Position numbers and translations under genes: made by a program. From Verrucomicrobiota bacterium (GTDB lineage Bacteria > Verrucomicrobiota > Verrucomicrobiia > Verrucomicrobiales > DEV007), in contig JAGWVU010000018.1 in the NCBI GenBank assembly GCA_018970725.1, positions 1 to 64,000 on the forward strand: a stretch of 64,000 nucleotides of DNA. Reading direction: 5' to 3'. This document shows, piece by piece, positions 1 through 64,000 of this stretch (position 1 is its first letter; each line of letters starts with the position of its first letter). The notes under the pieces were generated by a model. That model saw only the letters and a list, made by a program, of their open reading frames with translations, searched no databases and had not been told where the DNA came from.

Positions 1-260
1 CCATCCCACGCCGACCGGTGACTCATGGGCGGGCGGGCTCCAAAAGGAAAACCCTTTCAGCAAAGCCGCGATTTCATAAGAGCGATGTTGCTGACACCTC
101 CCAACAATCCATTCTCAAAGCCAATACCCCTTCCCGTGTTTGGACTCCATCGGCCCAGCGTGAGCGGATCTTGGCTGAGTTCGAAGCAATTCCACGAGGC
201 CGGCCCCGACGCCTCGATCCGGATCTCCGCCATCAAGGTAACGTTGCCGCTGGCGGAGAT

Positions 261-3200
261 TTACGACCGGGTGGAATTCGCAAACCGCGCATAGAGCGCC
301 GGCACCAGGAATAGGTTGAGCAGCGTGCTGGTGACGAGGCCGCCGAGAATCACGATCGCCATGGGGCGTTCGATCTCGTTCCCGGGCACGTTGCCCTTGA
401 GGACCAGCGGGAGGAGCGCCAAAGCCGCGGTGCTCGCGGTCATGAGGATCGGGACGAGGCGTTCCTCGCTGCCCCTCAAGATGGTGGGCAGGCCGAATAC
501 TTGGTTTTCTGCTTGCTCCAAATGCCGGTAGTGGCTCACCAGCAGAATCCCATTGCGCGCCGCGATGCCCAGGACGGTGATAAACCCGACCAATCCGCCC
601 AGCGAAAGGACCCCGCCGGCTCCCAGCCACAGCGCGAGAACGCCGCCGATCAAGGCGAAGGGTAACGTCAGCCCAATGAGCAACGTTAGCCGCACGCTCT
701 GGAAATCCGCCAGGAGCAGGACGAGAATGCCGGCGAGCGACGCCAAGGAGAGCCAACCGAGACGGCTTTGCGCCGCTTGCCGCTCCGCCCATTCACCGAG
801 GATTTCGGGATGATGCCCGGGCTGGAATGCAATTTGGCCGATGCGTTGCTCGATCTCGCGGGCCACGTCGCCGAGCGCCCGGCCGGAAACGTTACATGTG
901 ACGTCGATCCGCCGCGACGCGCCCTCGCGCTTGATGGCGTTGGGCGCGGGCACGATGGCCAGATCGGCGACATCGGAAAGCCGGGTGTGACCGCCGCTGG
1001 GGGTTTCAATCAAGAGATCTCGAAGCGCACTGAAGTCCGCCCGGGCGGAGGGGACGCTCCAGACCCGGACCTCGTGGACGCGCTGATCCTGATACACCTC
1101 ACCCACCTTGCGACCGCTGATCAACGTGGTCACGGCTTGGCGCACTTGGCCAGAGGTCAAGCCGTGGACGGCAGCGGCTTCGGGTCGAACGCGAATGGTG
1201 ATTTGCGGCACCAGCGCGAGCGACTCCACCTTCAAGGCGCTGACCCCGGGCACGTCCTTGAGCGCGGAGCTGACCTCGCTGGCATGGGCGCGCAAGGTGT
1301 CCAAGTCTGGCCCGAAGATCCGCACCACGATGCTGGCGCTGGCCCCGGTGAGCACCTCTTTGATGCGCTCCCGCAGGAAAGTAAGCAGATCGCGCGTCAG
1401 GCCGGGGTAGCCATCGACGACGGCTTGGACCTTGTGAATCGTTTCCTCGTAAGGCGCGTCTTCGGCGATACTGATCCACAGTTCGGTGAAATCCGGTCCG
1501 ACGACTTCGTCAGCCACTTCCGCGCGGCCAATGTGCGAGCCCTGGTTGCGCACACCGGGCACCTGCATGAGATCTTTCGCGGCGGCCAGGGTGATGCGCT
1601 TGCTGGCTTCCACACTGGTATTGGGCTTTTCCAACCAGTGCATAAGGAAATCCCGCTCCATGAAGTTCGGCAAAAACTCTTCCTTGAGCTGAGTTCTCCA
1701 GACGATGGCGGTAACGGCAAACGCCACGCCGAGCACGGCGAGGGCCCGGCCCGGCGCGGAGGCGAAGCGCGGGAGCACGCGGCGATACGCCGACTTCAGG
1801 CGCTGCGTCAACCAAGGTTCCCGATGGACGGCACCGGGGGCGACGCGCAACAGCAGCAGGCTCAGCGCCGGGGTCAAGGTCAAGGCGACTCCCAACGAAG
1901 CGGCGATCGCGAGGATATAACTGAGTGCGAGCGGTTTGAAGAACGTGCCCGCCAGCCCCGGCAAGAAAAAGACCGGCAGAAACACCAGGACAATGATCAC
2001 GCTGGCGTAAACCACGGCGCTGCGCACTTCAAGCGAGGCGTCAAGCACGACCTGGAACTTCGGCCGGGGCACCGGCAGCGCCGCGTTTTGGCGCAAGCGC
2101 CGGAGAATGTTCTCCACGTCGATGATGGCGTCGTCCACCACCTCGCCCAAGGCAATGATCAGACCGGCCAGGATCATCGTGTTGATCGTCTCCCCGCGCC
2201 AAGCCAGGAACATGAGGGCCACCGCCAAGGAGAGCGGAATCGCGGTGATGCTGATGACGGTCGTGCGCCAGTCCGCGAGGAAGAGCGCCAGGACGACAAT
2301 GACCAACACACAACCGAGCCACAGGGCTTCGGTGAGGTGATCGATGGAGAGTTGGATGAACGTCGCGGGTCGGAAAATGGTGCTGTCGACGGTCACGCCC
2401 GGGAGCGCAGGCGTGAGTTCCTTGAGCATTTTTTCCACGCCCTCGGTCACGTTCAAGGTGTTTCCCCAAGGTTGTTTCTCCACGATGAGCAGAATCCCGT
2501 CCCCATCGTTGATCACGGCATCGCCGATCGGCGCGGGATGGCCGATGGTGACCTCGGCGACGTCTCCTAAACGGACCGGGGCGCCGTTGCGAAACTCGAT
2601 CACGGTGCGCGCCAAATCATCCGGGGTTTCGATGAGCGCGAGTTGGTTGACGCTGAGCCGCTGATTCGGGGTATCGATGAAACCGCCGGCGCTGATCAAG
2701 GCTGCGTCCCCGGCTGCCCGCGTCACTGCATCAAGGGTGATTCCGGAGGCGCGGAGTTTTTGGGGATCAACGAGCACCTGAAACTGCTTGTCGCGCTGTC
2801 CCCAGATGGCGACGTTGGCCACGCCTTTCACGGACATGAGGCGAGGGCGGATGGTCCAGCGAGCCAGTTCGCTCAGCTCCATTTGTGAAAGCGTCTGAGA
2901 GGTGAGGCCCACCTTGAGCACCCGGCTGAGAGAGGAGTAAGGAGCCATCAGCACCGGAGGATTGGCGACGCCGGGCAGGCGGCTTTGGGCGAGATTGAGC
3001 CGTTCCTGGACGAGTTGACGCGCCTTGAGGATATCGGTGCCGGTCTCGAAAATCATGACCACGGACGAGAGCCCGAGCACGGATTTGGACCGCAAGGTCT
3101 TGAGAAAGGGCAGGCCATTCAGGGCGTCTTCGAGGGGAACGGTGACCAGCGCGTCTACCTCCTCAGTGGACAGGCCCGGGGCCTCGGTTTGCACCTCAAC

Positions 3201-3338
3201 CAACGGAGGGGCGAATTCGGGGAAGACATCGAGCGGCGCGTGCCGGGAGACATTGACCCCAATGACCAAAAGCGCGACCGCGGTGGCCACCACGAGGACG
3301 CGCATGTTCAGCGACCAAGCGACAATCGCGTTTAGCAT
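261..3338 (-). CDS. Heavy-metal-type RND efflux permease (CusA/CzcA-like)
   Basis: Inner-membrane proton-driven permease, 1025 residues, the normal length for the HME-RND family. An N-terminal membrane helix is followed by the typical pore-domain start (PLDVFPEF) and the conserved [10 protein letters not shown] segment. Around residue 400 the helix-4 stretch [13 protein letters not shown] carries the acidic residues used in proton relay. Two sets of membrane helices alternate with two large periplasmic loops, and the C-terminus is complete. The start was set at the ATG just after the adaptor gene because upstream in-frame sequence is low-complexity and lies inside that gene. It is the last gene of a channel-adaptor-permease operon. 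The family exports monovalent or divalent metal ions; the actual metal cannot be read from the sequence. Confidence 0.9.
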
Positions 3339-3351
3339 GACTGTGGGGCGA

Positions 3352-4332
3352 TCATTTGCCGGTGAAGAACTCGGTGCCGAAGAGTTCGGCGCTGCCCTGG
3401 GTGACGACTTTCGTGCCCGGAGGGGGACCGCTGGCCAGGATGGCGTCGCTTCCGGCGATCCTCCGCACTTGGATCCGGGCGCGGGTGTAAACGTGTGCCG
3501 CGCTTTGTACGTAGACCCATTGGCCACCGTGGATATCCGTGAGGACCGCGGTGAACGGGATGAGCAGCGTTTCCGGGGAGTTTGCGAGCGTGGGAATCTC
3601 CACCGCCACGCGTTCCCCAGCACGCCAATCTCCGGGAACTTCGTAATACCAATCGACCGTGTTGGTCAGGGCGTTGGCAGTGGGTGGACCTTGAACCGGC
3701 TTGACGATCGTGGTGGTCCCACCGGCAAGCGGGCGGATGTTCGCTGGGGCGCGAGGGTCGAGCAAGGCGGCTTCGCCACTGTAGATAGCGGTGCGCACCC
3801 AAGTCCGGCGCTTGCCCTGCTGGCCCAATGGGGAGCCGAGCAAGTCCCGTTGCGCTTGGGCCGTAGTGAGAGCCGCTTCCGCCAAAGCGAGCGCCGCCTT
3901 GGCCTCGTCCACGCCGCGCATGCTTCCGGCCTCAGCGCTCAGCATTTTCTCCGACCGTTCCACGGCGATTTTGGAGGCATCGACCTGGACCCGGGCTTGC
4001 AAGACCCGGCCATCGGCGGCGGCTTGGAGATCAGCCAGGCGGAGCACTTCATCCAGAGTGCCCCCCAACAACGGCGCGACCGCCTGGCCAACCGCCCCGA
4101 GCGGGGTGACAATCTCCCCGGAAAAGAGACGTGTATCCGGCACCGGGCGCTTGGTGACCTCCGCCATTTGCAATCGGAGGCGGGCCTCTGCTTCTGGCTT
4201 GAGGGTGAGCACCACCAAATCCGCTTCTTTGGTGATCGTGGCGGGCGCCCCGCCTCCGGAATCAGCCGCGCCTCCCGGAACTGAGGCAAACGAGAGCAGC
4301 AGGGGCACGAGCGCGAGCGCGGGTGGCTTCAT
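3352..4332 (-). CDS. RND efflux periplasmic adaptor (membrane fusion protein)
   Basis: Secreted adaptor of 326 residues with an N-terminal signal peptide (hydrophobic residues 4-20). It bridges the permease encoded immediately downstream to the TolC-type channel encoded upstream. Family features are a hairpin-like alpha-helical middle region rich in Ala, Gln and Glu (residues about 110-160) and a C-terminal beta-barrel and membrane-proximal part with [14 protein letters not shown] and [19 protein letters not shown]. Its ATG overlaps the stop codon of the channel gene (ATGA), which indicates translational coupling. It is somewhat short for a CzcB/CusB protein and shows no extra metal-binding domain. 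Confidence 0.86.
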
Positions 4333-5660
4333 AGGGTGGACTGCATCGCATCCTCCAACGCGCCCACTGCCATTTGGGCTTCGATCCGCGCTGTCATGAG
4401 GGAGATACTTGCGGCGCTCGCCTCGATCTTGCGGCGGGTCAATTCCAGCGCGGAAATGTCTCCGGCCTCGACCATGCGCCGGGTGGTGGCAGCCGCCGTT
4501 TGGGCCTGAGAAGCGAGTTGCGCCGCGGTCATGACCTTGGCCCGTGATGCCTCGTAAGCCGCCAGAGCCACGTCGAGCTCGCCTTCAATCGCCTCTTGCT
4601 GGGCCAGAAACCGCTTCTCCGCGCTGAGTCGACGGGCCGCCGCTTCGGCGATCGGGCCGCGGTTCCGGTTCAAGGGGAGCTGAAAATTCCACCCGAGTTG
4701 CCAGCGGTTTTGCCCGCTGTTGTAGTCGTAACCCGGAACGACGTTCAGATCGGGATATTGCCGTGCCAGTTCCAACTTCAGCGCCGCTTCGCTTGCTGCA
4801 TAATCGCAGAGCAAGGCCATGAGATCGGCGCGCTGGGTAAGGGCCTTGCCGCGGATTTGGCCGGGCTCGGGTTTGGGCAGGCGTTCAAACAGGGAGAAGT
4901 CGAGGGGGACTTCGCGGAGCGCCGGCAGCGGAATTCCCGTCGCCGTGGCCAGTCTCGCCTCGGCGGTGGCAGCGTTGCGTTGCGCGTCCCTCCAGGAAAG
5001 CCGGGTGCGGTCGAGCATGAGGCGAGCTTGGGTCAACTCAAACGGCGAGACATCTCCGGCTTCCATTTGCGCCGTGAGCTTTTGGAGCGCTTCCTGATGC
5101 AAGGTCTGTTCCGCTTCCAGAAGCCTGATGTTTTCCCGGGCTGCGTGCAGGTCGAGCATGGCGATCCGCACCCGGGATCGCGCCGCCCAAGCCCGAGCCG
5201 ATACGCGCCATCGGGCCGCTTCCGCCGCGAGCCTGGCTTGCTCGGTCCTCTTGCTCCGCTTGCCCGCTGTTTCCATCGGAATCAAGACGTTCATTCCGAG
5301 GAACCACGGGGTGATGGGGGAGATGTTGCTGCTGGCAAATTGCGGTCCAAAGGTCAAAAGCGGGTTCGGGCGCATCGCCGCCGTCTCGATGGCCGCCGCC
5401 GCTACTTGCGCCTCCGCCCGGGCCAGGGCCACATCCGGGTGGAAATACGCTGCCGCCAGAGCGAGCCGGTCCGGAGTCCACGTGCCCTTCGATGCCCCGT
5501 TCTCCTTGAGAAACTCGTGCAGCCCTGGGTCACGAAGATTGCGCTCAGCGAAAGCGGAAGCCGTGGTTTCCGGGGACAACGGCCTCGGCTCGAAGTGCTG
5601 ACACGCGGTGAGGGCCAGAGCGAGACACCATGCCAGAACGGATTGTCGAGTGCGGGGCAA
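4329..5660 (-). CDS. TolC-family outer-membrane efflux channel, lipoprotein
   Basis: Outer-membrane factor of 443 residues, first gene of the RND operon. The N-terminus ends in a lipobox-like LTAC, so Cys20 is probably lipidated, as in CzcC/OprM-type channels. The body shows two repeats of long Ala/Glu/Arg-rich helices and a short beta segment (PNPLLTFGPQF; DLNVVPGYDYNSGQNRWQLGW), the hallmark duplicated OEP architecture. The start is a TTG; no in-frame ATG or GTG exists before the signal sequence. A TTGACA promoter lies so close that the transcript would begin almost at this TTG, which suggests a very short or absent leader. Confidence 0.87.
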   Translation of the reverse strand: MPRTRQSVLAWCLALALTACQHFEPRPLSPETTASAFAERNLRDPGLHEFLKENGASKGTWTPDRLALAAAYFHPDVALARAEAQVAAAAIETAAMRPNPLLTFGPQFASSNISPITPWFLGMNVLIPMETAGKRSKRTEQARLAAEAARWRVSARAWAARSRVRIAMLDLHAARENIRLLEAEQTLHQEALQKLTAQMEAGDVSPFELTQARLMLDRTRLSWRDAQRNAATAEARLATATGIPLPALREVPLDFSLFERLPKPEPGQIRGKALTQRADLMALLCDYAASEAALKLELARQYPDLNVVPGYDYNSGQNRWQLGWNFQLPLNRNRGPIAEAAARRLSAEKRFLAQQEAIEGELDVALAAYEASRAKVMTAAQLASQAQTAAATTRRMVEAGDISALELTRRKIEASAASISLMTARIEAQMAVGALEDAMQSTL

Positions 5661-5976
5661 CGCGGCGCAGTATTCGTTTAGTAATCTTAATTGTCAAGCC
5701 GCTGGCTCGGAACGCATCGCCAGCTTGAGGATCAATTTGACAACCTGCCACAAATCATTCACCTCGCTTAGACGCTGGCTCCGTTTGGGCCGGCCGCCTC
5801 GAGCCAGTGCGGCCAGGCGGAACGGATCCGAGAGGCCGGAGGTTTAGGCGGGCTCAGAGGCTCCTTGCGGATCTCGCGGATTACCTCGAACAGAACCTGA
5901 GGTCGTCGGAGCGTTTATGATATTCGCTTCCAGCGCTGCTTAAAACCGGGGTAAGTCCTTTTAAATCATAGACTTA
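5661..5976. other. Intergenic stretch without a gene
   Basis: This stretch lies between the efflux operon start and the tRNA. It holds the TTGACA promoter of the efflux operon and, at the tRNA end, a 7-bp inverted repeat. I see no reading frame with coding character and no RNA gene in the remainder. Confidence 0.6.
5669..5697 (-). promoter_or_regulatory. Sigma-70-like promoter of the RND efflux operon
   Basis: On the minus strand a perfect TTGACA -35 (5697-5692) is followed by a 17-base AT-rich spacer and AATACT as -10 (5674-5669). The expected transcription start falls within a few bases of the TTG start of the TolC-family gene. Confidence 0.7.
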
Positions 5977-5977
5977 C
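5951..5977 (-). terminator. Inverted repeat after tRNA-Ser, possible terminator
   Basis: GTAAGTC and GACTTAC form a 7-bp stem directly 3' of the tRNA, with a 13-base AT-rich loop. There is no clear U-run after the stem, so termination is an inference from position only. Confidence 0.35.
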
Positions 5978-6063
5978 GGTCAGGGTGGGATTCGAACCCA
6001 CGGTACCCTTCCGAGTACGCATCTTTAGCAAAGATGTGCTTTCGACCACTCAGCCACCTGACC
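5977..6063 (-). tRNA. tRNA-Ser(GCT)
   Basis: An 87-base class II tRNA. The acceptor stem is GGTCAGG paired with CCTGACC. The D region is followed by the anticodon arm CATCT-TTGCTAA-AGATG, whose anticodon GCT reads AGC and AGU serine codons. A long variable arm (TACTCGGAAGGGTA) is typical of tRNA-Ser, and the T arm GTGGG-TTCGAAT-CCCAC is perfect. The discriminator is G. The CCA end is not encoded (TAA follows), so it must be added enzymatically. Confidence 0.96.
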
Positions 6064-6105
6064 TTGCTTTGCCGCGGGGCGGGGCCCCCTCCGGCGTTGG
6101 GTGGG

Positions 6106-6134
6106 TAAGATGGCAGACTGGCGGCGAGAATCAA
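6106..6134 (-). promoter_or_regulatory. Candidate promoter for tRNA-Ser
   Basis: TTGATT (6134-6129), a 17-base spacer and ATCTTA (6111-6106) lie on the minus strand about 43 bases upstream of the mature tRNA 5' end. The -10 is a weak match, so this is tentative. Confidence 0.3.
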
Positions 6135-6204
6135 GGGTCAAGTTGCCGGCGATGGCGGAATCTCCGGGCTTGCCTTTCTGTTTTTCCCCGGAGGAGTATG
6201 GGGC

Positions 6205-8310
6205 ATGCATGCTTCGGTCATCATCGTGGGGTTGAGTCTGTTGGTGTCGGTCGCCCGGGCGGCGGGGAATGATCCCCGGAGAGAGTTGGGCAGCGGGGAG
6301 TTGGAGGCGTATTTCGCGAAGCGGGTGGCGGAGTTGGAGGGGCGGGGAAGCGCCGCGGCCGGGGTGGACGCGGAGAGTTGGGGGGTGGAGTCGCAGCGCC
6401 GTCGGGAACAGTTGGCGGAGATGCTCGGGTTGCGTCCGGAACCGCCCCGGACGGATTTGCGGGCGGTGGTGACCGGCGTTTTGGAGCGGGATGGCGTGCG
6501 GGTGGAGAAGTTGCATTTCCAATCGCGCCCCGGCTTGTATGTGACCGCGAATCTCTACCTGCCGGCGCAGCCCGGACCCGGTCGGTTGCCGACGGTGCTT
6601 TATGTGTGCGGGCATGCCAAGATGGTGGAGAACGGGATCAGCCTCGGGAACAAGACAGGTTACCTGCACCATGGGGTTTGGTTTGCCCGGAACGGCTACG
6701 CCTGCCTGATGGTGGACACGTTGCAACTCGGAGAGATCCAGGGGGTGCATCACGGGACCTTTAGCGAGGGGCGCTGGTGGTGGTATGCCCGGGGATACAC
6801 GCCGGCCGGGGTGGAAGCCTGGAACTCGATCCGGGCGCTCGACTACCTGTGCTCCCGTCCGGAGGTGGATCCGGAACGCTTGGGAATCACGGGGCGGAGC
6901 GGGGGAGGGGCTTACAGTTGGTGGGTGGCGGCGTTGGATGAGCGGGTCAAGGTCGCGGTGCCGGTGGCGGGCATCGTGTCCCTGCGGGGACATGTGGTGG
7001 ACGGTTGTGTGGAGGGGCATTGCGACTGCATGTATGCGGTGAACACGTATCGTTGGGATTTCGACCGTGTGGCGTCCTTGGTGGCGCCGCGGGCGTTGCT
7101 GCTTTCGAACACCGACAAGGACCCGATCTTTCCCGTGGACGGGGTTTACGCGACCTATCGGGGAACCCGGGAGGTCTATGAACGGCTCGGGGCGGGCCCG
7201 GCCTTGGGACTGAACATCGAGGAAGGGCCGCACAAGGACATCGAACCGCTGCGGACGGCGGCGTTTCATTGGATCGATCGCCATCTGCGCGGCACGGAGA
7301 TTGCTGATTCCCTGAAGGTGTCCGCGAGGGCGGAGCGGTTGTTCGAGCCGCGGGAATTGCGGGTTTTCCAAGCGCTGCCGACCGATGAAGTCAATACGGC
7401 GATCGACGAAACCTTCGTGGCGGCGGCACCCGCCCCGGAGATTCCGGCCTCGGCGGAAGCGTGGAAGAAATCGGTCTCCTCCTGGCGCGGAGCGGTGGAA
7501 ACCGGCTCCTTCGGCGGTTGGCCGGGCCGGAGCACGGCGGTCGGCATGGAGCGGATGTTCCGGGAGGAGAAAGCCGGTGTGCGGATGGAGGTCTTCAAGC
7601 TTCGGACGGAGCCGGAGGTGACTTGTTCGTTGCACGTGGTACACCGGGCGGGGTTGGAATGGGCGGACTTGGATTTGCTGGTGCTCAACGTGTTGACGGA
7701 GGAGGAATGGAACGAATTCCTCAGCCATGTGCCCTCGAAATTCCCGGGGGCTTTTGCCGGAACAAAATTGCCCGCGGTGGATGCGGAACAAATGGAGGCG
7801 GAGCTGAAGATGCACGCCACCTTCAAGTGGGGGATGGCGTATCTGTGCGTCCGCGGCCTTGGCCCCAATCCCTGGAGCCATGATCCGAAGAAGCGGGGAC
7901 AGATCGAGCGGAGGTTCACGTTGATCGGCCAAACCGCCGACGGGATGCGGGTTTGGGACCTGCTGCAAACGATCCGGGCGGTGCGGCAGGCCGGGTTGGG
8001 GGAAAAGCCATTGTGGCTGCAGGCGTCCGGGCCGATGGCGGGCAACGCGGTCTATGCATCGATCTGGTCGGAAAAACCGGTGGCCCGGCTGGATCTCCAC
8101 GGACTGCCCAAGGGGCACCGGGAAGGTCCGATCTACCTCAACGTGCTCAAGGCGGGCGATCTGCCATTCGCCCTGACGGTGGCGGCGGAACGCTCGCTGG
8201 TGCGTCTTTACGGGGCCGACCCCGCGGATTGGACGTATGTCACGAAAACCGCCCAAGCACTTGGCTGGCCCGCCAAACAAGTGGAGTTGCGCGCCAAGGG
8301 CGGTGGGTGA
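6205..8310 (+). CDS. Secreted alpha/beta hydrolase, acetyl-xylan-esterase-like
   Basis: A 701-residue protein with a signal peptide (residues 1-19, ending VARAA). The first 370 residues form an alpha/beta hydrolase of the acetyl xylan esterase / dienelactone hydrolase type. The nucleophile elbow GRSGGG places Ser232, followed by an Asp in SNTDKDP (about 304-306) and His343 in EGPHKD, a complete triad. The C-terminal 300 residues repeat a weaker hydrolase-like pattern (TIRAVRQAGLGEKPLWLQASGPMAGNA) without an obvious nucleophile. Such proteins in Planctomycetes and Verrucomicrobia are thought to deacetylate polysaccharides; the substrate here is unknown. It is monocistronic, convergent with the next gene. 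Confidence 0.75.
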   Translation: MHASVIIVGLSLLVSVARAAGNDPRRELGSGELEAYFAKRVAELEGRGSAAAGVDAESWGVESQRRREQLAEMLGLRPEPPRTDLRAVVTGVLERDGVRVEKLHFQSRPGLYVTANLYLPAQPGPGRLPTVLYVCGHAKMVENGISLGNKTGYLHHGVWFARNGYACLMVDTLQLGEIQGVHHGTFSEGRWWWYARGYTPAGVEAWNSIRALDYLCSRPEVDPERLGITGRSGGGAYSWWVAALDERVKVAVPVAGIVSLRGHVVDGCVEGHCDCMYAVNTYRWDFDRVASLVAPRALLLSNTDKDPIFPVDGVYATYRGTREVYERLGAGPALGLNIEEGPHKDIEPLRTAAFHWIDRHLRGTEIADSLKVSARAERLFEPRELRVFQALPTDEVNTAIDETFVAAAPAPEIPASAEAWKKSVSSWRGAVETGSFGGWPGRSTAVGMERMFREEKAGVRMEVFKLRTEPEVTCSLHVVHRAGLEWADLDLLVLNVLTEEEWNEFLSHVPSKFPGAFAGTKLPAVDAEQMEAELKMHATFKWGMAYLCVRGLGPNPWSHDPKKRGQIERRFTLIGQTADGMRVWDLLQTIRAVRQAGLGEKPLWLQASGPMAGNAVYASIWSEKPVARLDLHGLPKGHREGPIYLNVLKAGDLPFALTVAAERSLVRLYGADPADWTYVTKTAQALGWPAKQVELRAKGGG

Positions 8311-8358
8311 GAACCCGACGGCCCGGAACCCCTTCCCGGATTCGTGGGGGGAGCCCGA

Positions 8359-9393
8359 TCAGGCTGGGGCGGGCGAGGGGAAGAAGCGCTTCAGCCAGAT
8401 CACATACCCCAGCAGGAGAATCCCGCTGGTGGCGGCGGGAAGGAGCATGGCGCCCTTCTCGAAGGATTGGTAAACCAGGAGGCTTTCCTCGGGGACCTGC
8501 ATGGCACGAATCACTTCCAACAGATCGTAGTTGGCGCCGAACCAGATCGCGCCGAGGCAACCCGCGAGGCAGATGGCGAGGGAGAGCCACCAGCCCCGGG
8601 GGTTCATTCGGGCCAGATCCCGACAGGCCCAGGCAAGCATCGGCACGCCCCCGCCCCAGAGCGCGAACCGGGCTGGTTGCGGCAGTAGGTCCGACATTCC
8701 GGGGAATTTCATCCATCCTAGATAGACCGGGGAGAACACGAGGAAGGCCGACAGGCTGCTGAACATCAACAGCCAGAATGCGAGCACCGGGAGCGGGAGT
8801 CGGTCCGTCCAGCAGGGCCCGGGATCCCGGCGTTCACACGTGAGCCGCACGTTGCGCAAGCTGTAGACCACGATGAGGATGATCCCGGGGGTCGCGTAGA
8901 ACAAAAGCCCGATGAACAGGCCCACGAAGCTGAGGGCGGTGAGGAGGCTCGGGGGAAGGCCGCCGGTGGTGAAGGAGACCGATTGCGCCATGTTCCCCAT
9001 GATCCGGGGAAGAATGAATGAGTAGGAGACGCCTGTCAGGACCACGAGCGCCACGAGGAGCCAGCCCGAGGCGAGGGCGGTTTTCCAAGCCCAGCGCCGG
9101 GCCCGGATGGAGCCGATGCCTAACCAAACAACGGCGAGCCCGAGGACCCCGTAAAACACGGTGGTCAGGATCATGACGGGGCGGCTCGCCTCCTGCATGG
9201 CCACGGTTTCCGCGGTGGGTCCGGGCGGAAGCAGGGAGGGGAGGAGAAAGACGTAGCCTGCCATGGCCACGCCGCATCCCAATCCGGCGAGGACGAGAAT
9301 CAAGCCGAACACCGTGAGCACGCCGCTGGCGTTTCCCGCTGTCGGCACGGGAGAGGACGAGGGTTCGGGATCGGTGGGGGCGTAGGTGGCCAT
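8359..9393 (-). CDS. Hypothetical multi-pass membrane protein
   Basis: A 344-residue integral membrane protein of no recognised family. A short Pro/Ser/Thr-rich N-terminus is followed by roughly eight hydrophobic segments (for example VLTVFGLILVLAGLGCGVAM and TALSFVGLFIGLLFYATPGI). A cytoplasmic-looking Arg/Cys-containing loop (RLTCERRDPGPCW) sits near the middle. The ATG encoding MATYAPTD was preferred over an ATG 11 codons upstream because the extension is Cys/Arg-rich and unlike a membrane protein N-terminus. Neither start has a convincing Shine-Dalgarno sequence. It is transcribed away from the structured intergenic region at 9.5-9.6 kb. Confidence 0.65.
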   Translation of the reverse strand: MATYAPTDPEPSSSPVPTAGNASGVLTVFGLILVLAGLGCGVAMAGYVFLLPSLLPPGPTAETVAMQEASRPVMILTTVFYGVLGLAVVWLGIGSIRARRWAWKTALASGWLLVALVVLTGVSYSFILPRIMGNMAQSVSFTTGGLPPSLLTALSFVGLFIGLLFYATPGIILIVVYSLRNVRLTCERRDPGPCWTDRLPLPVLAFWLLMFSSLSAFLVFSPVYLGWMKFPGMSDLLPQPARFALWGGGVPMLAWACRDLARMNPRGWWLSLAICLAGCLGAIWFGANYDLLEVIRAMQVPEESLLVYQSFEKGAMLLPAATSGILLLGYVIWLKRFFPSPAPA

Positions 9394-9491
9394 GGCAGTG
9401 CAGGAGCAGCGACTCCCCGGCAGCATGGACCGGAAGACGCGCCAGGGAAAGAACGAAAGTGCCGCTTTCGATCCGGATCAATTCGGACCGA

Positions 9492-9520
9492 TTGGCACGC
9501 GGGGTGCTACCATCTAAAAG
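9492..9520 (+). promoter_or_regulatory. Promoter-like element before the nested inverted repeat
   Basis: TTGGCA, a 17-base spacer and TAAAAG precede the structured block on the plus strand. The -10 is a poor consensus match. It matters because no protein gene lies downstream on this strand, so any transcript would be non-coding. Confidence 0.3.
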
Positions 9521-9521
9521 T

Positions 9522-9624
9522 GTCAGCGATAAGCTGACCAGGGGTTGAAGGGGCAACCCGGTTTGTTTGGGAGCACGAAGTTTAAGGGGGTTTTGATCGT
9601 GCTCCAATCGCAGGCCGGGTTGCC
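9522..9624. repeat. Nested inverted repeats with alternative pairings
   Basis: GTCAGC-GATAA-GCTGAC (9522-9538) is a small hairpin. GGCAACCCGG (9552-9561) is the exact inverse of CCGGGTTGCC (9615-9624), and within it GGAGCACGA (9570-9578) is the exact inverse of TCGTGCTCC (9597-9605). GGGTTG (9542-9547) can instead pair with CAACCC (9554-9559), which competes with the long outer stem. Competing helices of this type resemble RNA switches, but no known family is recognised. Confidence 0.75.
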
Positions 9625-9801
9625 TCACTCCTTTTCAGGCGGGCGGAAGGCGTAGTAGAGAAAAGGTAAAGCCCGCAGCCAGAGAGGCTCGGAGGGGTTG
9701 ATCCGGCTCCCGGTCACGGGCCTTCCAGGGGTGAAGCCGGAATCCTACGGGAAACTTTGGGAGGACGCGAGCGCAATACGCCTCCGGCTGTGTTTTTCCG
9801 C

Positions 9802-10617
9802 TCAGGATCTGGGCAAAACCTGACAGATCGGGCACCAGCAGCTGGTGCGGCCCCTGAGTTCCTCCCTGGCCAGAGGAGAGCGGCACTTGGGCCGGGGGCA
9901 GTGACCGCCGTTTTTCCAACGGTGATTGAACAACCAATCGTCCGGGGCCTCGCCCCAATCCGGAGCAATAACCCGGAGCGCGTCCCCGGCCACTTCCTGG
10001 GTCAGGCGCCAGAGATGATCCCGGGAAGCGTGGGTCAATTGTCCGGCGGGCGTGGCCGGGTGGATCCGGCCACGCCAGAGGATTTCATCGGCCATCCAGT
10101 TTCCGATCCCCGGGAAAGCAAGTTGATCGAGGAGCAACGGTTTGATCGGAGAGCCGCGCCGCCGGAGGAAGAACTGTTCGAGGCGGGCCCGGGTGAAGAG
10201 CGGAGACAACACTTCCGGAGGCAGCTGCGTCCACCAATCCGGAAGGGTGGGGCCGGGGGAGAGCCGGACGCGGCCGAACATGCGCGGATCGTGAAACACG
10301 AGGGTGCGGTCGCTCAGTCGCAGGATGAGGTGATCATGGCGGCCGGGCAGGTGGTTTTCCGGCTCGGTCCGCAATTCGCCACTCATCCCCAGATGGAGAC
10401 CGAGCCAGCCGGAAGGGCCGAACCCGAAGAGGAGCTGTTTGCCGTGGGTCATGGCCTGATCGAGGGTGGCGCCCGCGACGAGGTTCAGGGAATCAAGCGG
10501 GGCATCGAAGCCCCGGAAAACCCGGGCCTGGGGATGAAACCCGACCTCCCGGACCGTGGATCCGATCGCTTCAGCCCAGATCCGGCGATAAAACTCGACT
10601 TCCGCGAGTTCGGGCAT
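9802..10617 (-). CDS. mutM: Formamidopyrimidine-DNA glycosylase
   Basis: Bifunctional base-excision repair enzyme for 8-oxoguanine and formamidopyrimidines, 271 residues, normal for the family. It begins MPELAEVE, giving the catalytic Pro2 and Glu3 after Met removal; HGKQLLF supplies the conserved lysine and GIGNWMADEILW the H2TH motif. The C-terminal zinc finger is unusual: the first cysteine pair is C-x4-C (CPRPKC) rather than C-x2-C, and the second (CPIC) is preceded by a third nearby Cys. GR-T just before it is conserved. It follows the TPR gene by 13 bases and is the last gene of the hisG-side run. Confidence 0.92.
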   Translation of the reverse strand: MPELAEVEFYRRIWAEAIGSTVREVGFHPQARVFRGFDAPLDSLNLVAGATLDQAMTHGKQLLFGFGPSGWLGLHLGMSGELRTEPENHLPGRHDHLILRLSDRTLVFHDPRMFGRVRLSPGPTLPDWWTQLPPEVLSPLFTRARLEQFFLRRRGSPIKPLLLDQLAFPGIGNWMADEILWRGRIHPATPAGQLTHASRDHLWRLTQEVAGDALRVIAPDWGEAPDDWLFNHRWKNGGHCPRPKCRSPLAREELRGRTSCWCPICQVLPRS

Positions 10618-10630
10618 GGGATGCGTGGGA

Positions 10631-12529
10631 TCAGGCGGCGGTGCGAGGGGGCTTTTCCGAGGCTGGTTGGGCCCCGGGCGGCTCCTCGGCGGGCAGGAAA
10701 TCGAGAGGGACCTTTTCGGGAGCGGGATTCTTGCGGAACTGCTCGAGCCGTTTGGAGAAATCCTGGTTGCCCTTGTCCATGGAAAGGGCCCGTTCGAGAT
10801 AGCTGACCGCTTTCTCGCGGTGGCCGAGTTGGAAATAGGCTTGGCCGATGTGATCGAGAACCACCGCGTTCTCCGGTTCGTTCAGGTCCATGAGTTGACC
10901 TGCCTTGAGGGTGTGGATCAGGGCTTTCTTGTAATCCTTCACCATGAAGTAATACCAGCCAAGGCTGTCGACGAAGGCGCCTTCCTCGGGCATCAGGTCA
11001 TTGGCGCGGATGATGAGTTCTCCGGCCTCCTGCAAATTCCGGTTCTGTTCCAGCCACATGTAGCCGAGATAATTCAACGCGCGGGCCTGGCGTTGCGGGT
11101 TGGAATCGACCGGGGCGAGTTCGATGGATTTCCGGAAGAGGTTGGCGGCCTCGTCGAACTGCTTGTTCCGTTCCACGGCAGCTCCGTAGGAAAAGTAGAA
11201 CCGGTCGTCGAGGAGATCCGGCCGGAGTTCCTGGGAGACTTTCTCGGTGCTCTTGAAGGTCTCGATGGCTTCCGGGTAGCGCTTGGCCGCGGAAAGGCTT
11301 TCGGCAAGGGCAATGGCGAGGGGAATCTCCTCCGGGTAATGGAAGCGGGCTCTTTGCAGCAAGGCCACCGCATCCTCGGTCTGTCCCGCATACTGTTGCA
11401 TCTCGGCCACGAGGATGTATTCGCTGACCTCGCCCTTGGCGATGCGGAACGACTTGAGGAAATGGGTCACGGAATTCCCATAAGCCGCCCTGGCCTCCGG
11501 CTTGCGGTTATCGGCATCGAATTTCTGGGCCTGTTTGAAGAAGAGTTGAGCGATGCTCTTCTGGGTCTCGAGACGATGAGGATTGATCTGCTCAAGTTCG
11601 AGCAACGTGGAAAGAACCATCTCGAGATTTTCCTGGAGCCCGTAGACCCCGGCGAGTCGTTCCCGGACCACGAGCGCATCCGGATGGTCCTTGATGACCT
11701 GGCGGTAAAGCTCCGCCGCGCGGTCGAGCTGGCGGGTCAGACGATAGTGATCGGCGATCCGGGTGCCGATTTCGAGGTCACCCCCGGAGTGGGCGAGCGC
11801 CTTTTCGTAGATGGCATCGATTTCGGGAGAGGCCTGGCCCTCGCCGACCGGATGCAGTCTCTGGGCCACGCGGGCCATCTCCAGCCAGTAGGCCGGATCG
11901 GTGACCTCGACCTTGAGGGCTTCGGCGAGAGCGGCTTCGGCGGCCGATTGATCCCGCCGCATCATGTGCAGCAGAATCAGTCGCTCGTGGACCTCCGGAT
12001 TGGCGGGGAAACGCTTGGCCGCGTCCTGCATCACCGCGAGGGATCGCTCAACGTTCTCCCGGCGGTTTTCGTGGTAGGTCGACAAATACTCCGACAGCAG
12101 GATGAAAGAGCGGGGATTCTCCGGGTTCAGCTTGTGGGCGCGCTCGAGGATGGCGAGTCCCCGGGCCGGGTTGCCGTATTGACCGGCAAGCTGCGCAGTC
12201 TTTTCGGCAAGGGCCAGATTGCTCGGGGCGTGGCTCAAAGCCGTTTCGTAGGCTTCGAGGGCCCGGTCGACGTCGCCCGCGCGCTCCAGCTTGGTACCAC
12301 GGTAATAGTGCAACAACGCCTGCGCCCGGGCCTCGCCCTCAGGGCGAAGGCCGGAGGAAGGATCGGCTAGATGAAAGCGGTCAAGCGGGTCCGGAACAAG
12401 CTCCCGGGGAGGAGAATCGGCGGCGTGGGTGCAAACCAAGAGCGCCGCGAGGGACAGAGCTTGAACCGGATGCCGGAAGCCGGAAGCGGTTGGGAAGCGG
12501 GGAGAAAAGAAAAACCGCTCGATGTCCAT
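10631..12529 (-). CDS. Exported TPR-repeat protein
   Basis: A 632-residue protein with an N-terminal hydrophobic export signal (about residues 23-37, ALSLAALLVCTHAA). A long array of tetratricopeptide repeats follows from about residue 70 to 600 (for example AGDVDRALEAYETALSHAPSNLALAEK and LGHREKAVSYLERALSMDKGN). The tail is Pro/Glu-rich. TPR arrays mediate protein-protein contacts in the periplasm or at the outer membrane; the partner is unknown. It lies 18 bases after a tiny ribosomal-like gene and 13 bases before fpg, which suggests co-transcription. Confidence 0.82.
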   Translation of the reverse strand: MDIERFFFSPRFPTASGFRHPVQALSLAALLVCTHAADSPPRELVPDPLDRFHLADPSSGLRPEGEARAQALLHYYRGTKLERAGDVDRALEAYETALSHAPSNLALAEKTAQLAGQYGNPARGLAILERAHKLNPENPRSFILLSEYLSTYHENRRENVERSLAVMQDAAKRFPANPEVHERLILLHMMRRDQSAAEAALAEALKVEVTDPAYWLEMARVAQRLHPVGEGQASPEIDAIYEKALAHSGGDLEIGTRIADHYRLTRQLDRAAELYRQVIKDHPDALVVRERLAGVYGLQENLEMVLSTLLELEQINPHRLETQKSIAQLFFKQAQKFDADNRKPEARAAYGNSVTHFLKSFRIAKGEVSEYILVAEMQQYAGQTEDAVALLQRARFHYPEEIPLAIALAESLSAAKRYPEAIETFKSTEKVSQELRPDLLDDRFYFSYGAAVERNKQFDEAANLFRKSIELAPVDSNPQRQARALNYLGYMWLEQNRNLQEAGELIIRANDLMPEEGAFVDSLGWYYFMVKDYKKALIHTLKAGQLMDLNEPENAVVLDHIGQAYFQLGHREKAVSYLERALSMDKGNQDFSKRLEQFRKNPAPEKVPLDFLPAEEPPGAQPASEKPPRTAA

Positions 12530-12547
12530 AACCGCTTAGGGTACCGA

Positions 12548-12652
12548 TCAGGACTTGTAACGCAAGCGCTTCTTGTGTCGGTTCTCCTTCATGCGCTTGC
12601 GGCGCTTGTGCTTGTTGATCTTCGTTTTTCTGCGTTTCTTGATGGATCCCAT
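12548..12652 (-). CDS. AURKAIP1/COX24-type small basic protein (bS22/mS38-like)
   Basis: A 34-residue, extremely basic protein: MGSIKKRRKTKINKHKRR at the start, then KRMKENRHKKRLR. This matches the short AURKAIP1/COX24 domain known from Bacteroidota small proteins, mycobacterial bS22 and mitochondrial mS38, which sit on the small ribosomal subunit near the decoding region. The ribosomal role is inferred from the family. It lies between hisG (94 bases upstream) and the TPR gene (18 bases downstream). It is easily missed because of its size. Confidence 0.85.
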   Translation of the reverse strand: MGSIKKRRKTKINKHKRRKRMKENRHKKRLRYKS

Positions 12653-12746
12653 GGTTGCGAGGGGTTGTCCGGGCGGTGGAAGAGACGGTCCCGGGAATTC
12701 TTTTGTGTCCGCCGACGACGAGTCCGGGTCGAGGATCAGCGGGGGC

Positions 12747-13631
12747 TTACAGAACGAGTTTGTTCAGGGAATATTCAATGATTCCCTCCGCACCCAGCTC
12801 CTTGAGTTTCGGGATAATCTCCCGGACGACAGCCTCGTCAATCACAGTCTCCACTGCCACCCATCCCTCTTCAGTCAGGCTGGCAACCGTCGGACGGCGG
12901 AGGGACGGTAGGGAATTGATCACCGTTTGCAACTGATTTTGCGGGAGATTCATTTTGAGCCCGACTTTATCGCGGGCGTTGAGGGCGGCCTGAAGGAGCA
13001 GGGCGATCCGTTCCATCTTCTGGCGCTTCCAAGGATCCGCGAAAGCGACCCGGTTGGCGACAAACTGCGGATAGGACTGCATCAGCTCGTCGACGATGCG
13101 GAGGTTGTTGGCTCGCAGGGAGGAGCCGGTCTCCGTGATGTCCACAATGGCATCGACCAGATCCGGTACTTTGACCTCCGTGGCGCCCCAGCTGAATTCG
13201 ACCGTGGCGTTGACCCCGCGGCTCTCGAGGTAGCGGCGGGTGAGCCCGACCGCCTCCGTGGCGATCCGTTTCCCTTCGAGGTCCTGCACGGATTGGATCG
13301 GGGAATCCTCGGGCACGACGAGCACCCAGCGGGTCGGGCTGGAGGTCGCCTTGCTGTATTGAAGATCGCAGAGCACCTCGACCTCGGCCCCGTTCTCCGC
13401 GATCCAGTCCTTCCCGGTGATTCCGCAGTCGAGGAAGCCCCCGTGGACGTAATGGCCGATCTCCTGGGCGCGGAGGAGACGCAGGGAGAGTTCCCGGTCG
13501 TCCACGGCCGGCTTGTAGGAACGGCTGGAAACATGGATCCGGTAACCCGCCTTGGCAAAGAGGTCGAGAGTGGCGTCCTGGAGGCTGCCCTTTGGGATGC
13601 CCAGGATCAATTCTGAGGATGGAGCCGGCAT
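12747..13631 (-). CDS. hisG: ATP phosphoribosyltransferase, long form
   Basis: First enzyme of histidine biosynthesis: ATP plus PRPP gives phosphoribosyl-ATP. It is 294 residues, with the catalytic two-domain part (LGIPKGSLQ at the N-terminus, [20 protein letters not shown], and [16 protein letters not shown] for PRPP binding). A C-terminal ACT-like regulatory domain (about residues 215-290) makes it the HisZ-independent, histidine-inhibited long form. The ATG at MPAPSS was chosen; a GTG seven codons upstream is possible, and neither has a clear ribosome binding site. No other his genes are in the window. It is divergent from the respiratory cluster. Confidence 0.93.
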
Positions 13632-13812
13632 GAACCGATCACAGTGCGACACCGCGGGCGGGCGTCAAGTTCGCGTTCGTGGATTCGACGGGGGATCCAG
13701 GTACGAATGGCCCGGGCATCGGGATCAGGCTTTTTCCGCTTGCGATGATCGGGGAAGACCCTAAGGTCCACTTCAAGCCGCGGCCGGAGACTGGAATTGC
13801 CACGGCAAAACG

Positions 13813-13832
13813 CTTGTGAAATTTTTCACAAG
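13813..13832. promoter_or_regulatory. Rex-type operator upstream of the ACIII-caa3 cluster
   Basis: CTTGTGAAA-TT-TTTCACAAG is a perfect 9-2-9 inverted repeat. The core TTGTGAA-N4-TTCACAA equals the operator pattern known for the redox repressor Rex, and a rex gene is present in this window. It ends 19 bases before the actA ATG, a position suited to repression. A CRP-type site (TGTGA-N6-TCACA) is also formally matched, but the outer TT/AA bases and the gene context favour Rex. Confidence 0.7.
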
Positions 13833-13851
13833 GGGTATAGGGACTCGGGAC

Positions 13852-14625
13852 ATGGGCAATTTCTTTCCACGCTGGACGAACTTAGTGCCGCTGAAGATTC
13901 TCTTCGCGGCGTTTCTTGTCGCCACCGGGCTGGCCGCGGCGGTTGCCACCTACTGGACGAAGGGTTACAGTGCGGTTGGCTACCAGCCGGACCAACCGAT
14001 CCCTTTCGATCACAGCCTGCACGCGGGGCAGCTAGGCATGGATTGCCGGTATTGCCACAGCCATGTGGAACGCTCCTCTCACGCGAACGTCCCGAACGCG
14101 CAGACCTGTTGGAATTGCCATTCCCAGATCAAAACAAACAGCGAAAAGCTGGTTCCCCTCCGGGCCGCGATGGATGAGTCGTTTGCGGGTTACACCGGAA
14201 AGCCGATTGAGTGGGTCAAGATTCACAAGTTGGGCGACTATGCCTACTTCAATCACTCGGTCCATGTGAATCGCGGGGTCAGTTGTGTCTCCTGTCATGG
14301 GAAGATCAACGAGATGAAGGTGGTGTGGCAAGACAAGTCGCAAACCATGGGGTGGTGTCTCGATTGCCATCGGAATCCGGCCACAGCTCTCCGGCCGTTG
14401 GATCAGGTCACCAATTTGGATTGGAAGGCTGAGGAGACGGACCGGTCATCGTTTTACGCGGCATTGGCCCATCAAACGGGATTAAAGGTGGAGGATCTGG
14501 AGAAGCGGGCGCAGCAGCGCGGCTTTGAGACCACCGGGGCGCTGACGCAGAAGGAGATTGGCAGCCAACTCAAAGAGGCATGGGGGGTGCATCCTCCGGA
14601 AAGCTGTTCCGCATGCCATCGTTGA
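13852..14625 (+). CDS. actA: ACIII subunit ActA, pentaheme cytochrome c
   Basis: Periplasmic multiheme cytochrome of the alternative complex III, which oxidises quinol and reduces cytochrome c or the oxidase. It has 257 residues with one N-terminal membrane anchor (about 14-32) and five CxxCH heme sites: C65RYCH, C86WNCH, C145VSCH, C169LDCH and C252SACH. Extra His residues (HSLHAG, NHSVHVN) are likely distal ligands. The ATG at MGNFFPRW was chosen; a GTG 12 codons upstream lies inside the Rex-type operator. It is the first gene of a continuous 18-gene cluster, 29 bases before actB. Confidence 0.9.
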   Translation: MGNFFPRWTNLVPLKILFAAFLVATGLAAAVATYWTKGYSAVGYQPDQPIPFDHSLHAGQLGMDCRYCHSHVERSSHANVPNAQTCWNCHSQIKTNSEKLVPLRAAMDESFAGYTGKPIEWVKIHKLGDYAYFNHSVHVNRGVSCVSCHGKINEMKVVWQDKSQTMGWCLDCHRNPATALRPLDQVTNLDWKAEETDRSSFYAALAHQTGLKVEDLEKRAQQRGFETTGALTQKEIGSQLKEAWGVHPPESCSACHR

Positions 14626-14653
14626 GGGCGGGCACAAACCAGGGAATTTCTGA

Positions 14654-17600
14654 ATGAAACGCAAGTGGCATCATCCCGAAGCGGGGGCGGAATCCGGGAC
14701 CCGGATGTATTGGCGCGGCTTTGACGAGTTGCAGGACACCCCTGAATTCCGCGAGTGGTTGGAGCGGGAGTTTCCGCGTGGGGCCGCCGAGGTTTCCGGC
14801 CCGGAGGCCGATGAGAGCACGCGGCGCAATTTCCTGAAATATATGGGGGCCTCCGCCTCGCTGGCGGGCTTGGGCTTGGCTGGGTGTCGCCGACCGGACC
14901 AGTTCATCATCCCCTTCAACAAGCACGTCGAGGATCAGATTCCCGGGCGTCCGTTGTATTACAGCTCGGCGCGGCCGGTGGCGGACGGTTGTGTTCCGTT
15001 GGTGGTGACTACTTTCGAGGGGCGTCCCACCAAGGTCGAGGGCAATCGACTTCATCCCGAGTGGAAGGGCGGCAGCGATGTTTTCACGCAGGCTTCCATC
15101 CTCGACCTCTATGATCCGGATCGGTCCGCCGTCTTCCGCAAGGAAGGCGAGGTCTTGGATGGCGACCGTTTTGTCGAGGAATTTGAAAAGGGTTTTCTCG
15201 CTCCGTTCCGGGCGGCGAAGGGCGCCAAGAGCGCTTTGTTGGTCGGCGCCTCGACCTCTCCGACCCGTGAGCGTCTGTTGGCCGAGTTGGTCAAGGCGTG
15301 CCCGGCAGTCAAGGTTTATGAGTATGAGCCGTTGTCGTCGCCGGGGCGGCGCGAAGCGGAGAATCGTTTGTGGGGGGCGGGTATCTCCGCTCTTCCGGTG
15401 CTCGACAAGGCAGATCGGATCCTCTCTCTGGATGCGGATTTCCTCGGTCTCGATCCGCAGGGCGAGGGTTCCAACGGGCGCTGGGCGGCGCGGCGCAAGC
15501 CCGGCAAGGGGATGGCCCGGCTCTATGTGGTCGAGCCGGCTTTCACGGTGACCGGCGGCATGGCGGATCATCGGATGCGGCTGGCGTCGAGCCAAGTGGT
15601 GAAGTTGGCGGTGCTGCTGGCGGAGCAGCTGGGCCTTGCGGCTCAGGTGGCGCCCTTGGTGGCGAAACTTGGGCTGGTGCGGGAATTGATCGATCCTGCC
15701 TGGGTCAAAGAGTGCGCGGCCGACTTGTTGTCCAAAAAAGGACGCTCGGTGGTCCTCGTCGGCTCCCGGCAACCGCTCGAAGTGCACCTCATCGCGGGTC
15801 TCATCAATCAGGCCTTGGGGGCGATCCAAGGGGCCGGCGGACCGCTTCGTCTCGTCCGTCATGGTCGCAAGGCGCTTCCGGGGATCGAGGCCCTTGCCGA
15901 CGCGATTCGGTCGGGTGCGGTCGAAAACGTGGTGGTGACCACGCCCTGCGATCCGTTGTATGACGCCCCGGCCTCGGCAAAGTGGGGTGAAGCGTCGGCC
16001 AAGCTGAAAAATCTCGTGCATCTCGGGGTTCGTCATCACGCGACCGCTCGCGCGGCCACCTGGCACATTCCCGGCGCTCATTATCTGGAGTCGTGGGGTG
16101 ACGTTCGGTCGATTTCCGGCGTGCTGTCGATCGTCCAGCCGATGATTCAGCCGCGTTTCGGGGGGTGGTCGGAATTGCATCTGCTGGCGAAGATGTTGCC
16201 GGTCGCTCCTGCTGCTCCCGGTGAGGCGGCCGGCGGTGCGGACGACGCTGCCTATGTTGCGGTTCGGGCGACCTTTGCGGGCTTGGTCAAAGGGGATGTG
16301 GAGTTGGCCTGGGGCTTGGCCTTGCGCGACGGTTTTTCCAAGGGAACCGGATACCCGGTGGTGGCCCCTGCGGCCACGCCCGCTGCCATTGGGTTTGAGT
16401 CGTTCCCGCTGGTCGACTTTCCCGGTCCGGATGCCATCGAGGTGGTTCTGACGCCGAGTTCCCACGTGTGGGACGGGCGCTTCATCAACAACTCTTGGTT
16501 GCAGGAGGTTCCCGATCCGATCAGCAAGCTGACTTGGGACAACGCGGCGCTGATGAGTCTGGCGACGGCCGACGCCCTTGGCGTGACGCACGATGGGCAG
16601 ATGATTGCGATCAAGGGGGGTGACGGGGTGGTGGTCGAGGTGCCGGCCTTCCGGTTGCCCGGGCAGGCTGATTTCACCATTCTGGTGGAACTTGGGTATG
16701 GTCAGGAGGCGGCCGGTCGCGTTGGCGAGGGGACCGGTTTCAATGTCTATCCGTTGCTGCGCCAGGAGGGGGCATTCATTGTCAGCGGGGCCAAGGCGGA
16801 GCGCACGGGGGCAAAGTATGCGTTGGCGCCGACGGCGATCCATTGGAGTATGGAGGGTCGGGCGATTGTCCGTGAGAATACCGCGGAGGCCTACGAAGAG
16901 TTCGTCGTCAATGGTCACGGGGAGGATTGGAAGAATTTTTCCTACAACCAGGGGATGGACGGGCACATTCCGCCGAATATCCCGCTCTACGAAGGGCCCG
17001 ACTATTTTCGGCCCAACCAGGAACAGAAGGGGGCGCCGCTCCAGGGTCGTTTCACGGTGGACGAGAACCACCAGTGGGGGATGACCATTGATTTGAACAC
17101 CTGCATCGGGTGCAACGCCTGCACGATTGCGTGCCAGGCGGAGAACAACATCCCGGTGGTCGGCAAGGAGCAGGTGATCAACGGGCGGGAAATGCACTGG
17201 ATCCGGATGGACCGGTATTTCTCCAGTCCCCGGGAGAAGGAGGGGATGACGGCGCAACGGGTTTATGTGCCTGAAGGGCGGGGTCGCCCGGCGCACGATG
17301 ATGATTCCGTGGAGATGCTCACCCAACCGGTCGCCTGTGTGCATTGTGAATATGCGCCATGTGAGACCGTCTGCCCGGTCAACGCGACGGTGCACTCGGA
17401 CGACGGCTTGAATTCGATGGCCTACAACCGGTGCATCGGCACCCGTTACTGCGCCAACAACTGCCCTTACAAGGCGCGGCGGTTCAATTATTTCGATTAC
17501 AACAAGCGTCGGACCCGCGACTTCTATCTCGGACCTTTGGCACCGGCCGAGGGCTTGGGGATGACCAGTCTCAAATTGCAGAAGAATCCGAACGTCACGG

Positions 17601-17947
17601 TCCGGATGCGTGGGGTCATTGAAAAGTGCACCTATTGCGTGCAACGCCTGCAAGCAGCCAAGATCGAGGCCAAGGCCAAGGCTCGGGACAGCCGGGATGT
17701 CAAGGTTCCGACCGGTTCGGTGACCACGGCTTGTCAGGACGCCTGCCCGAGTCAGGCGATCACCTTCGGCAACCTCCGGGATGAAAAGGATCCGGTGGTG
17801 AAACTCAAGGAGGATCCGCGGAATTACGATCTTCTGAAATACATCGGGACCCGTCCCCGCACCAGTTACCTCGCCCGGGTTCGCAACCCCAACCCGAAGA
17901 TGCCCGGGGCCGAACAGGTCGGTCAGGGAAGTATCGGGGGTCATTGA
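14654..17947 (+). CDS. actB: ACIII subunit ActB, molybdopterin-fold and iron-sulfur protein
   Basis: A 1097-residue fusion characteristic of ActB. A twin-arginine motif (TRRNFLKYMG, about 56-65) precedes a hydrophobic stretch and Cys78. The N-terminal 780 residues correspond to the molybdopterin-oxidoreductase-like fold, which in ACIII carries no cofactor. The C-terminal ferredoxin part from about residue 812 has cysteine clusters CIGCNACTIAC, CVHCEYAPCETVC, CIGTRYCANNC and CTYC...CQDAC, enough for the usual four Fe-S clusters. It passes electrons from quinol to ActA. It is followed after 21 bases by actC. Confidence 0.92.
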   Translation: MKRKWHHPEAGAESGTRMYWRGFDELQDTPEFREWLEREFPRGAAEVSGPEADESTRRNFLKYMGASASLAGLGLAGCRRPDQFIIPFNKHVEDQIPGRPLYYSSARPVADGCVPLVVTTFEGRPTKVEGNRLHPEWKGGSDVFTQASILDLYDPDRSAVFRKEGEVLDGDRFVEEFEKGFLAPFRAAKGAKSALLVGASTSPTRERLLAELVKACPAVKVYEYEPLSSPGRREAENRLWGAGISALPVLDKADRILSLDADFLGLDPQGEGSNGRWAARRKPGKGMARLYVVEPAFTVTGGMADHRMRLASSQVVKLAVLLAEQLGLAAQVAPLVAKLGLVRELIDPAWVKECAADLLSKKGRSVVLVGSRQPLEVHLIAGLINQALGAIQGAGGPLRLVRHGRKALPGIEALADAIRSGAVENVVVTTPCDPLYDAPASAKWGEASAKLKNLVHLGVRHHATARAATWHIPGAHYLESWGDVRSISGVLSIVQPMIQPRFGGWSELHLLAKMLPVAPAAPGEAAGGADDAAYVAVRATFAGLVKGDVELAWGLALRDGFSKGTGYPVVAPAATPAAIGFESFPLVDFPGPDAIEVVLTPSSHVWDGRFINNSWLQEVPDPISKLTWDNAALMSLATADALGVTHDGQMIAIKGGDGVVVEVPAFRLPGQADFTILVELGYGQEAAGRVGEGTGFNVYPLLRQEGAFIVSGAKAERTGAKYALAPTAIHWSMEGRAIVRENTAEAYEEFVVNGHGEDWKNFSYNQGMDGHIPPNIPLYEGPDYFRPNQEQKGAPLQGRFTVDENHQWGMTIDLNTCIGCNACTIACQAENNIPVVGKEQVINGREMHWIRMDRYFSSPREKEGMTAQRVYVPEGRGRPAHDDDSVEMLTQPVACVHCEYAPCETVCPVNATVHSDDGLNSMAYNRCIGTRYCANNCPYKARRFNYFDYNKRRTRDFYLGPLAPAEGLGMTSLKLQKNPNVTVRMRGVIEKCTYCVQRLQAAKIEAKAKARDSRDVKVPTGSVTTACQDACPSQAITFGNLRDEKDPVVKLKEDPRNYDLLKYIGTRPRTSYLARVRNPNPKMPGAEQVGQGSIGGH

Positions 17948-17968
17948 GTTCCGGCAGTTTTTCCTTCG

Positions 17969-19363
17969 ATGTCTACACCAACCACAGTTGAACAGGATCT
18001 CCGCGGGGTGGCCCGTGAACCGCTGGTGCTCAGCGGTCGGGATTACAAGTGGATCACCAACCGCATTTGCGGTGTCGTGGAGAACAAGCAGCCCTTCGTC
18101 TGGTGGCTCGTGGCCGTTCCGGGCGCGCTGCTGAGCCTCGTGCTTCTTTTCACCTTGGTTTACCTCGTGTCGACCGGGGTGGGGGTGTGGGGGTTGAATC
18201 AGCCGATCGCCTGGGGATGGGACATCACCAACTTCGTGTTCTGGATCGGCATCGGCCACGCCGGCACCCTCATTTCCGCCATTCTGTTCCTGACCCGGCA
18301 AAAATGGCGGACCTCGGTGAACCGGGCCGCGGAAGCGATGACCTTGTTTGCCGTTGTTTGCGCCGGGATCTACCCCGGATTTCACGTGGGACGGTTTTGG
18401 ATGGTTTGGTTTCTGGCTCCGGTGCCGAACTCCAACGCCATCTGGCAGAACTTCAAGTCCCCCCTGTTGTGGGACGTTTTCGCGGTCAGCACCTACTTCA
18501 CGGTGTCGGTCATCTTCTGGTTCATCGGGTTGATTCCCGACTTGGCGACGCTCCGGGACCGGTGCAAGCCCGGTTTGAAGAAGGCGCTCTACGGGATTTT
18601 CTCCTTGGGATGGCGGGGTGGAAACCGCCAGTGGCGCCATTACGAGATGGGTTATCTCTTGCTTGCCGCCCTTTCAACCCCCCTCGTGCTTTCGGTTCAC
18701 TCGGTCGTTTCCTTCGACTTCGCCACCTCCGTGGTGCCGGGTTGGCATACCACGATCTTCCCGCCCTATTTCGTTGCGGGGGCCATCTTCGGCGGGTTTG
18801 CGATGGTGTTGACGCTCATGATTCCTTGCCGGGCCATCTATGGGCTGCACGACATGCTGACGCCGAAGCATATCGACAACATGACCAAGATCATCGTGCT
18901 CACGGGAACGATCGTCGGTTATGCATACCTCATGGAGCTTTTCATCGCTTTCTACGGGGGCAACCCGTTCGAGGTGGATGCGTTCCACATGCGGGCGGTG
19001 AGCGGGCCCTATGTTTGGTCGTATTGGGCCATGATGTTCTGTAACGTGATTGCACCGCAGGCTTTTTGGATTCCGTGGTGCCGCAAGAATCTCGTGGTGG
19101 TGATGTGCGTCTGCATGTGCGTGAACACCGGCATGTGGTATGAGCGTTTTGTCATCATCGCGACCACCTTGGCCCGCGACTTCCTGCCCGGGCAATGGGG
19201 TTATTACGAACCTACCTGGGTGGAAATCGCGATGTTCGTGGGTTCGCATGGGCTCTTCCTCTTCCTATTCGCCCTTTTCATCCGGTTCCTGCCGATGATT
19301 GCGATCAGTGAAGTGAAGGGGGTGTTGCCCCAATCCGACCCCCATCATCATCCCGCGCATTGA
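17969..19363 (+). CDS. actC: ACIII subunit ActC, NrfD-like membrane quinol-binding subunit
   Basis: A 464-residue integral membrane protein with about ten hydrophobic helices and NrfD/PsrC-family features. Conserved elements include [26 protein letters not shown] near residue 75, [11 protein letters not shown] near 137, and [18 protein letters not shown] near the end. ActC carries the quinol site next to the first Fe-S cluster of ActB. A His-rich C-terminus (DPHHHPAH) is unusual but short. Only 15 bases separate it from actD. Confidence 0.92.
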
Positions 19364-19378
19364 GAAAGAGTGGAGACC

Positions 19379-19945
19379 ATGTCAGTGACTACTGAAGACA
19401 AAGTGAAGCGCACCTGGGGCTACGTGGCGGAGTTCGACACCGCGGCTTCTGTCTACGAGGCGGCCAAGGCGATGAAAGAAGGAGGGTATCGCCGTTGGGA
19501 CGTCCATTCCCCCTTTCCGATCCACGGGATGGACGGAGCCATGGGCTTGGGACCTTCGTTTTTGTCCCGGATCGTGTTTTGCGGTGGATTGGCCGGATCG
19601 TTGACGGCGCTTCTTCTGCAGTTCGGCACCCAGGTTGGTCTTTACCCGACCATCGTTCAGGGCAAACCGGACAACCTTTTTACGATTCCGGCCTTCTTCC
19701 CGGTGACTTTCGAACTCACCATTTTGTTCTCCGCCTTCACTATTCTCTTCTCGTTGCTGGTCATCATCCGGTTGCCGCGGCTCCATCATCCTTTGTTTGA
19801 GTCCAAGCTCTTCACGGGATTCTCGGATGACAAGTTCATCCTCTCGGTTGAGGCGCGCGACCCGAAGTTTGCGCGGGAGGGGACGCGGGAGTTTCTCCAG
19901 TCGATCGGGGCCAAACAAGTGGAGTTGGTGGAGGAAGAACTGTAA
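19379..19945 (+). CDS. actD: ACIII subunit ActD (DUF3341)
   Basis: A 188-residue membrane protein of the DUF3341 family. The N-terminal soluble part begins with YVAEFDTAASVYEAAKAMKEGGYRRWDVHSPFP, the conserved ActD opening, followed by two membrane helices (about 55-77 and 98-122) and a C-terminal soluble tail. The ATG at 19379 has GGAG five bases upstream, so it is preferred over a GTG three codons earlier. ActD has no cofactor and has a structural role in ACIII. Confidence 0.9.
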   Translation: MSVTTEDKVKRTWGYVAEFDTAASVYEAAKAMKEGGYRRWDVHSPFPIHGMDGAMGLGPSFLSRIVFCGGLAGSLTALLLQFGTQVGLYPTIVQGKPDNLFTIPAFFPVTFELTILFSAFTILFSLLVIIRLPRLHHPLFESKLFTGFSDDKFILSVEARDPKFAREGTREFLQSIGAKQVELVEEEL

Positions 19946-19969
19946 GCAGCACTCGGAAGGTTCGGCGAT

Positions 19970-20671
19970 ATGCGTTGGTTTCTTTTGGTATACATTGCGG
20001 TGGCGGTTCTCTGGGTCGGTCTCTTCGGTTGGAAGGGGCAAAAATCCACCAACAGCCCGGTAGAGGTTTTTCAGGACATGGATCACCAGCCGAAGGTCAG
20101 GTTTCAGGTGGCCAGCGATTCGTTCGCGGACGGTCAAGGGAGCCGTCGGCCCGTGGCCAACACCATCTCGATGGGAACACGGGTCCCGACCGCGCCTTCC
20201 GCGGCTGATGGGAGTGATCTGCCCACGAGTTATTTTCGGAGCGGACGTTTCGGGGATTACTTTGGTCAGGGCTTCCCGAAGCAGGTCAAGGTGGACCAAG
20301 CCCTTTTGGACCGCGGCAAGCAGCGGTTTGAGATTTACTGCTCGGTCTGCCATGGACTCACCGGCAACGGGAAAGGGGTGGTCGGGCCGTATTGGACCGG
20401 GGGGATGATGCCGCCGACCTCGAATCTGGTGGATGAGCGGGTCCGGGCGCTGCCTGAGGGGCAGGTTTTCTGGACCATCACCAACGGCAAGGGGTTGATG
20501 GGTCCGTACAACGGGAGCGTGTCGGTCGAGGATCGCTGGGCTATCGTGGCCTACCTGCGGGTGCTACAGGGCAGCGCCCAGGCCGACCCGAATGATCCGG
20601 CGGTCAAGAAACTACTGGAGGAAGCCAAGGTCAAGGTGCCCCAGCCGGTGACGGGTGGGAATCCGTCCTGA
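19970..20671 (+). CDS. actE: ACIII subunit ActE, monoheme cytochrome c
   Basis: A 233-residue cytochrome c with an uncleaved-looking N-terminal helix (residues 3-20) and a single CSVCH heme site at 124-128. The following GLTGNGKGVVG and a downstream Met in GLMGPYNGSVS (candidate axial ligand) complete the pattern. ActE is the terminal cytochrome of ACIII that delivers electrons onward. It is followed by actF after a 40-base gap. Confidence 0.9.
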   Translation: MRWFLLVYIAVAVLWVGLFGWKGQKSTNSPVEVFQDMDHQPKVRFQVASDSFADGQGSRRPVANTISMGTRVPTAPSAADGSDLPTSYFRSGRFGDYFGQGFPKQVKVDQALLDRGKQRFEIYCSVCHGLTGNGKGVVGPYWTGGMMPPTSNLVDERVRALPEGQVFWTITNGKGLMGPYNGSVSVEDRWAIVAYLRVLQGSAQADPNDPAVKKLLEEAKVKVPQPVTGGNPS

Positions 20672-20711
20672 GGGCGACGGTGGGAAGCGGTTATTTTCGC
20701 GTAATCAGTCG

Positions 20712-22226
20712 ATGAACGAACACAATTCCAAGATCGAGCTGCCGGAGGGTGGCGAGTTGTTTGATTCCAGTAAGGTGGGACCGGTGAAGGCGCTGCTTGG
20801 CTTGATCGGGGCCGTCTGTTTGACCGCCACCCTGATCCTGTTGTTTACGTTCAGCCGGAATGGCGCGGGAGAGCCGAAGCTCGGTGATTGGGCTTCCTAC
20901 TCCTATCTGTTTGCGGTCACGTTTTTCTTCACGCTCGCGGTAGGCGGATTGTTTTGGACGATCTTGCACCACGCCACGAACTCCGGTTGGGGAATCGTGG
21001 TTCGGCGGCAAATGGAAAACATTGCGGGTCTGATTCCCTGGGTGTTCGTCTTGATGATTCCCTTCTTCTTTTCCCAAGTCCGGGATGATCTTTGGGAGCA
21101 TGAGCCGCTGCATCGCGCTCTGGTGGCCAAGACCGAGCCCAAAGTTGCACCGACCTTTGAAAAGGATCACGAGCATTGGGAGCATGAACTGGCGGCTTGG
21201 ATTGGTAGGGCGGATAGTGCAAGGAAGCTGGTAGCCGCTGGCAAGGCCTCGGCGGGTGAAGTAGCCCAGATGACGGTTCGGCTCAAGGAGGCGGAGGCTG
21301 CGGTGGACGAACTCAAGGCGGCGGAGCCCACCGAGGCCTCGGTGCGCCGCAAGCTTCAGGACAAGGACAACCATTTGTTGACGCACAAGTGGGACATGTA
21401 TTTCCATGCCTCGAAGCCACGGTTGATCGCCTACGCCATCGCCTTCATCCTCATGGTGGGGCTTCTGCGCAATTGGTCGCTCACGACCGACAAGGTGGGC
21501 GGGGAGAAACTTTTCCTGCGCAGCCGGTATTGGAGTTGCTTCTTTCTTTTGCCGTTCGGCGTTGGTTTCACCTTTCTTGTGATCGATTTCCTGATGGCGC
21601 TCAACTACGAGTGGTTCTCGACCATGTGGGGGGTTTATCTCTTTGCCGGCGCGGCCTTGAATTCGATGGCTTTGCTCATCATCGTCGTGACCCTGTTTCG
21701 CGAGAACGGGTATCTCCGGCGGGTGGTCAGTCTGGAGCATTACCATCTGATGGGCAAACTGCTCTTCGCCTTCTGCGTTTTCTGGGCCTACATTGCCTTC
21801 AGCCAGTTCTTCCTGATCTGGTATGCGAACATCGCCGAAGAGACCCGGTTCTATCTGCTCCGCAACGCCGAGTGGTGGAACGTGGCCAGCATCGTCTTGG
21901 TAGTGGGGCATTTCTTCATTCCCTTCGTCATCCTTCTCTGGCGTCCCGTGAAGAAGAATCCCCTGCTCATTTCCATTGTGGGTGTCTGGTGCTTGCTGAT
22001 GCATGCCCTCGACATCTACTGGATCGTGATTCCGGAGCGGGCCCCGAGCCTGACCGCCGGGACCACGCCGCGCCTCTGGTCCGGCGAGGCGGTGATTCTT
22101 GATTTGATCGCCTTTCTCGGAGTCGGTTGCACTCTGGCCTACATCTTCCTGGAGAAGCTGAAGGGGGTCAGCCTGTATCCCTGCCGTGATCCGCGGCTCA
22201 ATGAATCCATCAATGTCGTCAACTGA
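20712..22226 (+). CDS. actF: ACIII subunit ActF, second NrfD-like membrane subunit, with coiled-coil insertion
   Basis: A 504-residue paralogue of ActC with about ten membrane helices; FFFTLAVGGLFWTILHHATNSGWG and HLMGKLLFAFCVFWAYIAFSQFFLIWYAN match the ActF family. Unusually, a hydrophilic segment of about 80 residues (roughly 136-220, rich in Lys, Glu, Ala and predicted helical or coiled coil) sits between the VRDDLWEHE helix end and the HKWDMYFHASKP re-entry, where I recall only a short loop in other ActF proteins. The ATG at MNEHNSK was chosen; an upstream in-frame start would overlap actE. Confidence 0.88.
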   Translation: MNEHNSKIELPEGGELFDSSKVGPVKALLGLIGAVCLTATLILLFTFSRNGAGEPKLGDWASYSYLFAVTFFFTLAVGGLFWTILHHATNSGWGIVVRRQMENIAGLIPWVFVLMIPFFFSQVRDDLWEHEPLHRALVAKTEPKVAPTFEKDHEHWEHELAAWIGRADSARKLVAAGKASAGEVAQMTVRLKEAEAAVDELKAAEPTEASVRRKLQDKDNHLLTHKWDMYFHASKPRLIAYAIAFILMVGLLRNWSLTTDKVGGEKLFLRSRYWSCFFLLPFGVGFTFLVIDFLMALNYEWFSTMWGVYLFAGAALNSMALLIIVVTLFRENGYLRRVVSLEHYHLMGKLLFAFCVFWAYIAFSQFFLIWYANIAEETRFYLLRNAEWWNVASIVLVVGHFFIPFVILLWRPVKKNPLLISIVGVWCLLMHALDIYWIVIPERAPSLTAGTTPRLWSGEAVILDLIAFLGVGCTLAYIFLEKLKGVSLYPCRDPRLNESINVVN

Positions 22227-22236
22227 TCCATCGCCC

Positions 22237-22803
22237 ATGAGTCATCCTGGAGACAAGCCCGTGCAGCGTTTCGTGGCCTACTTGGTTGGTTTCGGAGCCA
22301 TGATCGCTTTCGGCGTTCTGGCCCCGGTGCTCTCGTGGTCCGGGTCCCTGATCTGGCCGAGGCGCTCCGCCGTGGACGAGATCGGTGCGCAACGGGCGGA
22401 GGGAGCCCGGAACCTGCGCGCCGAACAGCGGTTGGCGCTGGTCACGGCGTCGACTGATCCCGCGACCAAGACGACCCGGGTTCCGGTGGCCTTTGTCGCG
22501 AAAAACGTCCTGCCCCAGCTGAAAAGCAAGGCCGCCTCCCAGAGCTCGCTCGTTGTTCCCGGAAGCGCCGCCGCTTTGCGGGCCATGCAACCGCCGGCCT
22601 CTCCGGCAGCGCCCGCCGCCGTCGCGCCCAAGCCCGAAGCTCCGCAGCCCGCGCCTCCCAAGGCTGTGCCCGCGCCTCCCAAGGCTGTGCCCGCGCCGCC
22701 CACCCCTCCGGCACCGCCCGCCGCGGTCCCGGTCCCCGCCGCCCCGCCGGTGTCGGCTCCCGCTCCTCCGGCCGTTCCCGCCTCCGGGCCTGCGAAACCT
22801 TGA
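22237..22803 (+). CDS. Small membrane-anchored Pro/Ala-rich protein in the ACIII cluster
   Basis: About 188 residues; no family recognised. One N-terminal membrane helix (about 12-30), then an Arg/Glu-rich helix (DEIGAQRAEGARNLRAEQRLAL), a short segment TRVPVAFVAKNVLPQLKSK, and a 90-residue tail of Ala and Pro with a few Lys. The tail contains two exact 21-base repeats (22648-22689) encoding PAPPKAV. In-frame ATGs at 22201, 22213 and 22237 are all possible starts; the last avoids overlap with actF. The tail would extend away from the membrane, perhaps as a spacer or contact arm. Confidence 0.65.
   Translation: MSHPGDKPVQRFVAYLVGFGAMIAFGVLAPVLSWSGSLIWPRRSAVDEIGAQRAEGARNLRAEQRLALVTASTDPATKTTRVPVAFVAKNVLPQLKSKAASQSSLVVPGSAAALRAMQPPASPAAPAAVAPKPEAPQPAPPKAVPAPPKAVPAPPTPPAPPAAVPVPAAPPVSAPAPPAVPASGPAKP
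22648..22689 (+). repeat. Tandem 21-base repeat, two exact copies
   Basis: Unit cccgcgcctcccaaggctgtg is repeated head to tail, with a partial third copy after it. It is in frame and encodes PAPPKAV twice, so it only lengthens the Pro/Ala tail of the host protein. Confidence 0.85.
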
Positions 22804-22810
22804 TCTTCCG

Positions 22811-24289
22811 ATGACCACCGATACCCTTCCAGCCGGCGATGACGTCCACCTTCGGGCGCGGATCGATCGTTCCCTGCGTTTCCCCCTGCTTTTCTTTTTT
22901 ACCAGCGCGGCGGGATGGCTCTGCCTGAGTTCGCTCCTCGGGTTTGTCAGTGCCCTGTCGCTGAATGTCCCGGAATGGTTCGACCGTCTTCCGGCCCTTC
23001 ACTACGGCCGGCTTTATCCGGTGCATGTCAATGCGTTGATTTACGGTTGGGCGATGCAGGCCGGGTTCGGCGTTTCCCTTTGGTTGATGGCGCGTCTCAG
23101 CCGGAATGTTTTGCGCAATCCGGTGACCTTGGTGGTGGCCGGGCACGTCTGGAATCTGGTGGTTTCGGTCGGGCTTCTCTCGATTCTCTTGGGCTGGGGG
23201 ACCTCGATGCCATGGCTTGACTTCCATCGCGGGATCAGTCCGGTCCTGGTGATCAGCTACGTCTCGATTGTGATCTGGATTGTGGGCATGTTCGCCTCCC
23301 GGGCGGAAAAGTCAGCCTTCGTTTCCCAGCTTTACATCCTGGCTTCGGTTTTCTGGTTCCCTTGGATCTACGTCACGGCCAACGGCTTCATCCATCAGGA
23401 CGACGGTGCCGCCGTGATGAAGGCGGCGGTCAACTCCTGGTATATCAGCAACATGATTTACATGGTGCTGGCTCCGGTGGCGCTGGCTGCTTCCTACTAC
23501 ATCGTTCCCAAGGTCACGGGGCGTCCGGTTTTCAGCTATGCCTTGGCCAACATCGGTTTCTGGAGTCTGGTGCTCTTCACCGGTTGGACCGGGATGAGCC
23601 GTTACATGGGAGGACCGCTGCCGGCCTGGCTGCCTACGGTGGGTGGCGCGGCCTCCATCTTCCTCCTCATCCCGGCTCTGGCGGTGGTTTACAACCAAGT
23701 CAAGACCATGGAAGGCAAGCTGGCCTGGGCGAACTACAGCCCGGCGCTCCGGTTCGCCTTCTTCGGAAGCATTGCGTTCCTCGTCGGAGTTGCCTTGAAT
23801 GCGATCGTCTCCACGTTCCCCATCGGGAGGACGTTGCAGCTGACCCAGGCGCAGGGGGGAATCGATTTGGTGGCCGTTTACGGATTTTTCACCATGACCA
23901 TGTTCGGAGCGATCTATTTCATCGTGCCGAGAATCGTCGGGTGTGAATGGCCGAACGGTCCGATGATCCGCTTTCACTTTTGGTTCTCCGCCTACGGCAT
24001 TGGAGCCATTGCGGCCTTCATGATCTTCGCGGGTCTCGCCCAAGGCCATGTCATCGCCAATTACACCGAGGAGTTCATCACCGCAGTGGAGCGGGGCAAA
24101 CCTTACCTCGCGGCTCTTGCCATCGGTTGGTTCCTCATCGGACTGTCGAACCTTTCCTTCGTTGCCCAGCTCGCCTTGATGGTCATCCGCCGCGGACGGC
24201 GTGACGACGAGGGGCCGACCCTGATTCACAAGAAACCGGAAGATTACTTCACCCACGAACTCGTCACCGAAAAGGCGGCCCAAGCATGA
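22811..24289 (+). CDS. CcoN-like heme-copper oxidase subunit I homologue lacking active-site ligands
   Basis: A 492-residue, roughly twelve-helix protein related to cbb3 oxidase subunit I. Shared landmarks are YGRLYPVHVNALIYG with His72 (one heme b ligand), SYYIVPK, MFGAIYFIVPR and RFHFW. The cofactor ligands are missing. Where CcoN has WWYGHNAV (CuB His), this protein has SWYISNMI (Ser213). Where CcoN has YIWAGPHHL, it has FTGWTGMSR. Where CcoN has GHVHAG (heme b3 and heme b His), it has TQAQGG (Gln346, Gln348). The frame is intact and all helices are present, so decay is unlikely. It probably cannot reduce oxygen. The alignment is from memory of Pseudomonas CcoN. Confidence 0.8.
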   Translation: MTTDTLPAGDDVHLRARIDRSLRFPLLFFFTSAAGWLCLSSLLGFVSALSLNVPEWFDRLPALHYGRLYPVHVNALIYGWAMQAGFGVSLWLMARLSRNVLRNPVTLVVAGHVWNLVVSVGLLSILLGWGTSMPWLDFHRGISPVLVISYVSIVIWIVGMFASRAEKSAFVSQLYILASVFWFPWIYVTANGFIHQDDGAAVMKAAVNSWYISNMIYMVLAPVALAASYYIVPKVTGRPVFSYALANIGFWSLVLFTGWTGMSRYMGGPLPAWLPTVGGAASIFLLIPALAVVYNQVKTMEGKLAWANYSPALRFAFFGSIAFLVGVALNAIVSTFPIGRTLQLTQAQGGIDLVAVYGFFTMTMFGAIYFIVPRIVGCEWPNGPMIRFHFWFSAYGIGAIAAFMIFAGLAQGHVIANYTEEFITAVERGKPYLAALAIGWFLIGLSNLSFVAQLALMVIRRGRRDDEGPTLIHKKPEDYFTHELVTEKAAQA

Positions 24290-24936
24290 ACAGTCTGAAG
24301 CCATTCCTGATTCTCATCGCCCTGGCTTTCCTGATGCCGTGGCTCGTCCTCATCGTTTATCCTTCGGCGAGGCTCAAGGCTTACGTCACGGAGGTGGCCT
24401 ATGCGAAGGAGGACGACACCAAGGACGCCGTGTTCCCCACGGGCCGTTCCTATTTGGTCGCGGGTGCCCGGGTCTATGCGGCCAACGGATGTGCCTACTG
24501 CCATACGCAGATGATCCGGCCAACCTACGCCGGGGCGGATCGTTGGCGCTCGGGATGGTCGGGGCGCGAGGAGGATGGTTTGGCCCGGGAAACCCTGCCC
24601 TTCGATTTTCTCGGTGAGCGCTATGCCTATCTCGGGGTGCAGCGCAACGGGCCGGATCTGAGTAACGTCGGTCACCGCATCAAGGAGGCCAAGTGGCATT
24701 ACGACCACCTTTACAATCCGCGCAAGGTGGTGGCTGGCTCCATCATGCCGGCTTTCACCAACCTCTTCACGACCCGTCCGGTGGTGGGTCAGGTCTCCGA
24801 ACTGGCGGTGGATGTCGTGGACCGCGGGGGCAGCCAGTATGAGGTGGTGCCGAGCGGCGAGGCGAAGGCCCTCGTGGGTTACCTCCTCGGCATGAAGAAA
24901 GACCAAAAGGTGCCGAAGAGCATCGTGGCCAAGTGA
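24286..24936 (+). CDS. CcoO-like membrane cytochrome c
   Basis: A 216-residue cbb3-subunit-II homologue whose ATG overlaps the preceding stop (ATGA). An N-terminal anchor (about 7-26) precedes the heme site C69AYCHTQMIRP, the classic CcoO signature. The downstream conserved blocks LGVQRNGPDLSNVGHR, WHYDHLYNPR and SIMPAF, with a Met as likely axial ligand, are intact. Unlike its CcoN-like partner, this subunit keeps its cofactor site and could carry electrons. No CcoP gene is present. Confidence 0.88.
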   Translation: MNSLKPFLILIALAFLMPWLVLIVYPSARLKAYVTEVAYAKEDDTKDAVFPTGRSYLVAGARVYAANGCAYCHTQMIRPTYAGADRWRSGWSGREEDGLARETLPFDFLGERYAYLGVQRNGPDLSNVGHRIKEAKWHYDHLYNPRKVVAGSIMPAFTNLFTTRPVVGQVSELAVDVVDRGGSQYEVVPSGEAKALVGYLLGMKKDQKVPKSIVAK

Positions 24937-24955
24937 ACCGGGCCGGAATTTGCCG

Positions 24956-25723
24956 ATGAACGAAGAACTTCCCAATCCAGATACCACACACCTCGACTAC
25001 GGCGAGCGTTCCAGCGTCGTGGAGATCCATGCGGCGGTGCAGCGCGAGAAGCGGGAGCCGTTGTCCGGATTCCAGCCGGTGTCGATGATTGCGATTGTCA
25101 CCGCTGGCCTGATTCTGGTCCTCGGAGGAACCTACCTTGGAGCTTACAATGGCGGCTTCGATCTTAAGAAGAGCTACGCCGTCGCCAACTACACCGCGGC
25201 TCCCCGTCCGGTGATCCCCGGTTTTGAGGTCAAGGTGGACAATCGTCCCTGGATTGATCGGTGGACGGAGGCTGGCAAGGAAGTCTACGCGACGTGTGCC
25301 GCCTGCCACCAGCCCAACGGGAATGGGTTGGTCGGACAATTTCCTCCGTTGGCGGGCTCCGAATGGGTCGTCAATGGGAGCGAGCGCCTTGGGGCGATCA
25401 TGTTCCCGGGCATTCTCGGGGCCATCAATGTCAAGGGACAGGTCTACAACGGGGTCATGCCGGCCCAGGGAGCCTTGTTGAGCGACAAACAACTGGCCCA
25501 GGTCCTGACCTACATCCGGCGTTCGTGGGGGAATAACGGGTCGATCGTCACCGAAGAGATGGTGAAGGTTGCCCGCGACAAGTATGGTTCCCGGGTGCAA
25601 CCGTGGAGCGAGGCGGAGTTGATGGCGATCCCCGGGGATGCGATGTTGCCTGGAGCGGAAGTGGATCCCCTCACCGGTTTGGCCCCCGGGGCATCTCCGG
25701 CGTCAACCCCGGCCGGTTCCTGA
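24956..25723 (+). CDS. Membrane-anchored monoheme cytochrome c
   Basis: A 255-residue protein with a 40-residue cytoplasmic N-terminus, one membrane helix (about 43-63) and a cytochrome c domain with C114AACHQPNGNGLVG and a candidate axial Met in YNGVMPAQG. The C-terminus is Pro/Ala/Ser-rich. It lies between the CcoNO-like pair and ctaD, so it could shuttle electrons to the CuA site, since CtaC here has no fused cytochrome domain. The ATG at MNEELP was chosen over a TTG two codons upstream. Confidence 0.86.
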   Translation: MNEELPNPDTTHLDYGERSSVVEIHAAVQREKREPLSGFQPVSMIAIVTAGLILVLGGTYLGAYNGGFDLKKSYAVANYTAAPRPVIPGFEVKVDNRPWIDRWTEAGKEVYATCAACHQPNGNGLVGQFPPLAGSEWVVNGSERLGAIMFPGILGAINVKGQVYNGVMPAQGALLSDKQLAQVLTYIRRSWGNNGSIVTEEMVKVARDKYGSRVQPWSEAELMAIPGDAMLPGAEVDPLTGLAPGASPASTPAGS

Positions 25724-25792
25724 CCTCGAAAATCGAATCCGGAGCGTCCCGACAGCAGCGAGAAACGAATCATTTTTGACCTTAAAGATCCT

Positions 25793-27712
25793 ATGAGCGC
25801 GACCGAGGCATCCCATTCAGAGGCACACGATCATCATGATGGGCACGATCATCATGAGCTTTCGTTCTGGCAAAAATACGTGTTCTCCACGGATCACAAG
25901 GTGATCGGCATCCAGTATGGGATCACGTCCTTGATCTTCCTCGCCATCGGGTTTTTCCTGATGATGGTGATGCGCTGGAGCATCGCTTACCCGGATCGCC
26001 CGCTTCCGATGGTGGGGGATTGGCCCTTCTTCAACAAGTGGATCGGCGAGGACGGCTTGGTTACGGGTGACCTCTATAACATGTTCGGTGCGATGCACGG
26101 CACGATCATGGTGTTCCTCGGGGTCGTGCCGCTGGCCTTTGGCGCTTTCGGGAACTACGTGACTCCGTTGCAAATCGGTGCGCCTGACATGGCCTTTCCG
26201 AGGCTCAACATGGCGAGCTACTGGTTCTACTTACTTGGTGGCGTCTTGATGTTTATCAGCTTTTTCCTTGATTCCGGGGCCGCCAAAGCGGGATGGACCA
26301 ACTATTCCCCGCTCGCGAACATCACGGATCAGCAGTATCGCGATCTTTTCTGGACGAGCCAGACCCAGTGGTTGATGGCCATGGTGTTTCTCATCACCTC
26401 TTCCCTGCTCGGGGCGGTCAATTTCATCACGACCATCATCAATCTCCGGGCCAAGGGAATGACTTGGATGCGGCTGCCCTTCTTCTGCTGGGCCCAGCTC
26501 GTTACCGGGTTTCTCCTGCTGCTGGCCTTCCCCCCGCTTGAGGTGGCGGCCGTCATGCAGCTGATGGACCGCCTAGCCGGGACCAGCTTCTTCATCCCGA
26601 CCGGGCTACACGTTGGCGGAAATATGGTGGATGCCGCCGGTGGTGGCAGTCCTTTGCTCTACCAGCACCTCTTTTGGTTTCTCGGGCACCCTGAGGTGTA
26701 TGTCTTGATCCTGCCCGGGATCGGCATCGTGGCGGAGATCGTGGCCAACAACACGCGCAAGCCTCTTTGGGGTTACAAGACGATGGTGGGCGCGGTGATG
26801 GTTCTGGGATTCCTGAGCTTCATCGTCTGGGCCCACCACATGTATCTCACCGGGATGGGGACGGCGATTTCGACATTTTTCCAGACTACGACGGTTTTGA
26901 TCTCCATCCCCTCGGTCATTCTGATCACCTCGATCTTGCTCTCGATGTGGGGTGGTTCCATCCGGTTCACCATGCCGATGCTATGGGCGACCGCGTTCAT
27001 TCCAATGTTTGGGATCGGCGGCCTGACCGGGCTTCCGCTGGCCTTCAACTACCTCGACCTGCACCTCCACGATACTTACTATGTGATCGGGCATTTCCAC
27101 TACGTGGTCGCACCCGGGACCATTTTCGCCCTCTTCGCGGGGATTTACTATTGGTATCCGAAGCAGACGGGGCGTCAGATGAACAGCTTCCTCGGGCACC
27201 TTCATTTTTGGCCTTCGCTCCTCTGCATGAATCTGATCTTTGCCCCGATGTTCATCCAAGGAATGGCCGGGATGCACCGTCGCGCCTTCGATGGGGGAGC
27301 GGCTTATGAGCAAATCTCCAGTCAGGTGTATCTCGAGCAAGGGCATCCTTTGGCGGTGCTCTTCAACGCCATCTTCCGTGGTGGCGCGGATCTACCGGTC
27401 GAGGTGATCAACCTGAATCTTTTGACGTCGGCTGGGGCTTTCCTTCTGGCACTGGCCCAGGTCCCGTTCGTCATCAATTTCTTTCTGAGCATGTTCCGCG
27501 GGGCGAAGTCCGACGAGCGCAACCCCTGGCAGGGCACGACTTTGGAGTGGATGTGCCCGACGCCGCCGCCCCATGGGAATTTTGACCGTGAACCGGTCGC
27601 TTACCGCGGTCCTTACGAATACAGCGTTCCGGGTGAGGAGCGGGATTTTACGCCCCAGTTTGAACCGGACACCCGCGTGACCGAGGCCCGGCCGCTTCCC
27701 TCCTTGCATTGA
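25793..27712 (+). CDS. ctaD: Cytochrome c oxidase subunit I (caa3/aa3 type)
   Basis: Catalytic subunit of the terminal oxidase, 639 residues, twelve helices plus a C-terminal extension. All ligands are present: AMHGTIMVF (low-spin heme His), HPEVY (CuB His, cross-linked Tyr and the proton-channel Glu), VWAHHMY (two CuB His) and DTYYVIGHFHYV (heme a3 and heme a His). IGAPDMAFPRLN keeps the D-channel aspartate region. These mark a type A oxidase. A His/Asp-rich N-terminus (residues 8-22) is notable. Confidence 0.96.
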   Translation: MSATEASHSEAHDHHDGHDHHELSFWQKYVFSTDHKVIGIQYGITSLIFLAIGFFLMMVMRWSIAYPDRPLPMVGDWPFFNKWIGEDGLVTGDLYNMFGAMHGTIMVFLGVVPLAFGAFGNYVTPLQIGAPDMAFPRLNMASYWFYLLGGVLMFISFFLDSGAAKAGWTNYSPLANITDQQYRDLFWTSQTQWLMAMVFLITSSLLGAVNFITTIINLRAKGMTWMRLPFFCWAQLVTGFLLLLAFPPLEVAAVMQLMDRLAGTSFFIPTGLHVGGNMVDAAGGGSPLLYQHLFWFLGHPEVYVLILPGIGIVAEIVANNTRKPLWGYKTMVGAVMVLGFLSFIVWAHHMYLTGMGTAISTFFQTTTVLISIPSVILITSILLSMWGGSIRFTMPMLWATAFIPMFGIGGLTGLPLAFNYLDLHLHDTYYVIGHFHYVVAPGTIFALFAGIYYWYPKQTGRQMNSFLGHLHFWPSLLCMNLIFAPMFIQGMAGMHRRAFDGGAAYEQISSQVYLEQGHPLAVLFNAIFRGGADLPVEVINLNLLTSAGAFLLALAQVPFVINFFLSMFRGAKSDERNPWQGTTLEWMCPTPPPHGNFDREPVAYRGPYEYSVPGEERDFTPQFEPDTRVTEARPLPSLH

Positions 27713-27750
27713 TCTGACTTTCCTCCGCGTTTCAACGGAACCTGACTTCC

Positions 27751-29130
27751 ATGGAAATCCCTTACACAGTCTCCGCCCGGCGTGACACCGGCCTGTTCAA
27801 TTCAAAGGTTGGCATCTGGTTGTTCCTCGCTTCTGAAGTGATGTTGTTCGGCGGCCTTTTTTCGGGCTACGTTTTCCTCCGGGCCGGGGTCCGACCGGGG
27901 GTTGACCTGCCTTGGCCTGACGCTGTGTATGTCCATGGTCCCTTCATCTGGCTCGGTTTTTTGAACACATTGGTCCTGATCGCCTCGAGCGTGTTTGTCG
28001 TGCTGGCCTGGGCCCAGCTCAAGATGAGACGGTATGGGATGTATCAGTTCTACATGTCACTGGTGTTGGTCTGCGCGGCGGGGTTCATGGTGGTGAAGAC
28101 GATCGAGTACAACTCCAAGCTCAATCATCACTTCGGAGCCCGCCTGTCAGATGGCACGCTTCTCGACGGTGCCTTGGTGGCGGACGATTCGCATCACTGT
28201 CCCGGCGACTACGTCACCTTCGAGGCGGACAAGGCAGTGTTTTCCTTGGCGCGCACGGGCATCTTCCGCAAGTTGGACCCCTACTTTCTCGATTTCGCGG
28301 TATTGAAGGGCGGGGAGGAGATGGTGGTCAATGCGCCCGGCGGCAAACAGTTGAAGGGGGTTGCGGAGTTGTCGGCCTGGCTGGAAGAGTATGCCGCACA
28401 GAATCCGAGGGAGGCCCGGGTCACCGCCGGGTTCGCCAAGCCCGTGACCTTCCAGTTCCGGCGCAAGGATGTCTTTGGAAAGCGCGTCTTCCCGGATCGC
28501 GTCCCATTGTTCCGGGGGAACGAGCTTCAGGGCAAGCTGATCGACGACACCGTCGAGATCGAGGTGCACACGGTGGATCTCCAGATGGTCCGGGATGAGG
28601 AGAAGTCGCTCGCCTGGGCCTATTTGGGCGAGGGCTACAAGGCGGGTTACGAGGGCCATAAGAAGGAAAAGCTGAACGATCCCTTGCACCGTCGCTTTTT
28701 GGAGAAGGGCGGCACGTTGCCCGGCGGGCAGCTTCGGATTTGGCAGCATCCCCACCCGGCCGGTGAGCATGGGGGTGAGAAGGCGGCCGCCGGTGGTCAC
28801 GGGGAGGCGTCCGCGGCTCACGGTTCTTCGGACGGCCATGGCGGTCATGGTGCTCCGGTGGTCTCCATCAAGGGCAGTGACATCCATTTTATGGGGGCGC
28901 ACGGTCCGAAATTCGGCACCTATTACGCGATCTATTTCACCATGACCGCGTTGCATGGACTCCACGTGGTGGGGGGCGCGCTGGTGCTGGCCTATTTCCT
29001 CTTCTTCGGGCGCAAGCTTTACCGGAAGAATCCCGAGCATCTGGCCAACCGCGTCGAGGTTGGCGGGCTCTTCTGGCACTTTGTCGATCTGGTCTGGATC
29101 TTCCTGTTCCCGATCATGTATTTGATGTGA
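27751..29130 (+). CDS. ctaE: Cytochrome c oxidase subunit III with a large soluble insertion
   Basis: A 459-residue protein, about twice the usual length. Residues 1-125 and 385-459 give the normal subunit III helices (GIWLFLASEVMLFGGLFSGYVF; YFTMTALHGLHVVGGALVLAYF; GLFWHFVDLVWIFLFPIMYL). Between them, after MVVKTIEYNSKLNHHFG, lies an insertion of about 255 residues. It includes mixed alpha/beta segments (VNAPGGKQLKGVAELSAWLEEYA; DDTVEIEVHTVDLQ) and a His/Gly/Ala-rich stretch (about 333-366). I do not recognise the inserted domain. Confidence 0.9.
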   Translation: MEIPYTVSARRDTGLFNSKVGIWLFLASEVMLFGGLFSGYVFLRAGVRPGVDLPWPDAVYVHGPFIWLGFLNTLVLIASSVFVVLAWAQLKMRRYGMYQFYMSLVLVCAAGFMVVKTIEYNSKLNHHFGARLSDGTLLDGALVADDSHHCPGDYVTFEADKAVFSLARTGIFRKLDPYFLDFAVLKGGEEMVVNAPGGKQLKGVAELSAWLEEYAAQNPREARVTAGFAKPVTFQFRRKDVFGKRVFPDRVPLFRGNELQGKLIDDTVEIEVHTVDLQMVRDEEKSLAWAYLGEGYKAGYEGHKKEKLNDPLHRRFLEKGGTLPGGQLRIWQHPHPAGEHGGEKAAAGGHGEASAAHGSSDGHGGHGAPVVSIKGSDIHFMGAHGPKFGTYYAIYFTMTALHGLHVVGGALVLAYFLFFGRKLYRKNPEHLANRVEVGGLFWHFVDLVWIFLFPIMYLM

Positions 29131-29152
29131 GCCGCCCGTTACCCGTCCTGTC

Positions 29153-29569
29153 ATGGAATCATCCACCGAAGACCTGCAGAAGCACGTGAGGACCTACCTG
29201 ATGGTGGGGGCCACGCTGTTTGTGTTCACGATCGTCACCGTCCTTGTTCGCACCGTGCCCTTTTTTGACTTCGGGGTGCCCGGGGTGGACGCGCCGGACA
29301 TTGCTTTTGGCCTGGTGATTGCCACCTTCAAATCAAGTTTGGTCATGTTGATTTTCATGCACCTCAACCACGAGCGGGGCTTGATTTACAAGGTGCTGGT
29401 CTTCACGGTGGCGTTCGCCATCAGCCTGATGGGGCTGACCCTTTTTGCCCAGGGGAATCCGATTCGTCCTCATGCCGATGTCATCGAGCATCTGCACGTC
29501 TCTGATGTGACTGCGGCAGACGTCGAGAGCAAGGCTCCCGGCGCCAAGGCGGAGCCGGCCAAGCACTGA
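29153..29569 (+). CDS. ctaF: Cytochrome c oxidase subunit IV (prokaryotic type)
   Basis: A 138-residue protein with three hydrophobic segments. The central FGLVIATFKSSLVMLIFMHLNHE matches the prokaryotic COX4/CyoD-like family (helix with Lys, then FMHL). It is an accessory subunit that stabilises the CuB centre region in related oxidases. Its tail is Ala/Glu/Lys-rich and hydrophilic. It follows ctaE by 22 bases. Confidence 0.88.
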   Translation: MESSTEDLQKHVRTYLMVGATLFVFTIVTVLVRTVPFFDFGVPGVDAPDIAFGLVIATFKSSLVMLIFMHLNHERGLIYKVLVFTVAFAISLMGLTLFAQGNPIRPHADVIEHLHVSDVTAADVESKAPGAKAEPAKH

Positions 29570-29579
29570 TTCTTTCATC

Positions 29580-29783
29580 ATGGACCTGAAGCATTTCCAT
29601 TACGTGTTCATCGCGGTGTCGATCCTCTGCACGCTGGGGTTTGGCTTCTGGGCCATGACGGCCGACGTCCGCATCGTCGGTTCTTGGGGGCGCGCGGGCG
29701 GGTTGGTCAGTGCTCTCCTCGGCGTTCTTTTGTCGGTCTACGGGGTTTGGTTTGTGCGGAAGTCGCGCCAGATCATCACCTGA
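29580..29783 (+). CDS. Small two-helix membrane protein in the oxidase operon
   Basis: A 67-residue protein with two membrane helices (about 8-28 and 38-58) and a basic end (VRKSRQIIT). No family recognised. It starts 10 bases after subunit IV and is surrounded by oxidase genes, so an assembly or accessory subunit role is likely but inferred only from position. Confidence 0.72.
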   Translation: MDLKHFHYVFIAVSILCTLGFGFWAMTADVRIVGSWGRAGGLVSALLGVLLSVYGVWFVRKSRQIIT

Positions 29784-29797
29784 AACCAGTTTTTCTC

Positions 29798-30001
29798 ATG
29801 ATTCCCTCCGGCACCATGGAAGTGATTTTGGCCTGTCCGGCCTGTCGCTTCGACGGCAGTTCGCCAGTCACTTCGGCCGCCAATTTGGCGATCGTGGTGA
29901 TGATCGTGCTATTGGGTGCGGTCGGCGGCGGCGTGGTGACCTTGATGTTCCGCTTCGCCCGGGGGGAACGCCAGGCCCTTGAGGAAAACACTCTCCCCTG
30001 A
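29798..30001 (+). CDS. Small CPxC-containing membrane protein in the oxidase operon
   Basis: A 67-residue protein. The N-terminus carries CPAC (residues 13-16), followed by one membrane helix (about 29-51) and a charged tail. An ATG six codons later (MEVILACPAC) is an alternative start. The CPxC pair could bind a metal or act in thiol exchange for CuA assembly, but this is speculation; the pair may lie on the cytoplasmic or periplasmic side. It lies between two clearly coding oxidase genes with 14- and 22-base gaps. Confidence 0.62.
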   Translation: MIPSGTMEVILACPACRFDGSSPVTSAANLAIVVMIVLLGAVGGGVVTLMFRFARGERQALEENTLP

Positions 30002-30023
30002 ATCTTTTAACCACTCATTGCCC

Positions 30024-30818
30024 ATGGATCCGGTCTTCGCTTTCAGCATCACCAAGTTTCTCGGCCAGCCCGAAGCCGCCTCGCGTCATGCGGGTCAGAT
30101 CGACCACATGAACGAAGTGGTTCACTGGTTCATGCTGGTCCTGTTCGTGGGCTGGACCCTGTTTTTCTTTGTGACGTTGTGCAAGTTCCATCGCAAGGCC
30201 AACCCGAAGGCGAGCTACCGGGGGATCACCTCCCACTTCAGCACGCACCTCGAAATCATCGTGGTTCTGGTGGAGGTCGTTCTGCTCCTCGGATTTGCTT
30301 ACCAGTTGTGGTCGGAGCGGGTCGATGGCATCCCGTCCGCGACGGACAAGGACGTGGTGCGGATCCGCGCGGTGGGAGAGCAGTTCCGTTGGAGTTTCCA
30401 TTATGCGGGTGAGGATGGTCTCTTCGGCCTGGTCAGCGCCGAGCGGATCGATGCCGGGAATCCCGTTGGTTTGGTCAAGGAGGACCCGAGCTCCAAGGAC
30501 GATTTCCTCTCCCCCGAGTTGATGTTGCCAAAGGGGCGGAAGGTGGTGATCCAAGTCACGGCCAAGGATGTGATCCACAATCTGGCCCTTGTCCCGATGC
30601 GGATCCAGCAGGACGCCATCCCGGGAATGGAGATTCCGATGTGGTTTGTTCCGACGAAGACTGGTCGTTGGGACATCGTCTGTGCGCAGTTGTGCGGGGC
30701 GGCCCACGCGAAGATGGTGGCCAAGATGAAGTGCGTTGAGGATGCCGAATACCAAGACTGGGCCTCCGGTCGGAGCAAGGCAGCCAAGGCGGCCGCGGTG
30801 GCTGTGGCGAAGAATTGA
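30024..30818 (+). CDS. ctaC: Cytochrome c oxidase subunit II (CuA)
   Basis: A 264-residue subunit with two membrane helices (about 34-52 and 76-96) and a periplasmic cupredoxin domain. CuA ligands are complete: His185 in KDVIHNLAL, Cys220, Cys224, His228 and Met231 in CAQLCGAAHAKM. EQFRWSFHY is the usual aromatic segment near the electron entry site. No fused cytochrome c domain is present, so electrons must come from a separate cytochrome. Its place after ctaD-ctaE, rather than first, is unusual. An Ala/Lys-rich tail ends the protein. Confidence 0.94.
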   Translation: MDPVFAFSITKFLGQPEAASRHAGQIDHMNEVVHWFMLVLFVGWTLFFFVTLCKFHRKANPKASYRGITSHFSTHLEIIVVLVEVVLLLGFAYQLWSERVDGIPSATDKDVVRIRAVGEQFRWSFHYAGEDGLFGLVSAERIDAGNPVGLVKEDPSSKDDFLSPELMLPKGRKVVIQVTAKDVIHNLALVPMRIQQDAIPGMEIPMWFVPTKTGRWDIVCAQLCGAAHAKMVAKMKCVEDAEYQDWASGRSKAAKAAAVAVAKN

Positions 30819-30836
30819 TCCTGCCGCACCTTTGGG

Positions 30837-31856
30837 ATGCAGGGTTTCCTTCACCGCACCGCCCAGACAGCCCTTGTTTCGCTGCTTCTCCTGATCTTCG
30901 TCGGGGCCACGGTGCGCGCCACCGGCTCCGGCTTGGGTTGTCCGGATTGGCCCACCTGTTGGGGATGCCTGGTTCCGCCTTGGAAGGCTTCCCAGATTGA
31001 TCCGGCGCGGCTGGACCTCGAGCGGTTTCGGCGCAACGCCGAACGACATGGGATCGATCCGGCCACGATCACGCCGGACACGGTGCTCAGCCGGTTCAAC
31101 CCGGTGCATACCTGGGTGGAGTTCGTCAACCGGCTCACCTCCCTGCCGCTCGGATTGTCGACCCTGGTGCTTTTCCTCGCGGCGTTCTCTGCCCGTCGCC
31201 ACCGGGTTTGGCTCTGCGTGGTGGCGTTCCTCAGCCTGGCGGACGTGATTGGCAACGCCTGGCTTGGGGCCGAGGTGGTGCACAGCGGGCTGAAGCCGGG
31301 CGTGATCACCACGCACATGGCGCTGGCCTTCGCCCTGATCTGCCTGTTGACGACCGCGGTTCGTTTGACGGCGGATCCCGGTGGACGACCTGCCGTGGAG
31401 ATCGGGCCTTTGCGGCGCAGGATCGTCTGGGTGTCCGTGCTCTTTTTTGGATGTCTGGTCACGGAAGGGATCATGGGCAGTCAGGTTCGGGAGCATACCG
31501 ATGAACTGGCCAAGTCCGCCGGGCAGCTCGACCGGGCGGAGTGGACGGGAATTTTGGAGCAAACCGGGATCTATCTGATCCATCGGAGTGCTTCATGGAG
31601 CCTGTTGGTCACCTCGGCGTTGCTGTTGTTTTGGATCCGGTGCTCGCAGCGACCGGGGGCGATGCGGCCGCGGCTTCTCTTTGCCGGAGTGTTGGCCATG
31701 ATGGTGATGGGAGTCATTCTGGCTCATGTGGCGGTGTTCCGGGTGGTGCAAGTCTTGCATGTGGGATTGACCGCGGTGCTGCTTTCCGTGGCTTGGGGGT
31801 GGCTTCTGGAACTGTTCACCGCGGACCTCGTTGCCAAGGAGGCCACGCGGACGTAG
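30837..31856 (+). CDS. ctaA: Heme A synthase
   Basis: A 339-residue membrane enzyme of the COX15/CtaA family that converts heme O to heme A for the oxidase encoded upstream. GATVRATGSGLGCPDWPTCWG is the conserved N-terminal motif with a pair of cysteines. Conserved histidines appear in NPVHTWVEFVNRL, TTHMALAF, LIHRSASW and LHVGLTA. The two halves show the internal repeat of four-helix bundles. Confidence 0.93.
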   Translation: MQGFLHRTAQTALVSLLLLIFVGATVRATGSGLGCPDWPTCWGCLVPPWKASQIDPARLDLERFRRNAERHGIDPATITPDTVLSRFNPVHTWVEFVNRLTSLPLGLSTLVLFLAAFSARRHRVWLCVVAFLSLADVIGNAWLGAEVVHSGLKPGVITTHMALAFALICLLTTAVRLTADPGGRPAVEIGPLRRRIVWVSVLFFGCLVTEGIMGSQVREHTDELAKSAGQLDRAEWTGILEQTGIYLIHRSASWSLLVTSALLLFWIRCSQRPGAMRPRLLFAGVLAMMVMGVILAHVAVFRVVQVLHVGLTAVLLSVAWGWLLELFTADLVAKEATRT

Positions 31857-31857
31857 C

Positions 31858-32766
31858 ATGGTGTCGATGATGCCTCCCGGATCGGTTGAACGCACTCCCG
31901 CCGGAAGTGTTTCCTGGAGTGATTTGGTCACGTTGACCAAGGCGAAGTTAAGCGCCTTGGTCGTGGCTACCACGGGCTCCGCTTTTCTTTCCGGTTGGCC
32001 GGCCGGGGAAGCGATGGCTCCGTTGCGTCTGTTGCACACGGTGCTGGGAACAGCTCTGGCGGCCTTCGGGGCGGCGGTTTTCAACCAGCTCCTCGAGATC
32101 GATGCGGACCGGAGCATGCGACGGACCGCGGACCGGCCGTTGCCGGCGGGCCGGATTCCCGTGCCTGCGGCGTTCGGGATCGGATGGATTTTGAGCGCTC
32201 TGGGCATCGTGCACCTCGGAAAAACCGTGAACACGGAGGCCGCCCTGCTGGCCGGGCTCACGATTGCCGTTTACATCTTCGTTTACACGCCGATGAAGCG
32301 TCGCTCCGTCTCCAACACCATCGTTGGCGCGATTGCCGGGGCCTTGCCGCCTGTGATCGGATGGGTCGCGGCGCACGGTGCTTTCGGGCCGGGGGCGGTC
32401 TGGTGGTTCGCCCTGCTCTTCTTTTGGCAGCTTCCCCATTTTTATGCCATCAACTGGATCCATCGGGAGGAATATCGCCAGGCCGGGTTCATCATGCTGG
32501 CGAACCGCGATGACTCGGGAGGGCGCACCGCCTTCTGGTCCCTGACGTGTTCCGTGCCGCTGATCCTGCTGGCCCTTTGGGCACCGCTGATCCCTTTGGC
32601 GCGTTGGTGGTTCGTGGTCCCCGGCATTTGCGCCGGCGGGTTTGTGGTTTGGAGGGCGCTCCGTTTCCAGAGGGATCGGAACGCGGGGACCGCCCGCAGC
32701 CTTTTTTTCGCGACGCTGATTTACCTGCCCCTGATGATGGCAGCGGTCATCCTGGCCAAACCCTGA
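31858..32766 (+). CDS. ctaB: Protoheme IX farnesyltransferase (heme O synthase)
   Basis: A 302-residue UbiA-superfamily prenyltransferase that farnesylates heme b to heme O. NQLLEIDADRSMRRTADRPLP is the Asp-rich prenyl-diphosphate site, and YTPMKRRSVSNTIVGAIAGALPPVIGW the conserved second region. The ATG lies one base after the ctaA stop; an earlier in-frame ATG would overlap ctaA. It is the last gene of the respiratory cluster and faces bioB with an 11-base gap. Confidence 0.94.
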   Translation: MVSMMPPGSVERTPAGSVSWSDLVTLTKAKLSALVVATTGSAFLSGWPAGEAMAPLRLLHTVLGTALAAFGAAVFNQLLEIDADRSMRRTADRPLPAGRIPVPAAFGIGWILSALGIVHLGKTVNTEAALLAGLTIAVYIFVYTPMKRRSVSNTIVGAIAGALPPVIGWVAAHGAFGPGAVWWFALLFFWQLPHFYAINWIHREEYRQAGFIMLANRDDSGGRTAFWSLTCSVPLILLALWAPLIPLARWWFVVPGICAGGFVVWRALRFQRDRNAGTARSLFFATLIYLPLMMAAVILAKP

Positions 32767-32777
32767 GGACCGCTTCC

Positions 32778-33776
32778 TCAGAGGGCGCCGGCCGGCTCGC
32801 ACTCCCGTTGGGAGCAGGCGGAGGGCGGCATGAGCGAGGGATCGGGAGCTTGCGGCGCCAGACCGAGCTTGCGCATCAGGGTGAGGTCTTGCTCGGTGGC
32901 CGGGTTCCCTGCGGTCAGCAGTTTGTCCCCGTAAAAGATGGAGTTGGCCCCGGCGAAGAAACAGAGGGTCTGGGCTTCGTCACTGAGGTTGGTGCGACCG
33001 GCGGACAACCGGACCTTGGCGCGAGGAACGGCGATGCGCGTCGAAGCAATCATGCGGACGAGGTCGAAGACATCGACAGGAGCGCTTCCGGCGAGAGGCG
33101 TGCCGGGCATGGGCATGAGGCTGTTGATCGGGACGCTTTCGGGTTGTGGATCGAACTCGCTGAGGACTTCGAGCATCCTGAGGCGGTCGTCGGTGGTTTC
33201 CCCGAGGCCGAGAATGCCGCCACAACAAACGCTCATCCCGGCGTCCTGAGCATGGCGGATGGTGTTGAGCCGATCCTCGAAGGTGTGGGTGGAGACGATG
33301 TTCCCGTAGTGTTCCGGGGAGGTATCGATGTTGTGGTTGTAAGCGGTGACGCCGGCCTCTCGGAGTTTCCGCGCTTCGGTGGCGCCGAGTTCTCCGAGCG
33401 TGACACAGACCTCCATGCCCAGAGTGGAGACCTCGCGGATGATCTCGAGCACCTGATCGAATTTTTGGGTGCCATCGCGCACGCCTTTCCATGCGGCGCC
33501 CATGCAGAAGCGGGTGGAACCGGTTTCCTTGGCCCGGCGCGCCTTTTCCATCACGTCGCCGGTTCCCATGAGGCGTTCTGCGGCCACCCCGGTGGAGTAG
33601 CGGGCGCTTTGGGCGCAATAGGAGCAGTCCTCGCTGCAGCCGCCGGTCTTGATACTGAGGAGGGTGCAGAGCTGCACTTCCGCCGAGGGCCAGTGAGCCT
33701 CATGCACGGCCCGGGCTTGTTTGAGCAGCTCGAAGAATGGCTGGTGATAGATGGCGTGCAGTTCGGCGAATTTCAT
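32778..33776 (-). CDS. bioB: Biotin synthase
   Basis: A 332-residue radical-SAM enzyme that inserts sulfur into dethiobiotin. GGCSEDCSYCAQS carries the CxxxCxxC [4Fe-4S] site; YNHNIDTSPE, GGILGLGE and NSLMPMPGTPL are conserved family blocks, and RLSAGR supplies the second-cluster arginine. The ATG at MKFAELHAIY was chosen because upstream in-frame sequence lies within the adjacent gene. No other biotin genes are nearby. It is the last gene of a minus-strand run that starts with moaA. Confidence 0.95.
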   Translation of the reverse strand: MKFAELHAIYHQPFFELLKQARAVHEAHWPSAEVQLCTLLSIKTGGCSEDCSYCAQSARYSTGVAAERLMGTGDVMEKARRAKETGSTRFCMGAAWKGVRDGTQKFDQVLEIIREVSTLGMEVCVTLGELGATEARKLREAGVTAYNHNIDTSPEHYGNIVSTHTFEDRLNTIRHAQDAGMSVCCGGILGLGETTDDRLRMLEVLSEFDPQPESVPINSLMPMPGTPLAGSAPVDVFDLVRMIASTRIAVPRAKVRLSAGRTNLSDEAQTLCFFAGANSIFYGDKLLTAGNPATEQDLTLMRKLGLAPQAPDPSLMPPSACSQRECEPAGAL

Positions 33777-33790
33777 GTTTTGGGAAAAGG

Positions 33791-34549
33791 TCAGCGGACG
33801 ACCCAGCGTCCGCTGGAGGTGGAAAGCTCCGGAAGCGTCTCCTTCCAGCAGTTGGAATAGTCGGTCTTGCCCCGGGCACCGATCATGCGGACGCCGGTCT
33901 GGGCCCGGAAGGCCGAGGACATGGCTTCCCCGGTGTAGCAGCCCCAACTCTTGACGTGGGCGCCGCGGGCGAAGATGCCGGGTTGGAGGCGTTTGAGATC
34001 GTCCTGATGGAGAAAGACCTTGGAAGCTCCGAGAACCTCGCCACTGTAGTCAAAGGTGAAACAGTATTTGTTGGAATGTCCGAAATACTCGAAGTCCCCG
34101 ATTTTGACGGACGCCCGCGCCAGGCCCTGGCCTCCGTTGTTGAGGTAATCGATCACCGTGTCCGTCTCGCGGAACCAGATAAGGCGGCACTTGATCTTTT
34201 CTTGGACGGAGAGGATTTTCGCCATGTGGTCCTCGGCATCCTCCTGGCCGCGGAGTTCGTAACCGGTCCGGTAGACCAGCCAGGTGATCACGGCTTGGTC
34301 CCCATATTGCGCCCGGATCTGGTCCATCCGGATGCGGGCGGCCCGAACGAAGTTGCCCCACCAGCGGTCATGGCGCGCCTGTTCCGCGCGAAGATTCTCC
34401 CACTCCCGCAGCGCCGGTCCTCCGCTCAGGATGACGAATTCCCCGGCCGGCTGGGAACCTCCCTTCAAAAGGTCGAGGGCCCGGGCGGGTGAAGCCGGAA
34501 GCAAACCAAGGCCGAGCGCGAGCAGAAAGACGCGGAGGTGGGGGAGCAT
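33791..34549 (-). CDS. Secreted protein of unknown function, possible clan-CD-like fold
   Basis: A 252-residue protein with a signal peptide (about 1-24, ending ARA). No family recognised with confidence. The C-terminal half has a hydrophobic strand ending in a His-Ser pair (FEYFGHSN, His158) and a later strand ending in Cys (AHVKSWGCYTGE, Cys204), the spacing and setting seen in caspase-like clan-CD proteases. TFDYSGEVLGASKVFL and MIGARGKTDY flank these. This is a pattern-level suggestion. It lies between lysA (56 bases) and bioB (14 bases). Confidence 0.7.
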   Translation of the reverse strand: MLPHLRVFLLALGLGLLPASPARALDLLKGGSQPAGEFVILSGGPALREWENLRAEQARHDRWWGNFVRAARIRMDQIRAQYGDQAVITWLVYRTGYELRGQEDAEDHMAKILSVQEKIKCRLIWFRETDTVIDYLNNGGQGLARASVKIGDFEYFGHSNKYCFTFDYSGEVLGASKVFLHQDDLKRLQPGIFARGAHVKSWGCYTGEAMSSAFRAQTGVRMIGARGKTDYSNCWKETLPELSTSSGRWVVR

Positions 34550-34605
34550 GGGAGCAACGCGGATTCGATTCAAACAACCTATCATCCATCCGGGAGGGGG
34601 ACGAC

Positions 34606-35904
34606 TCAAGCCGGAATCATCTCCCCGGCGATGAGATCGGAAAAATCCTGACGTCGACGCACCAGATGAGCCTCGGAGCCATCCACCAGCACCTCTGCCG
34701 GCAGGGGGCGCGAATTGTAGTTGGAAGCCATCACGAATCCGTAGGCCCCCGAACTCATCAGGGCGAGGCAATCCCCGGCTGCCAAGGGGGGAACGGCCCG
34801 GTCCTGGGCGAAGAAATCCCCGCTCTCGCACACCGGACCGACGACATCGACGGTTTCGAGCGGGGCTCCCGGGGTGGGTTCAAGGAGGGGGACGACCTCG
34901 TGATGGCCCTGGTAGAGGGCGGGCCGGATCAGGTCGTTCATGCCCGCATCGACGATTTTGAAGGTCTTGGCGGTGCCGCGTTTTTCGTAGACGACGCGGG
35001 TCAGGAGTACACCGGCGTTGCCCACGAGGAAGCGCCCGGGTTCGAGGAGGATCCGCAAACCGATGGCGCGCAGGGTGGGGAGCAGGCTGGTGGCGTAGGC
35101 CTCGATGGTGAGCGGGGGGACCCCCGTTTCAGGGGCGGTCCACCAGTCCGGGCGACCGCTTTCGAGGGACTGTTGGTAGACGATGCCGATGCCGCCGCCG
35201 ATGCTCCAGAAGTCGATGCCGTAATCCCTCTTCAGATCCGCAGCCAGCGGAGCGACCTTTTCGACGGCCTCGAGGAACGGTTGGACGCTGGTGAGCTGGG
35301 ATCCGATGTGCATCTGCAGTCCTCGGATCCGCACGTGGGGCAGGGAGGCGGCGCGTTGGTAAGCTTCGCGGATCAGGGCGAAGTCGATCCCGAACTTGTT
35401 CTCGCTCTTCCCGGTGGAGATGTATTTGTGGGTGTGGGCGTCCACGTTGGGATTGACGCGGAGGGCGACAGGGGCGGTCACGCCGAGATCGGCGGCGATC
35501 TCACTAATGAACCGGACCTCGGCCTCGGACTCGGCGTTGAAGCAGTAAATCCCTTCCGCGAGGGCGAATTCGATCTCCGCCCGGGTTTTACCGACTCCGG
35601 CGAAGGTGCATTTTCCGGGATCTCCCCCGGCCTGTTTGACCCGGTAGAGTTCTCCGGCGGAGACGATGTCAAACCCCGAGCCCAGTTTGGCGAGCAGGTT
35701 CAGGATGGCGAGGTTCGAGTTGGCCTTGGTGGCGTAGCAGATCAGGTGATCGACGCCGGAGAGGGAGGCGTCGAGCCGGACAAAGTGATCCCGGACGGTG
35801 GCGGCGCTGTAGACGTAGAGCGGCGAACCGTATTGATCCGCGAGAGACTGGAGGGGGACGCCTTCGCAGCAGAGTTGGCCGTTGCGGTAATGAAAGCTGT
35901 GCAT
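34606..35904 (-). CDS. lysA: Diaminopimelate decarboxylase
   Basis: PLP enzyme for the last step of lysine synthesis, 432 residues. YATKANSN carries the PLP lysine; GSGFDIVSAGE, HIGSQ, the glycine-rich phosphate loop (SIGGGIG), EPGRFLVGNAG and CESGD (catalytic Cys from the partner subunit) are all present. The fold is the usual alanine-racemase-like barrel plus C-terminal beta domain. It sits 41 bases after moaC in a minus-strand run with no obvious pathway link to its neighbours. Confidence 0.95.
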   Translation of the reverse strand: MHSFHYRNGQLCCEGVPLQSLADQYGSPLYVYSAATVRDHFVRLDASLSGVDHLICYATKANSNLAILNLLAKLGSGFDIVSAGELYRVKQAGGDPGKCTFAGVGKTRAEIEFALAEGIYCFNAESEAEVRFISEIAADLGVTAPVALRVNPNVDAHTHKYISTGKSENKFGIDFALIREAYQRAASLPHVRIRGLQMHIGSQLTSVQPFLEAVEKVAPLAADLKRDYGIDFWSIGGGIGIVYQQSLESGRPDWWTAPETGVPPLTIEAYATSLLPTLRAIGLRILLEPGRFLVGNAGVLLTRVVYEKRGTAKTFKIVDAGMNDLIRPALYQGHHEVVPLLEPTPGAPLETVDVVGPVCESGDFFAQDRAVPPLAAGDCLALMSSGAYGFVMASNYNSRPLPAEVLVDGSEAHLVRRRQDFSDLIAGEMIPA

Positions 35905-35945
35905 GAGATCTGGAGCCGGTCAACATAGGGAGGCCCCGGGCCGCG

Positions 35946-36434
35946 TCAACCGGGCGGGCGCGGGTTGTGCGATTCCACGGGCTCCTTCTTTTTCTCGATC
36001 AGGCGGATCTCGCCGATGACCATGCCGGGATCGACGGCTTTGCACATGTCATAAATCGTCAGGGCGGCGGTGCCGACCGCGACGAGCGCCTCCATTTCCA
36101 CGCCGGTCCGTGCGGTGGTCCGGGTGCGGCTCCAGATGGCCACGCCGTCCTCGCGCAGATCGAAGCCGACCTCGACATGGGAGAGCGGGAGGGGATGGCA
36201 GAGCGGGATGAGTTGCCCGGTCTGTTTGGCGGCTTGGATGGCGGCGATCCGGGCGACCCCGAGGACGTCGCCCTTGGCAATCAGGTTTTCCCCGATCAGG
36301 GCCACGGTGGCCGGAGCCAGCCGGATGAAGCCGCTGGCCACGGCTTCGCGATGGGACAGGGGTTTGTCCGAGACATCGACCATCGCGGCCGTGCCGTCCT
36401 CTTGCAGGTGGGTCAGCCTGGGGTTGTTGCTCAT
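35946..36434 (-). CDS. moaC: Cyclic pyranopterin monophosphate synthase
   Basis: Second enzyme of molybdenum cofactor synthesis, 162 residues, normal length. MVDVSDKP near the start, then IPLCHPLPLSHVEV, GVEMEALVAV and LTIYDMCKAVD are the conserved MoaC blocks, including the Asp and Lys of the active site. It lies six bases after moaA, so the two are almost certainly co-transcribed. Confidence 0.96.
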   Translation of the reverse strand: MSNNPRLTHLQEDGTAAMVDVSDKPLSHREAVASGFIRLAPATVALIGENLIAKGDVLGVARIAAIQAAKQTGQLIPLCHPLPLSHVEVGFDLREDGVAIWSRTRTTARTGVEMEALVAVGTAALTIYDMCKAVDPGMVIGEIRLIEKKKEPVESHNPRPPG

Positions 36435-36440
36435 GGGGCC

Positions 36441-37442
36441 TTATCCTCCGATGGCGATCATGCGCCGTCCGGGTTGGTAGTTGTCGCGGAACTCATGTTC
36501 CTTCGGTTTGCCGGCGACCACTTCGAGAAAGAGCCGTTCAAGGTCGGCCTCCGTGGTCGCGGGATTCCGGAGCGCGTGGCGGAAATCGAATTCCAAGTGG
36601 CTGCCGAGGCAGGGGCGCAACTTGCCGTCCGCGGTGAGGCGGAGCTTGTTGCAGCTTTCACAGAAGTGCAGATTGGTCATGGCTCCGATGAAGCCGATGC
36701 GCTGGCCGGTGGCCGGGACGGCGTAGTAGGCGGCCGGGCCGTTGGTTTTGAAATCGGGCAACGGCGTGAGCGGGCCCAACCGGAACCCGAGGAGGCGGCG
36801 GGCCTCTCCCGCGGAGAGGAAGTTTTCCTCGGTCAGGACGTGACGGGAACTGACCGGCATCAGCTCGATGAACCGGATCAGGCAACCCCGCTGCCGCGCG
36901 AAGTCGGCCAGATCCCAGAGCTCGTGCTCGTTGGTGCCGCGCATCAGGACGCAATTCAGGCGGATCGACTCGAACCCGGCCTCTTGGGCGGCGTCCAATC
37001 CTTCGAGGAAGCGCGGGAAAAAATCGCGGCGGGTCGTGCGGGCGTAGGTTTCGCGATCCAGCGAGTCCAGCGAGAGGTTGAGGGCCTCGGCCCCCGCTTC
37101 GCGCAAGGCCCGGGCCAAGGTGCCGGTGCCGTGGGGCCGGGCGAGGAGGGTGCCGTTGGAGGAAAGCCCGATCTGCCGGATGCCGGGGCAGGCCTTGAGC
37201 CGGGCGATGAGATCGACCACGCCCGGGCGGACGAGCGGTTCGCCGCCGGTGATGCGGAGCCGGGTGATGCCGAGCCGCGCCCCGGCGGCGGTCATCCGGA
37301 CAATCTCATCGTCCGAAAGCGTCTCCTCGCGTTCGGCCCAAACCTGGTCTTCGTCCGGCAGGCAATAGGAACAACGTTCGTTGCACCGGTCCGTCACGGA
37401 GATGCGCAGGTAGTTGATATGGTGGCCGAAAGAGTCTTCCAC
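36441..37442 (-). CDS. moaA: GTP 3',8-cyclase
   Basis: Radical-SAM enzyme for the first step of molybdenum cofactor synthesis, 333 residues. TDRCNERCSYC is the N-terminal CxxxCxxC cluster site and FCESCNKLRLTADGKLRPC the C-terminal cluster site. The protein ends in the conserved Gly-Gly tail (IAIGG). I set the start at the GTG encoding VEDSFGHHINYLRIS, because family members begin about eight residues before this block; no ATG is available in frame nearby and the ribosome binding site is weak. It is divergent from transketolase. Confidence 0.93.
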   Translation of the reverse strand: MEDSFGHHINYLRISVTDRCNERCSYCLPDEDQVWAEREETLSDDEIVRMTAAGARLGITRLRITGGEPLVRPGVVDLIARLKACPGIRQIGLSSNGTLLARPHGTGTLARALREAGAEALNLSLDSLDRETYARTTRRDFFPRFLEGLDAAQEAGFESIRLNCVLMRGTNEHELWDLADFARQRGCLIRFIELMPVSSRHVLTEENFLSAGEARRLLGFRLGPLTPLPDFKTNGPAAYYAVPATGQRIGFIGAMTNLHFCESCNKLRLTADGKLRPCLGSHLEFDFRHALRNPATTEADLERLFLEVVAGKPKEHEFRDNYQPGRRMIAIGG

Positions 37443-37585
37443 GGAGAGGACAGTATGGTCCCGGCGGGGGCCGATGACAAATGTTTGCTCCTCCTGTCCG
37501 CCCGTTGCGGGCAATCCGCACTTTTTGCTCCTTGCAACCGCGCTGGAAACGGGTTGACTGCGCTGGTTTTTCCCCAGCACCCACC

Positions 37586-39568
37586 ATGGACGCAACCATC
37601 CTCTCCAAGGCCAGCGCAATTGCTCGCGGACTCAGTCTCGACGCGGTGAATCAAGCCAAGTCCGGGCATCTCGGCCTCCCCCTTGGCGCCACCGAGATCG
37701 GCGCGGTCTTGTTCGGGCATGACCTCCGGTATCTCCCGTCCGATCCCAAGTGGATCAATCGCGACCGCTTCGTGCTGAGCGCCGGACATGGGTCGATGTT
37801 CCTCTACAGTTGGCTTCATCTGGCCGGTTACGACCTCTCGCTGGAGGACATCCGCCAGTTCCGCCAACTGCATTCCAAGACGCCGGGCCACCCTGAGTTT
37901 GGCGAGACCGATGGCGTGGAAGCCACCACCGGGCCCCTCGGGCAGGGGATCGGCAACGCGGTCGGGTATGCCGTATCCGGCAAAATGGCGGCCGCCACGT
38001 TCAACACCGCGGAGCATCGGATTTTCGACCACCATGTCCTCTGCCTGGCCGGGGATGGTTGTCTGCAGGAAGGGGTCGCGTTCGAGGCTGCGGCCTTCGC
38101 GGGTCATGTCGGTCTCGACAATCTCATCCTGATTTACGATTCCAACGACGTCACGCTCGATGCCATGGCCGCAGTCACCCAGAGCGAGGATACCGGCAAA
38201 CGGTTCGAATCCATGGGATGGGACGTGGTCACGATCGATGGCCACGATTTCGCCGCGATCCATGAAGCCATCACCCGGGCCAAGGCCACGGACAACGGGC
38301 GGCCCAAACTGATCATCGCCAAAACCGAGATCGCGCGGGGCATTCCGGAAGTCGCCGGAACCGCCAAGGGCCACGGGGAAGGGGGCGTGAAGTTCGCCGA
38401 GGCCGCCCGCCAGGGGATGGGCTTGCCGGCGGAAACCTTTTACGTCTCCGAGGATGTCCGTGCCTTTTTCGCAGGGCGTCGTCAGGAACTCGCGGCGGCT
38501 CATGCCGCGTGGGAAAGCACCTTCCTCCAGTGGCAGGCGGCCAACCCCTTGCTGGCCGGATTGTTGCGGCAGGGAATCGCCCGTGAAGTTCCCGCGGATC
38601 TCGCCGCCAGGATTCCGGAATTCAAGGCCGGGGAGAAGGTGGCGACCCGCAACGCCGGCGGCGTCGTCCTCCAACCGATCGCCGAGGCGCTCCCGCTCTT
38701 CATCACCGGAAGCGCGGATCTCTTCGGGTCCACCAAGAATTACCTCAAAGCGAGCAAGGATTACGGCCGCGGGACCGAGGGCCAGCGCAATCTCTGGTTC
38801 GGCATCCGGGAGCACGGAATGGGGGCCATCCTCAACGGCATCGCCTATGACGGCATCTTCCGGCCATCGGGGGCCACGTTTGCGGTCTTTGCTGATTATC
38901 TCCGGCCTTCGATCCGTCTCGCCGCCCTCGCCCATCTTCCGGTGCTCTACATTTTCACCCACGACTCCGTCGGCGTCGGTGAAGACGGCCCGACCCACCA
39001 GCCGGTGGAAACCTGCAGCGGTCTCCGCGTGATTCCCGGGCTCGATGTGATCCGGCCCGGCGATGGCGAAGAAACGGCCGGCGCCTTCGTGGCGGCGCTG
39101 CAACGGATCGACGGCCCAACCGTGCTCCTGTTGTCGCGTCAGGATCTGCCGGACCAGTCCGCCATTCCCGCCGGGGAACGGCGCGCAGGGGTGGCCCGCG
39201 GAGCCTACATCGCGAGGCGGGAATCCGCGCCTCTCGACCTCATCCTTCTCGCCAGCGGCAGCGAATTGCAGCATGCCATGGCGGCGGCGGAACAACTCGG
39301 GGCCGGCACCCGCGTCGTCTCGGTGCCCTGCATGGAACGATTCGACCGGCAACCGGCTGACTACCGCGAGCAGGTTCTCCCATCCGCCTGCCTGCGCCGC
39401 GTGGCGATCGAGGCCGGCGTCTCCGGGCTCTGGTATCGCTATGTGGGGCTGGGCGGCAAGGTGGTCGGCATCGATCGCTTCGGGCTCAGCGCACCGGGGG
39501 ATACCACCATGTCCGAACTCGGCATGACCGCGGCCAACCTGGTGGCGGTCGCGCGCGCTTTGGCCTGA
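37586..39568 (+). CDS. tkt: Transketolase
   Basis: A 660-residue thiamine-diphosphate enzyme of the pentose phosphate pathway. [40 protein letters not shown] and [14 protein letters not shown] mark the ThDP-binding domain; [16 protein letters not shown] (catalytic Glu) and [19 protein letters not shown] the pyrimidine domain. A third, C-terminal domain completes it. The ATG at [10 protein letters not shown] fits the usual N-terminus. It is monocistronic or read through to cysH, which has its own promoter just after the stop. Confidence 0.94.
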
Positions 39569-39584
39569 ATTCGGCCCGGGGAAC

Positions 39585-39613
39585 TTGACACTGACAACAC
39601 CTTGGGTTTTTAT
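39585..39613 (+). promoter_or_regulatory. Sigma-70-like promoter of the cys operon
   Basis: TTGACA (39585-39590), a 17-base spacer and TTTTAT (39608-39613) lie between the tkt stop and cysH. The -35 is perfect and the -10 moderate. Confidence 0.65.
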
Positions 39614-39618
39614 TCCCA

Positions 39619-39646
39619 AATTCCCCTACCAATCAGATCGGGAATT
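39619..39646 (+). promoter_or_regulatory. Inverted repeat in the cysH leader next to the ribosome binding site
   Basis: AATTCCC (39619-39625) and GGGAATT (39640-39646) form a perfect 7-bp stem that ends directly against the Shine-Dalgarno sequence TAGGAG. TTGGG and CCCAA just upstream form a second small stem that overlaps the first one's left arm by sequence. Such placement could tune cysH translation or be a repressor site. Confidence 0.45.
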
Positions 39647-39652
39647 AGGAGA

Positions 39653-40432
39653 ATGGCCGCGACGACAAAAAAACGAGCGAAGAAAAAGGTGGCCGCGAGC
39701 CGGGGACCGACCAAGATCGCGCTGGCGCCGGCCTTGCGGAAACTGTCCGGTGCCAAGGCCGGGGAGCGGATCGCCTGGGTGTTGCGTCATTTTCCGACCT
39801 CCACCGTCCTGACCTCGAGTTTCGGTGCGCAATCGGCGGTGTTGCTCCATATGGCGACACAGCAGCGCCCCGATCTTCCGGTGGTGTTGTTGGACACCGG
39901 GTATCTCTTCCCGGAGACTTACCGATTCATCGACGAGTTGACCGACCGGCTCTCGCTCAATCTCAAGGTTTACCGTCCCTTGATGAGCGCGGCCTGGCAG
40001 GAGGCACGATACGGGAAACTTTGGGAGCAAGGGCTGGAAGGCATCGCCCGTTACAACCAGATGAACAAGCTGGAGCCGATGGACCGGGCGGTGCGTGAAC
40101 TCAAGGCGCGGGCCTGGATCTCCGGGGTGCGCCGGGGACAGAGCGAGGACCGGAACCGGATGGAAGTGCTCGGGATCAAGAACGGCCTGTTGCGATTGCA
40201 TCCGCTCATCGATTGGACGGACAAGGATATTTACGATTATCTGACCGCCCATGAATTGCCCTATCATCCGCTCTGGTATGACGGCTATCCCTCGATTGGG
40301 GATTGGCACACCTCGCGAATCTTGACGGAGGGGGAAGATCCCGCGCAGACCCGTTTTCACGGGTTGCAGCGGGAATGCGGTTTGCACTTGGAAACGCAGA
40401 CGGTGGGCGAGAGCGGGGATTTTGTGATCTGA
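39653..40432 (+). CDS. cysH: Phosphoadenylyl-sulfate (PAPS) reductase
   Basis: A 259-residue enzyme that reduces PAPS to sulfite. After a Lys-rich N-terminus, TSSFGAQSAVLLHMA is the P-loop-like motif, LLDTGYLFPETYRF and WISGVRRGQSEDR are the substrate-binding blocks, and RECGLH near the end holds the single catalytic Cys. The paired cysteines (CC...CxxC) of [4Fe-4S] APS reductases are missing, so PAPS is the expected substrate, which fits the cysC kinase encoded next. A good AGGAG lies upstream of the ATG. Confidence 0.93.
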   Translation: MAATTKKRAKKKVAASRGPTKIALAPALRKLSGAKAGERIAWVLRHFPTSTVLTSSFGAQSAVLLHMATQQRPDLPVVLLDTGYLFPETYRFIDELTDRLSLNLKVYRPLMSAAWQEARYGKLWEQGLEGIARYNQMNKLEPMDRAVRELKARAWISGVRRGQSEDRNRMEVLGIKNGLLRLHPLIDWTDKDIYDYLTAHELPYHPLWYDGYPSIGDWHTSRILTEGEDPAQTRFHGLQRECGLHLETQTVGESGDFVI

Positions 40433-40441
40433 GAAGTCGGG

Positions 40442-41047
40442 ATGAACGTTGGGGAAAACATCCATCCGGTGTTCGACCGGATGCTGGGCCGGGAGGCCAA
40501 GGAAGCGCGGCTGGGGCAACGCGGTCTCGCCATCTGGTTGTATGGGCTTTCCGGTTCGGGGAAATCGACCATTGCCATCGCCCTGGAACGCCGCCTCGCC
40601 GCCGAGGGATTTTTCACCCAGATTCTCGACGGGGACAACATCCGCAGCGGTTTGAACCGGAACCTCGGTTTTTCGGACGAGGACCGCACGGAGAATATCC
40701 GGCGCATCGCGGAAGTGGCCAAACTCTTTGTCCGGGCGGGGGTGGTCACGCTGACCTCCTTCATCACCCCGCGGCGTGATTTGCGGGATCTGGCCCGGGG
40801 GATCATCGGGCCTGCGGATTTTTGTGAGGTTTACGTTTCGGCAAGTTTCGCCACTTGCGCGCAACGGGATCCGAAGGGGCTCTATGCGAAAGCGGCGGGG
40901 GGGGGCGTGCCGCAGTTCACCGGTCAGGATTCGGCGTTCGAGGAGCCGGAATCCGCGGACCTGGTGATCCCGACCGAACGTCTCTCCGTGGACGAGGCCG
41001 TCGGGTTGCTCCACCGCCAGGTGATCGACCGGATCCGCACGGTCTGA
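40442..41047 (+). CDS. cysC: Adenylyl-sulfate kinase
   Basis: A 201-residue APS kinase that makes PAPS from APS and ATP. The P-loop is GLSGSGKST, followed by LDGDNIRSGLNRNLGFSDEDRTENIRR (APS-binding) and TSFITPRRDLRDLAR. It lies nine bases after cysH and 12 before cysD. As a stand-alone enzyme it complements CysN, which here has no fused kinase domain. Confidence 0.95.
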   Translation: MNVGENIHPVFDRMLGREAKEARLGQRGLAIWLYGLSGSGKSTIAIALERRLAAEGFFTQILDGDNIRSGLNRNLGFSDEDRTENIRRIAEVAKLFVRAGVVTLTSFITPRRDLRDLARGIIGPADFCEVYVSASFATCAQRDPKGLYAKAAGGGVPQFTGQDSAFEEPESADLVIPTERLSVDEAVGLLHRQVIDRIRTV

Positions 41048-41059
41048 AATTTGTTCAAC

Positions 41060-41965
41060 ATGCAAAGTTATACCACCACGCACCTGCGACAGTTGGAGGC
41101 CGAGGCTATGTTCGTGCTTCGGGAGACTGCCGCCCAGTTTGAAAAACCGGCGATGCTTTTCTCCGGCGGCAAGGATTCGATCGTCATGGCGCATCTGGCG
41201 CGCAAGGCCTTCTTTCCCGCCCGGCTGCCGTTCCCCCTGGTCCATATCGACACGGGACACAATTTCGATGAGACGATGACCTATCGGGATTGGTTCGTCG
41301 AGGAAGTTGGGGCCCGGCTCGTGGTCGGTTCGGTGCAGGCCTCGATCGACAAAGGCACGGCGGTGGAGGAGAGGGGACCGACGGCGAGCCGCAACCGGTT
41401 GCAGACGGTAACGCTGCTGGAGACCATCGAGGAGCATGGATTTGACGCGGCCCTGGGCGGAGGGCGCCGGGACGAGGAAAAGGCGAGGGCCAAGGAACGC
41501 TTCTTTTCGCATCGTGACGAGTTCGGCCAGTGGGATCCGAAAAACCAGCGGCCGGAATTGTGGAACATCTTCAACGGTCGGAAGCATCACGGGGAACACT
41601 TCCGGGTCTTTCCGCTGAGCAACTGGACGGAGATGGATGTCTGGCAATATATCAAGCAGGAGGAGATCTCCCTGCCATCGCTCTACTTTGCGCATGAGCG
41701 TGAGGTTTTCGAGCGGGGCGGCACGTTGCTCGCCCTGACGGATTTCATCACTTTGCAGGGTGGGGAGGCTCCGCGCAGGATTCAGGTGCGTTTCCGGACC
41801 ATCGGGGATGCCACTTGCACCGGGGCGGTGGTTTCCGGGGCCGACACGGTGGACAAGATCATCGAGGAGGTGGCGGCCGCCCGTCAGACGGAACGTGGAA
41901 CCCGTGCGGACGACCGGAGGTCGGAGACCGCCATGGAAGATCGGAAGAAGGAAGGTTATTTCTAA
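41060..41965 (+). CDS. cysD: Sulfate adenylyltransferase subunit 2
   Basis: A 301-residue catalytic subunit of ATP sulfurylase. FSGGKDSIVMAHLARKAF is the PP-loop motif, HIDTGHNFDETMTYRDWFV and ALGGGRRDEEKARAKERFFSHR are conserved blocks, and the C-terminus ends in the usual basic, aromatic KKEGYF. With CysN it makes APS from sulfate and ATP, driven by GTP hydrolysis. The ATG at MQSYTTTHL fits the family start better than a TTG three codons upstream. Confidence 0.96.
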   Translation: MQSYTTTHLRQLEAEAMFVLRETAAQFEKPAMLFSGGKDSIVMAHLARKAFFPARLPFPLVHIDTGHNFDETMTYRDWFVEEVGARLVVGSVQASIDKGTAVEERGPTASRNRLQTVTLLETIEEHGFDAALGGGRRDEEKARAKERFFSHRDEFGQWDPKNQRPELWNIFNGRKHHGEHFRVFPLSNWTEMDVWQYIKQEEISLPSLYFAHEREVFERGGTLLALTDFITLQGGEAPRRIQVRFRTIGDATCTGAVVSGADTVDKIIEEVAAARQTERGTRADDRRSETAMEDRKKEGYF

Positions 41966-41977
41966 GAGACAGGGAGC

Positions 41978-43252
41978 ATGAGCGAGACTCAAGGATATTT
42001 GGATATGGATCTGTTGCGCTTCACCACCGCGGGAAGCGTCGATGACGGAAAGAGCACCCTGATCGGAAGGCTTCTCTATGATTCCAAGGCGATTTTCGAG
42101 GACCAGTTGGAAGCGGTGGAGCGTTCCTCCATCCAACGGGGCGACGAGAATCTCAATCTGGCCCTGCTGACCGACGGTCTCCGGGCGGAGCGGGAGCAGG
42201 GGATCACGATTGATGTGGCCTACCGTTATTTCGCCACGCCGCGCCGCAAGTTCATCATCGCGGACACTCCGGGTCACATTCAATATACGCGGAACATGGT
42301 CACGGGAGCCTCGACCGCGAATCTGGCCATCATCCTGGTCGATGCCCGGCACGGCGTGATCGAGCAGACCTGTCGGCATGCCTTCATCGCCAGTTTGTTG
42401 CGGATCCAGCACATCGTGGTGGCGGTGAACAAAATGGATCTGGTGGATTGGCAGGAGGACGTCTTCCGCCGGATCAAGCATGACTTCGAACAGTTCGCCT
42501 CACGTCTCGAGAATCTGGTGGAGGTCACGTTCATCCCGATCAGCGCCCTGAATGGGGACAATGTGGTGGACAAGTCCGGGAACATGCCTTGGTATATGGG
42601 CCCGCCTTTGCTCTATCACCTGGAAACCGTTTACATCGGCGCGCAGGAAAATCATGTGGACCCGAGATTTCCCGTGCAGTGGGTCATCCGGCCGCAGAGT
42701 GACAAATATCACGACTTCCGCGGCTACGCCGGCCGGGTGGCTGGAGGCGTTTTCAAGAAAGGGGACGAGGTGACCATCCTGCCCTCCGGCTTCAGCACCC
42801 GGATCAAGGAGGTGGTCACCTATGATGGACCTTTGGAAGAGGCGTTCGCCCCGCTTTCCGTCACCCTCACGTTGGAGGATGAGATCGACATCAGCCGGGG
42901 CGACATGATTGTGAAGCCCCACAACCAACCTCATGTCTCCCAGGACATCGAGGCCATGATCTGCTGGTTCAGTGATTCGACCAAATTGCAGCCCAAGGGC
43001 AGGTATGTCCTGCGGCACACCTCCAAGGAGGTCAAGGCGGTTGTTCAGGAAGTGCGTTATAAAGTGAACATCAACAATCTTCACAAAATCGAAGGCGAGC
43101 CTCACTTTGGTCTCAATGAGATCGGTAGGATTTCCCTGCGCGTTTCCTCACCTTTGTTCTTCGACAGTTACCGCCGGAACCGCAACACAGGCAGCTTCAT
43201 CCTGATCGACGCCGGTTCCAACGAGACCGTGGCGGCGGGTATGATTCTCTAA
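41978..43252 (+). CDS. cysN: Sulfate adenylyltransferase subunit 1 (GTPase)
   Basis: A 424-residue regulatory GTPase of ATP sulfurylase. G1 is GSVDDGKST, the switch regions include GITIDVAYRYF and DTPGHIQYTRNMVTGAS, and NKMDLVDW is G4. The two beta-barrel domains follow, and the protein ends without a CysC domain. AGGGAG lies upstream of the ATG. It is the last gene of cysHCDN; no sulfite reductase gene is in the window. Confidence 0.96.
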   Translation: MSETQGYLDMDLLRFTTAGSVDDGKSTLIGRLLYDSKAIFEDQLEAVERSSIQRGDENLNLALLTDGLRAEREQGITIDVAYRYFATPRRKFIIADTPGHIQYTRNMVTGASTANLAIILVDARHGVIEQTCRHAFIASLLRIQHIVVAVNKMDLVDWQEDVFRRIKHDFEQFASRLENLVEVTFIPISALNGDNVVDKSGNMPWYMGPPLLYHLETVYIGAQENHVDPRFPVQWVIRPQSDKYHDFRGYAGRVAGGVFKKGDEVTILPSGFSTRIKEVVTYDGPLEEAFAPLSVTLTLEDEIDISRGDMIVKPHNQPHVSQDIEAMICWFSDSTKLQPKGRYVLRHTSKEVKAVVQEVRYKVNINNLHKIEGEPHFGLNEIGRISLRVSSPLFFDSYRRNRNTGSFILIDAGSNETVAAGMIL

Positions 43253-43346
43253 CATATCTGAGATTTCTGGTTTTATTGTTATTAGATTCCAGCAATTAAA
43301 AAAATTGTTGCGCCTCGTTTAGGGGGGCTGTAAAAGGGCGGTGCTT

Positions 43347-43361
43347 GGTTCCTTGGGAACC
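43347..43361. repeat. Perfect 6-3-6 inverted repeat between cysN and the M23 peptidase
   Basis: GGTTCC-TTG-GGAACC lies 55 bases upstream of the peptidase ATG. The region between cysN and this site is AT-rich (with an A7 tract), unlike its neighbours. It could be a protein-binding site or a small RNA hairpin in the peptidase leader. Confidence 0.5.
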
Positions 43362-43415
43362 TGGATTCAACTGTTTGCATCTGGGCCCAAGCTCCGGGTG
43401 TCTAACTTTTATACC

Positions 43416-44459
43416 ATGAGGAATCCGTTATCTTTGCTTCGTGTCCTGTCGGTCGTCACCGTGTTGGGGATTGCCGTCTGGATCACGTGGCCGCAGGGCG
43501 TGGATGCCAGTTCCCGCACTTCCACCGCCGAGTTTGTTCCCGAGCGCATCGCAGATGGCTTTGATTTTCCGGTCGGCTCGAACGGCAGTGCCGCGGGATA
43601 CTACATGGCTCGGAAGATGACACCCTTCGGGCATCTTGGCGATGATTGGAACGGCGTGGGCGGAGGGAATTCCGATTATGGAGACCCCGTGTATTCGATT
43701 GCCGATGGCGTGGTCGTCTACTCGGAGAATTTCGGTTCCAACTGGGGACAGGTGATTATTGTGCGGCACAAATACCGGGAGTCCGACGGCAGTGTCCGGA
43801 AGGTGGATTCCCTCTACGGTCATGTCATCAACCGCCGGGTGGCGGCCGGGAGTTTCGTCCGGCGCGGCCAACAGATTGCACAGATCGGGAACAACAACGG
43901 AATGTATCTGGCCCATCTTCATTTGGAGATCAGGAGCAACACGGCCATCGGCATCCAGTCGTGGAATCACTCCAAGGGGCTGAGCAACTACCATCGCCCC
44001 GATCAGTTCATCGCCCGGCACCGCCCCGGCAAGCGCGTGGATCCTGGCCTCAGGCTGGCTTCGGCGGAAACGCCGCGGGAAGAGAAGCCCGAGCCCGTGA
44101 AGGTGGTTCAGGCCCCGGTGCGGGTGGCTGCCGCATCCCCGGTGAGCCCATCGTCCGCCGAAGCGGCACTCCGGCCGCGGCCGGTGGTTTCCGTGGAGAG
44201 CGCCGCGGTGAAAACGGTTTCCCTGACTTCCCGGGAGGCGGGTGGTTTCCGAAAGGCGGAGCCGGCCCTGGCCCGCGGTGTCAAGCGGGCGCCGAAGGTG
44301 GTGGATGAATTGGCGAAGGTGGAGCCGCGTTCGTTTTTCGGCGGTGGTCATCCGGAACGGATCCGGCGCTCGCGCGAAGCCAAGCCGGAAAAGCCGGCCA
44401 AGGCATCTTCGAAGGGCAGGAGGACGGCGGACCGGCGCAGGCGATTCGGGAAACAGTAG
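43416..44459 (+). CDS. Secreted M23-family metallopeptidase (LytM domain)
   Basis: A 347-residue protein with an N-terminal membrane or signal segment (about 9-25). The LytM domain spans about 55-200. GHLGDDWN gives the first zinc ligands (H-x3-D), YGHVIN the central His, and HLHLEI the final HxH motif, so the zinc site is complete. The C-terminal 130 residues are low-complexity and end in a strongly basic tail (GRRTADRRRRFGKQ), likely to bind the anionic cell wall. It probably cuts peptidoglycan cross-links or serves as a divisome or elongation accessory. Confidence 0.85.
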   Translation: MRNPLSLLRVLSVVTVLGIAVWITWPQGVDASSRTSTAEFVPERIADGFDFPVGSNGSAAGYYMARKMTPFGHLGDDWNGVGGGNSDYGDPVYSIADGVVVYSENFGSNWGQVIIVRHKYRESDGSVRKVDSLYGHVINRRVAAGSFVRRGQQIAQIGNNNGMYLAHLHLEIRSNTAIGIQSWNHSKGLSNYHRPDQFIARHRPGKRVDPGLRLASAETPREEKPEPVKVVQAPVRVAAASPVSPSSAEAALRPRPVVSVESAAVKTVSLTSREAGGFRKAEPALARGVKRAPKVVDELAKVEPRSFFGGGHPERIRRSREAKPEKPAKASSKGRRTADRRRRFGKQ

Positions 44460-44504
44460 CCCGCATTGCTCAAGCTCTCGCTGCTGCGGCTTGAGAAATG
44501 CGGG
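44460..44504. terminator. Bidirectional hairpin between the peptidase and rex
   Basis: CCCGCATT-G-CTCAAG pairs with CTTGAG-A-AATGCGGG around a 15-base loop, a stem of 14 pairs with one mismatch. It sits immediately after the peptidase stop and 36 bases before the end of the convergent rex gene. There is no T-run on either side, so it would act by structure or with Rho. Confidence 0.6.
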
Positions 44505-44540
44505 GTAGGATCGGGAGGAAGGCTGTCGCAATGCCGGGGG

Positions 44541-45158
44541 TCAGCGGATGAAATAGCTGAGGTTTTCCAATTCCACGGCCAGATCGACGCTGTTGACGAT
44601 GACGTGGCCGGGCACCTGGAGCACGGTCGGGGAGAAATTGAGAATGGCTTGGATGCCGGCGTCGACCGCTTCGTTGACCACGTTTTGGGCGGAAATGGCG
44701 GGAATGGCGAGAATGGCCATTTTGACGTGATGCTCGCGGACAAAGGCGGGCATTTCCCGGGCGGAGCGGATGGGAAAAGGGACGTTGCGGGCGTTGGCGC
44801 TGTCCGGATCCAGATCAAAGGCGGCGGCGATTTCGAAACCCTCCTTTTGAAAACCGCCGTAGCGGAGCAGGGCCGCCCCGAGATTGCCGACGCCGATAAG
44901 GATCACGGGTTGGAGCCTGCTGGTGCCGAGCGCCTCGTTGAGGAAGGCGGAAAGCATTGACACGTTGTAACCGAGACCGCGGGTGCCGAATTGGCCGAAA
45001 TAAGCCAGATCCTTGCGGAGCTGGGTGGGTTTGACCCCGGCCGCCTTGGCGAGAGCTTCGGAAGAAACCGTATCCACGTTGTTGGCGAGGAGCCGGGCGA
45101 GGCAACGTTGATAAGTGGAAAGCCGGTAGATGGTTTTCCGGGGGGGGTCTTTGGTCAC
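44541..45158 (-). CDS. rex: Redox-sensing transcriptional repressor Rex
   Basis: A 205-residue repressor that senses the NADH/NAD+ ratio. The N-terminal winged helix ends in the signature LRKDLAYFGQFGTRGLGYNV, followed by the Rossmann motif LIGVGNLGAAL and a C-terminal swap helix. Rex typically represses respiratory and fermentation genes when NADH is low. An operator-like palindrome lies ahead of the respiratory cluster (13813-13832) and a shorter one overlaps the start region of rex itself. The start is a GTG immediately after that palindrome. Confidence 0.95.
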   Translation of the reverse strand: MTKDPPRKTIYRLSTYQRCLARLLANNVDTVSSEALAKAAGVKPTQLRKDLAYFGQFGTRGLGYNVSMLSAFLNEALGTSRLQPVILIGVGNLGAALLRYGGFQKEGFEIAAAFDLDPDSANARNVPFPIRSAREMPAFVREHHVKMAILAIPAISAQNVVNEAVDAGIQAILNFSPTVLQVPGHVIVNSVDLAVELENLSYFIR

Positions 45159-45159
45159 T

Positions 45160-45173
45160 TGTGAAAATTCACA
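45160..45173. promoter_or_regulatory. Palindrome at the rex start, possible autoregulatory site
   Basis: TGTGAA-AA-TTCACA is a perfect inverted repeat, and the flanking T on one side extends it to TTGTGAA. It uses the same half-sites as the Rex-type operator at 13.8 kb, but the spacing is two bases shorter, so Rex binding is uncertain. It lies in the 79-base gap between the upstream TPR gene and rex. Confidence 0.4.
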
Positions 45174-45237
45174 TGAATGGGGTGAATGGCAAGCGCACCG
45201 GGGCGGTGGGGAGAGGGGGCGGCTGAAGCGCGCGGGC

Positions 45238-46659
45238 TCAGCTGTAGGAGCTTTCGACGCGTTCGGCGACGTCGCGATACCCGTAATCGACGGCGTAGAT
45301 CTGCTTCAAGCTCTCCATGGCGGCCTCCTTGTTGCCCGTTTTGAGCTGGACGAGGCCGAGGGTGTAGAGCAGCTCCTTCTTGGTTTCGTCCATCACCTGC
45401 AGTTCGTTGGCAGCGCCTTGCAACTGGCCGACGGCGAGGTCGAACATGCCGCGACCGTCGTAGCACTTGCCGAGCATCAGCATGGCTTTGATGCGGAGGT
45501 TCGGGCTTTGCTGGGCGCGTTGCAATTGGGGGATGGCTTCCTTGAGGAGGTCGGCCTCAAAGAGCGCCTGACCGTATTTGAAACGGAGCGCGTTGTCCGT
45601 GGGGTTGCGCTCGACCTGTTCGGCGAATTCCTGAATCTGGGATTCGGAGCGCTGTCGTTTGAAAGCGAGGTAATCCGCCTTGACCGCCTCATAAGCTTCA
45701 TCGCCCTCGTTGGCGGCCAGCCAAGCCTCGAATTCCTTGAGTTTTTGCGCCCGTTGCAGTTCCTGCACCTCGAGCATTTTTCGTTCGAGCGTGGCGTCGT
45801 TGTTGCTCAGTTGGTGGGCCCAGGCGTAAAAACCGATGGCTTGGTCGTAGTCCTCCGCCTCTTCGTAAAGAGTGGCCAAGGCTTTGACGGTGGCGAAATC
45901 GTTTTGGTTTTCGGCATATTTCGCCTGGAGGGCCACAATCCTTTCCTCCCGTTGTTCGACCGTCATGCCGGTGCGGTTCTCCTGCTCCAGCTTGGCGGCT
46001 TCCCCGGCGTTCCGGAGGTTCTTGCGGAAATCGTCACCCCCATAGTTTTGCTTGGCCATGGAGGACCGGGCGGCCGAATTTTTCTCCTTTTGGCTGGCCA
46101 GAAGATCGGTCGGTTCCCGCTGCAAAATCTGTCCGAAAATCTGGGCGGCCTGATCGTAGAGGTGGTGCTCGAAATAGAAGTCACCGAGTTGGTGCATGTA
46201 TTTCGTGTTCTCCGGGTTGCCCTTGACGATCGTTTCCAAGGCGAACCCGGCCGTCATCGGCATCTCCGTGCGCATCGCCGCCTCGAACAGCAGCTGGTTG
46301 CCCTGCGGGTTGAAGGGCTCCGAGGCGAGGACCTCCTTCTCCAGCTGGACGATGGCTTCGCGCGGGTTGCTCTTCACCATCGGCTGGAGCTTCATCGCGC
46401 CGATCCCGCCGGTCTTGGAGATGCCGAAGCGCTTGCTTTCCCCATCCTTCTTGCGCACCGCGGCCTCCCGAAGCCGCTTGCGGCCGTCGAGAAACCGGGG
46501 TTCTTCCTTCAAGACCGCCTGAAGCAGGCTGATGGTGTAATCAAAGTTGTTCACGTCAAGGGCGGCGAGTCCCTTGCTCCAAAGGGTCCGGAGCTTTTCG
46601 GGCAACTCGGCTTCGGTGATGACTTCGGTTCCCTGAGGCTTGGATGGCTGATCTGTCAC
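45238..46659 (-). CDS. Cytoplasmic TPR-repeat protein
   Basis: A 473-residue protein without a signal peptide or membrane helix. Tetratricopeptide-like helix pairs run through the protein (LDVNNFDYTISLLQAVLKEEPRF; AEDYDQAIGFYAWAHQLSNND; ADLLKEAIPQLQRAQQSPNL; KTGNKEAAMESLKQIYAVD), broken by a Lys/Glu-rich helical stretch near 190-250. The function is unknown; it is a scaffold type. The start is a GTG. It lies upstream of rex on the same strand and could be co-transcribed. Confidence 0.8.
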   Translation of the reverse strand: MTDQPSKPQGTEVITEAELPEKLRTLWSKGLAALDVNNFDYTISLLQAVLKEEPRFLDGRKRLREAAVRKKDGESKRFGISKTGGIGAMKLQPMVKSNPREAIVQLEKEVLASEPFNPQGNQLLFEAAMRTEMPMTAGFALETIVKGNPENTKYMHQLGDFYFEHHLYDQAAQIFGQILQREPTDLLASQKEKNSAARSSMAKQNYGGDDFRKNLRNAGEAAKLEQENRTGMTVEQREERIVALQAKYAENQNDFATVKALATLYEEAEDYDQAIGFYAWAHQLSNNDATLERKMLEVQELQRAQKLKEFEAWLAANEGDEAYEAVKADYLAFKRQRSESQIQEFAEQVERNPTDNALRFKYGQALFEADLLKEAIPQLQRAQQSPNLRIKAMLMLGKCYDGRGMFDLAVGQLQGAANELQVMDETKKELLYTLGLVQLKTGNKEAAMESLKQIYAVDYGYRDVAERVESSYS

Positions 46660-46823
46660 GGCAAATGGATGGTCGTTATCCGGATGGAAGGAAAACTTCC
46701 CCTTCCTTGTATCCGAAACCCATTGTAACTGACAATTCCTTTCTCCTCAAGCAGGCCTCTGTTTTCCTTCGTCCCGCCTCCCCGGCGCTGAACGTCGCGG
46801 CCCGGGCTTTGTCAAACAGGCCG

Positions 46824-48155
46824 ATGACCTTTCTCCACCGGACGCGCCCGATTTCCCGGCGCACCCTCCTGCGCGGCGCGGGGGTGTCGCTCTCGCTGCC
46901 CCTTTTGGAAGCCATGGGACCGTTGTCCGCGGCATCCGCGCCGGCTCCGGCCTGTCTCGGATTCGTCTATCTGCCGAACGGGGTGGTGATGGACGGTTGG
47001 CGGCCGCTCAACGGGGGAAGTTCCTTCGATCCGGGGGACACGCTCGCCCCGCTCCACCCGTTCCGGGAATCGTTGCAGGTTTTCGGCGGGCTCGATCATC
47101 GCCGGGCGGAGGCGAATGGTGACGGCGGAGGCGACCATGCCCGGGCCAACGCCACCTTCCTGACGGGCTGCCAAGCCAAAAAAACCGCGGGCAACGACAT
47201 CGAGGTCGGGGTCAGTGTCGACCAGATTGCGGCGGCCCGCGTCCGGGGGAGCACCCCGCTGGATTCCCTGGAACTGGGCTGTGATCCGAGCCGCAAGGCG
47301 GGGCGCTGCGATTCCGGCTACAGCTGCGCTTACCAGTTCAACTTCGCCTGGAGAACCCCTTCGCTGCCGCTCCCTCCGGAAGTGGACCCGAGGGTGGTCT
47401 TTGAAAAGTTGTTCGGCGGCGGCGTGCTCGGTGAGGACCCGGCAGCCCGGCGGCAACGGATGGTTTCCCACCAGAGCCTCCTCGATTTCGTGGCAGCGGA
47501 GGCCCGGGACCTGCAGGCCAGGCTCGGGGCCGAGGACCGGGGCAAGCTGGACGAATACCTGAGCGGTGTCCGCGAATTGGAACGGAAGATCGAAAACGCG
47601 GAGCGCTTCACGCGGAGTCTTCCGGAGGCCGGGGCTCCCACCGGAATCCCGGAGTCTTACCAGGCCCACATCCGCATCATGTATGACCTCATGGTGCTGG
47701 CTTTCCAGACAGGCTCGACGCGCATCGCGACCTTCCTTGTGGCGCACGATGGCAGCAACCGGAGTTTCCCCGAGGCCGGGGTCGCGGATGGGCACCACTA
47801 TCTTTCCCACCATGGGAACGATCTGGCCAAGATCGAGAAACTGCGCAAGATCGACCGCTTTTACGTGGAGCAGTTCGCTTATTTCCTCGGCAGGCTCCAA
47901 GGGGTCAGGGAGGGGGCGGGCTCGTTGCTGGACCGGGTCATGATTGTTTTTGGAGGGGGGCACAGTGACGGGAACTTGCACAGCCACACGGATTTACCGG
48001 TGGTTCTGGCAGGACGGGGCGGGGGGCTGAATGCCGGGCGTCACGTCCATCACCGGGGCAAGCCGATGACAAATCTATATGTTTCCTTGCTCGACCGGTT
48101 TGGGGCCAAGGTGGATCGGGTGGGAGATAGCACCGGTCCGCTTGGCGATGTGTGA
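46824..48155 (+). CDS. DUF1552 protein with twin-arginine signal
   Basis: A 443-residue exported protein. The N-terminus has a twin-arginine signal (SRRTLLRGAGVSLSLPLLEAMG), then FVYLPNGVVMDGW, the DUF1552 opening, DHARANATFLTG and FGGGHSDGNLHSHTDLPVVLAGRGGG near the end, which are typical for this family from Planctomycetes and Verrucomicrobia. In many genomes it is paired with a DUF1592 cytochrome-like protein; no such partner is present here. Function is unestablished. The ATG at MTFLHRTRP was chosen to place the signal at the N-terminus. Its 3' end overlaps the convergent GNAT gene by 106 bases. Confidence 0.85.
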   Translation: MTFLHRTRPISRRTLLRGAGVSLSLPLLEAMGPLSAASAPAPACLGFVYLPNGVVMDGWRPLNGGSSFDPGDTLAPLHPFRESLQVFGGLDHRRAEANGDGGGDHARANATFLTGCQAKKTAGNDIEVGVSVDQIAAARVRGSTPLDSLELGCDPSRKAGRCDSGYSCAYQFNFAWRTPSLPLPPEVDPRVVFEKLFGGGVLGEDPAARRQRMVSHQSLLDFVAAEARDLQARLGAEDRGKLDEYLSGVRELERKIENAERFTRSLPEAGAPTGIPESYQAHIRIMYDLMVLAFQTGSTRIATFLVAHDGSNRSFPEAGVADGHHYLSHHGNDLAKIEKLRKIDRFYVEQFAYFLGRLQGVREGAGSLLDRVMIVFGGGHSDGNLHSHTDLPVVLAGRGGGLNAGRHVHHRGKPMTNLYVSLLDRFGAKVDRVGDSTGPLGDV

Positions 48156-48658
48156 GGTCTTTCCTGGCGCCATTCCATGATGTGGTGGCAGGCTCCCTCA
48201 CCCGCGTCCCGGAAACCGGAGTCGAGGTAGAGCTTGCGGGCCGGGTTGTTGCGCAGGACCCAGAGACGCAACGGCAATCCGTCCGCCCCGGCTTCGGCCA
48301 AGGCGCAACGGAGAAGCAGTCGGCCCAGTCCCCGGCCCCGTTCCGACTCCCGGACATGGAGTTCCGCCAGGAAGAGGTGGTCACCCCGCGGCTGGATCTG
48401 GTAAAACGCGACGATCCAGCCGGCCGCTTCAAGGACCCGGACCCCGGAGGGGCGGAAGCGATCGGCGAAATCGCGGGAATCCCACGGGTAATAGACCTCC
48501 GCCAGGGGACGGAGACCGGCTTCCTGGAGCAGGGTGAGGGCCGTGAGGTCGGAGCTCAGGGCCGGGCGGAGCCGCAAGGAAGGACGACTCAAGCGATCCC
48601 GCCAACGCGGCCAGGGGACCACGGTGGCGGGAGTGGATTGTCGGGGAAGGGCGGGCAT
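48050..48658 (-). CDS. GNAT-family N-acetyltransferase
   Basis: A 202-residue protein. The GNAT core spans about 28-165: LRPALSSDLTALTLLQEAG at the N-terminal strand, FLAELHVRESERGRGLGRLLLRCAL with the acetyl-CoA pyrophosphate loop (RGRGLG), and LWVLRNNPARKLYLDSGF as motif B. Both ends are extended with low-complexity Ser/Thr/Arg-rich sequence; the C-terminal extension lies in the overlap with the DUF1552 gene and may not be functional. Substrate unknown. Confidence 0.82.
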   Translation of the reverse strand: MPALPRQSTPATVVPWPRWRDRLSRPSLRLRPALSSDLTALTLLQEAGLRPLAEVYYPWDSRDFADRFRPSGVRVLEAAGWIVAFYQIQPRGDHLFLAELHVRESERGRGLGRLLLRCALAEAGADGLPLRLWVLRNNPARKLYLDSGFRDAGEGACHHIMEWRQERPHTSPSGPVLSPTRSTLAPNRSSKETYRFVIGLPR

Positions 48659-48695
48659 GGCGTCCCCGGGAACAACCGGTCGGCCGAGGCCGTGA

Positions 48696-49307
48696 TCACT
48701 TGTCCAGAATGCCGTTCCACTCTTTCAAGCGCTTTTCCTTGGCGCTGAAGAGGGCATCGGTGGAATCGAGGATTTCGATTTTGGTGATGGTATCCCCCGC
48801 CTTGATGGCGTCGACCACGTCCTGGCCCTTGGTGACCTTGCCGAAGACGGCGTGTTTGCCGTCCAACCACGGGGTGGGGACATGGGTGACGAAGAACTGG
48901 CTTCCATTGGTGTTGGGGCCGGCGTTGGCCATGGAAAAGATGCCGGGGACGTCGTGCTTGAGGGAGAGATCGATCTCGTCCTCGAATTTGTAGCCCGGGC
49001 CGCCGCGCCCCGTTCCGGTCGGGTCCCCGCCCTGGATCATGAAGTCCGGGATGACGCGGTGGAACTGGATGCCGTTGTAGTAACCGCGCGAGGCGAGGTT
49101 GAGGAAATTGGCGCAGGTGAGGGGCACTTTGCTGGCGAAGAGCGTTCCCTCGATGTCGCCCCGGGAAGTTTTCAAGATGATGCGGATGTCAGACACGGAA
49201 GTTTCCTTTACGGGTGGTTGGTTGGGTTTGGGTTCCTCAGCCTGAAGCCCCGGGGCCGGAAGCCAGAACGAGGAAAGCAGGAGGAGAGAGTTGAAAGAGA
49301 TTTTCAT
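48696..49307 (-). CDS. Secreted cyclophilin-type peptidyl-prolyl isomerase
   Basis: A 203-residue periplasmic PPIase. A signal peptide (about 1-22, [16 protein letters not shown]) is followed by the cyclophilin domain: [22 protein letters not shown] contains the catalytic Arg and Phe/Gln residues; [31 protein letters not shown] and VVDAIKAGD are conserved. The ATG at MKISFNSLL fits the signal peptide; an in-frame start 19 codons earlier would place it internally. It is divergent from surE. Confidence 0.92.
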
Positions 49308-49393
49308 GGAGTTGAATGGTTCGGATGCAAACGGTTTCAGACACTCAAGCCGATGTTTGACCACCCTATGAACTCTTCGACTCCGCGCAAGAA

Positions 49394-50092
49394 GTGATTA
49401 TTTTGCTTTGCAATGATGATGGCATCGAGGCCGAGGGGCTGGCGGCGTTGCGTCGCGCGGCCGGGCTGGCTTTCCCCGGGGCCCGGTTGGTCACGGTGGC
49501 TCCTGCGGGGGCGATGTCGATGGTCGGGCACCGGGTCACGACCCACGAACCTTTGGCGGTGCGTTGCCACGGCCCGGGGGAGTGGTCGGTGGAAGGAACG
49601 CCGGCCGACTGTGTCCGGGTGGCCCTGGCCCACATCCTCCGGGAAGGTCGGCCGGATTGGGTGCTCTCCGGGATCAACCATGGCGGCAACCTGGGCCAGG
49701 ACATTTACATTTCCGGCACCGTGGCAGCGGCGCGCGAGGCGGCCTACCACGGCATTCCCGCCGTCGCGTTTTCCCACTACCTGAAGCGCGACCTGGCGGT
49801 TTGCTGGGAGCGGGCCGGAGACTGGGTGACCTCCGTGCTGGAGCGGCTGGGCGGTGAAGGGTGTCCCGCCGGGGAGCTTTGGAACGTCAACCTGCCCCAT
49901 CTGGAATCCGGTGCCGGCCTTCCGCCGGTGCTTGACGCCCCTCCCGAGATCGCTCCGTTGCCGGTCGCTTTCCAAGAGGGACCGCGGGGCTTGTATTACA
50001 GCGGCATTTACACCGATCGTCCGCGCGCCGCCGGTTCGGACGTGGATGTCTGTTTCCAGGGGAACATCAGCCGCTCCCGGTTGCGGATTTGA
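49394..50092 (+). CDS. surE: 5'/3'-nucleotidase SurE
   Basis: A 232-residue metal-dependent nucleotidase. The N-terminal [10 protein letters not shown] gives the two aspartates of the metal site, and [28 protein letters not shown] is the second conserved block. [11 protein letters not shown] completes the active site. The start is a GTG. It is four bases before the glycosylase gene, so the two are likely an operon. Confidence 0.95.
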
Positions 50093-50096
50093 AGCG

Positions 50097-50951
50097 ATGG
50101 CCGCCGACCTTCCCGCCCCCAACTTCGATCTCGCGGCCACGCTCAATTCCGGGCAGGCGTTTCACTGGGAGGATCTCGGGGAGGAGGGGTTTGCCGGTTG
50201 CATCGGGGAGCAGCCGGTCGGGTTGCGGCAGAACGGGGAGCGGATCGTGGTGCGGCCAGCCGGCGCCCGGGAGATCGCCCGGCGCTACCTCAGGCTGGAC
50301 GAGGACCATGGGGCGGTGCTGGCCGGTTTTCCGAAGGGGGACGCCGTTCTGGCCGAGGCGGTGGCCTATTGCCCGGGCTTGCGCATCCTGCGGCAGCCGC
50401 TTTGGGAGTGTCTCGCCACCTTTCTCACCTCCTCGATGAAGCAGGTGGCGCACATCCGTCAGATCTCCCTGCGGTGCCGCGGCGAGCTGGGCCGGTCCCG
50501 GCGGTTGGGTTCTCTAGCCCTAGGGGCCTTTCCCCCGCCCGCGGCGGTTGCCTCCGCCGGGGAAAAGCGGCTCCGCGAATTCGGGCTCGGCTACCGGGCC
50601 GGCTTCGTGCACCGGGCGGCGGTGCGGCTCGCGGGAGGGGAGGTGCGGTTGGAGGAGGGCGAAGCACTGGACGACGCCGAGTTGCTCGAATTCCTCCTCT
50701 CCTTCGACGGGGTGGGGGAGAAGATCGCGAATTGTGTGCGGTTGTTCGCCTATGGCCGGTTGTCGGCCTTCCCGGTGGACGTCTGGATCGAGCGGGTGCT
50801 GCGGGAACGATATTTCGGGGGCGCGGAGATCGGGCGCAAGGATTTGCTGGAATTCGTCGGGAGGCACTTTGGTGATTATGGCGGGTATGCTCAACAATAC
50901 CTCTTTCACCATGCCCGCACATCGCGGGGCAATTCCCGCTCGCGACCCTGA
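50097..50951 (+). CDS. OGG1-type 8-oxoguanine DNA glycosylase
   Basis: A 284-residue base-excision enzyme of the HhH-GPD superfamily. FDLAATLNSGQAFHW is the N-terminal OGG1 signature; LWECLATFLTSSMKQVAHIRQI leads into the helical core. GVGEKIANCVRL with Lys209 (Schiff base) and PVDVWIERVL with Asp228 form the catalytic pair. It is unrelated in fold to the Fpg enzyme also in this window. The C-terminal ten residues (TSRGNSRSRP) are low-complexity. Confidence 0.88.
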   Translation: MAADLPAPNFDLAATLNSGQAFHWEDLGEEGFAGCIGEQPVGLRQNGERIVVRPAGAREIARRYLRLDEDHGAVLAGFPKGDAVLAEAVAYCPGLRILRQPLWECLATFLTSSMKQVAHIRQISLRCRGELGRSRRLGSLALGAFPPPAAVASAGEKRLREFGLGYRAGFVHRAAVRLAGGEVRLEEGEALDDAELLEFLLSFDGVGEKIANCVRLFAYGRLSAFPVDVWIERVLRERYFGGAEIGRKDLLEFVGRHFGDYGGYAQQYLFHHARTSRGNSRSRP

Positions 50952-50980
50952 CAATCCCTGTGTATGATGCGCCATCAGGC

Positions 50981-52330
50981 ATGACCCGGGCCGAGCCACT
51001 TCCTTTGCGTTTTTCCCGTGAATCCGTGATGAATGTCACGGCGGTGGCGGTGTCGGTCGCCGTGAACGGCCTGTTGCTCCTGTTGCTCGGTTCCTGGTCG
51101 TTACTCCAGGCGAGGCAACGGCTCAAGGTTCCCCCCGCGGCGCAGGAGGAGATGGTGGTCAGCTTGGAAGAAATTCTCCCGCAGCTGGTGCCGGAGCCCG
51201 TTCCGGTTCCCGCGCCGGCGGCCAAGCAGGTGTTCGTGGAGACCTTTTCGGACCAACGGACGGACGCGGCTCCCTTGCGCGCACCGTTTGAGTCTGACAA
51301 AAACACGCGGGGCGCCACGGAGAAGGTTGCGGCGACGCCCGGCGAAGCCCCGGTGCCGACCCAGGAAGGATTGGACAAGGTCAAGGGGATCTCGATGCGG
51401 GATCACAACTTCACCGATGGCCCGGATGGGGAGATTCCGCGTTCGGCTCCGGTGAGGCCGGGTTTGCCGGTCCCGGCGGCGGCGCCGCGGCCGATGGAGG
51501 AGACCGCGCCGCGGCAGGAAGCTGATCAGGCGATTCCGAAGGAGGTGGTGGAGCGTCCGCTGAAAACTTCTCCCACCGAGATGCAAGCGGTGGTCAACCC
51601 GTCCGACGGGAAAGTGGAGAAGGCCGAGAACGTCCGGCCGGAGGTTGCCTCCGGGCCCGCGGGCGGGGTGGAGCAGCGGATGGAGCTGGCCAAGGTCGAT
51701 CTTCCGGGCAGGGTCCGGGATATGAATCAGGAACTCGACGAGACCGCGCCCAAGTCGCGCCCCGAAGATGCGATGCCGGAGAAGGCGCCGGTCCTTTCCG
51801 ATCCCTTCGTGCCGATGTTGCAATCGCCGCGGGTCCGTCCCAGCGCCGAGGTCGCTCCCCGGAAGCCGGCGACTCCCTCCCCAAGCCCGGCCCTGGTGGC
51901 ACCGCAAGGTGGCGCGCCCCGGCCGTTGACCAACGGATCGGCGGACATGGCGGCGTTCAGTCCGGCCCGCAAATTGAACACGATGAAGGGTTCGCTCAGC
52001 AACATCGGAAAAAACGCGGTCGATGCGGAGGCGACACCGGTCGGCGTTTACAAGGCGGCGGTGAGCCGGGCCGTGGAACGACGGTGGCATGCCTTGCGGC
52101 TGCAGAACGGCAGTTTCGTCAGCTACGGCAGTCTCAAGATCCGCTTTCTCGTCAACTCCCGCGGTCGTGTCAGCGGGATCCGGGTGCTTCATCAGGATGC
52201 TGGGGCGGTTCTGACGGATTTCAGCATCGCTGCGATCGCTTCCGCCGCGATCCCGCCCATGCCGGAAGAGGTGGCCGAGGCATTCGGTGATGAACCGCTC
52301 GAGGTGAACTACGACATCCTCATTTACTGA
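50981..52330 (+). CDS. TonB-family energy transducer
   Basis: A 449-residue protein with one N-terminal membrane helix (about 23-40 after the ATG at MTRAEPLP) and a very long Pro/Ala/Glu/Lys-rich periplasmic linker (about 60-340). The C-terminal domain (about 350-449) resembles the TonB/TolA C-terminal region: YKAAVSRAVERRWHALR, SYGSLKIRFLVNSRGRVSGIRVLHQDAG and ASAAIPPMPEEV. It begins the tonB-exbB-exbD order. No outer-membrane receptor is nearby, so the cargo is unknown; a TolA-like envelope role is an alternative. Confidence 0.8.
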   Translation: MTRAEPLPLRFSRESVMNVTAVAVSVAVNGLLLLLLGSWSLLQARQRLKVPPAAQEEMVVSLEEILPQLVPEPVPVPAPAAKQVFVETFSDQRTDAAPLRAPFESDKNTRGATEKVAATPGEAPVPTQEGLDKVKGISMRDHNFTDGPDGEIPRSAPVRPGLPVPAAAPRPMEETAPRQEADQAIPKEVVERPLKTSPTEMQAVVNPSDGKVEKAENVRPEVASGPAGGVEQRMELAKVDLPGRVRDMNQELDETAPKSRPEDAMPEKAPVLSDPFVPMLQSPRVRPSAEVAPRKPATPSPSPALVAPQGGAPRPLTNGSADMAAFSPARKLNTMKGSLSNIGKNAVDAEATPVGVYKAAVSRAVERRWHALRLQNGSFVSYGSLKIRFLVNSRGRVSGIRVLHQDAGAVLTDFSIAAIASAAIPPMPEEVAEAFGDEPLEVNYDILIY

Positions 52331-52346
52331 ATCAGCCGATCCCGCC

Positions 52347-53072
52347 GTGAACGAAACGAATCTTGCGGCTCCCGAGGGAGCCATCGACCATGGAGTGAAT
52401 TTTCTGACGGAGGGCGGGGTCTTTATGATCCCGATCGTGCTCTGTTCGCTGGTCGCCGTGACCATCATCGTGCAGCGCCTGCTCTTCCTGCGCCGTCCCC
52501 TGCTCATCCCCCATCGGTTGGAAGCGGTTTTGCGCCGATTGCAGGCCGGGCCGGATCCGGAAGGCCTCGCCACCCTGGCCGCGCTCGCCGCGGTGGATCC
52601 TTCTCCGCTCGGACGGATTCTCGACGCCGCGTTCCAACGGCGTGATTTCGGCCGGGACGGGCTTCAGATCGGCGTCGAGGCGGTGGCCCGCGAGGAAGTC
52701 GGGAAGATGCAGAGCGGGTTGGCCATCCTCGAGGTGATCATCACGATCGCCCCCCTGATCGGTCTGCTCGGCACCTTGTCCGGCCTCATCGCCGTCTTCG
52801 GCGGCCTCGGCTCCTCCAACGGTTTGCAAGGGCCGGACCCGACCGTGATCGCCGCCGGGATTTCCGAGGCTCTCTTCACGACCGTTGGCGGGCTGGTGGT
52901 CGCCGTCCCGGTCGTCATTGCCCACAGCTGGCTGAACCGTCATATCGAGCGGATTGCCTCCAGGCTGGAAGTTCTCGCGTCGATCGTCTTTGCCGCCCTT
53001 CAGGCCGAACGCCATCCACCGGGGGGCGCCCCGTTTGCCGCGGCGGCTTCCTCCAGTCCCCGTCACCCGTGA
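52347..53072 (+). CDS. exbB: MotA/TolQ/ExbB proton-channel protein
   Basis: A 241-residue inner-membrane protein with three helices (about 22-47, 120-148, 160-192). AREEVGKMQSGLAILEVIITIAPLIGLLGTLSGLIAVF and ISEALFTTVGGLVVAVPVVIAHSWL are the conserved ExbB/TolQ motifs, including Thr residues lining the proton path. The start is a GTG 17 bases after the TonB-like gene; the 3' end overlaps exbD (GTGA). Confidence 0.9.
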   Translation: MNETNLAAPEGAIDHGVNFLTEGGVFMIPIVLCSLVAVTIIVQRLLFLRRPLLIPHRLEAVLRRLQAGPDPEGLATLAALAAVDPSPLGRILDAAFQRRDFGRDGLQIGVEAVAREEVGKMQSGLAILEVIITIAPLIGLLGTLSGLIAVFGGLGSSNGLQGPDPTVIAAGISEALFTTVGGLVVAVPVVIAHSWLNRHIERIASRLEVLASIVFAALQAERHPPGGAPFAAAASSSPRHP

Positions 53073-53497
53073 AGTTTTACACCAAACGCCGCACGGCCCC
53101 GGTGGTGACGGTCATCTCGCTGATCGACATCCTCACCATTCTGTTGATCTTTTTCATTGTCACCATGAAGTTTCCGGAGGACCGGGCCTCGCTCAAGATC
53201 GATTTGCCGAAGTCCAGCGGTCGCGAGGGATCGGCGATCGTGGACAACCGCCTCACCATCGCGGTCGGGCCGGACACGCGGGTGTTTGTCGGCGAAAAGG
53301 AAGTTCCCCTGGACCAGTTGGGAACGATGCTCAAGGGGATCCGGGCGGAAACCCCGGCGGTGAAGTTTGAATTGAAAGCGGACGAAAAACTTCCGCTGGG
53401 CGTCTTGGTGGGGTTGTGGGATGCGTTCAACGAGGCCGGAGTGGCCATCAAGGACGTGCCCGCACGGATTCTGTTGCAGAAAGGTGCCGCGCCGTAG
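53069..53497 (+). CDS. exbD: ExbD/TolR-family protein
   Basis: A 142-residue protein with a single N-terminal helix (VVTVISLIDILTILLIFFIV) that carries the essential Asp20, followed by a periplasmic domain (FELKADEKLPLGVLVGLWDAFNEAGV). It completes the energising complex with the TonB-like and ExbB genes. It starts with GTG overlapping the exbB stop by four bases. Confidence 0.9.
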   Translation: MKFYTKRRTAPVVTVISLIDILTILLIFFIVTMKFPEDRASLKIDLPKSSGREGSAIVDNRLTIAVGPDTRVFVGEKEVPLDQLGTMLKGIRAETPAVKFELKADEKLPLGVLVGLWDAFNEAGVAIKDVPARILLQKGAAP

Positions 53498-53514
53498 AGG
53501 GTGACCGCTGAGCG

Positions 53515-54072
53515 ATGGTCAGAAAAATTGTCATTTACGGGCACCCGGTGCTCCGTCAGAAAGGGGCCCGGATCGATGCCGTGACACCGGAGATCGAGGC
53601 CTTGGCCCAGGACATGATTGAAACGATGATTGCCGCCGAAGGCGTGGGTTTGGCGGCGCAACAAGTGGGCGAAGCGCTGCAGATCGCGGTCGTCGATGTC
53701 TCCGGAGCCGCGGAACCAGGAACTTACCTCCGGGTCAACGGGATCGAACGCAAACTGGAGGAGATCATGCCCCTGGTCTTTCTCAATCCGGTCGTTGTTC
53801 CCGACGGACCGCGGGAAAGCGAAACCGAGGGCTGCCTGTCTTTCCCGGACATCCGGGCCGAGATCAGCCGTCCCGGGGCGGTCCGGGCGACCGTGTCCAC
53901 GTTGGCGGGGGAGACGCTGGTGATTGAGACGGACGGCTTGTTTGCCCGGGCGATCCAGCACGAGGTGGATCATTTGAACGGAATTCTCTTCATCGACCGG
54001 ATGAGTGCGGCCCGGAAGGTGGCGTTGCGGAAAACCCTGAAGTGGTTGCAGCGGGAGGGGGGCGGGGCCTGA
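53515..54072 (+). CDS. def: Peptide deformylase
   Basis: A 185-residue metallo-enzyme that removes the formyl group from nascent proteins. All three motifs are present: GVGLAAQQVG, EGCLSFP (metal Cys) and QHEVDHLNG (metal His residues and catalytic Glu). It lies 17 bases after exbD and is followed by a terminator-like hairpin. Confidence 0.96.
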   Translation: MVRKIVIYGHPVLRQKGARIDAVTPEIEALAQDMIETMIAAEGVGLAAQQVGEALQIAVVDVSGAAEPGTYLRVNGIERKLEEIMPLVFLNPVVVPDGPRESETEGCLSFPDIRAEISRPGAVRATVSTLAGETLVIETDGLFARAIQHEVDHLNGILFIDRMSAARKVALRKTLKWLQREGGGA

Positions 54073-54075
54073 GGG

Positions 54076-54101
54076 GAGCGGAAAAATGATGGGCTCCGCT
54101 C
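54076..54101 (+). terminator. Hairpin after def
   Basis: GAGCGGA and TCCGCTC form a 7-bp stem with a 12-base loop just after the def stop codon, followed by AGAATTTTCTT. A stem plus a T-rich trailer fits a Rho-independent terminator. Confidence 0.6.
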
Positions 54102-54233
54102 AGAATTTTCTTGTATTCACCATGTAAATTCAGGAGGATGTTCTCCGAAAGGCGGCCCGGTCCGGGTTTTCCGTGATCGGTCTCCGCCGCCCGAGATGAA
54201 CCAAAGAACCCCGTTTGCCGTTTCCCTCCGTTC

Positions 54234-57200
54234 ATGAAAGCCTCGCCAACTTCCAAGCGTCCGCGCCGCACCCGCCGCGAGCAGGGCATCGCCCTAGTCA
54301 CAGTCCTCGCGATCCTCACCCTGACCGCCGTTCTGGTGATGGCGTTTTTCACCATCTCGCGCAGTGAACTGGCCTCATCCACCGTGTATTCACGGGGAGT
54401 GGAGGCCTCGCATTTGTCGAAGTCGGCCATGGACATGGTGATCCACCAGATCCGCTCGGCCACGGACCGCAAGGGAACGGCGTGGGCGAGCCAGCCGGGA
54501 ATGATCCGGACCTGGCAGGAGGAGAAAAGGCAGTGTTACAAATTGTATTCAGACGAGACCATGGTCGTCTCCGAGGACAAGGTCTTTGACGATTTCAAGG
54601 ATCTGGCCGCGTGGCGCAACGACGTCCGGTTCGTGGATTTGAATGCGCCCGTGATCCGGACCTACGACACGCGGACGGAGTATTTTTATCCGATCATTGA
54701 TCCGCGGGCCGCGATCGGGAACACCAAGGTGGAAGGCTTTGAGGTGAACTTTGGTGCCGTCGGGGCGAGCCCGGCGAGCCGGACATTGCCGATGCCGGTC
54801 AAATGGATTTACCAGTTGGAAGACGGAACGTTGGGGACCTTGGTGGGAAGTGGAACCAAGGGACAGTTCCAGGCGATCGGCGGCGCGGCTGGAAGGAGAC
54901 CGACGGCGGACAACCCGATCGTGGCCCGGTTCGCCTTTTGGGCGGATGACGAGACGGCCAAGTTGAATGTGAACACCGCGGCCGGCGGGGTGGCTTGGGA
55001 CACGCCGCGTGCCGCCGGGGTATCAGACCGGGCTTACGGGATGTTCCAACCGGTGGCCAACGAGTTCCAACGGTATCCGGGACACCCGGCGACGACCTCG
55101 ATGATGCACGTGCTCTTTCCGGGGGTGGCCCTGCCGAACAGTGATCGCTACGACCGTCAGAGCGCGGAAGCCTACTATGATTTGATTCCCCGGGTGCAAC
55201 GCGGGGGAAGCATCGGGGGAGGATTCGCCGGGACGAACAACCGCTACGGGTTGATCCTGCCGATCCAGCCGGACGAGGACCGGTTGTATGCGACGATCGA
55301 CGAATTCATCTTCCGCGCCCCGCAGGTCGGGCTTTCGGACGGGCGGACGGGAGTTTCCTTTGAACGCCAGCAACAACGGAAGGTGGGGCAGTGGCCCTTG
55401 CTGCGCCCGACGGATTTGGGGCGCCTTCAGTTTTTCCTCACGGCCACCAGCAAGGCGCCGGAGGTGACGATCTTCAACACGCCGCGGATTTCCGTATGGC
55501 CCTCCTATCACGGCGATCCGCAAAGAAACGATCACCTCCGTTACTTCACTTCCTACGACCGGCGGTTGCGCTTCTGTGCCGAAGTCGGCAAGCGGGATGG
55601 GGCGGCCGGAAGCGATTCCCGGGCACCGAAAACCACGGATGGTCGTGAGCCTGCGATGTATCACTTCCAGCGCAAGAACGCGGCGTCGAACACCGCGGAT
55701 TACGCTGACATCCCGCGGAACCGGGAGTTGTATGCCTATCTCCAGAACATGATGTCCTCTCCCGTGCCGGGCATGGATACGAGCGACGGGGTCCGCAACT
55801 GGAACAGCTTCCGCAACAAGTATGGGGAGCGGAATGCGAATCAGATTATCACGGAAGTCTTTGATTACATCCGCTCGCTCAACCTGTTTGACGATCTGCT
55901 GATGAAGCAGCACGGCATCCAGCAGATCACCACGAGCCGTTTGCCGAGCGCGCCGGTGGCCATCAGCCGGAACTTCGCCAACAATGGATACTTCGGCTAT
56001 TGGCCTCCCGGAGCGCCCAATGACGGGACCCACACCACCTTCACTCCGGGACGTCTCAGCGTGTATCAGGAGCCTGATCTCATCAACGGCCATGCCGGTT
56101 ACGTGGGGGCGGACACCCATACCGGGCACGGTCAGGTGGCTCCGATCCAGATCACCCCGCCCGGCGGGGCCGTCACCAAGGGATTTGGGCGTTTTTTTAG
56201 TGTTCGGGAGGCCGGGATCGCCATTCTGGCCTGTGCCCAGGACAATGGACGTCCGGCGGGACTTTCCCGGATGGGGGTCGGTGTGACCAACCTCGGAAGC
56301 ACCAATGAGGGTTGGGCCACCACCGGGGTGCGGGTGACTGGCGTTGCCGCAGGAAATCGCGTGACTTCGGACGGCAGCAGGCCGACCTGGGACTACAGCA
56401 ACGTGCCGCCACTCAGCCAAGTGACCAAGCCGCACGTCTACAATGTTTACAAGCTGAACCAGTTCACCAAGACGGGGACTTCCGGGACTCCGGAGCCGAT
56501 CCAGTTAACGGATCTCGACAGTAACACCGTGCAGATTCCCTGCGATCCTCCCATGGGCGGTTTGCAGTTCTACACCTACGTCAGCAATGAGGCCAACTGG
56601 AACCGGACCTTGCAGGTGGACAAGCCGCTGACCGGCGGTGCCACCCAGGTCCAGGCCATCCTTCTGGTGTCCCTCTACTCTCCCAGCAAGGGCTGGACCC
56701 TGATCAATCCGGATTTCCGTTTCGAGATGGATGTGCAGCGGGACTTCGGGTTGAACAGTCAGGGATTCGGATTCCCCATGGGCGCACAGATGCTCAAGAC
56801 GCCCCATGCCGGGTTCCGCCGGATCTGGGGCGGGCGCGACAATGGCGGGATCCTTGAACCTCGGATGCTCACGATCGGGCACAGCCGGGTCAACAATCCG
56901 CGCCCGGATCGGATCGCTTACGCTTTGTTATCCCGATCGACCCCCGCCTTGCTCAACCCCCTGAACACCGCGCCGCCGTTCGCCGCGTTCAACGCCGATG
57001 CCGCCAGTCCACCCGGAGCCGATCCGACGGAGGGCCCCCAGAGTTATGTCTATCCCTGGGTGAGCACGACCATGACCATCCCGGGAAGGGCCACCACGCC
57101 GGGGTCGTTTTCCAATCAGATCGCGACTTCCATGGCCTTGAACGGCGGGCGCCTCGTGATCAAACTGTTTCCGGACGGAGGTTCCCGCACCAACGGGGCG

Positions 57201-59156
57201 GATCCCGTATCCGGCAAGGTCGCGGTGGAGAACGGCGGTCCGCAAGACTATTCGCAGATGGTGACCATCGATTTTGCGGATACCACCGTTCCCCTTCCGA
57301 TTTTGGCCGGGGCTGGGAACGGGCATCTGCGGGAAGGACCGTCGGCGAATCAGTGGACCGCGGTGCCTTCCTCCGAGGCGCGTCCGAGGGAACACTGGTG
57401 CTGGAACCGGGACGGCGCTTTCAAGATGGCCGGGGTGGTCGTGCCACCCGGAACCAACCTGGGGATCAACCGGGGGCGGTTGCAAATGACCGGTGGTCAT
57501 CAGGGATATGGCATCAGTGAACCGGGCTTTCTCACCTTTAGTGGTCATGGGTTGGTGCGTCCGGTGGACGTGGTCCGGAGCTATTTGATCCCGCACGGGG
57601 ATGACCGGTTGGTCGCCGCCCAGCGCGATGTCCCGGCCAGCACCTTCCAACAGCATGTCCTCTACGGGAACAACGCGCGCTTGGTCGCGAGCAACTTCAC
57701 CGTGGAATATGGAAACCAAGGCTACGGTCGGGAGGGAATCCCGGGGCCCGGCCCCAATCAGGCGGCGGATCCCAAGGCTCTGGTGGATCCCACCGTGGCC
57801 AATGTGCCATCGAGCCGCCGTGCGATTGTGCCCGACAACTTCCAACTCAACATGAACCAGTGGGGCGACTGGGACAACGGCGTGGCGGCGGAGTTGGACG
57901 GCCCCATGATCAATAAACCGGACGAAGGGAACGCCATGGGGGTGGCCTACGCCGACTACGTGCCCAAGCCATGGATCACGAACAGTCCCGAGCGGGCCTT
58001 CATTCCGTATTTCACGGATTCCTGGGTGCAGGAACCGGCCGGTCCGGGCCTTTGGTCGCCCAACCGGATCATGCCGGGGCCGGGCATGCTCGGTTCCCTT
58101 CCCACCGGCGTCTATGACCGGAGCGGTGGTCCGGGCGGCCAGCCCTGGCAGACGCTCCTGTTCCGCAGGGTCGGCGGTTCCGTGCAGCAGAGCGCCCGAG
58201 GCCAAAGCCCACGCACCGGAAATGTCCACCCGGGATGGGAGCATCCGAGGGATCATTACCTGCTGGATTTCTTCTGGATGCCGGTCGTCGAGCCCTATTC
58301 GATCAGCGAACCGCTGGCCACCGCCGGCAAGGTCAACATGAACTACGCCATCCAGCCGTTCGACTACATCAAGCGCAAGAGCAGCCTCCTCGGGGTATTC
58401 TCCTCCGAGGAACTTCTCACGGTTCCGAACCGGCTCAGCATCGGCGCAGCGAACGCCGCCAACGCTTACAAGGAGGGCGAAGGTTGGGGCGCCGGTTACA
58501 ACCGCACCACCAACACAGGCGGCACCCTCAGGGATGTCAGCCTCCGCACCTGGATCAACCTGGACCAGACGCTGCGCCAGTTCGACGACCTTTTCGGCAG
58601 GCCGGGGAGCAAAAATCGTCCCCAGATTTTCCGCACCGCCTCACAGATCTGCGAACAGTGGCTGGTTCCCGGCCGTCCGGTCAGGGGCAATCCTTTCGGG
58701 GTCACCAACATGCGGCTTGAGGATGTGGCCCAGTGGTATAACCCCGACTCTAATCCGGTGGCCGGCAACCGCAGCTTCGGCCTGGTCGGCGACAACGTCA
58801 GGGAACGTCCCTACACCAACCTCATCGCCCGGTTGACGACCAAGTCGAATACCTACAACGTCCACTATCGCGCCCAGATCATCCGGCAGTCGCCCCTGTC
58901 CCCGGTGAATCCGGGGCAACGGCGTTCGGATGCCGAGTTCGCCACCTTTGATGCCTCGACGGACAAGATGGTCGGCGAGTATCGCGGATCCAGCATTGTG
59001 GAACGATACATTGATCCGAACGATATCAGGATTCCCGACTACGCCTCGCTGTCCCTGCGGGGGAGTTTGCAACTCGGCAATGACAAGGCCTCGGTGGATA
59101 CCTTGGACAAATTCTACCGGTTCCGCGTGGTGAGCGAGAAAAGGTTCGCCCCTTGA
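54234..59156 (+). CDS. Verru_Chthon cassette protein A-like giant exported protein
   Basis: A 1640-residue protein. After a basic leader (about 1-17), IALVTVLAILTLTAVLVMAFFTISRSE is a type-IV-pilin/PilX-like helix with an early glycine, so prepilin-peptidase processing is possible. The rest is a long, Gly/Asn/Pro-rich extracytoplasmic region with FAFWADDETAKLNVNTAAGG, a motif I associate with the Verru_Chthon cassette protein A family (TIGR02600). Cassette partners B, C and D, normally small pilin-like genes next door, are not present. It is monocistronic; function is unknown, perhaps a surface or secretion-associated structure. Confidence 0.75.
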   Translation: MKASPTSKRPRRTRREQGIALVTVLAILTLTAVLVMAFFTISRSELASSTVYSRGVEASHLSKSAMDMVIHQIRSATDRKGTAWASQPGMIRTWQEEKRQCYKLYSDETMVVSEDKVFDDFKDLAAWRNDVRFVDLNAPVIRTYDTRTEYFYPIIDPRAAIGNTKVEGFEVNFGAVGASPASRTLPMPVKWIYQLEDGTLGTLVGSGTKGQFQAIGGAAGRRPTADNPIVARFAFWADDETAKLNVNTAAGGVAWDTPRAAGVSDRAYGMFQPVANEFQRYPGHPATTSMMHVLFPGVALPNSDRYDRQSAEAYYDLIPRVQRGGSIGGGFAGTNNRYGLILPIQPDEDRLYATIDEFIFRAPQVGLSDGRTGVSFERQQQRKVGQWPLLRPTDLGRLQFFLTATSKAPEVTIFNTPRISVWPSYHGDPQRNDHLRYFTSYDRRLRFCAEVGKRDGAAGSDSRAPKTTDGREPAMYHFQRKNAASNTADYADIPRNRELYAYLQNMMSSPVPGMDTSDGVRNWNSFRNKYGERNANQIITEVFDYIRSLNLFDDLLMKQHGIQQITTSRLPSAPVAISRNFANNGYFGYWPPGAPNDGTHTTFTPGRLSVYQEPDLINGHAGYVGADTHTGHGQVAPIQITPPGGAVTKGFGRFFSVREAGIAILACAQDNGRPAGLSRMGVGVTNLGSTNEGWATTGVRVTGVAAGNRVTSDGSRPTWDYSNVPPLSQVTKPHVYNVYKLNQFTKTGTSGTPEPIQLTDLDSNTVQIPCDPPMGGLQFYTYVSNEANWNRTLQVDKPLTGGATQVQAILLVSLYSPSKGWTLINPDFRFEMDVQRDFGLNSQGFGFPMGAQMLKTPHAGFRRIWGGRDNGGILEPRMLTIGHSRVNNPRPDRIAYALLSRSTPALLNPLNTAPPFAAFNADAASPPGADPTEGPQSYVYPWVSTTMTIPGRATTPGSFSNQIATSMALNGGRLVIKLFPDGGSRTNGADPVSGKVAVENGGPQDYSQMVTIDFADTTVPLPILAGAGNGHLREGPSANQWTAVPSSEARPREHWCWNRDGAFKMAGVVVPPGTNLGINRGRLQMTGGHQGYGISEPGFLTFSGHGLVRPVDVVRSYLIPHGDDRLVAAQRDVPASTFQQHVLYGNNARLVASNFTVEYGNQGYGREGIPGPGPNQAADPKALVDPTVANVPSSRRAIVPDNFQLNMNQWGDWDNGVAAELDGPMINKPDEGNAMGVAYADYVPKPWITNSPERAFIPYFTDSWVQEPAGPGLWSPNRIMPGPGMLGSLPTGVYDRSGGPGGQPWQTLLFRRVGGSVQQSARGQSPRTGNVHPGWEHPRDHYLLDFFWMPVVEPYSISEPLATAGKVNMNYAIQPFDYIKRKSSLLGVFSSEELLTVPNRLSIGAANAANAYKEGEGWGAGYNRTTNTGGTLRDVSLRTWINLDQTLRQFDDLFGRPGSKNRPQIFRTASQICEQWLVPGRPVRGNPFGVTNMRLEDVAQWYNPDSNPVAGNRSFGLVGDNVRERPYTNLIARLTTKSNTYNVHYRAQIIRQSPLSPVNPGQRRSDAEFATFDASTDKMVGEYRGSSIVERYIDPNDIRIPDYASLSLRGSLQLGNDKASVDTLDKFYRFRVVSEKRFAP

Positions 59157-59214
59157 CCGCGTCATTGGCCTGATCCTTGCTTCCTATCAGCAAACGAAGG
59201 GTGGCGCGATCCTT

Positions 59215-59239
59215 GGAAAATGTGAATAACATGGGGAAA
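59215..59239 (+). repeat. Direct repeat, first copy (22 of 25 bases match 59501-59525)
   Basis: GGAAAATGTGAATAACATGG followed by GGAAA; the second copy, GGAAAATGTGAACAACTTGG followed by GCAAA, spans the ribosome binding site and first codons of folP. The first copy includes TGTGAATAA, whose complement TTATTCACA matches the DnaA-box pattern TTATNCACA. Confidence 0.7.
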
Positions 59240-59294
59240 ACCGAAGGCACCCCCGTCCACGTGTCCCTCAGTCAGGGGAGTGAAGCCCGGTCAG

Positions 59295-59312
59295 GGTGAC
59301 GAATCCGTCACC
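59295..59312. terminator. Perfect 7-4-7 hairpin downstream of the giant gene
   Basis: GGTGACG-AATC-CGTCACC lies 139 bases after the stop. There is no T-run, so termination is only a possibility. Confidence 0.35.
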
Positions 59313-59507
59313 AGTTTCCCGAGGAGTCCCGCCGGCACCGGCGTCGATTCCATGGCGGAAAGGTTTGCGAGTGTCGGAAATACGGGGAAATTGCATATCC
59401 GGGGGGTGAGGGCCGAACGACCTTCTCCCGGGCCCGGTAAGGGAAGGCATCCCGGGGATTGTGACGGAATGGTCACGGCGAACCGCTCCGGTTTCCCGGA
59501 GGAAAAT

Positions 59508-60419
59508 GTGAACAACTTGGGCAAAGAATCGACGGACGTTAGGGTGACGTGGCGCTGCGGTCTCCGTCGGGTTGATTTTTCCGATGGCGGGAAGATCGTC
59601 GGAATCCTCAACGTCACGCCCGACTCCTTTTCCGACGGGGGTAGCCACCCGGAGGTGGCCGATGCCGTGGCCCACGGTTTGGCGATGAAGCGGGACGGGG
59701 CCGCCATTTTGGATGTGGGCGGGGAATCGACCCGGCCTGGAGCGACGCCGGTCCCGCTGGACTTGGAATTGGAGCGGGTCATTCCGGTGATCAAGGCCCT
59801 GCGGGCGGCCGATCCCGAGGTGGTCCTCTCCGTGGATACGTCCAAAGCCGCGGTGGCTCGCGAGGCGCTCGCGGCGGGGGCGGATATCGTCAACGACGTC
59901 ACTGGGTTGACGGGGGACGCCGCCATGGCGGAGACGGTGGCGGCAGCTGGGGCCGGCCTCGTCATTATGCACCTCAGGGGCACGCCGGCCACCATGCAAC
60001 AGGCCCCGGAATATGAGGACGTGTTTCGTGAGGTGCGCTCGTTTTTCGAACGCCAGATCGCGTTGGCGCTTCGTTCTGGGATTGCCGCGGATCAGTTGGT
60101 GCTCGATCCCGGGATTGGGTTCGGAAAAAATCTCGAACATAACCTCACCCTGTTGCGCCGCCTCGGAGAATTGAGTGTGGCGGGGTATCCTCTGATGCTC
60201 GGGGTATCGAGGAAGTCGATGTTCCGGGGCTTGCTGGGGGCGGAACGAGCTGATCTCGCGGCCCTGACGGCGGCGTCCACCGGCCTGACCCGGGCCCGGG
60301 GCGTGCTCTTGCACCGGGTGCACGACGTGAGAGTGAACTGGCTTGCCCTCCGCCTGGCGGAAGCGCTGCAGCCCGAGGGGAATTCCATTGCACCTCGGAG
60401 AATCAGTGACAGTCTGTAG
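59508..60419 (+). CDS. folP: Dihydropteroate synthase
   Basis: A 303-residue folate enzyme that joins p-aminobenzoate to dihydropterin. GILNVTPDSFSDGG is the first signature and DVGGESTRPGA the second; SVDTSKAAVAREAL, MHLRGTPATMQ, LDPGIGFGKN and LGVSRKSMF complete the barrel. The start was set at a GTG with GGAGG five bases upstream, the best ribosome binding site in the area; upstream in-frame sequence is not family-like. It lies 14 bases before cdaA. Confidence 0.94.
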   Translation: MNNLGKESTDVRVTWRCGLRRVDFSDGGKIVGILNVTPDSFSDGGSHPEVADAVAHGLAMKRDGAAILDVGGESTRPGATPVPLDLELERVIPVIKALRAADPEVVLSVDTSKAAVAREALAAGADIVNDVTGLTGDAAMAETVAAAGAGLVIMHLRGTPATMQQAPEYEDVFREVRSFFERQIALALRSGIAADQLVLDPGIGFGKNLEHNLTLLRRLGELSVAGYPLMLGVSRKSMFRGLLGAERADLAALTAASTGLTRARGVLLHRVHDVRVNWLALRLAEALQPEGNSIAPRRISDSL

Positions 60420-60433
60420 GCCCCGTCCCTCCC

Positions 60434-61291
60434 ATGAACCCTTTGCAGAGATTCCTTACCCAGTTCCAGATCGACTGGCGGGATGGGGTGGAAATCCTCC
60501 TCATCGCCGTGGTGATCTACCATGGCTACGTCTATTTCCGGGCGACCCGGGCGGCGCGCATCCTGACCGGTCTGACCTTTTTCCTGATCGGACTGACGTT
60601 GCTGGCGATTGCCCTCGAATTGGATGTGATCGAATGGATGCTGCGCAGCATTTCGGTCTTTCTGGCGGTCAGTCTCGTGGTGATCTTCCAACCGGAGTTG
60701 CGGCGCGGCCTGGCGCAACTCGGCAGTCATCCCTGGTTTTCGGCGTTCACCGGTCCCCCGGAGGCGACGGCCGAAAGCCTCATCGAGATCGCCATCATCC
60801 TTTCCAAGCGGCGTTTCGGCGCCCTCATCGCCATCGAGCGGAGTATCAGCTTGGAACCCTACCTTGACACGGGCGTGGTGCTCGATTGCCGGCTTTCCCC
60901 GGAGATCATGCTCGCCATCTTTCAGCCCAAATCGGCGCTCCACGACGGAGGCGTCGTCTTCCGGATGTCGGACGAGCGCGTCCTCGGTGCCGGTTGCGTC
61001 TTTCCGGTTTCCCACCGGGAACTGACGGACCGGAGCATCGGCCTCCGCCACCGCGCCGCGATCGGAATCACCGAGGAATCCGACGCCATCGCCATCGTGG
61101 TGTCGGAAGAGACCGGGCAACTCTCCCTTGCCGAGGACGGGCGTCTGGAGCGCAACCTGGAAGAGAATCAATTCCGCAAAAAACTGTATGACTACTTCTC
61201 ACCGCCGCCCGGAGGAACCGAGAAAGCGATCGAAGAAAAAAGCCGGGATCTGGATGATCCTGATCCGGGATTGGAAAGCGAAGCTCGTTAG
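60434..61291 (+). CDS. cdaA: Diadenylate cyclase (c-di-AMP synthase), CdaA type
   Basis: A 285-residue membrane enzyme. Three N-terminal helices (about 18-36, 42-62, 68-86) precede the DisA_N domain. The RHR motif is intact (LRHRAAIG, 205-207), but the usual DGA motif reads DGG (LHDGGVVF, 171-173). It makes the second messenger c-di-AMP, which in other bacteria controls osmolyte and potassium uptake and wall homeostasis. The order folP-cdaA and a YbbR-like fragment downstream fit the usual cdaA-cdaR layout. Confidence 0.92.
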   Translation: MNPLQRFLTQFQIDWRDGVEILLIAVVIYHGYVYFRATRAARILTGLTFFLIGLTLLAIALELDVIEWMLRSISVFLAVSLVVIFQPELRRGLAQLGSHPWFSAFTGPPEATAESLIEIAIILSKRRFGALIAIERSISLEPYLDTGVVLDCRLSPEIMLAIFQPKSALHDGGVVFRMSDERVLGAGCVFPVSHRELTDRSIGLRHRAAIGITEESDAIAIVVSEETGQLSLAEDGRLERNLEENQFRKKLYDYFSPPPGGTEKAIEEKSRDLDDPDPGLESEAR

Positions 61292-61463
61292 TTTGCTCAT
61301 CGCGGTGGCGATCTGGGCGGTGATCGAGTCCCAGCTCGGCAGTCCGCGGGATGACCGCCGGACCAAGCCGGGGGCCGTGCCCGGTGGAGGGTCCGCTGCG
61401 CTGGTGCCCATGGGCCAAGCTGCGGAGCTTGCGATCCATTCGGCGCAACGGAGCGGGAGGTAA
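61254..61463 (+). CDS. Short YbbR/CdaR-like membrane anchor, truncated
   Basis: A 69-residue protein starting inside the end of cdaA (38-base overlap). IRDWKAKLVSLLIAVAIWAVIESQL resembles the N-terminal anchor of CdaR (YbbR) proteins, which are normally encoded right after cdaA and activate or restrain the cyclase. The extracytoplasmic YbbR repeats are missing; only about 40 low-complexity residues follow. It may be a minimal partner or a remnant. Confidence 0.6.
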   Translation: MILIRDWKAKLVSLLIAVAIWAVIESQLGSPRDDRRTKPGAVPGGGSAALVPMGQAAELAIHSAQRSGR

Positions 61464-61492
61464 GGTTTGGGTGCGCCGGGAATCCCCCCCGC

Positions 61493-62470
61493 TCAACGCG
61501 CGATGCGCCGGGGATTCTTCAGAAGCCACATCTCTTCGTCTTCCACGAAGTGAACCGAGCGCCCCCGCTTCACATTGCTGACCCGGCGCCGGATGTGTTT
61601 CCAGATTTGCTTGTGGAAGCCGATGGTGGCAGCGAACAAGCTGAGCAGGTCCATGAACTGCTCGTCATCGGCGAGCCCGGGTTCCCCGACGTGGATCCGG
61701 GAATCGGCGCCGAGGGCGAGGAGCCTGCCGTCGATCGAGCCGATCTTCCGGCCTTGGGCGAGAATCGTGTAATCGACGCCGATGGACACCCAGTGACAGT
61801 CCAGATCGATATACCACATCCGGTCGGTCTTCGGCTGGTAATAAGAAAAGGAGAAGGAGGGGGGGATGCGGAAGAGCCGTCGGTTCTGCTGGATCACCAC
61901 CAGATGCTCGTATTCGGCGAGGATGACCGCGAACGAAGCGAGGGCGCGTCGGGAACCGAGGGAATTCTGGATCTCGCGGACTGAAAGTTCCTCGATCGTC
62001 CCCTGCCAACGGATTCGGGACGAGGTGTTGCGGAACATCTTGATCACGAGGCGCGACTTGTCGATATCGTCGGCCGTCACCGGATCATGGTCAGGTTCCA
62101 CGACCATTTGGTCGAGTTCGCCCTCGGAGGCATCCCGAGCCGGGGACTTCGATTTGGCCGCGGCGCGGCGCTCCTTGGCCTGTCGTTTTTCGAGGGCGGC
62201 GAGGGTGCGCTCGCGAACTTCCTTGGATGGGCGCCAGACATCGGTGCGGATGCCGAACAAATGACTCTCCTCCCGTTTGTGCTCCTGTCGATCCTCGTCG
62301 AAGCCCTTTCCGGTCACGGCCATGTTCTGGGAGAACTGACGATCCTCGGCCGATTTAAGTTTGGTGAGGATCTCGATGTTGGTCGGATTCAGCCCGGCCG
62401 CGATCCACATGTCGACAAAACGGGTGTGGCGCTTTTGCCTGCCTCCGGTGAGAACTCCCTCGGTTGCCAT
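61493..62470 (-). CDS. Hypothetical cytoplasmic protein
   Basis: A 325-residue protein of no family I recognise. The N-terminal third is charged and helical, with a Lys/Arg/Ala-rich stretch (LEKRQAKERRAAAKSKS, about 95-112) and an acidic stretch after it. The C-terminal two thirds look folded: RIRWQGTIEELSVREIQNSLGS, FAVILAEYEHLVVIQQN, MWYIDLDCHWVSIGVDYTILAQG. It ends in a basic segment. There is no signal peptide. The ATG at MATEGVLTGG was chosen because the upstream extension overlaps the divergent promoter region. Confidence 0.7.
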   Translation of the reverse strand: MATEGVLTGGRQKRHTRFVDMWIAAGLNPTNIEILTKLKSAEDRQFSQNMAVTGKGFDEDRQEHKREESHLFGIRTDVWRPSKEVRERTLAALEKRQAKERRAAAKSKSPARDASEGELDQMVVEPDHDPVTADDIDKSRLVIKMFRNTSSRIRWQGTIEELSVREIQNSLGSRRALASFAVILAEYEHLVVIQQNRRLFRIPPSFSFSYYQPKTDRMWYIDLDCHWVSIGVDYTILAQGRKIGSIDGRLLALGADSRIHVGEPGLADDEQFMDLLSLFAATIGFHKQIWKHIRRRVSNVKRGRSVHFVEDEEMWLLKNPRRIAR

Positions 62471-62612
62471 GGTCCTAACATGGGCAGAAACAGGGGTGGG
62501 GGCAATGGAAAATTTCGGAAGACCGAAAATTTCATGGTTGCCAGATGTTTGCTTGCCGCCCCTGCCCGGAAAATCGGTAGACCACGGCGGTTCTCCCGTC
62601 CAAGATGTCTCC

Positions 62613-63872
62613 ATGAAGCCAGTGGTCCATCACCAAGATTCCGCGCCCGTCTCCGGCCATCGCGATCTTGCTGGGCCATTGGGCATTGGCGTTTGGCTCT
62701 GCCTTCTCTGCGGTTTCGGTTCCAGCCCGGTCTCGGCCCAACTGCCCGTCGAGCCCCTGCAAGGCTATGTTTATGTGGAGCCCTTTGAGATCCGCAAGGA
62801 GTTCGCCTTCAAGCTCACCGTCTATCCAGAGTGGGAGGCGCGGGCCGGCGGGTCGCTCGATGCCGCCGCCCAGGAAAAATTGCTCAAGGAGATCACCGCC
62901 CAACTTGCGGAGGCCTGTCCGTTGGTGGTCGATGGACGTCAGGCGGACTTTGATTTCTCCCTGATCCGTTTTGTGCAGGTCAACCCGGACCTCGGTGTGG
63001 TCAAGGATACCCGCCCCGCGATCCCGGTCGGCGAGGCGATGGTGGCCGCGGTTTTCACCACGCCGCGGGAAGCCTTTCCGGCCGAGCTGACGTTGAAGTG
63101 GAATTTGTTTCCCCGGCCGGACCTGATCATCCCGGTTCATTTCGTGGCCTCGGAGGGAAGGGGATCCTACGTCGTCACCAAGGACGCCCCCGAACATTCC
63201 TGGCTTGTGCCAAGGGAGGAAACCCCGGGGCTGGTGGCAGTCCCGGTTCCGGTCTCCGTGGCGCTGGCCCCGCGCCTTCTGATCCCGGTCTGGAGCTTGT
63301 CGCTTCTCGCCCTGGCCCTCGTCGCCGGGGCGGTCGGACGTTTCGCCAAGGGAGGCGGTCAGGTCGTGGCCGGTTTGCTGGCGGGCGTTCTCCTGGTCGC
63401 CGCCGTGGTCAGCTGGGGCTGGGGCGGCTTCTCGATTCGCGAGCCCGGTGCCGAAGTCCCCACCGTCCGGGAGGATCAGGCCGCCGAGATCGTCAACGCG
63501 CTGCTCCTCAACATCTATCATGCGTTCGACCACCGGGATGAGTCCAAGGTCTACGATGTGCTCGATGTTTCGGTCGATGGTCCGCTCCTCGAGCGGGTTT
63601 ACATCGATGTCCTCCGGGGCCTGCAGTTCGAGGATGGCGACGGACCCCGGGTCAAGGTCACCCACCTGGATCTTCGCCAAACCCACCCGGAGCCGCTCGA
63701 GGGTGAGGAGGGCTTCCGGTGCGATACCGAATGGGTCGCCGTCGGCAACGTGGTCCACTGGGGGCACAGCCATACCCGGCTCAACAAGTATCACGCCTGG
63801 TTGACGATCAAACCGGTCAAGGGGACGTGGAAGGTGACCAATTTGGAGATCGTCGAGGAAGGACGGATTTGA
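62613..63872 (+). CDS. Exported two-part membrane protein of unknown function next to an ABC transporter
   Basis: A 419-residue protein with a signal peptide (about 33-54, ending PVSA). An extracytoplasmic domain (about 57-220) has PLQGYVYVEPFEIRKEFAFKL. Two membrane helices (about 228-245 and 254-272) and a second soluble domain (about 285-419, DQAAEIVNALLLNIYHAFDHRDE; THLDLRQTHPEPLEGEEGF) follow. No family recognised. It lies three bases before an ABC ATPase, so it probably belongs to that transport system. Confidence 0.72.
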   Translation: MKPVVHHQDSAPVSGHRDLAGPLGIGVWLCLLCGFGSSPVSAQLPVEPLQGYVYVEPFEIRKEFAFKLTVYPEWEARAGGSLDAAAQEKLLKEITAQLAEACPLVVDGRQADFDFSLIRFVQVNPDLGVVKDTRPAIPVGEAMVAAVFTTPREAFPAELTLKWNLFPRPDLIIPVHFVASEGRGSYVVTKDAPEHSWLVPREETPGLVAVPVPVSVALAPRLLIPVWSLSLLALALVAGAVGRFAKGGGQVVAGLLAGVLLVAAVVSWGWGGFSIREPGAEVPTVREDQAAEIVNALLLNIYHAFDHRDESKVYDVLDVSVDGPLLERVYIDVLRGLQFEDGDGPRVKVTHLDLRQTHPEPLEGEEGFRCDTEWVAVGNVVHWGHSHTRLNKYHAWLTIKPVKGTWKVTNLEIVEEGRI

Positions 63873-63875
63873 GAG

Positions 63876-64000
63876 ATGCCCGGCGCGGCGCTGCAACTTC
63901 GGGACCTTGTTTTCCGCTACCCCGGCGAGCGGTTTGCCCTTCGCGTCGCCCGGTTGGACGTGAGGGGCGGGGAACATCTCGCCATCACAGGCCCCAGCGG
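63876..64000 (+). CDS. ABC transporter ATP-binding protein, 5' part only
   Basis: The first 41 codons of an ABC ATPase cut by the window end. LQLRDLVFRYPGERFALRVARLDVRGGEHLAITGPS is the typical A-loop aromatic region (FRYP) leading into the Walker A motif (GPSG at the edge). The spacing suggests a FtsE/LolD/MacB-type ATPase, but the subfamily cannot be fixed without the rest. Confidence 0.8.
   Translation, partial: MPGAALQLRDLVFRYPGERFALRVARLDVRGGEHLAITGPS

Follow-up and report, generated by a model that had tools for sequence, protein, structure and literature searches.

Why should a bacterium retain an oxidase subunit that has lost its oxygen-reducing site, and what could such a protein do between two respiratory complexes? 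The question arises from a gene at 22811-24289 (+) of the window, by which we mean the whole 64,000-nucleotide stretch analysed from a Verrucomicrobiota bacterium (contig JAGWVU010000018.1, assembly GCA_018970725.1). It encodes a CcoN-like subunit I without the heme-copper ligand set, here called degenerate CcoN, and lies in a row of plus-strand genes that opens with the ACIII cluster: actA (13852-14625; multiheme cytochrome c with cytochrome c7/c3 Pfam matches, start chosen by eye, homologues mostly carrying five CXXCH motifs), actB (14654-17947; molybdopterin-like/iron-sulfur subunit, TIGR04519 and Fer4), actC (17969-19363; NrfD-like quinol subunit, PF03916), actD (19379-19945; PF11821 ActD, 190 bits), actE (19970-20671; mono-heme cytochrome c, PF13442/PF00034) and actF (20712-22226), which has no family match and was assigned by position, its place being conserved and phmmer homologues occurring in related loci. 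A spacer gene (22201-22803), whose Pro/Ala-rich product has one apparent membrane segment, stands between actF and ccoN. Behind ccoN follow genes for two membrane-anchored mono-heme cytochromes c, one ccoO-like (24286-24936; CAYCHTQ and SIMP; PF02433 FixO with 76 bits, TIGR00781 with 73 bits at a cut-off of 201), which overlaps ccoN by 4 bases, and one ccoP-like (24956-25723; CAACH; PF00034, weak TIGR00782).

The row ends with an A-type oxidase and its heme synthases, namely ctaD/coxA for subunit I (25793-27712; TIGR02891, 562 bits), ctaE/coxC for subunit III (27751-29130; PF00510), cox4 for subunit IV (29153-29569; PF03626), ctaC/coxB for subunit II (30024-30818; PF00116), ctaA for heme A synthase (30837-31856; PF02628) and ctaB for heme O synthase (31858-32766; PF01040, start chosen by eye). 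The first-pass annotation had taken this oxidase for a caa3 type. It is of the aa3 type, as a cytochrome c domain is missing from subunit II, whose translation shows the CuA motif CAQLCGAAHAKM; in related loci CtaC has the CuA motif in 77 of 78 cases and CXXCH in 0 of 78. Subunit III (459 aa) contains a large inserted loop of about 250 residues mid-protein, read from the translation; it is similarly long in most Verrucomicrobiales copies and measures about 270-291 aa in methanotroph copies.

The reading frame of degenerate ccoN runs unbroken from ATG to stop over 492 aa, so the gene is intact, as had been claimed. Its product scores 136 bits against PF00115 (COX1; cut-off 34.8), and only 116 bits against TIGR00780 (ccoN), whose curated cut-off is 583; that the general COX1 model accepts such a protein matters for annotation. 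An AlphaFold model built from 28 orthologues (mean pLDDT 88, pTM 0.90) matched CcoN of 3mk7 with TM-scores of 0.84/0.89. The best solved matches were cbb3 CcoN chains (E 1e-21 versus 2e-11 for NOR), with NO reductases and A/B-type oxidases well behind. By fold and sequence homology the protein is a CcoN: it shares with cbb3 (C-family) CcoN a twelve-helix type fold, about 24% identity and the adjacent ccoO/ccoP-like genes, but differs in its ligand and cross-link residues, its lack of ccoS and its low family score. Only two COX1-family proteins, degenerate CcoN and CtaD, were found in the draft genome that holds the window (96.5% complete).

Ligand columns were read from an alignment of the protein with 149 homologues and with P. 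stutzeri CcoN, whose 3mk7 chain numbering is used here; which of them serve CuB, heme b3 or heme b we take from general knowledge of the cbb3 structure. All three CuB ligands are replaced (H207 by S213, H257 by S263, H258 by R264), as are the heme b3 ligand H345 (I351), the cross-linked tyrosine Y251 (T257) and one of the two heme b ligands (H347, now L353). H60, the other, is kept as H72 and is the sole survivor among the seven positions. The loss of the CuB histidines, the cross-linked tyrosine and two heme histidines, proposed from the sequence at the outset, is therefore upheld, and in the window protein the CuB and b3 columns hold no other His. One detail of that proposal was misplaced: HVH had been equated with QAQ (346-348), six residues before its real equivalent, I351-D-L353. 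Intact homologues read GHAHHGLYA where the window protein has G-I351-D-L353-V-A; their alignment rejects the earlier register and leaves the conclusion on ligand loss unaffected. Besides the ligands, R57, E122, E125, S276, Y317 and two glycines are kept in intact sequences and lost in Verrucomicrobiales, several of them presumably lining the heme pocket or the proton path in cbb3, and 22 other positions are conserved in both intact and degenerate proteins.

How widespread is this loss? A match was found in 51 of 57 sampled relatives, some matches being a second, canonical CcoN. A wider scan used one genome per species; its best 80 named loci (257 weaker ones besides) all belong to Verrucomicrobiota by title. 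The site is lost in 112 of the 149 collected homologues and all seven residues are kept in 37 (38 with the Pseudomonas reference included). Retention across the family is near all-or-none, with relics: Prosthecobacter-type proteins retain H60 and H207, and the f10 lineage (loci L157 and L192) retains the two ligands of the low-spin heme b, H60 and H347, and lacks the CuB/b3 residues. CcoN of the f10 lineage may be an intermediate still able to bind one heme. Orthologues from other assemblies (93% and 86% identity) show the same losses as the window protein.

A tree built without the ligand columns requires at least two changes of ligand state; the very divergent protein of L153 (68 bits) was excluded from conclusions. 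The protein of L190, with the ligand string AAGVNQQ, nests inside the intact clade on an end branch of 0.62, compared with 0.05-0.23 in its nearest neighbours, and forcing all degenerate rows together was rejected (p-AU 0.018; long-branch rows dropped beforehand). These topologies argue for at least two separate losses of the catalytic site.

Linkage of degenerate ccoN to act and cta genes is conserved across Verrucomicrobiales, where the aa3 genes directly follow ccoP, and the placement between ACIII and an A-type oxidase noted for the window thus holds for the order. Among class members outside the order that carry degenerate CcoN, many have no A-type oxidase in the operon; 24 of 25 genomes with degenerate CcoN that were checked encode another COX1 protein of A-type score (at least 418 bits). 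The closest intact relatives are stand-alone ACIII-linked CcoN proteins of other Verrucomicrobiia families (L154, L155, L156, L178 and others), encoded in the order actABCDEF-(spacer gene)-ccoS-ccoN-ccoO-ccoP. They share with degenerate CcoN the place after actF and the flanking ccoO and ccoP, but keep all seven residues and have ccoS upstream, and no aa3 genes were found in the stretches that carry them. In one such genome (G057, 99% complete) the intact act-linked CcoN is the only detected COX1 protein, a gene content that fits a working ACIII-cbb3 chain.

CcoH, CcoI and CcoS have been reported as essential for an active cbb3 oxidase (PMC7558416). Each of the 18 intact act-linked loci has a ccoS gene, as against 0 of 97 degenerate ones; nine of the 18 seeded the profile used, which leaves nine as independent. 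Pfam FixS matched beside intact ccoN in five genomes, missing three intact genomes, and had no match in genomes whose only act-linked-type CcoN is degenerate; CcoG had no match in genome G000. Degenerate CcoN of the window is accompanied by a ccoO-like and a mono-heme ccoP-like partner, and CcoS was found neither in its operon nor in its genome. Genome G006 carries both types: a degenerate act-linked CcoN (L196) and, apart from its act genes, an intact one accompanied by CcoS (L158).

As in the CcoO-like protein of the window, the heme motif CXXCH is retained in degenerate loci, in CcoO 110 times out of 110 and in CcoP 105 times out of 107. The presumed axial Met of CcoO (SIMPAF) is found in all intact and in 84 of 112 degenerate loci; in the remaining quarter or so it is often Cys, Ser or His, so CcoO may not relay electrons in all of them. 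Where a locus has an additional cytochrome c gene, this position is Cys in 11 of 12 cases, and the two features together suggest, at the level of sequence, that the heme relay was rewired. Loci with two CcoP-type genes include L094, L099, L102, L104, L105, L106, L108, L110, L112, L198 and L210. The extra gene of L104 (9158-9970) and that of L196 (14136-15044) look like a fusion of the spacer protein with a cytochrome c domain. Homologues of the spacer gene, whose product is a conserved small membrane protein, were detected with a home-made profile in 18 of 18 intact and 42 of 97 degenerate act-linked loci.

Our best reading is that degenerate CcoN descends from an ACIII-linked cbb3 oxidase and no longer has a catalytic function. 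We give a probability of roughly 0.6 to the view that it now serves as a cofactor-free membrane platform for the CcoO/CcoP-like cytochromes between ACIII and aa3; this scaffold or relay role is inferred. The ancestor would have been an ACIII-cbb3 operon; once aa3 took over oxygen reduction, CcoN would have lost its cofactors, being kept as the platform that anchors the cytochromes beside ACIII. Electrons would pass from ActA/ActE via CcoO/CcoP to CuA of aa3, whose CuA subunit carries no cytochrome c domain, a gap that CcoO/CcoP could fill. Degenerate CcoN is predicted to have no oxygen reductase activity, and it would not be expected to pump protons by the cbb3 route. The first-pass annotation had offered a structural or an electron-relay link in a supercomplex. 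The structural link fits the operon, but CcoN itself lacks two His that could hold a low-spin heme, and its H72 varies, so that the attached cytochromes are the plausible relay. As for the stronger claim that the dead CcoN-CcoO-CcoP module, its core lost at least twice, is an obligatory electron bridge from ACIII to a second working oxidase, we see even odds. In Rhodothermus, ActE by itself is able to pass electrons straight to caa3 (PMC5928083), and extra carriers are hence not strictly needed.

Which other explanations have to be weighed? Loss of catalytic residues would, on its own, also be expected of a decaying pseudogene or an assembly artefact. This reading has next to no probability left and is ruled out by the open frame in the orthologues examined, the matches in most relatives, the kept operon order and a dN/dS of 0.045-0.058 (window versus its two nearest relatives), which is like that of ActE, ActB, CcoO, CcoP and CtaE, the values being rough because synonymous sites are near saturation. 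The degenerate protein is an old feature retained under purifying selection, and the suggestion that the gene was kept despite the loss of its site is supported. Since the fold of subunit I is shared among heme-copper proteins, it might instead be an NO reductase or another heme-copper variant with different ligands, or have been recruited elsewhere, for example for ion conduction. This is very improbable, as cbb3 CcoN clearly outranks NOR in structure and no conserved His or acidic set stands in for the lost ligands. NorB is marked by FeB ligands of three His and a Glu, plus its heme His ligands; with no His at the corresponding metal columns, identity with NorB was rejected, and the residue pattern fits no NO reductase. 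A protein that binds one b-type heme through H72 and a further partner, and relays electrons through the membrane, also seems improbable, if slightly less so. H72, which had been singled out as the only remaining ligand, does stand alone in the window protein and is His in 66 of 87 Verrucomicrobiales members, and both ligands of the low-spin heme b persist in the f10 lineage. As a family trait it fails: Phe takes its place in the other 21 members, most of the remaining degenerate lineages have lost it, the window protein has Leu for H347, and CcoS is absent. No new conserved His pair was found in the Verrucomicrobiales proteins; the single fully conserved His, H389, is ancestral rather than a new ligand, because 35 of 38 intact sequences share it, and H112 is only partly conserved (78%).

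The main rival to the platform holds that degenerate CcoN does no more than help to assemble or stabilise an ACIII-aa3 supercomplex, with CcoO/CcoP off the main electron path. We regard it as rather unlikely, yet as a serious contender: the presumed axial Met of CcoO varies in part of the family, donation in Rhodothermus can proceed directly from ActE to caa3 (PMC5928083), and the gene is present in class members without linked aa3 genes. Against it stand the nearly complete retention of CXXCH in both cytochromes, the gain of a further cytochrome c domain at the locus in some lineages and the lack of a heme c in the aa3 oxidase of the window.

The platform reading can be set beside known systems. 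Rhodothermus (ACIII-caa3) and Flavobacterium (ACIII-aa3) likewise have an ACIII cluster joined to an A-type oxidase, and direct electron transfer in these supercomplexes has been proposed (PMC5928083). A CcoN-like subunit is not mentioned in the accessible parts of these accounts, which describe an extra cytochrome c domain in subunit IIc or ActA; the ActA domain of Flavobacterium seems to stand in for the one in subunit IIc (PMC5928083), and ACIII there contacts the oxidase via subunit III (PMC8361435). By analogy, CcoO/CcoP could fill a gap similar to that filled by the extra domain of ActA or by IIc. The orphan CcoN subunits of P. aeruginosa are also CcoN-family proteins in an unusual gene context, but are described as supporting oxidase function (PMC5697931), whereas degenerate CcoN is without the ligands needed. 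The open-access literature searched yielded no account of an inactive CcoN next to ACIII. A 2026 genome paper (PMC13274419) lists the three genes directly after actABCDEF as caa3; by position they could be degenerate ccoN, ccoO and ccoP.

The reading has consequences for verrucomicrobial methanotrophs. According to the Kam1 genome paper, ACIII is accompanied by a cbb3-type complex IV (PMC6688271), papers on these methanotrophs name a cbb3-type oxidase as the neighbour of ACIII (PMC6688271, PMC8498564), and reviews count what seems to be this locus as a cbb3 oxidase. Four pmoA-positive genomes in our sample, which from pmoA and synteny we infer to be the organisms of those papers, have act, degenerate ccoN, ccoO, ccoP and cta genes in this order, with the ligand string SESSHFV and no catalytic set. 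Inferences on low-oxygen respiration from the act-linked CcoN gene of methanotrophs should thus be revisited. In a large group of Verrucomicrobiota, a degenerate CcoN strictly conserved between two respiratory complexes probably acts as a non-catalytic platform. A dead heme-copper subunit kept across an order, with its site lost on at least two occasions, suggests a use of the oxidase fold beyond oxygen chemistry.
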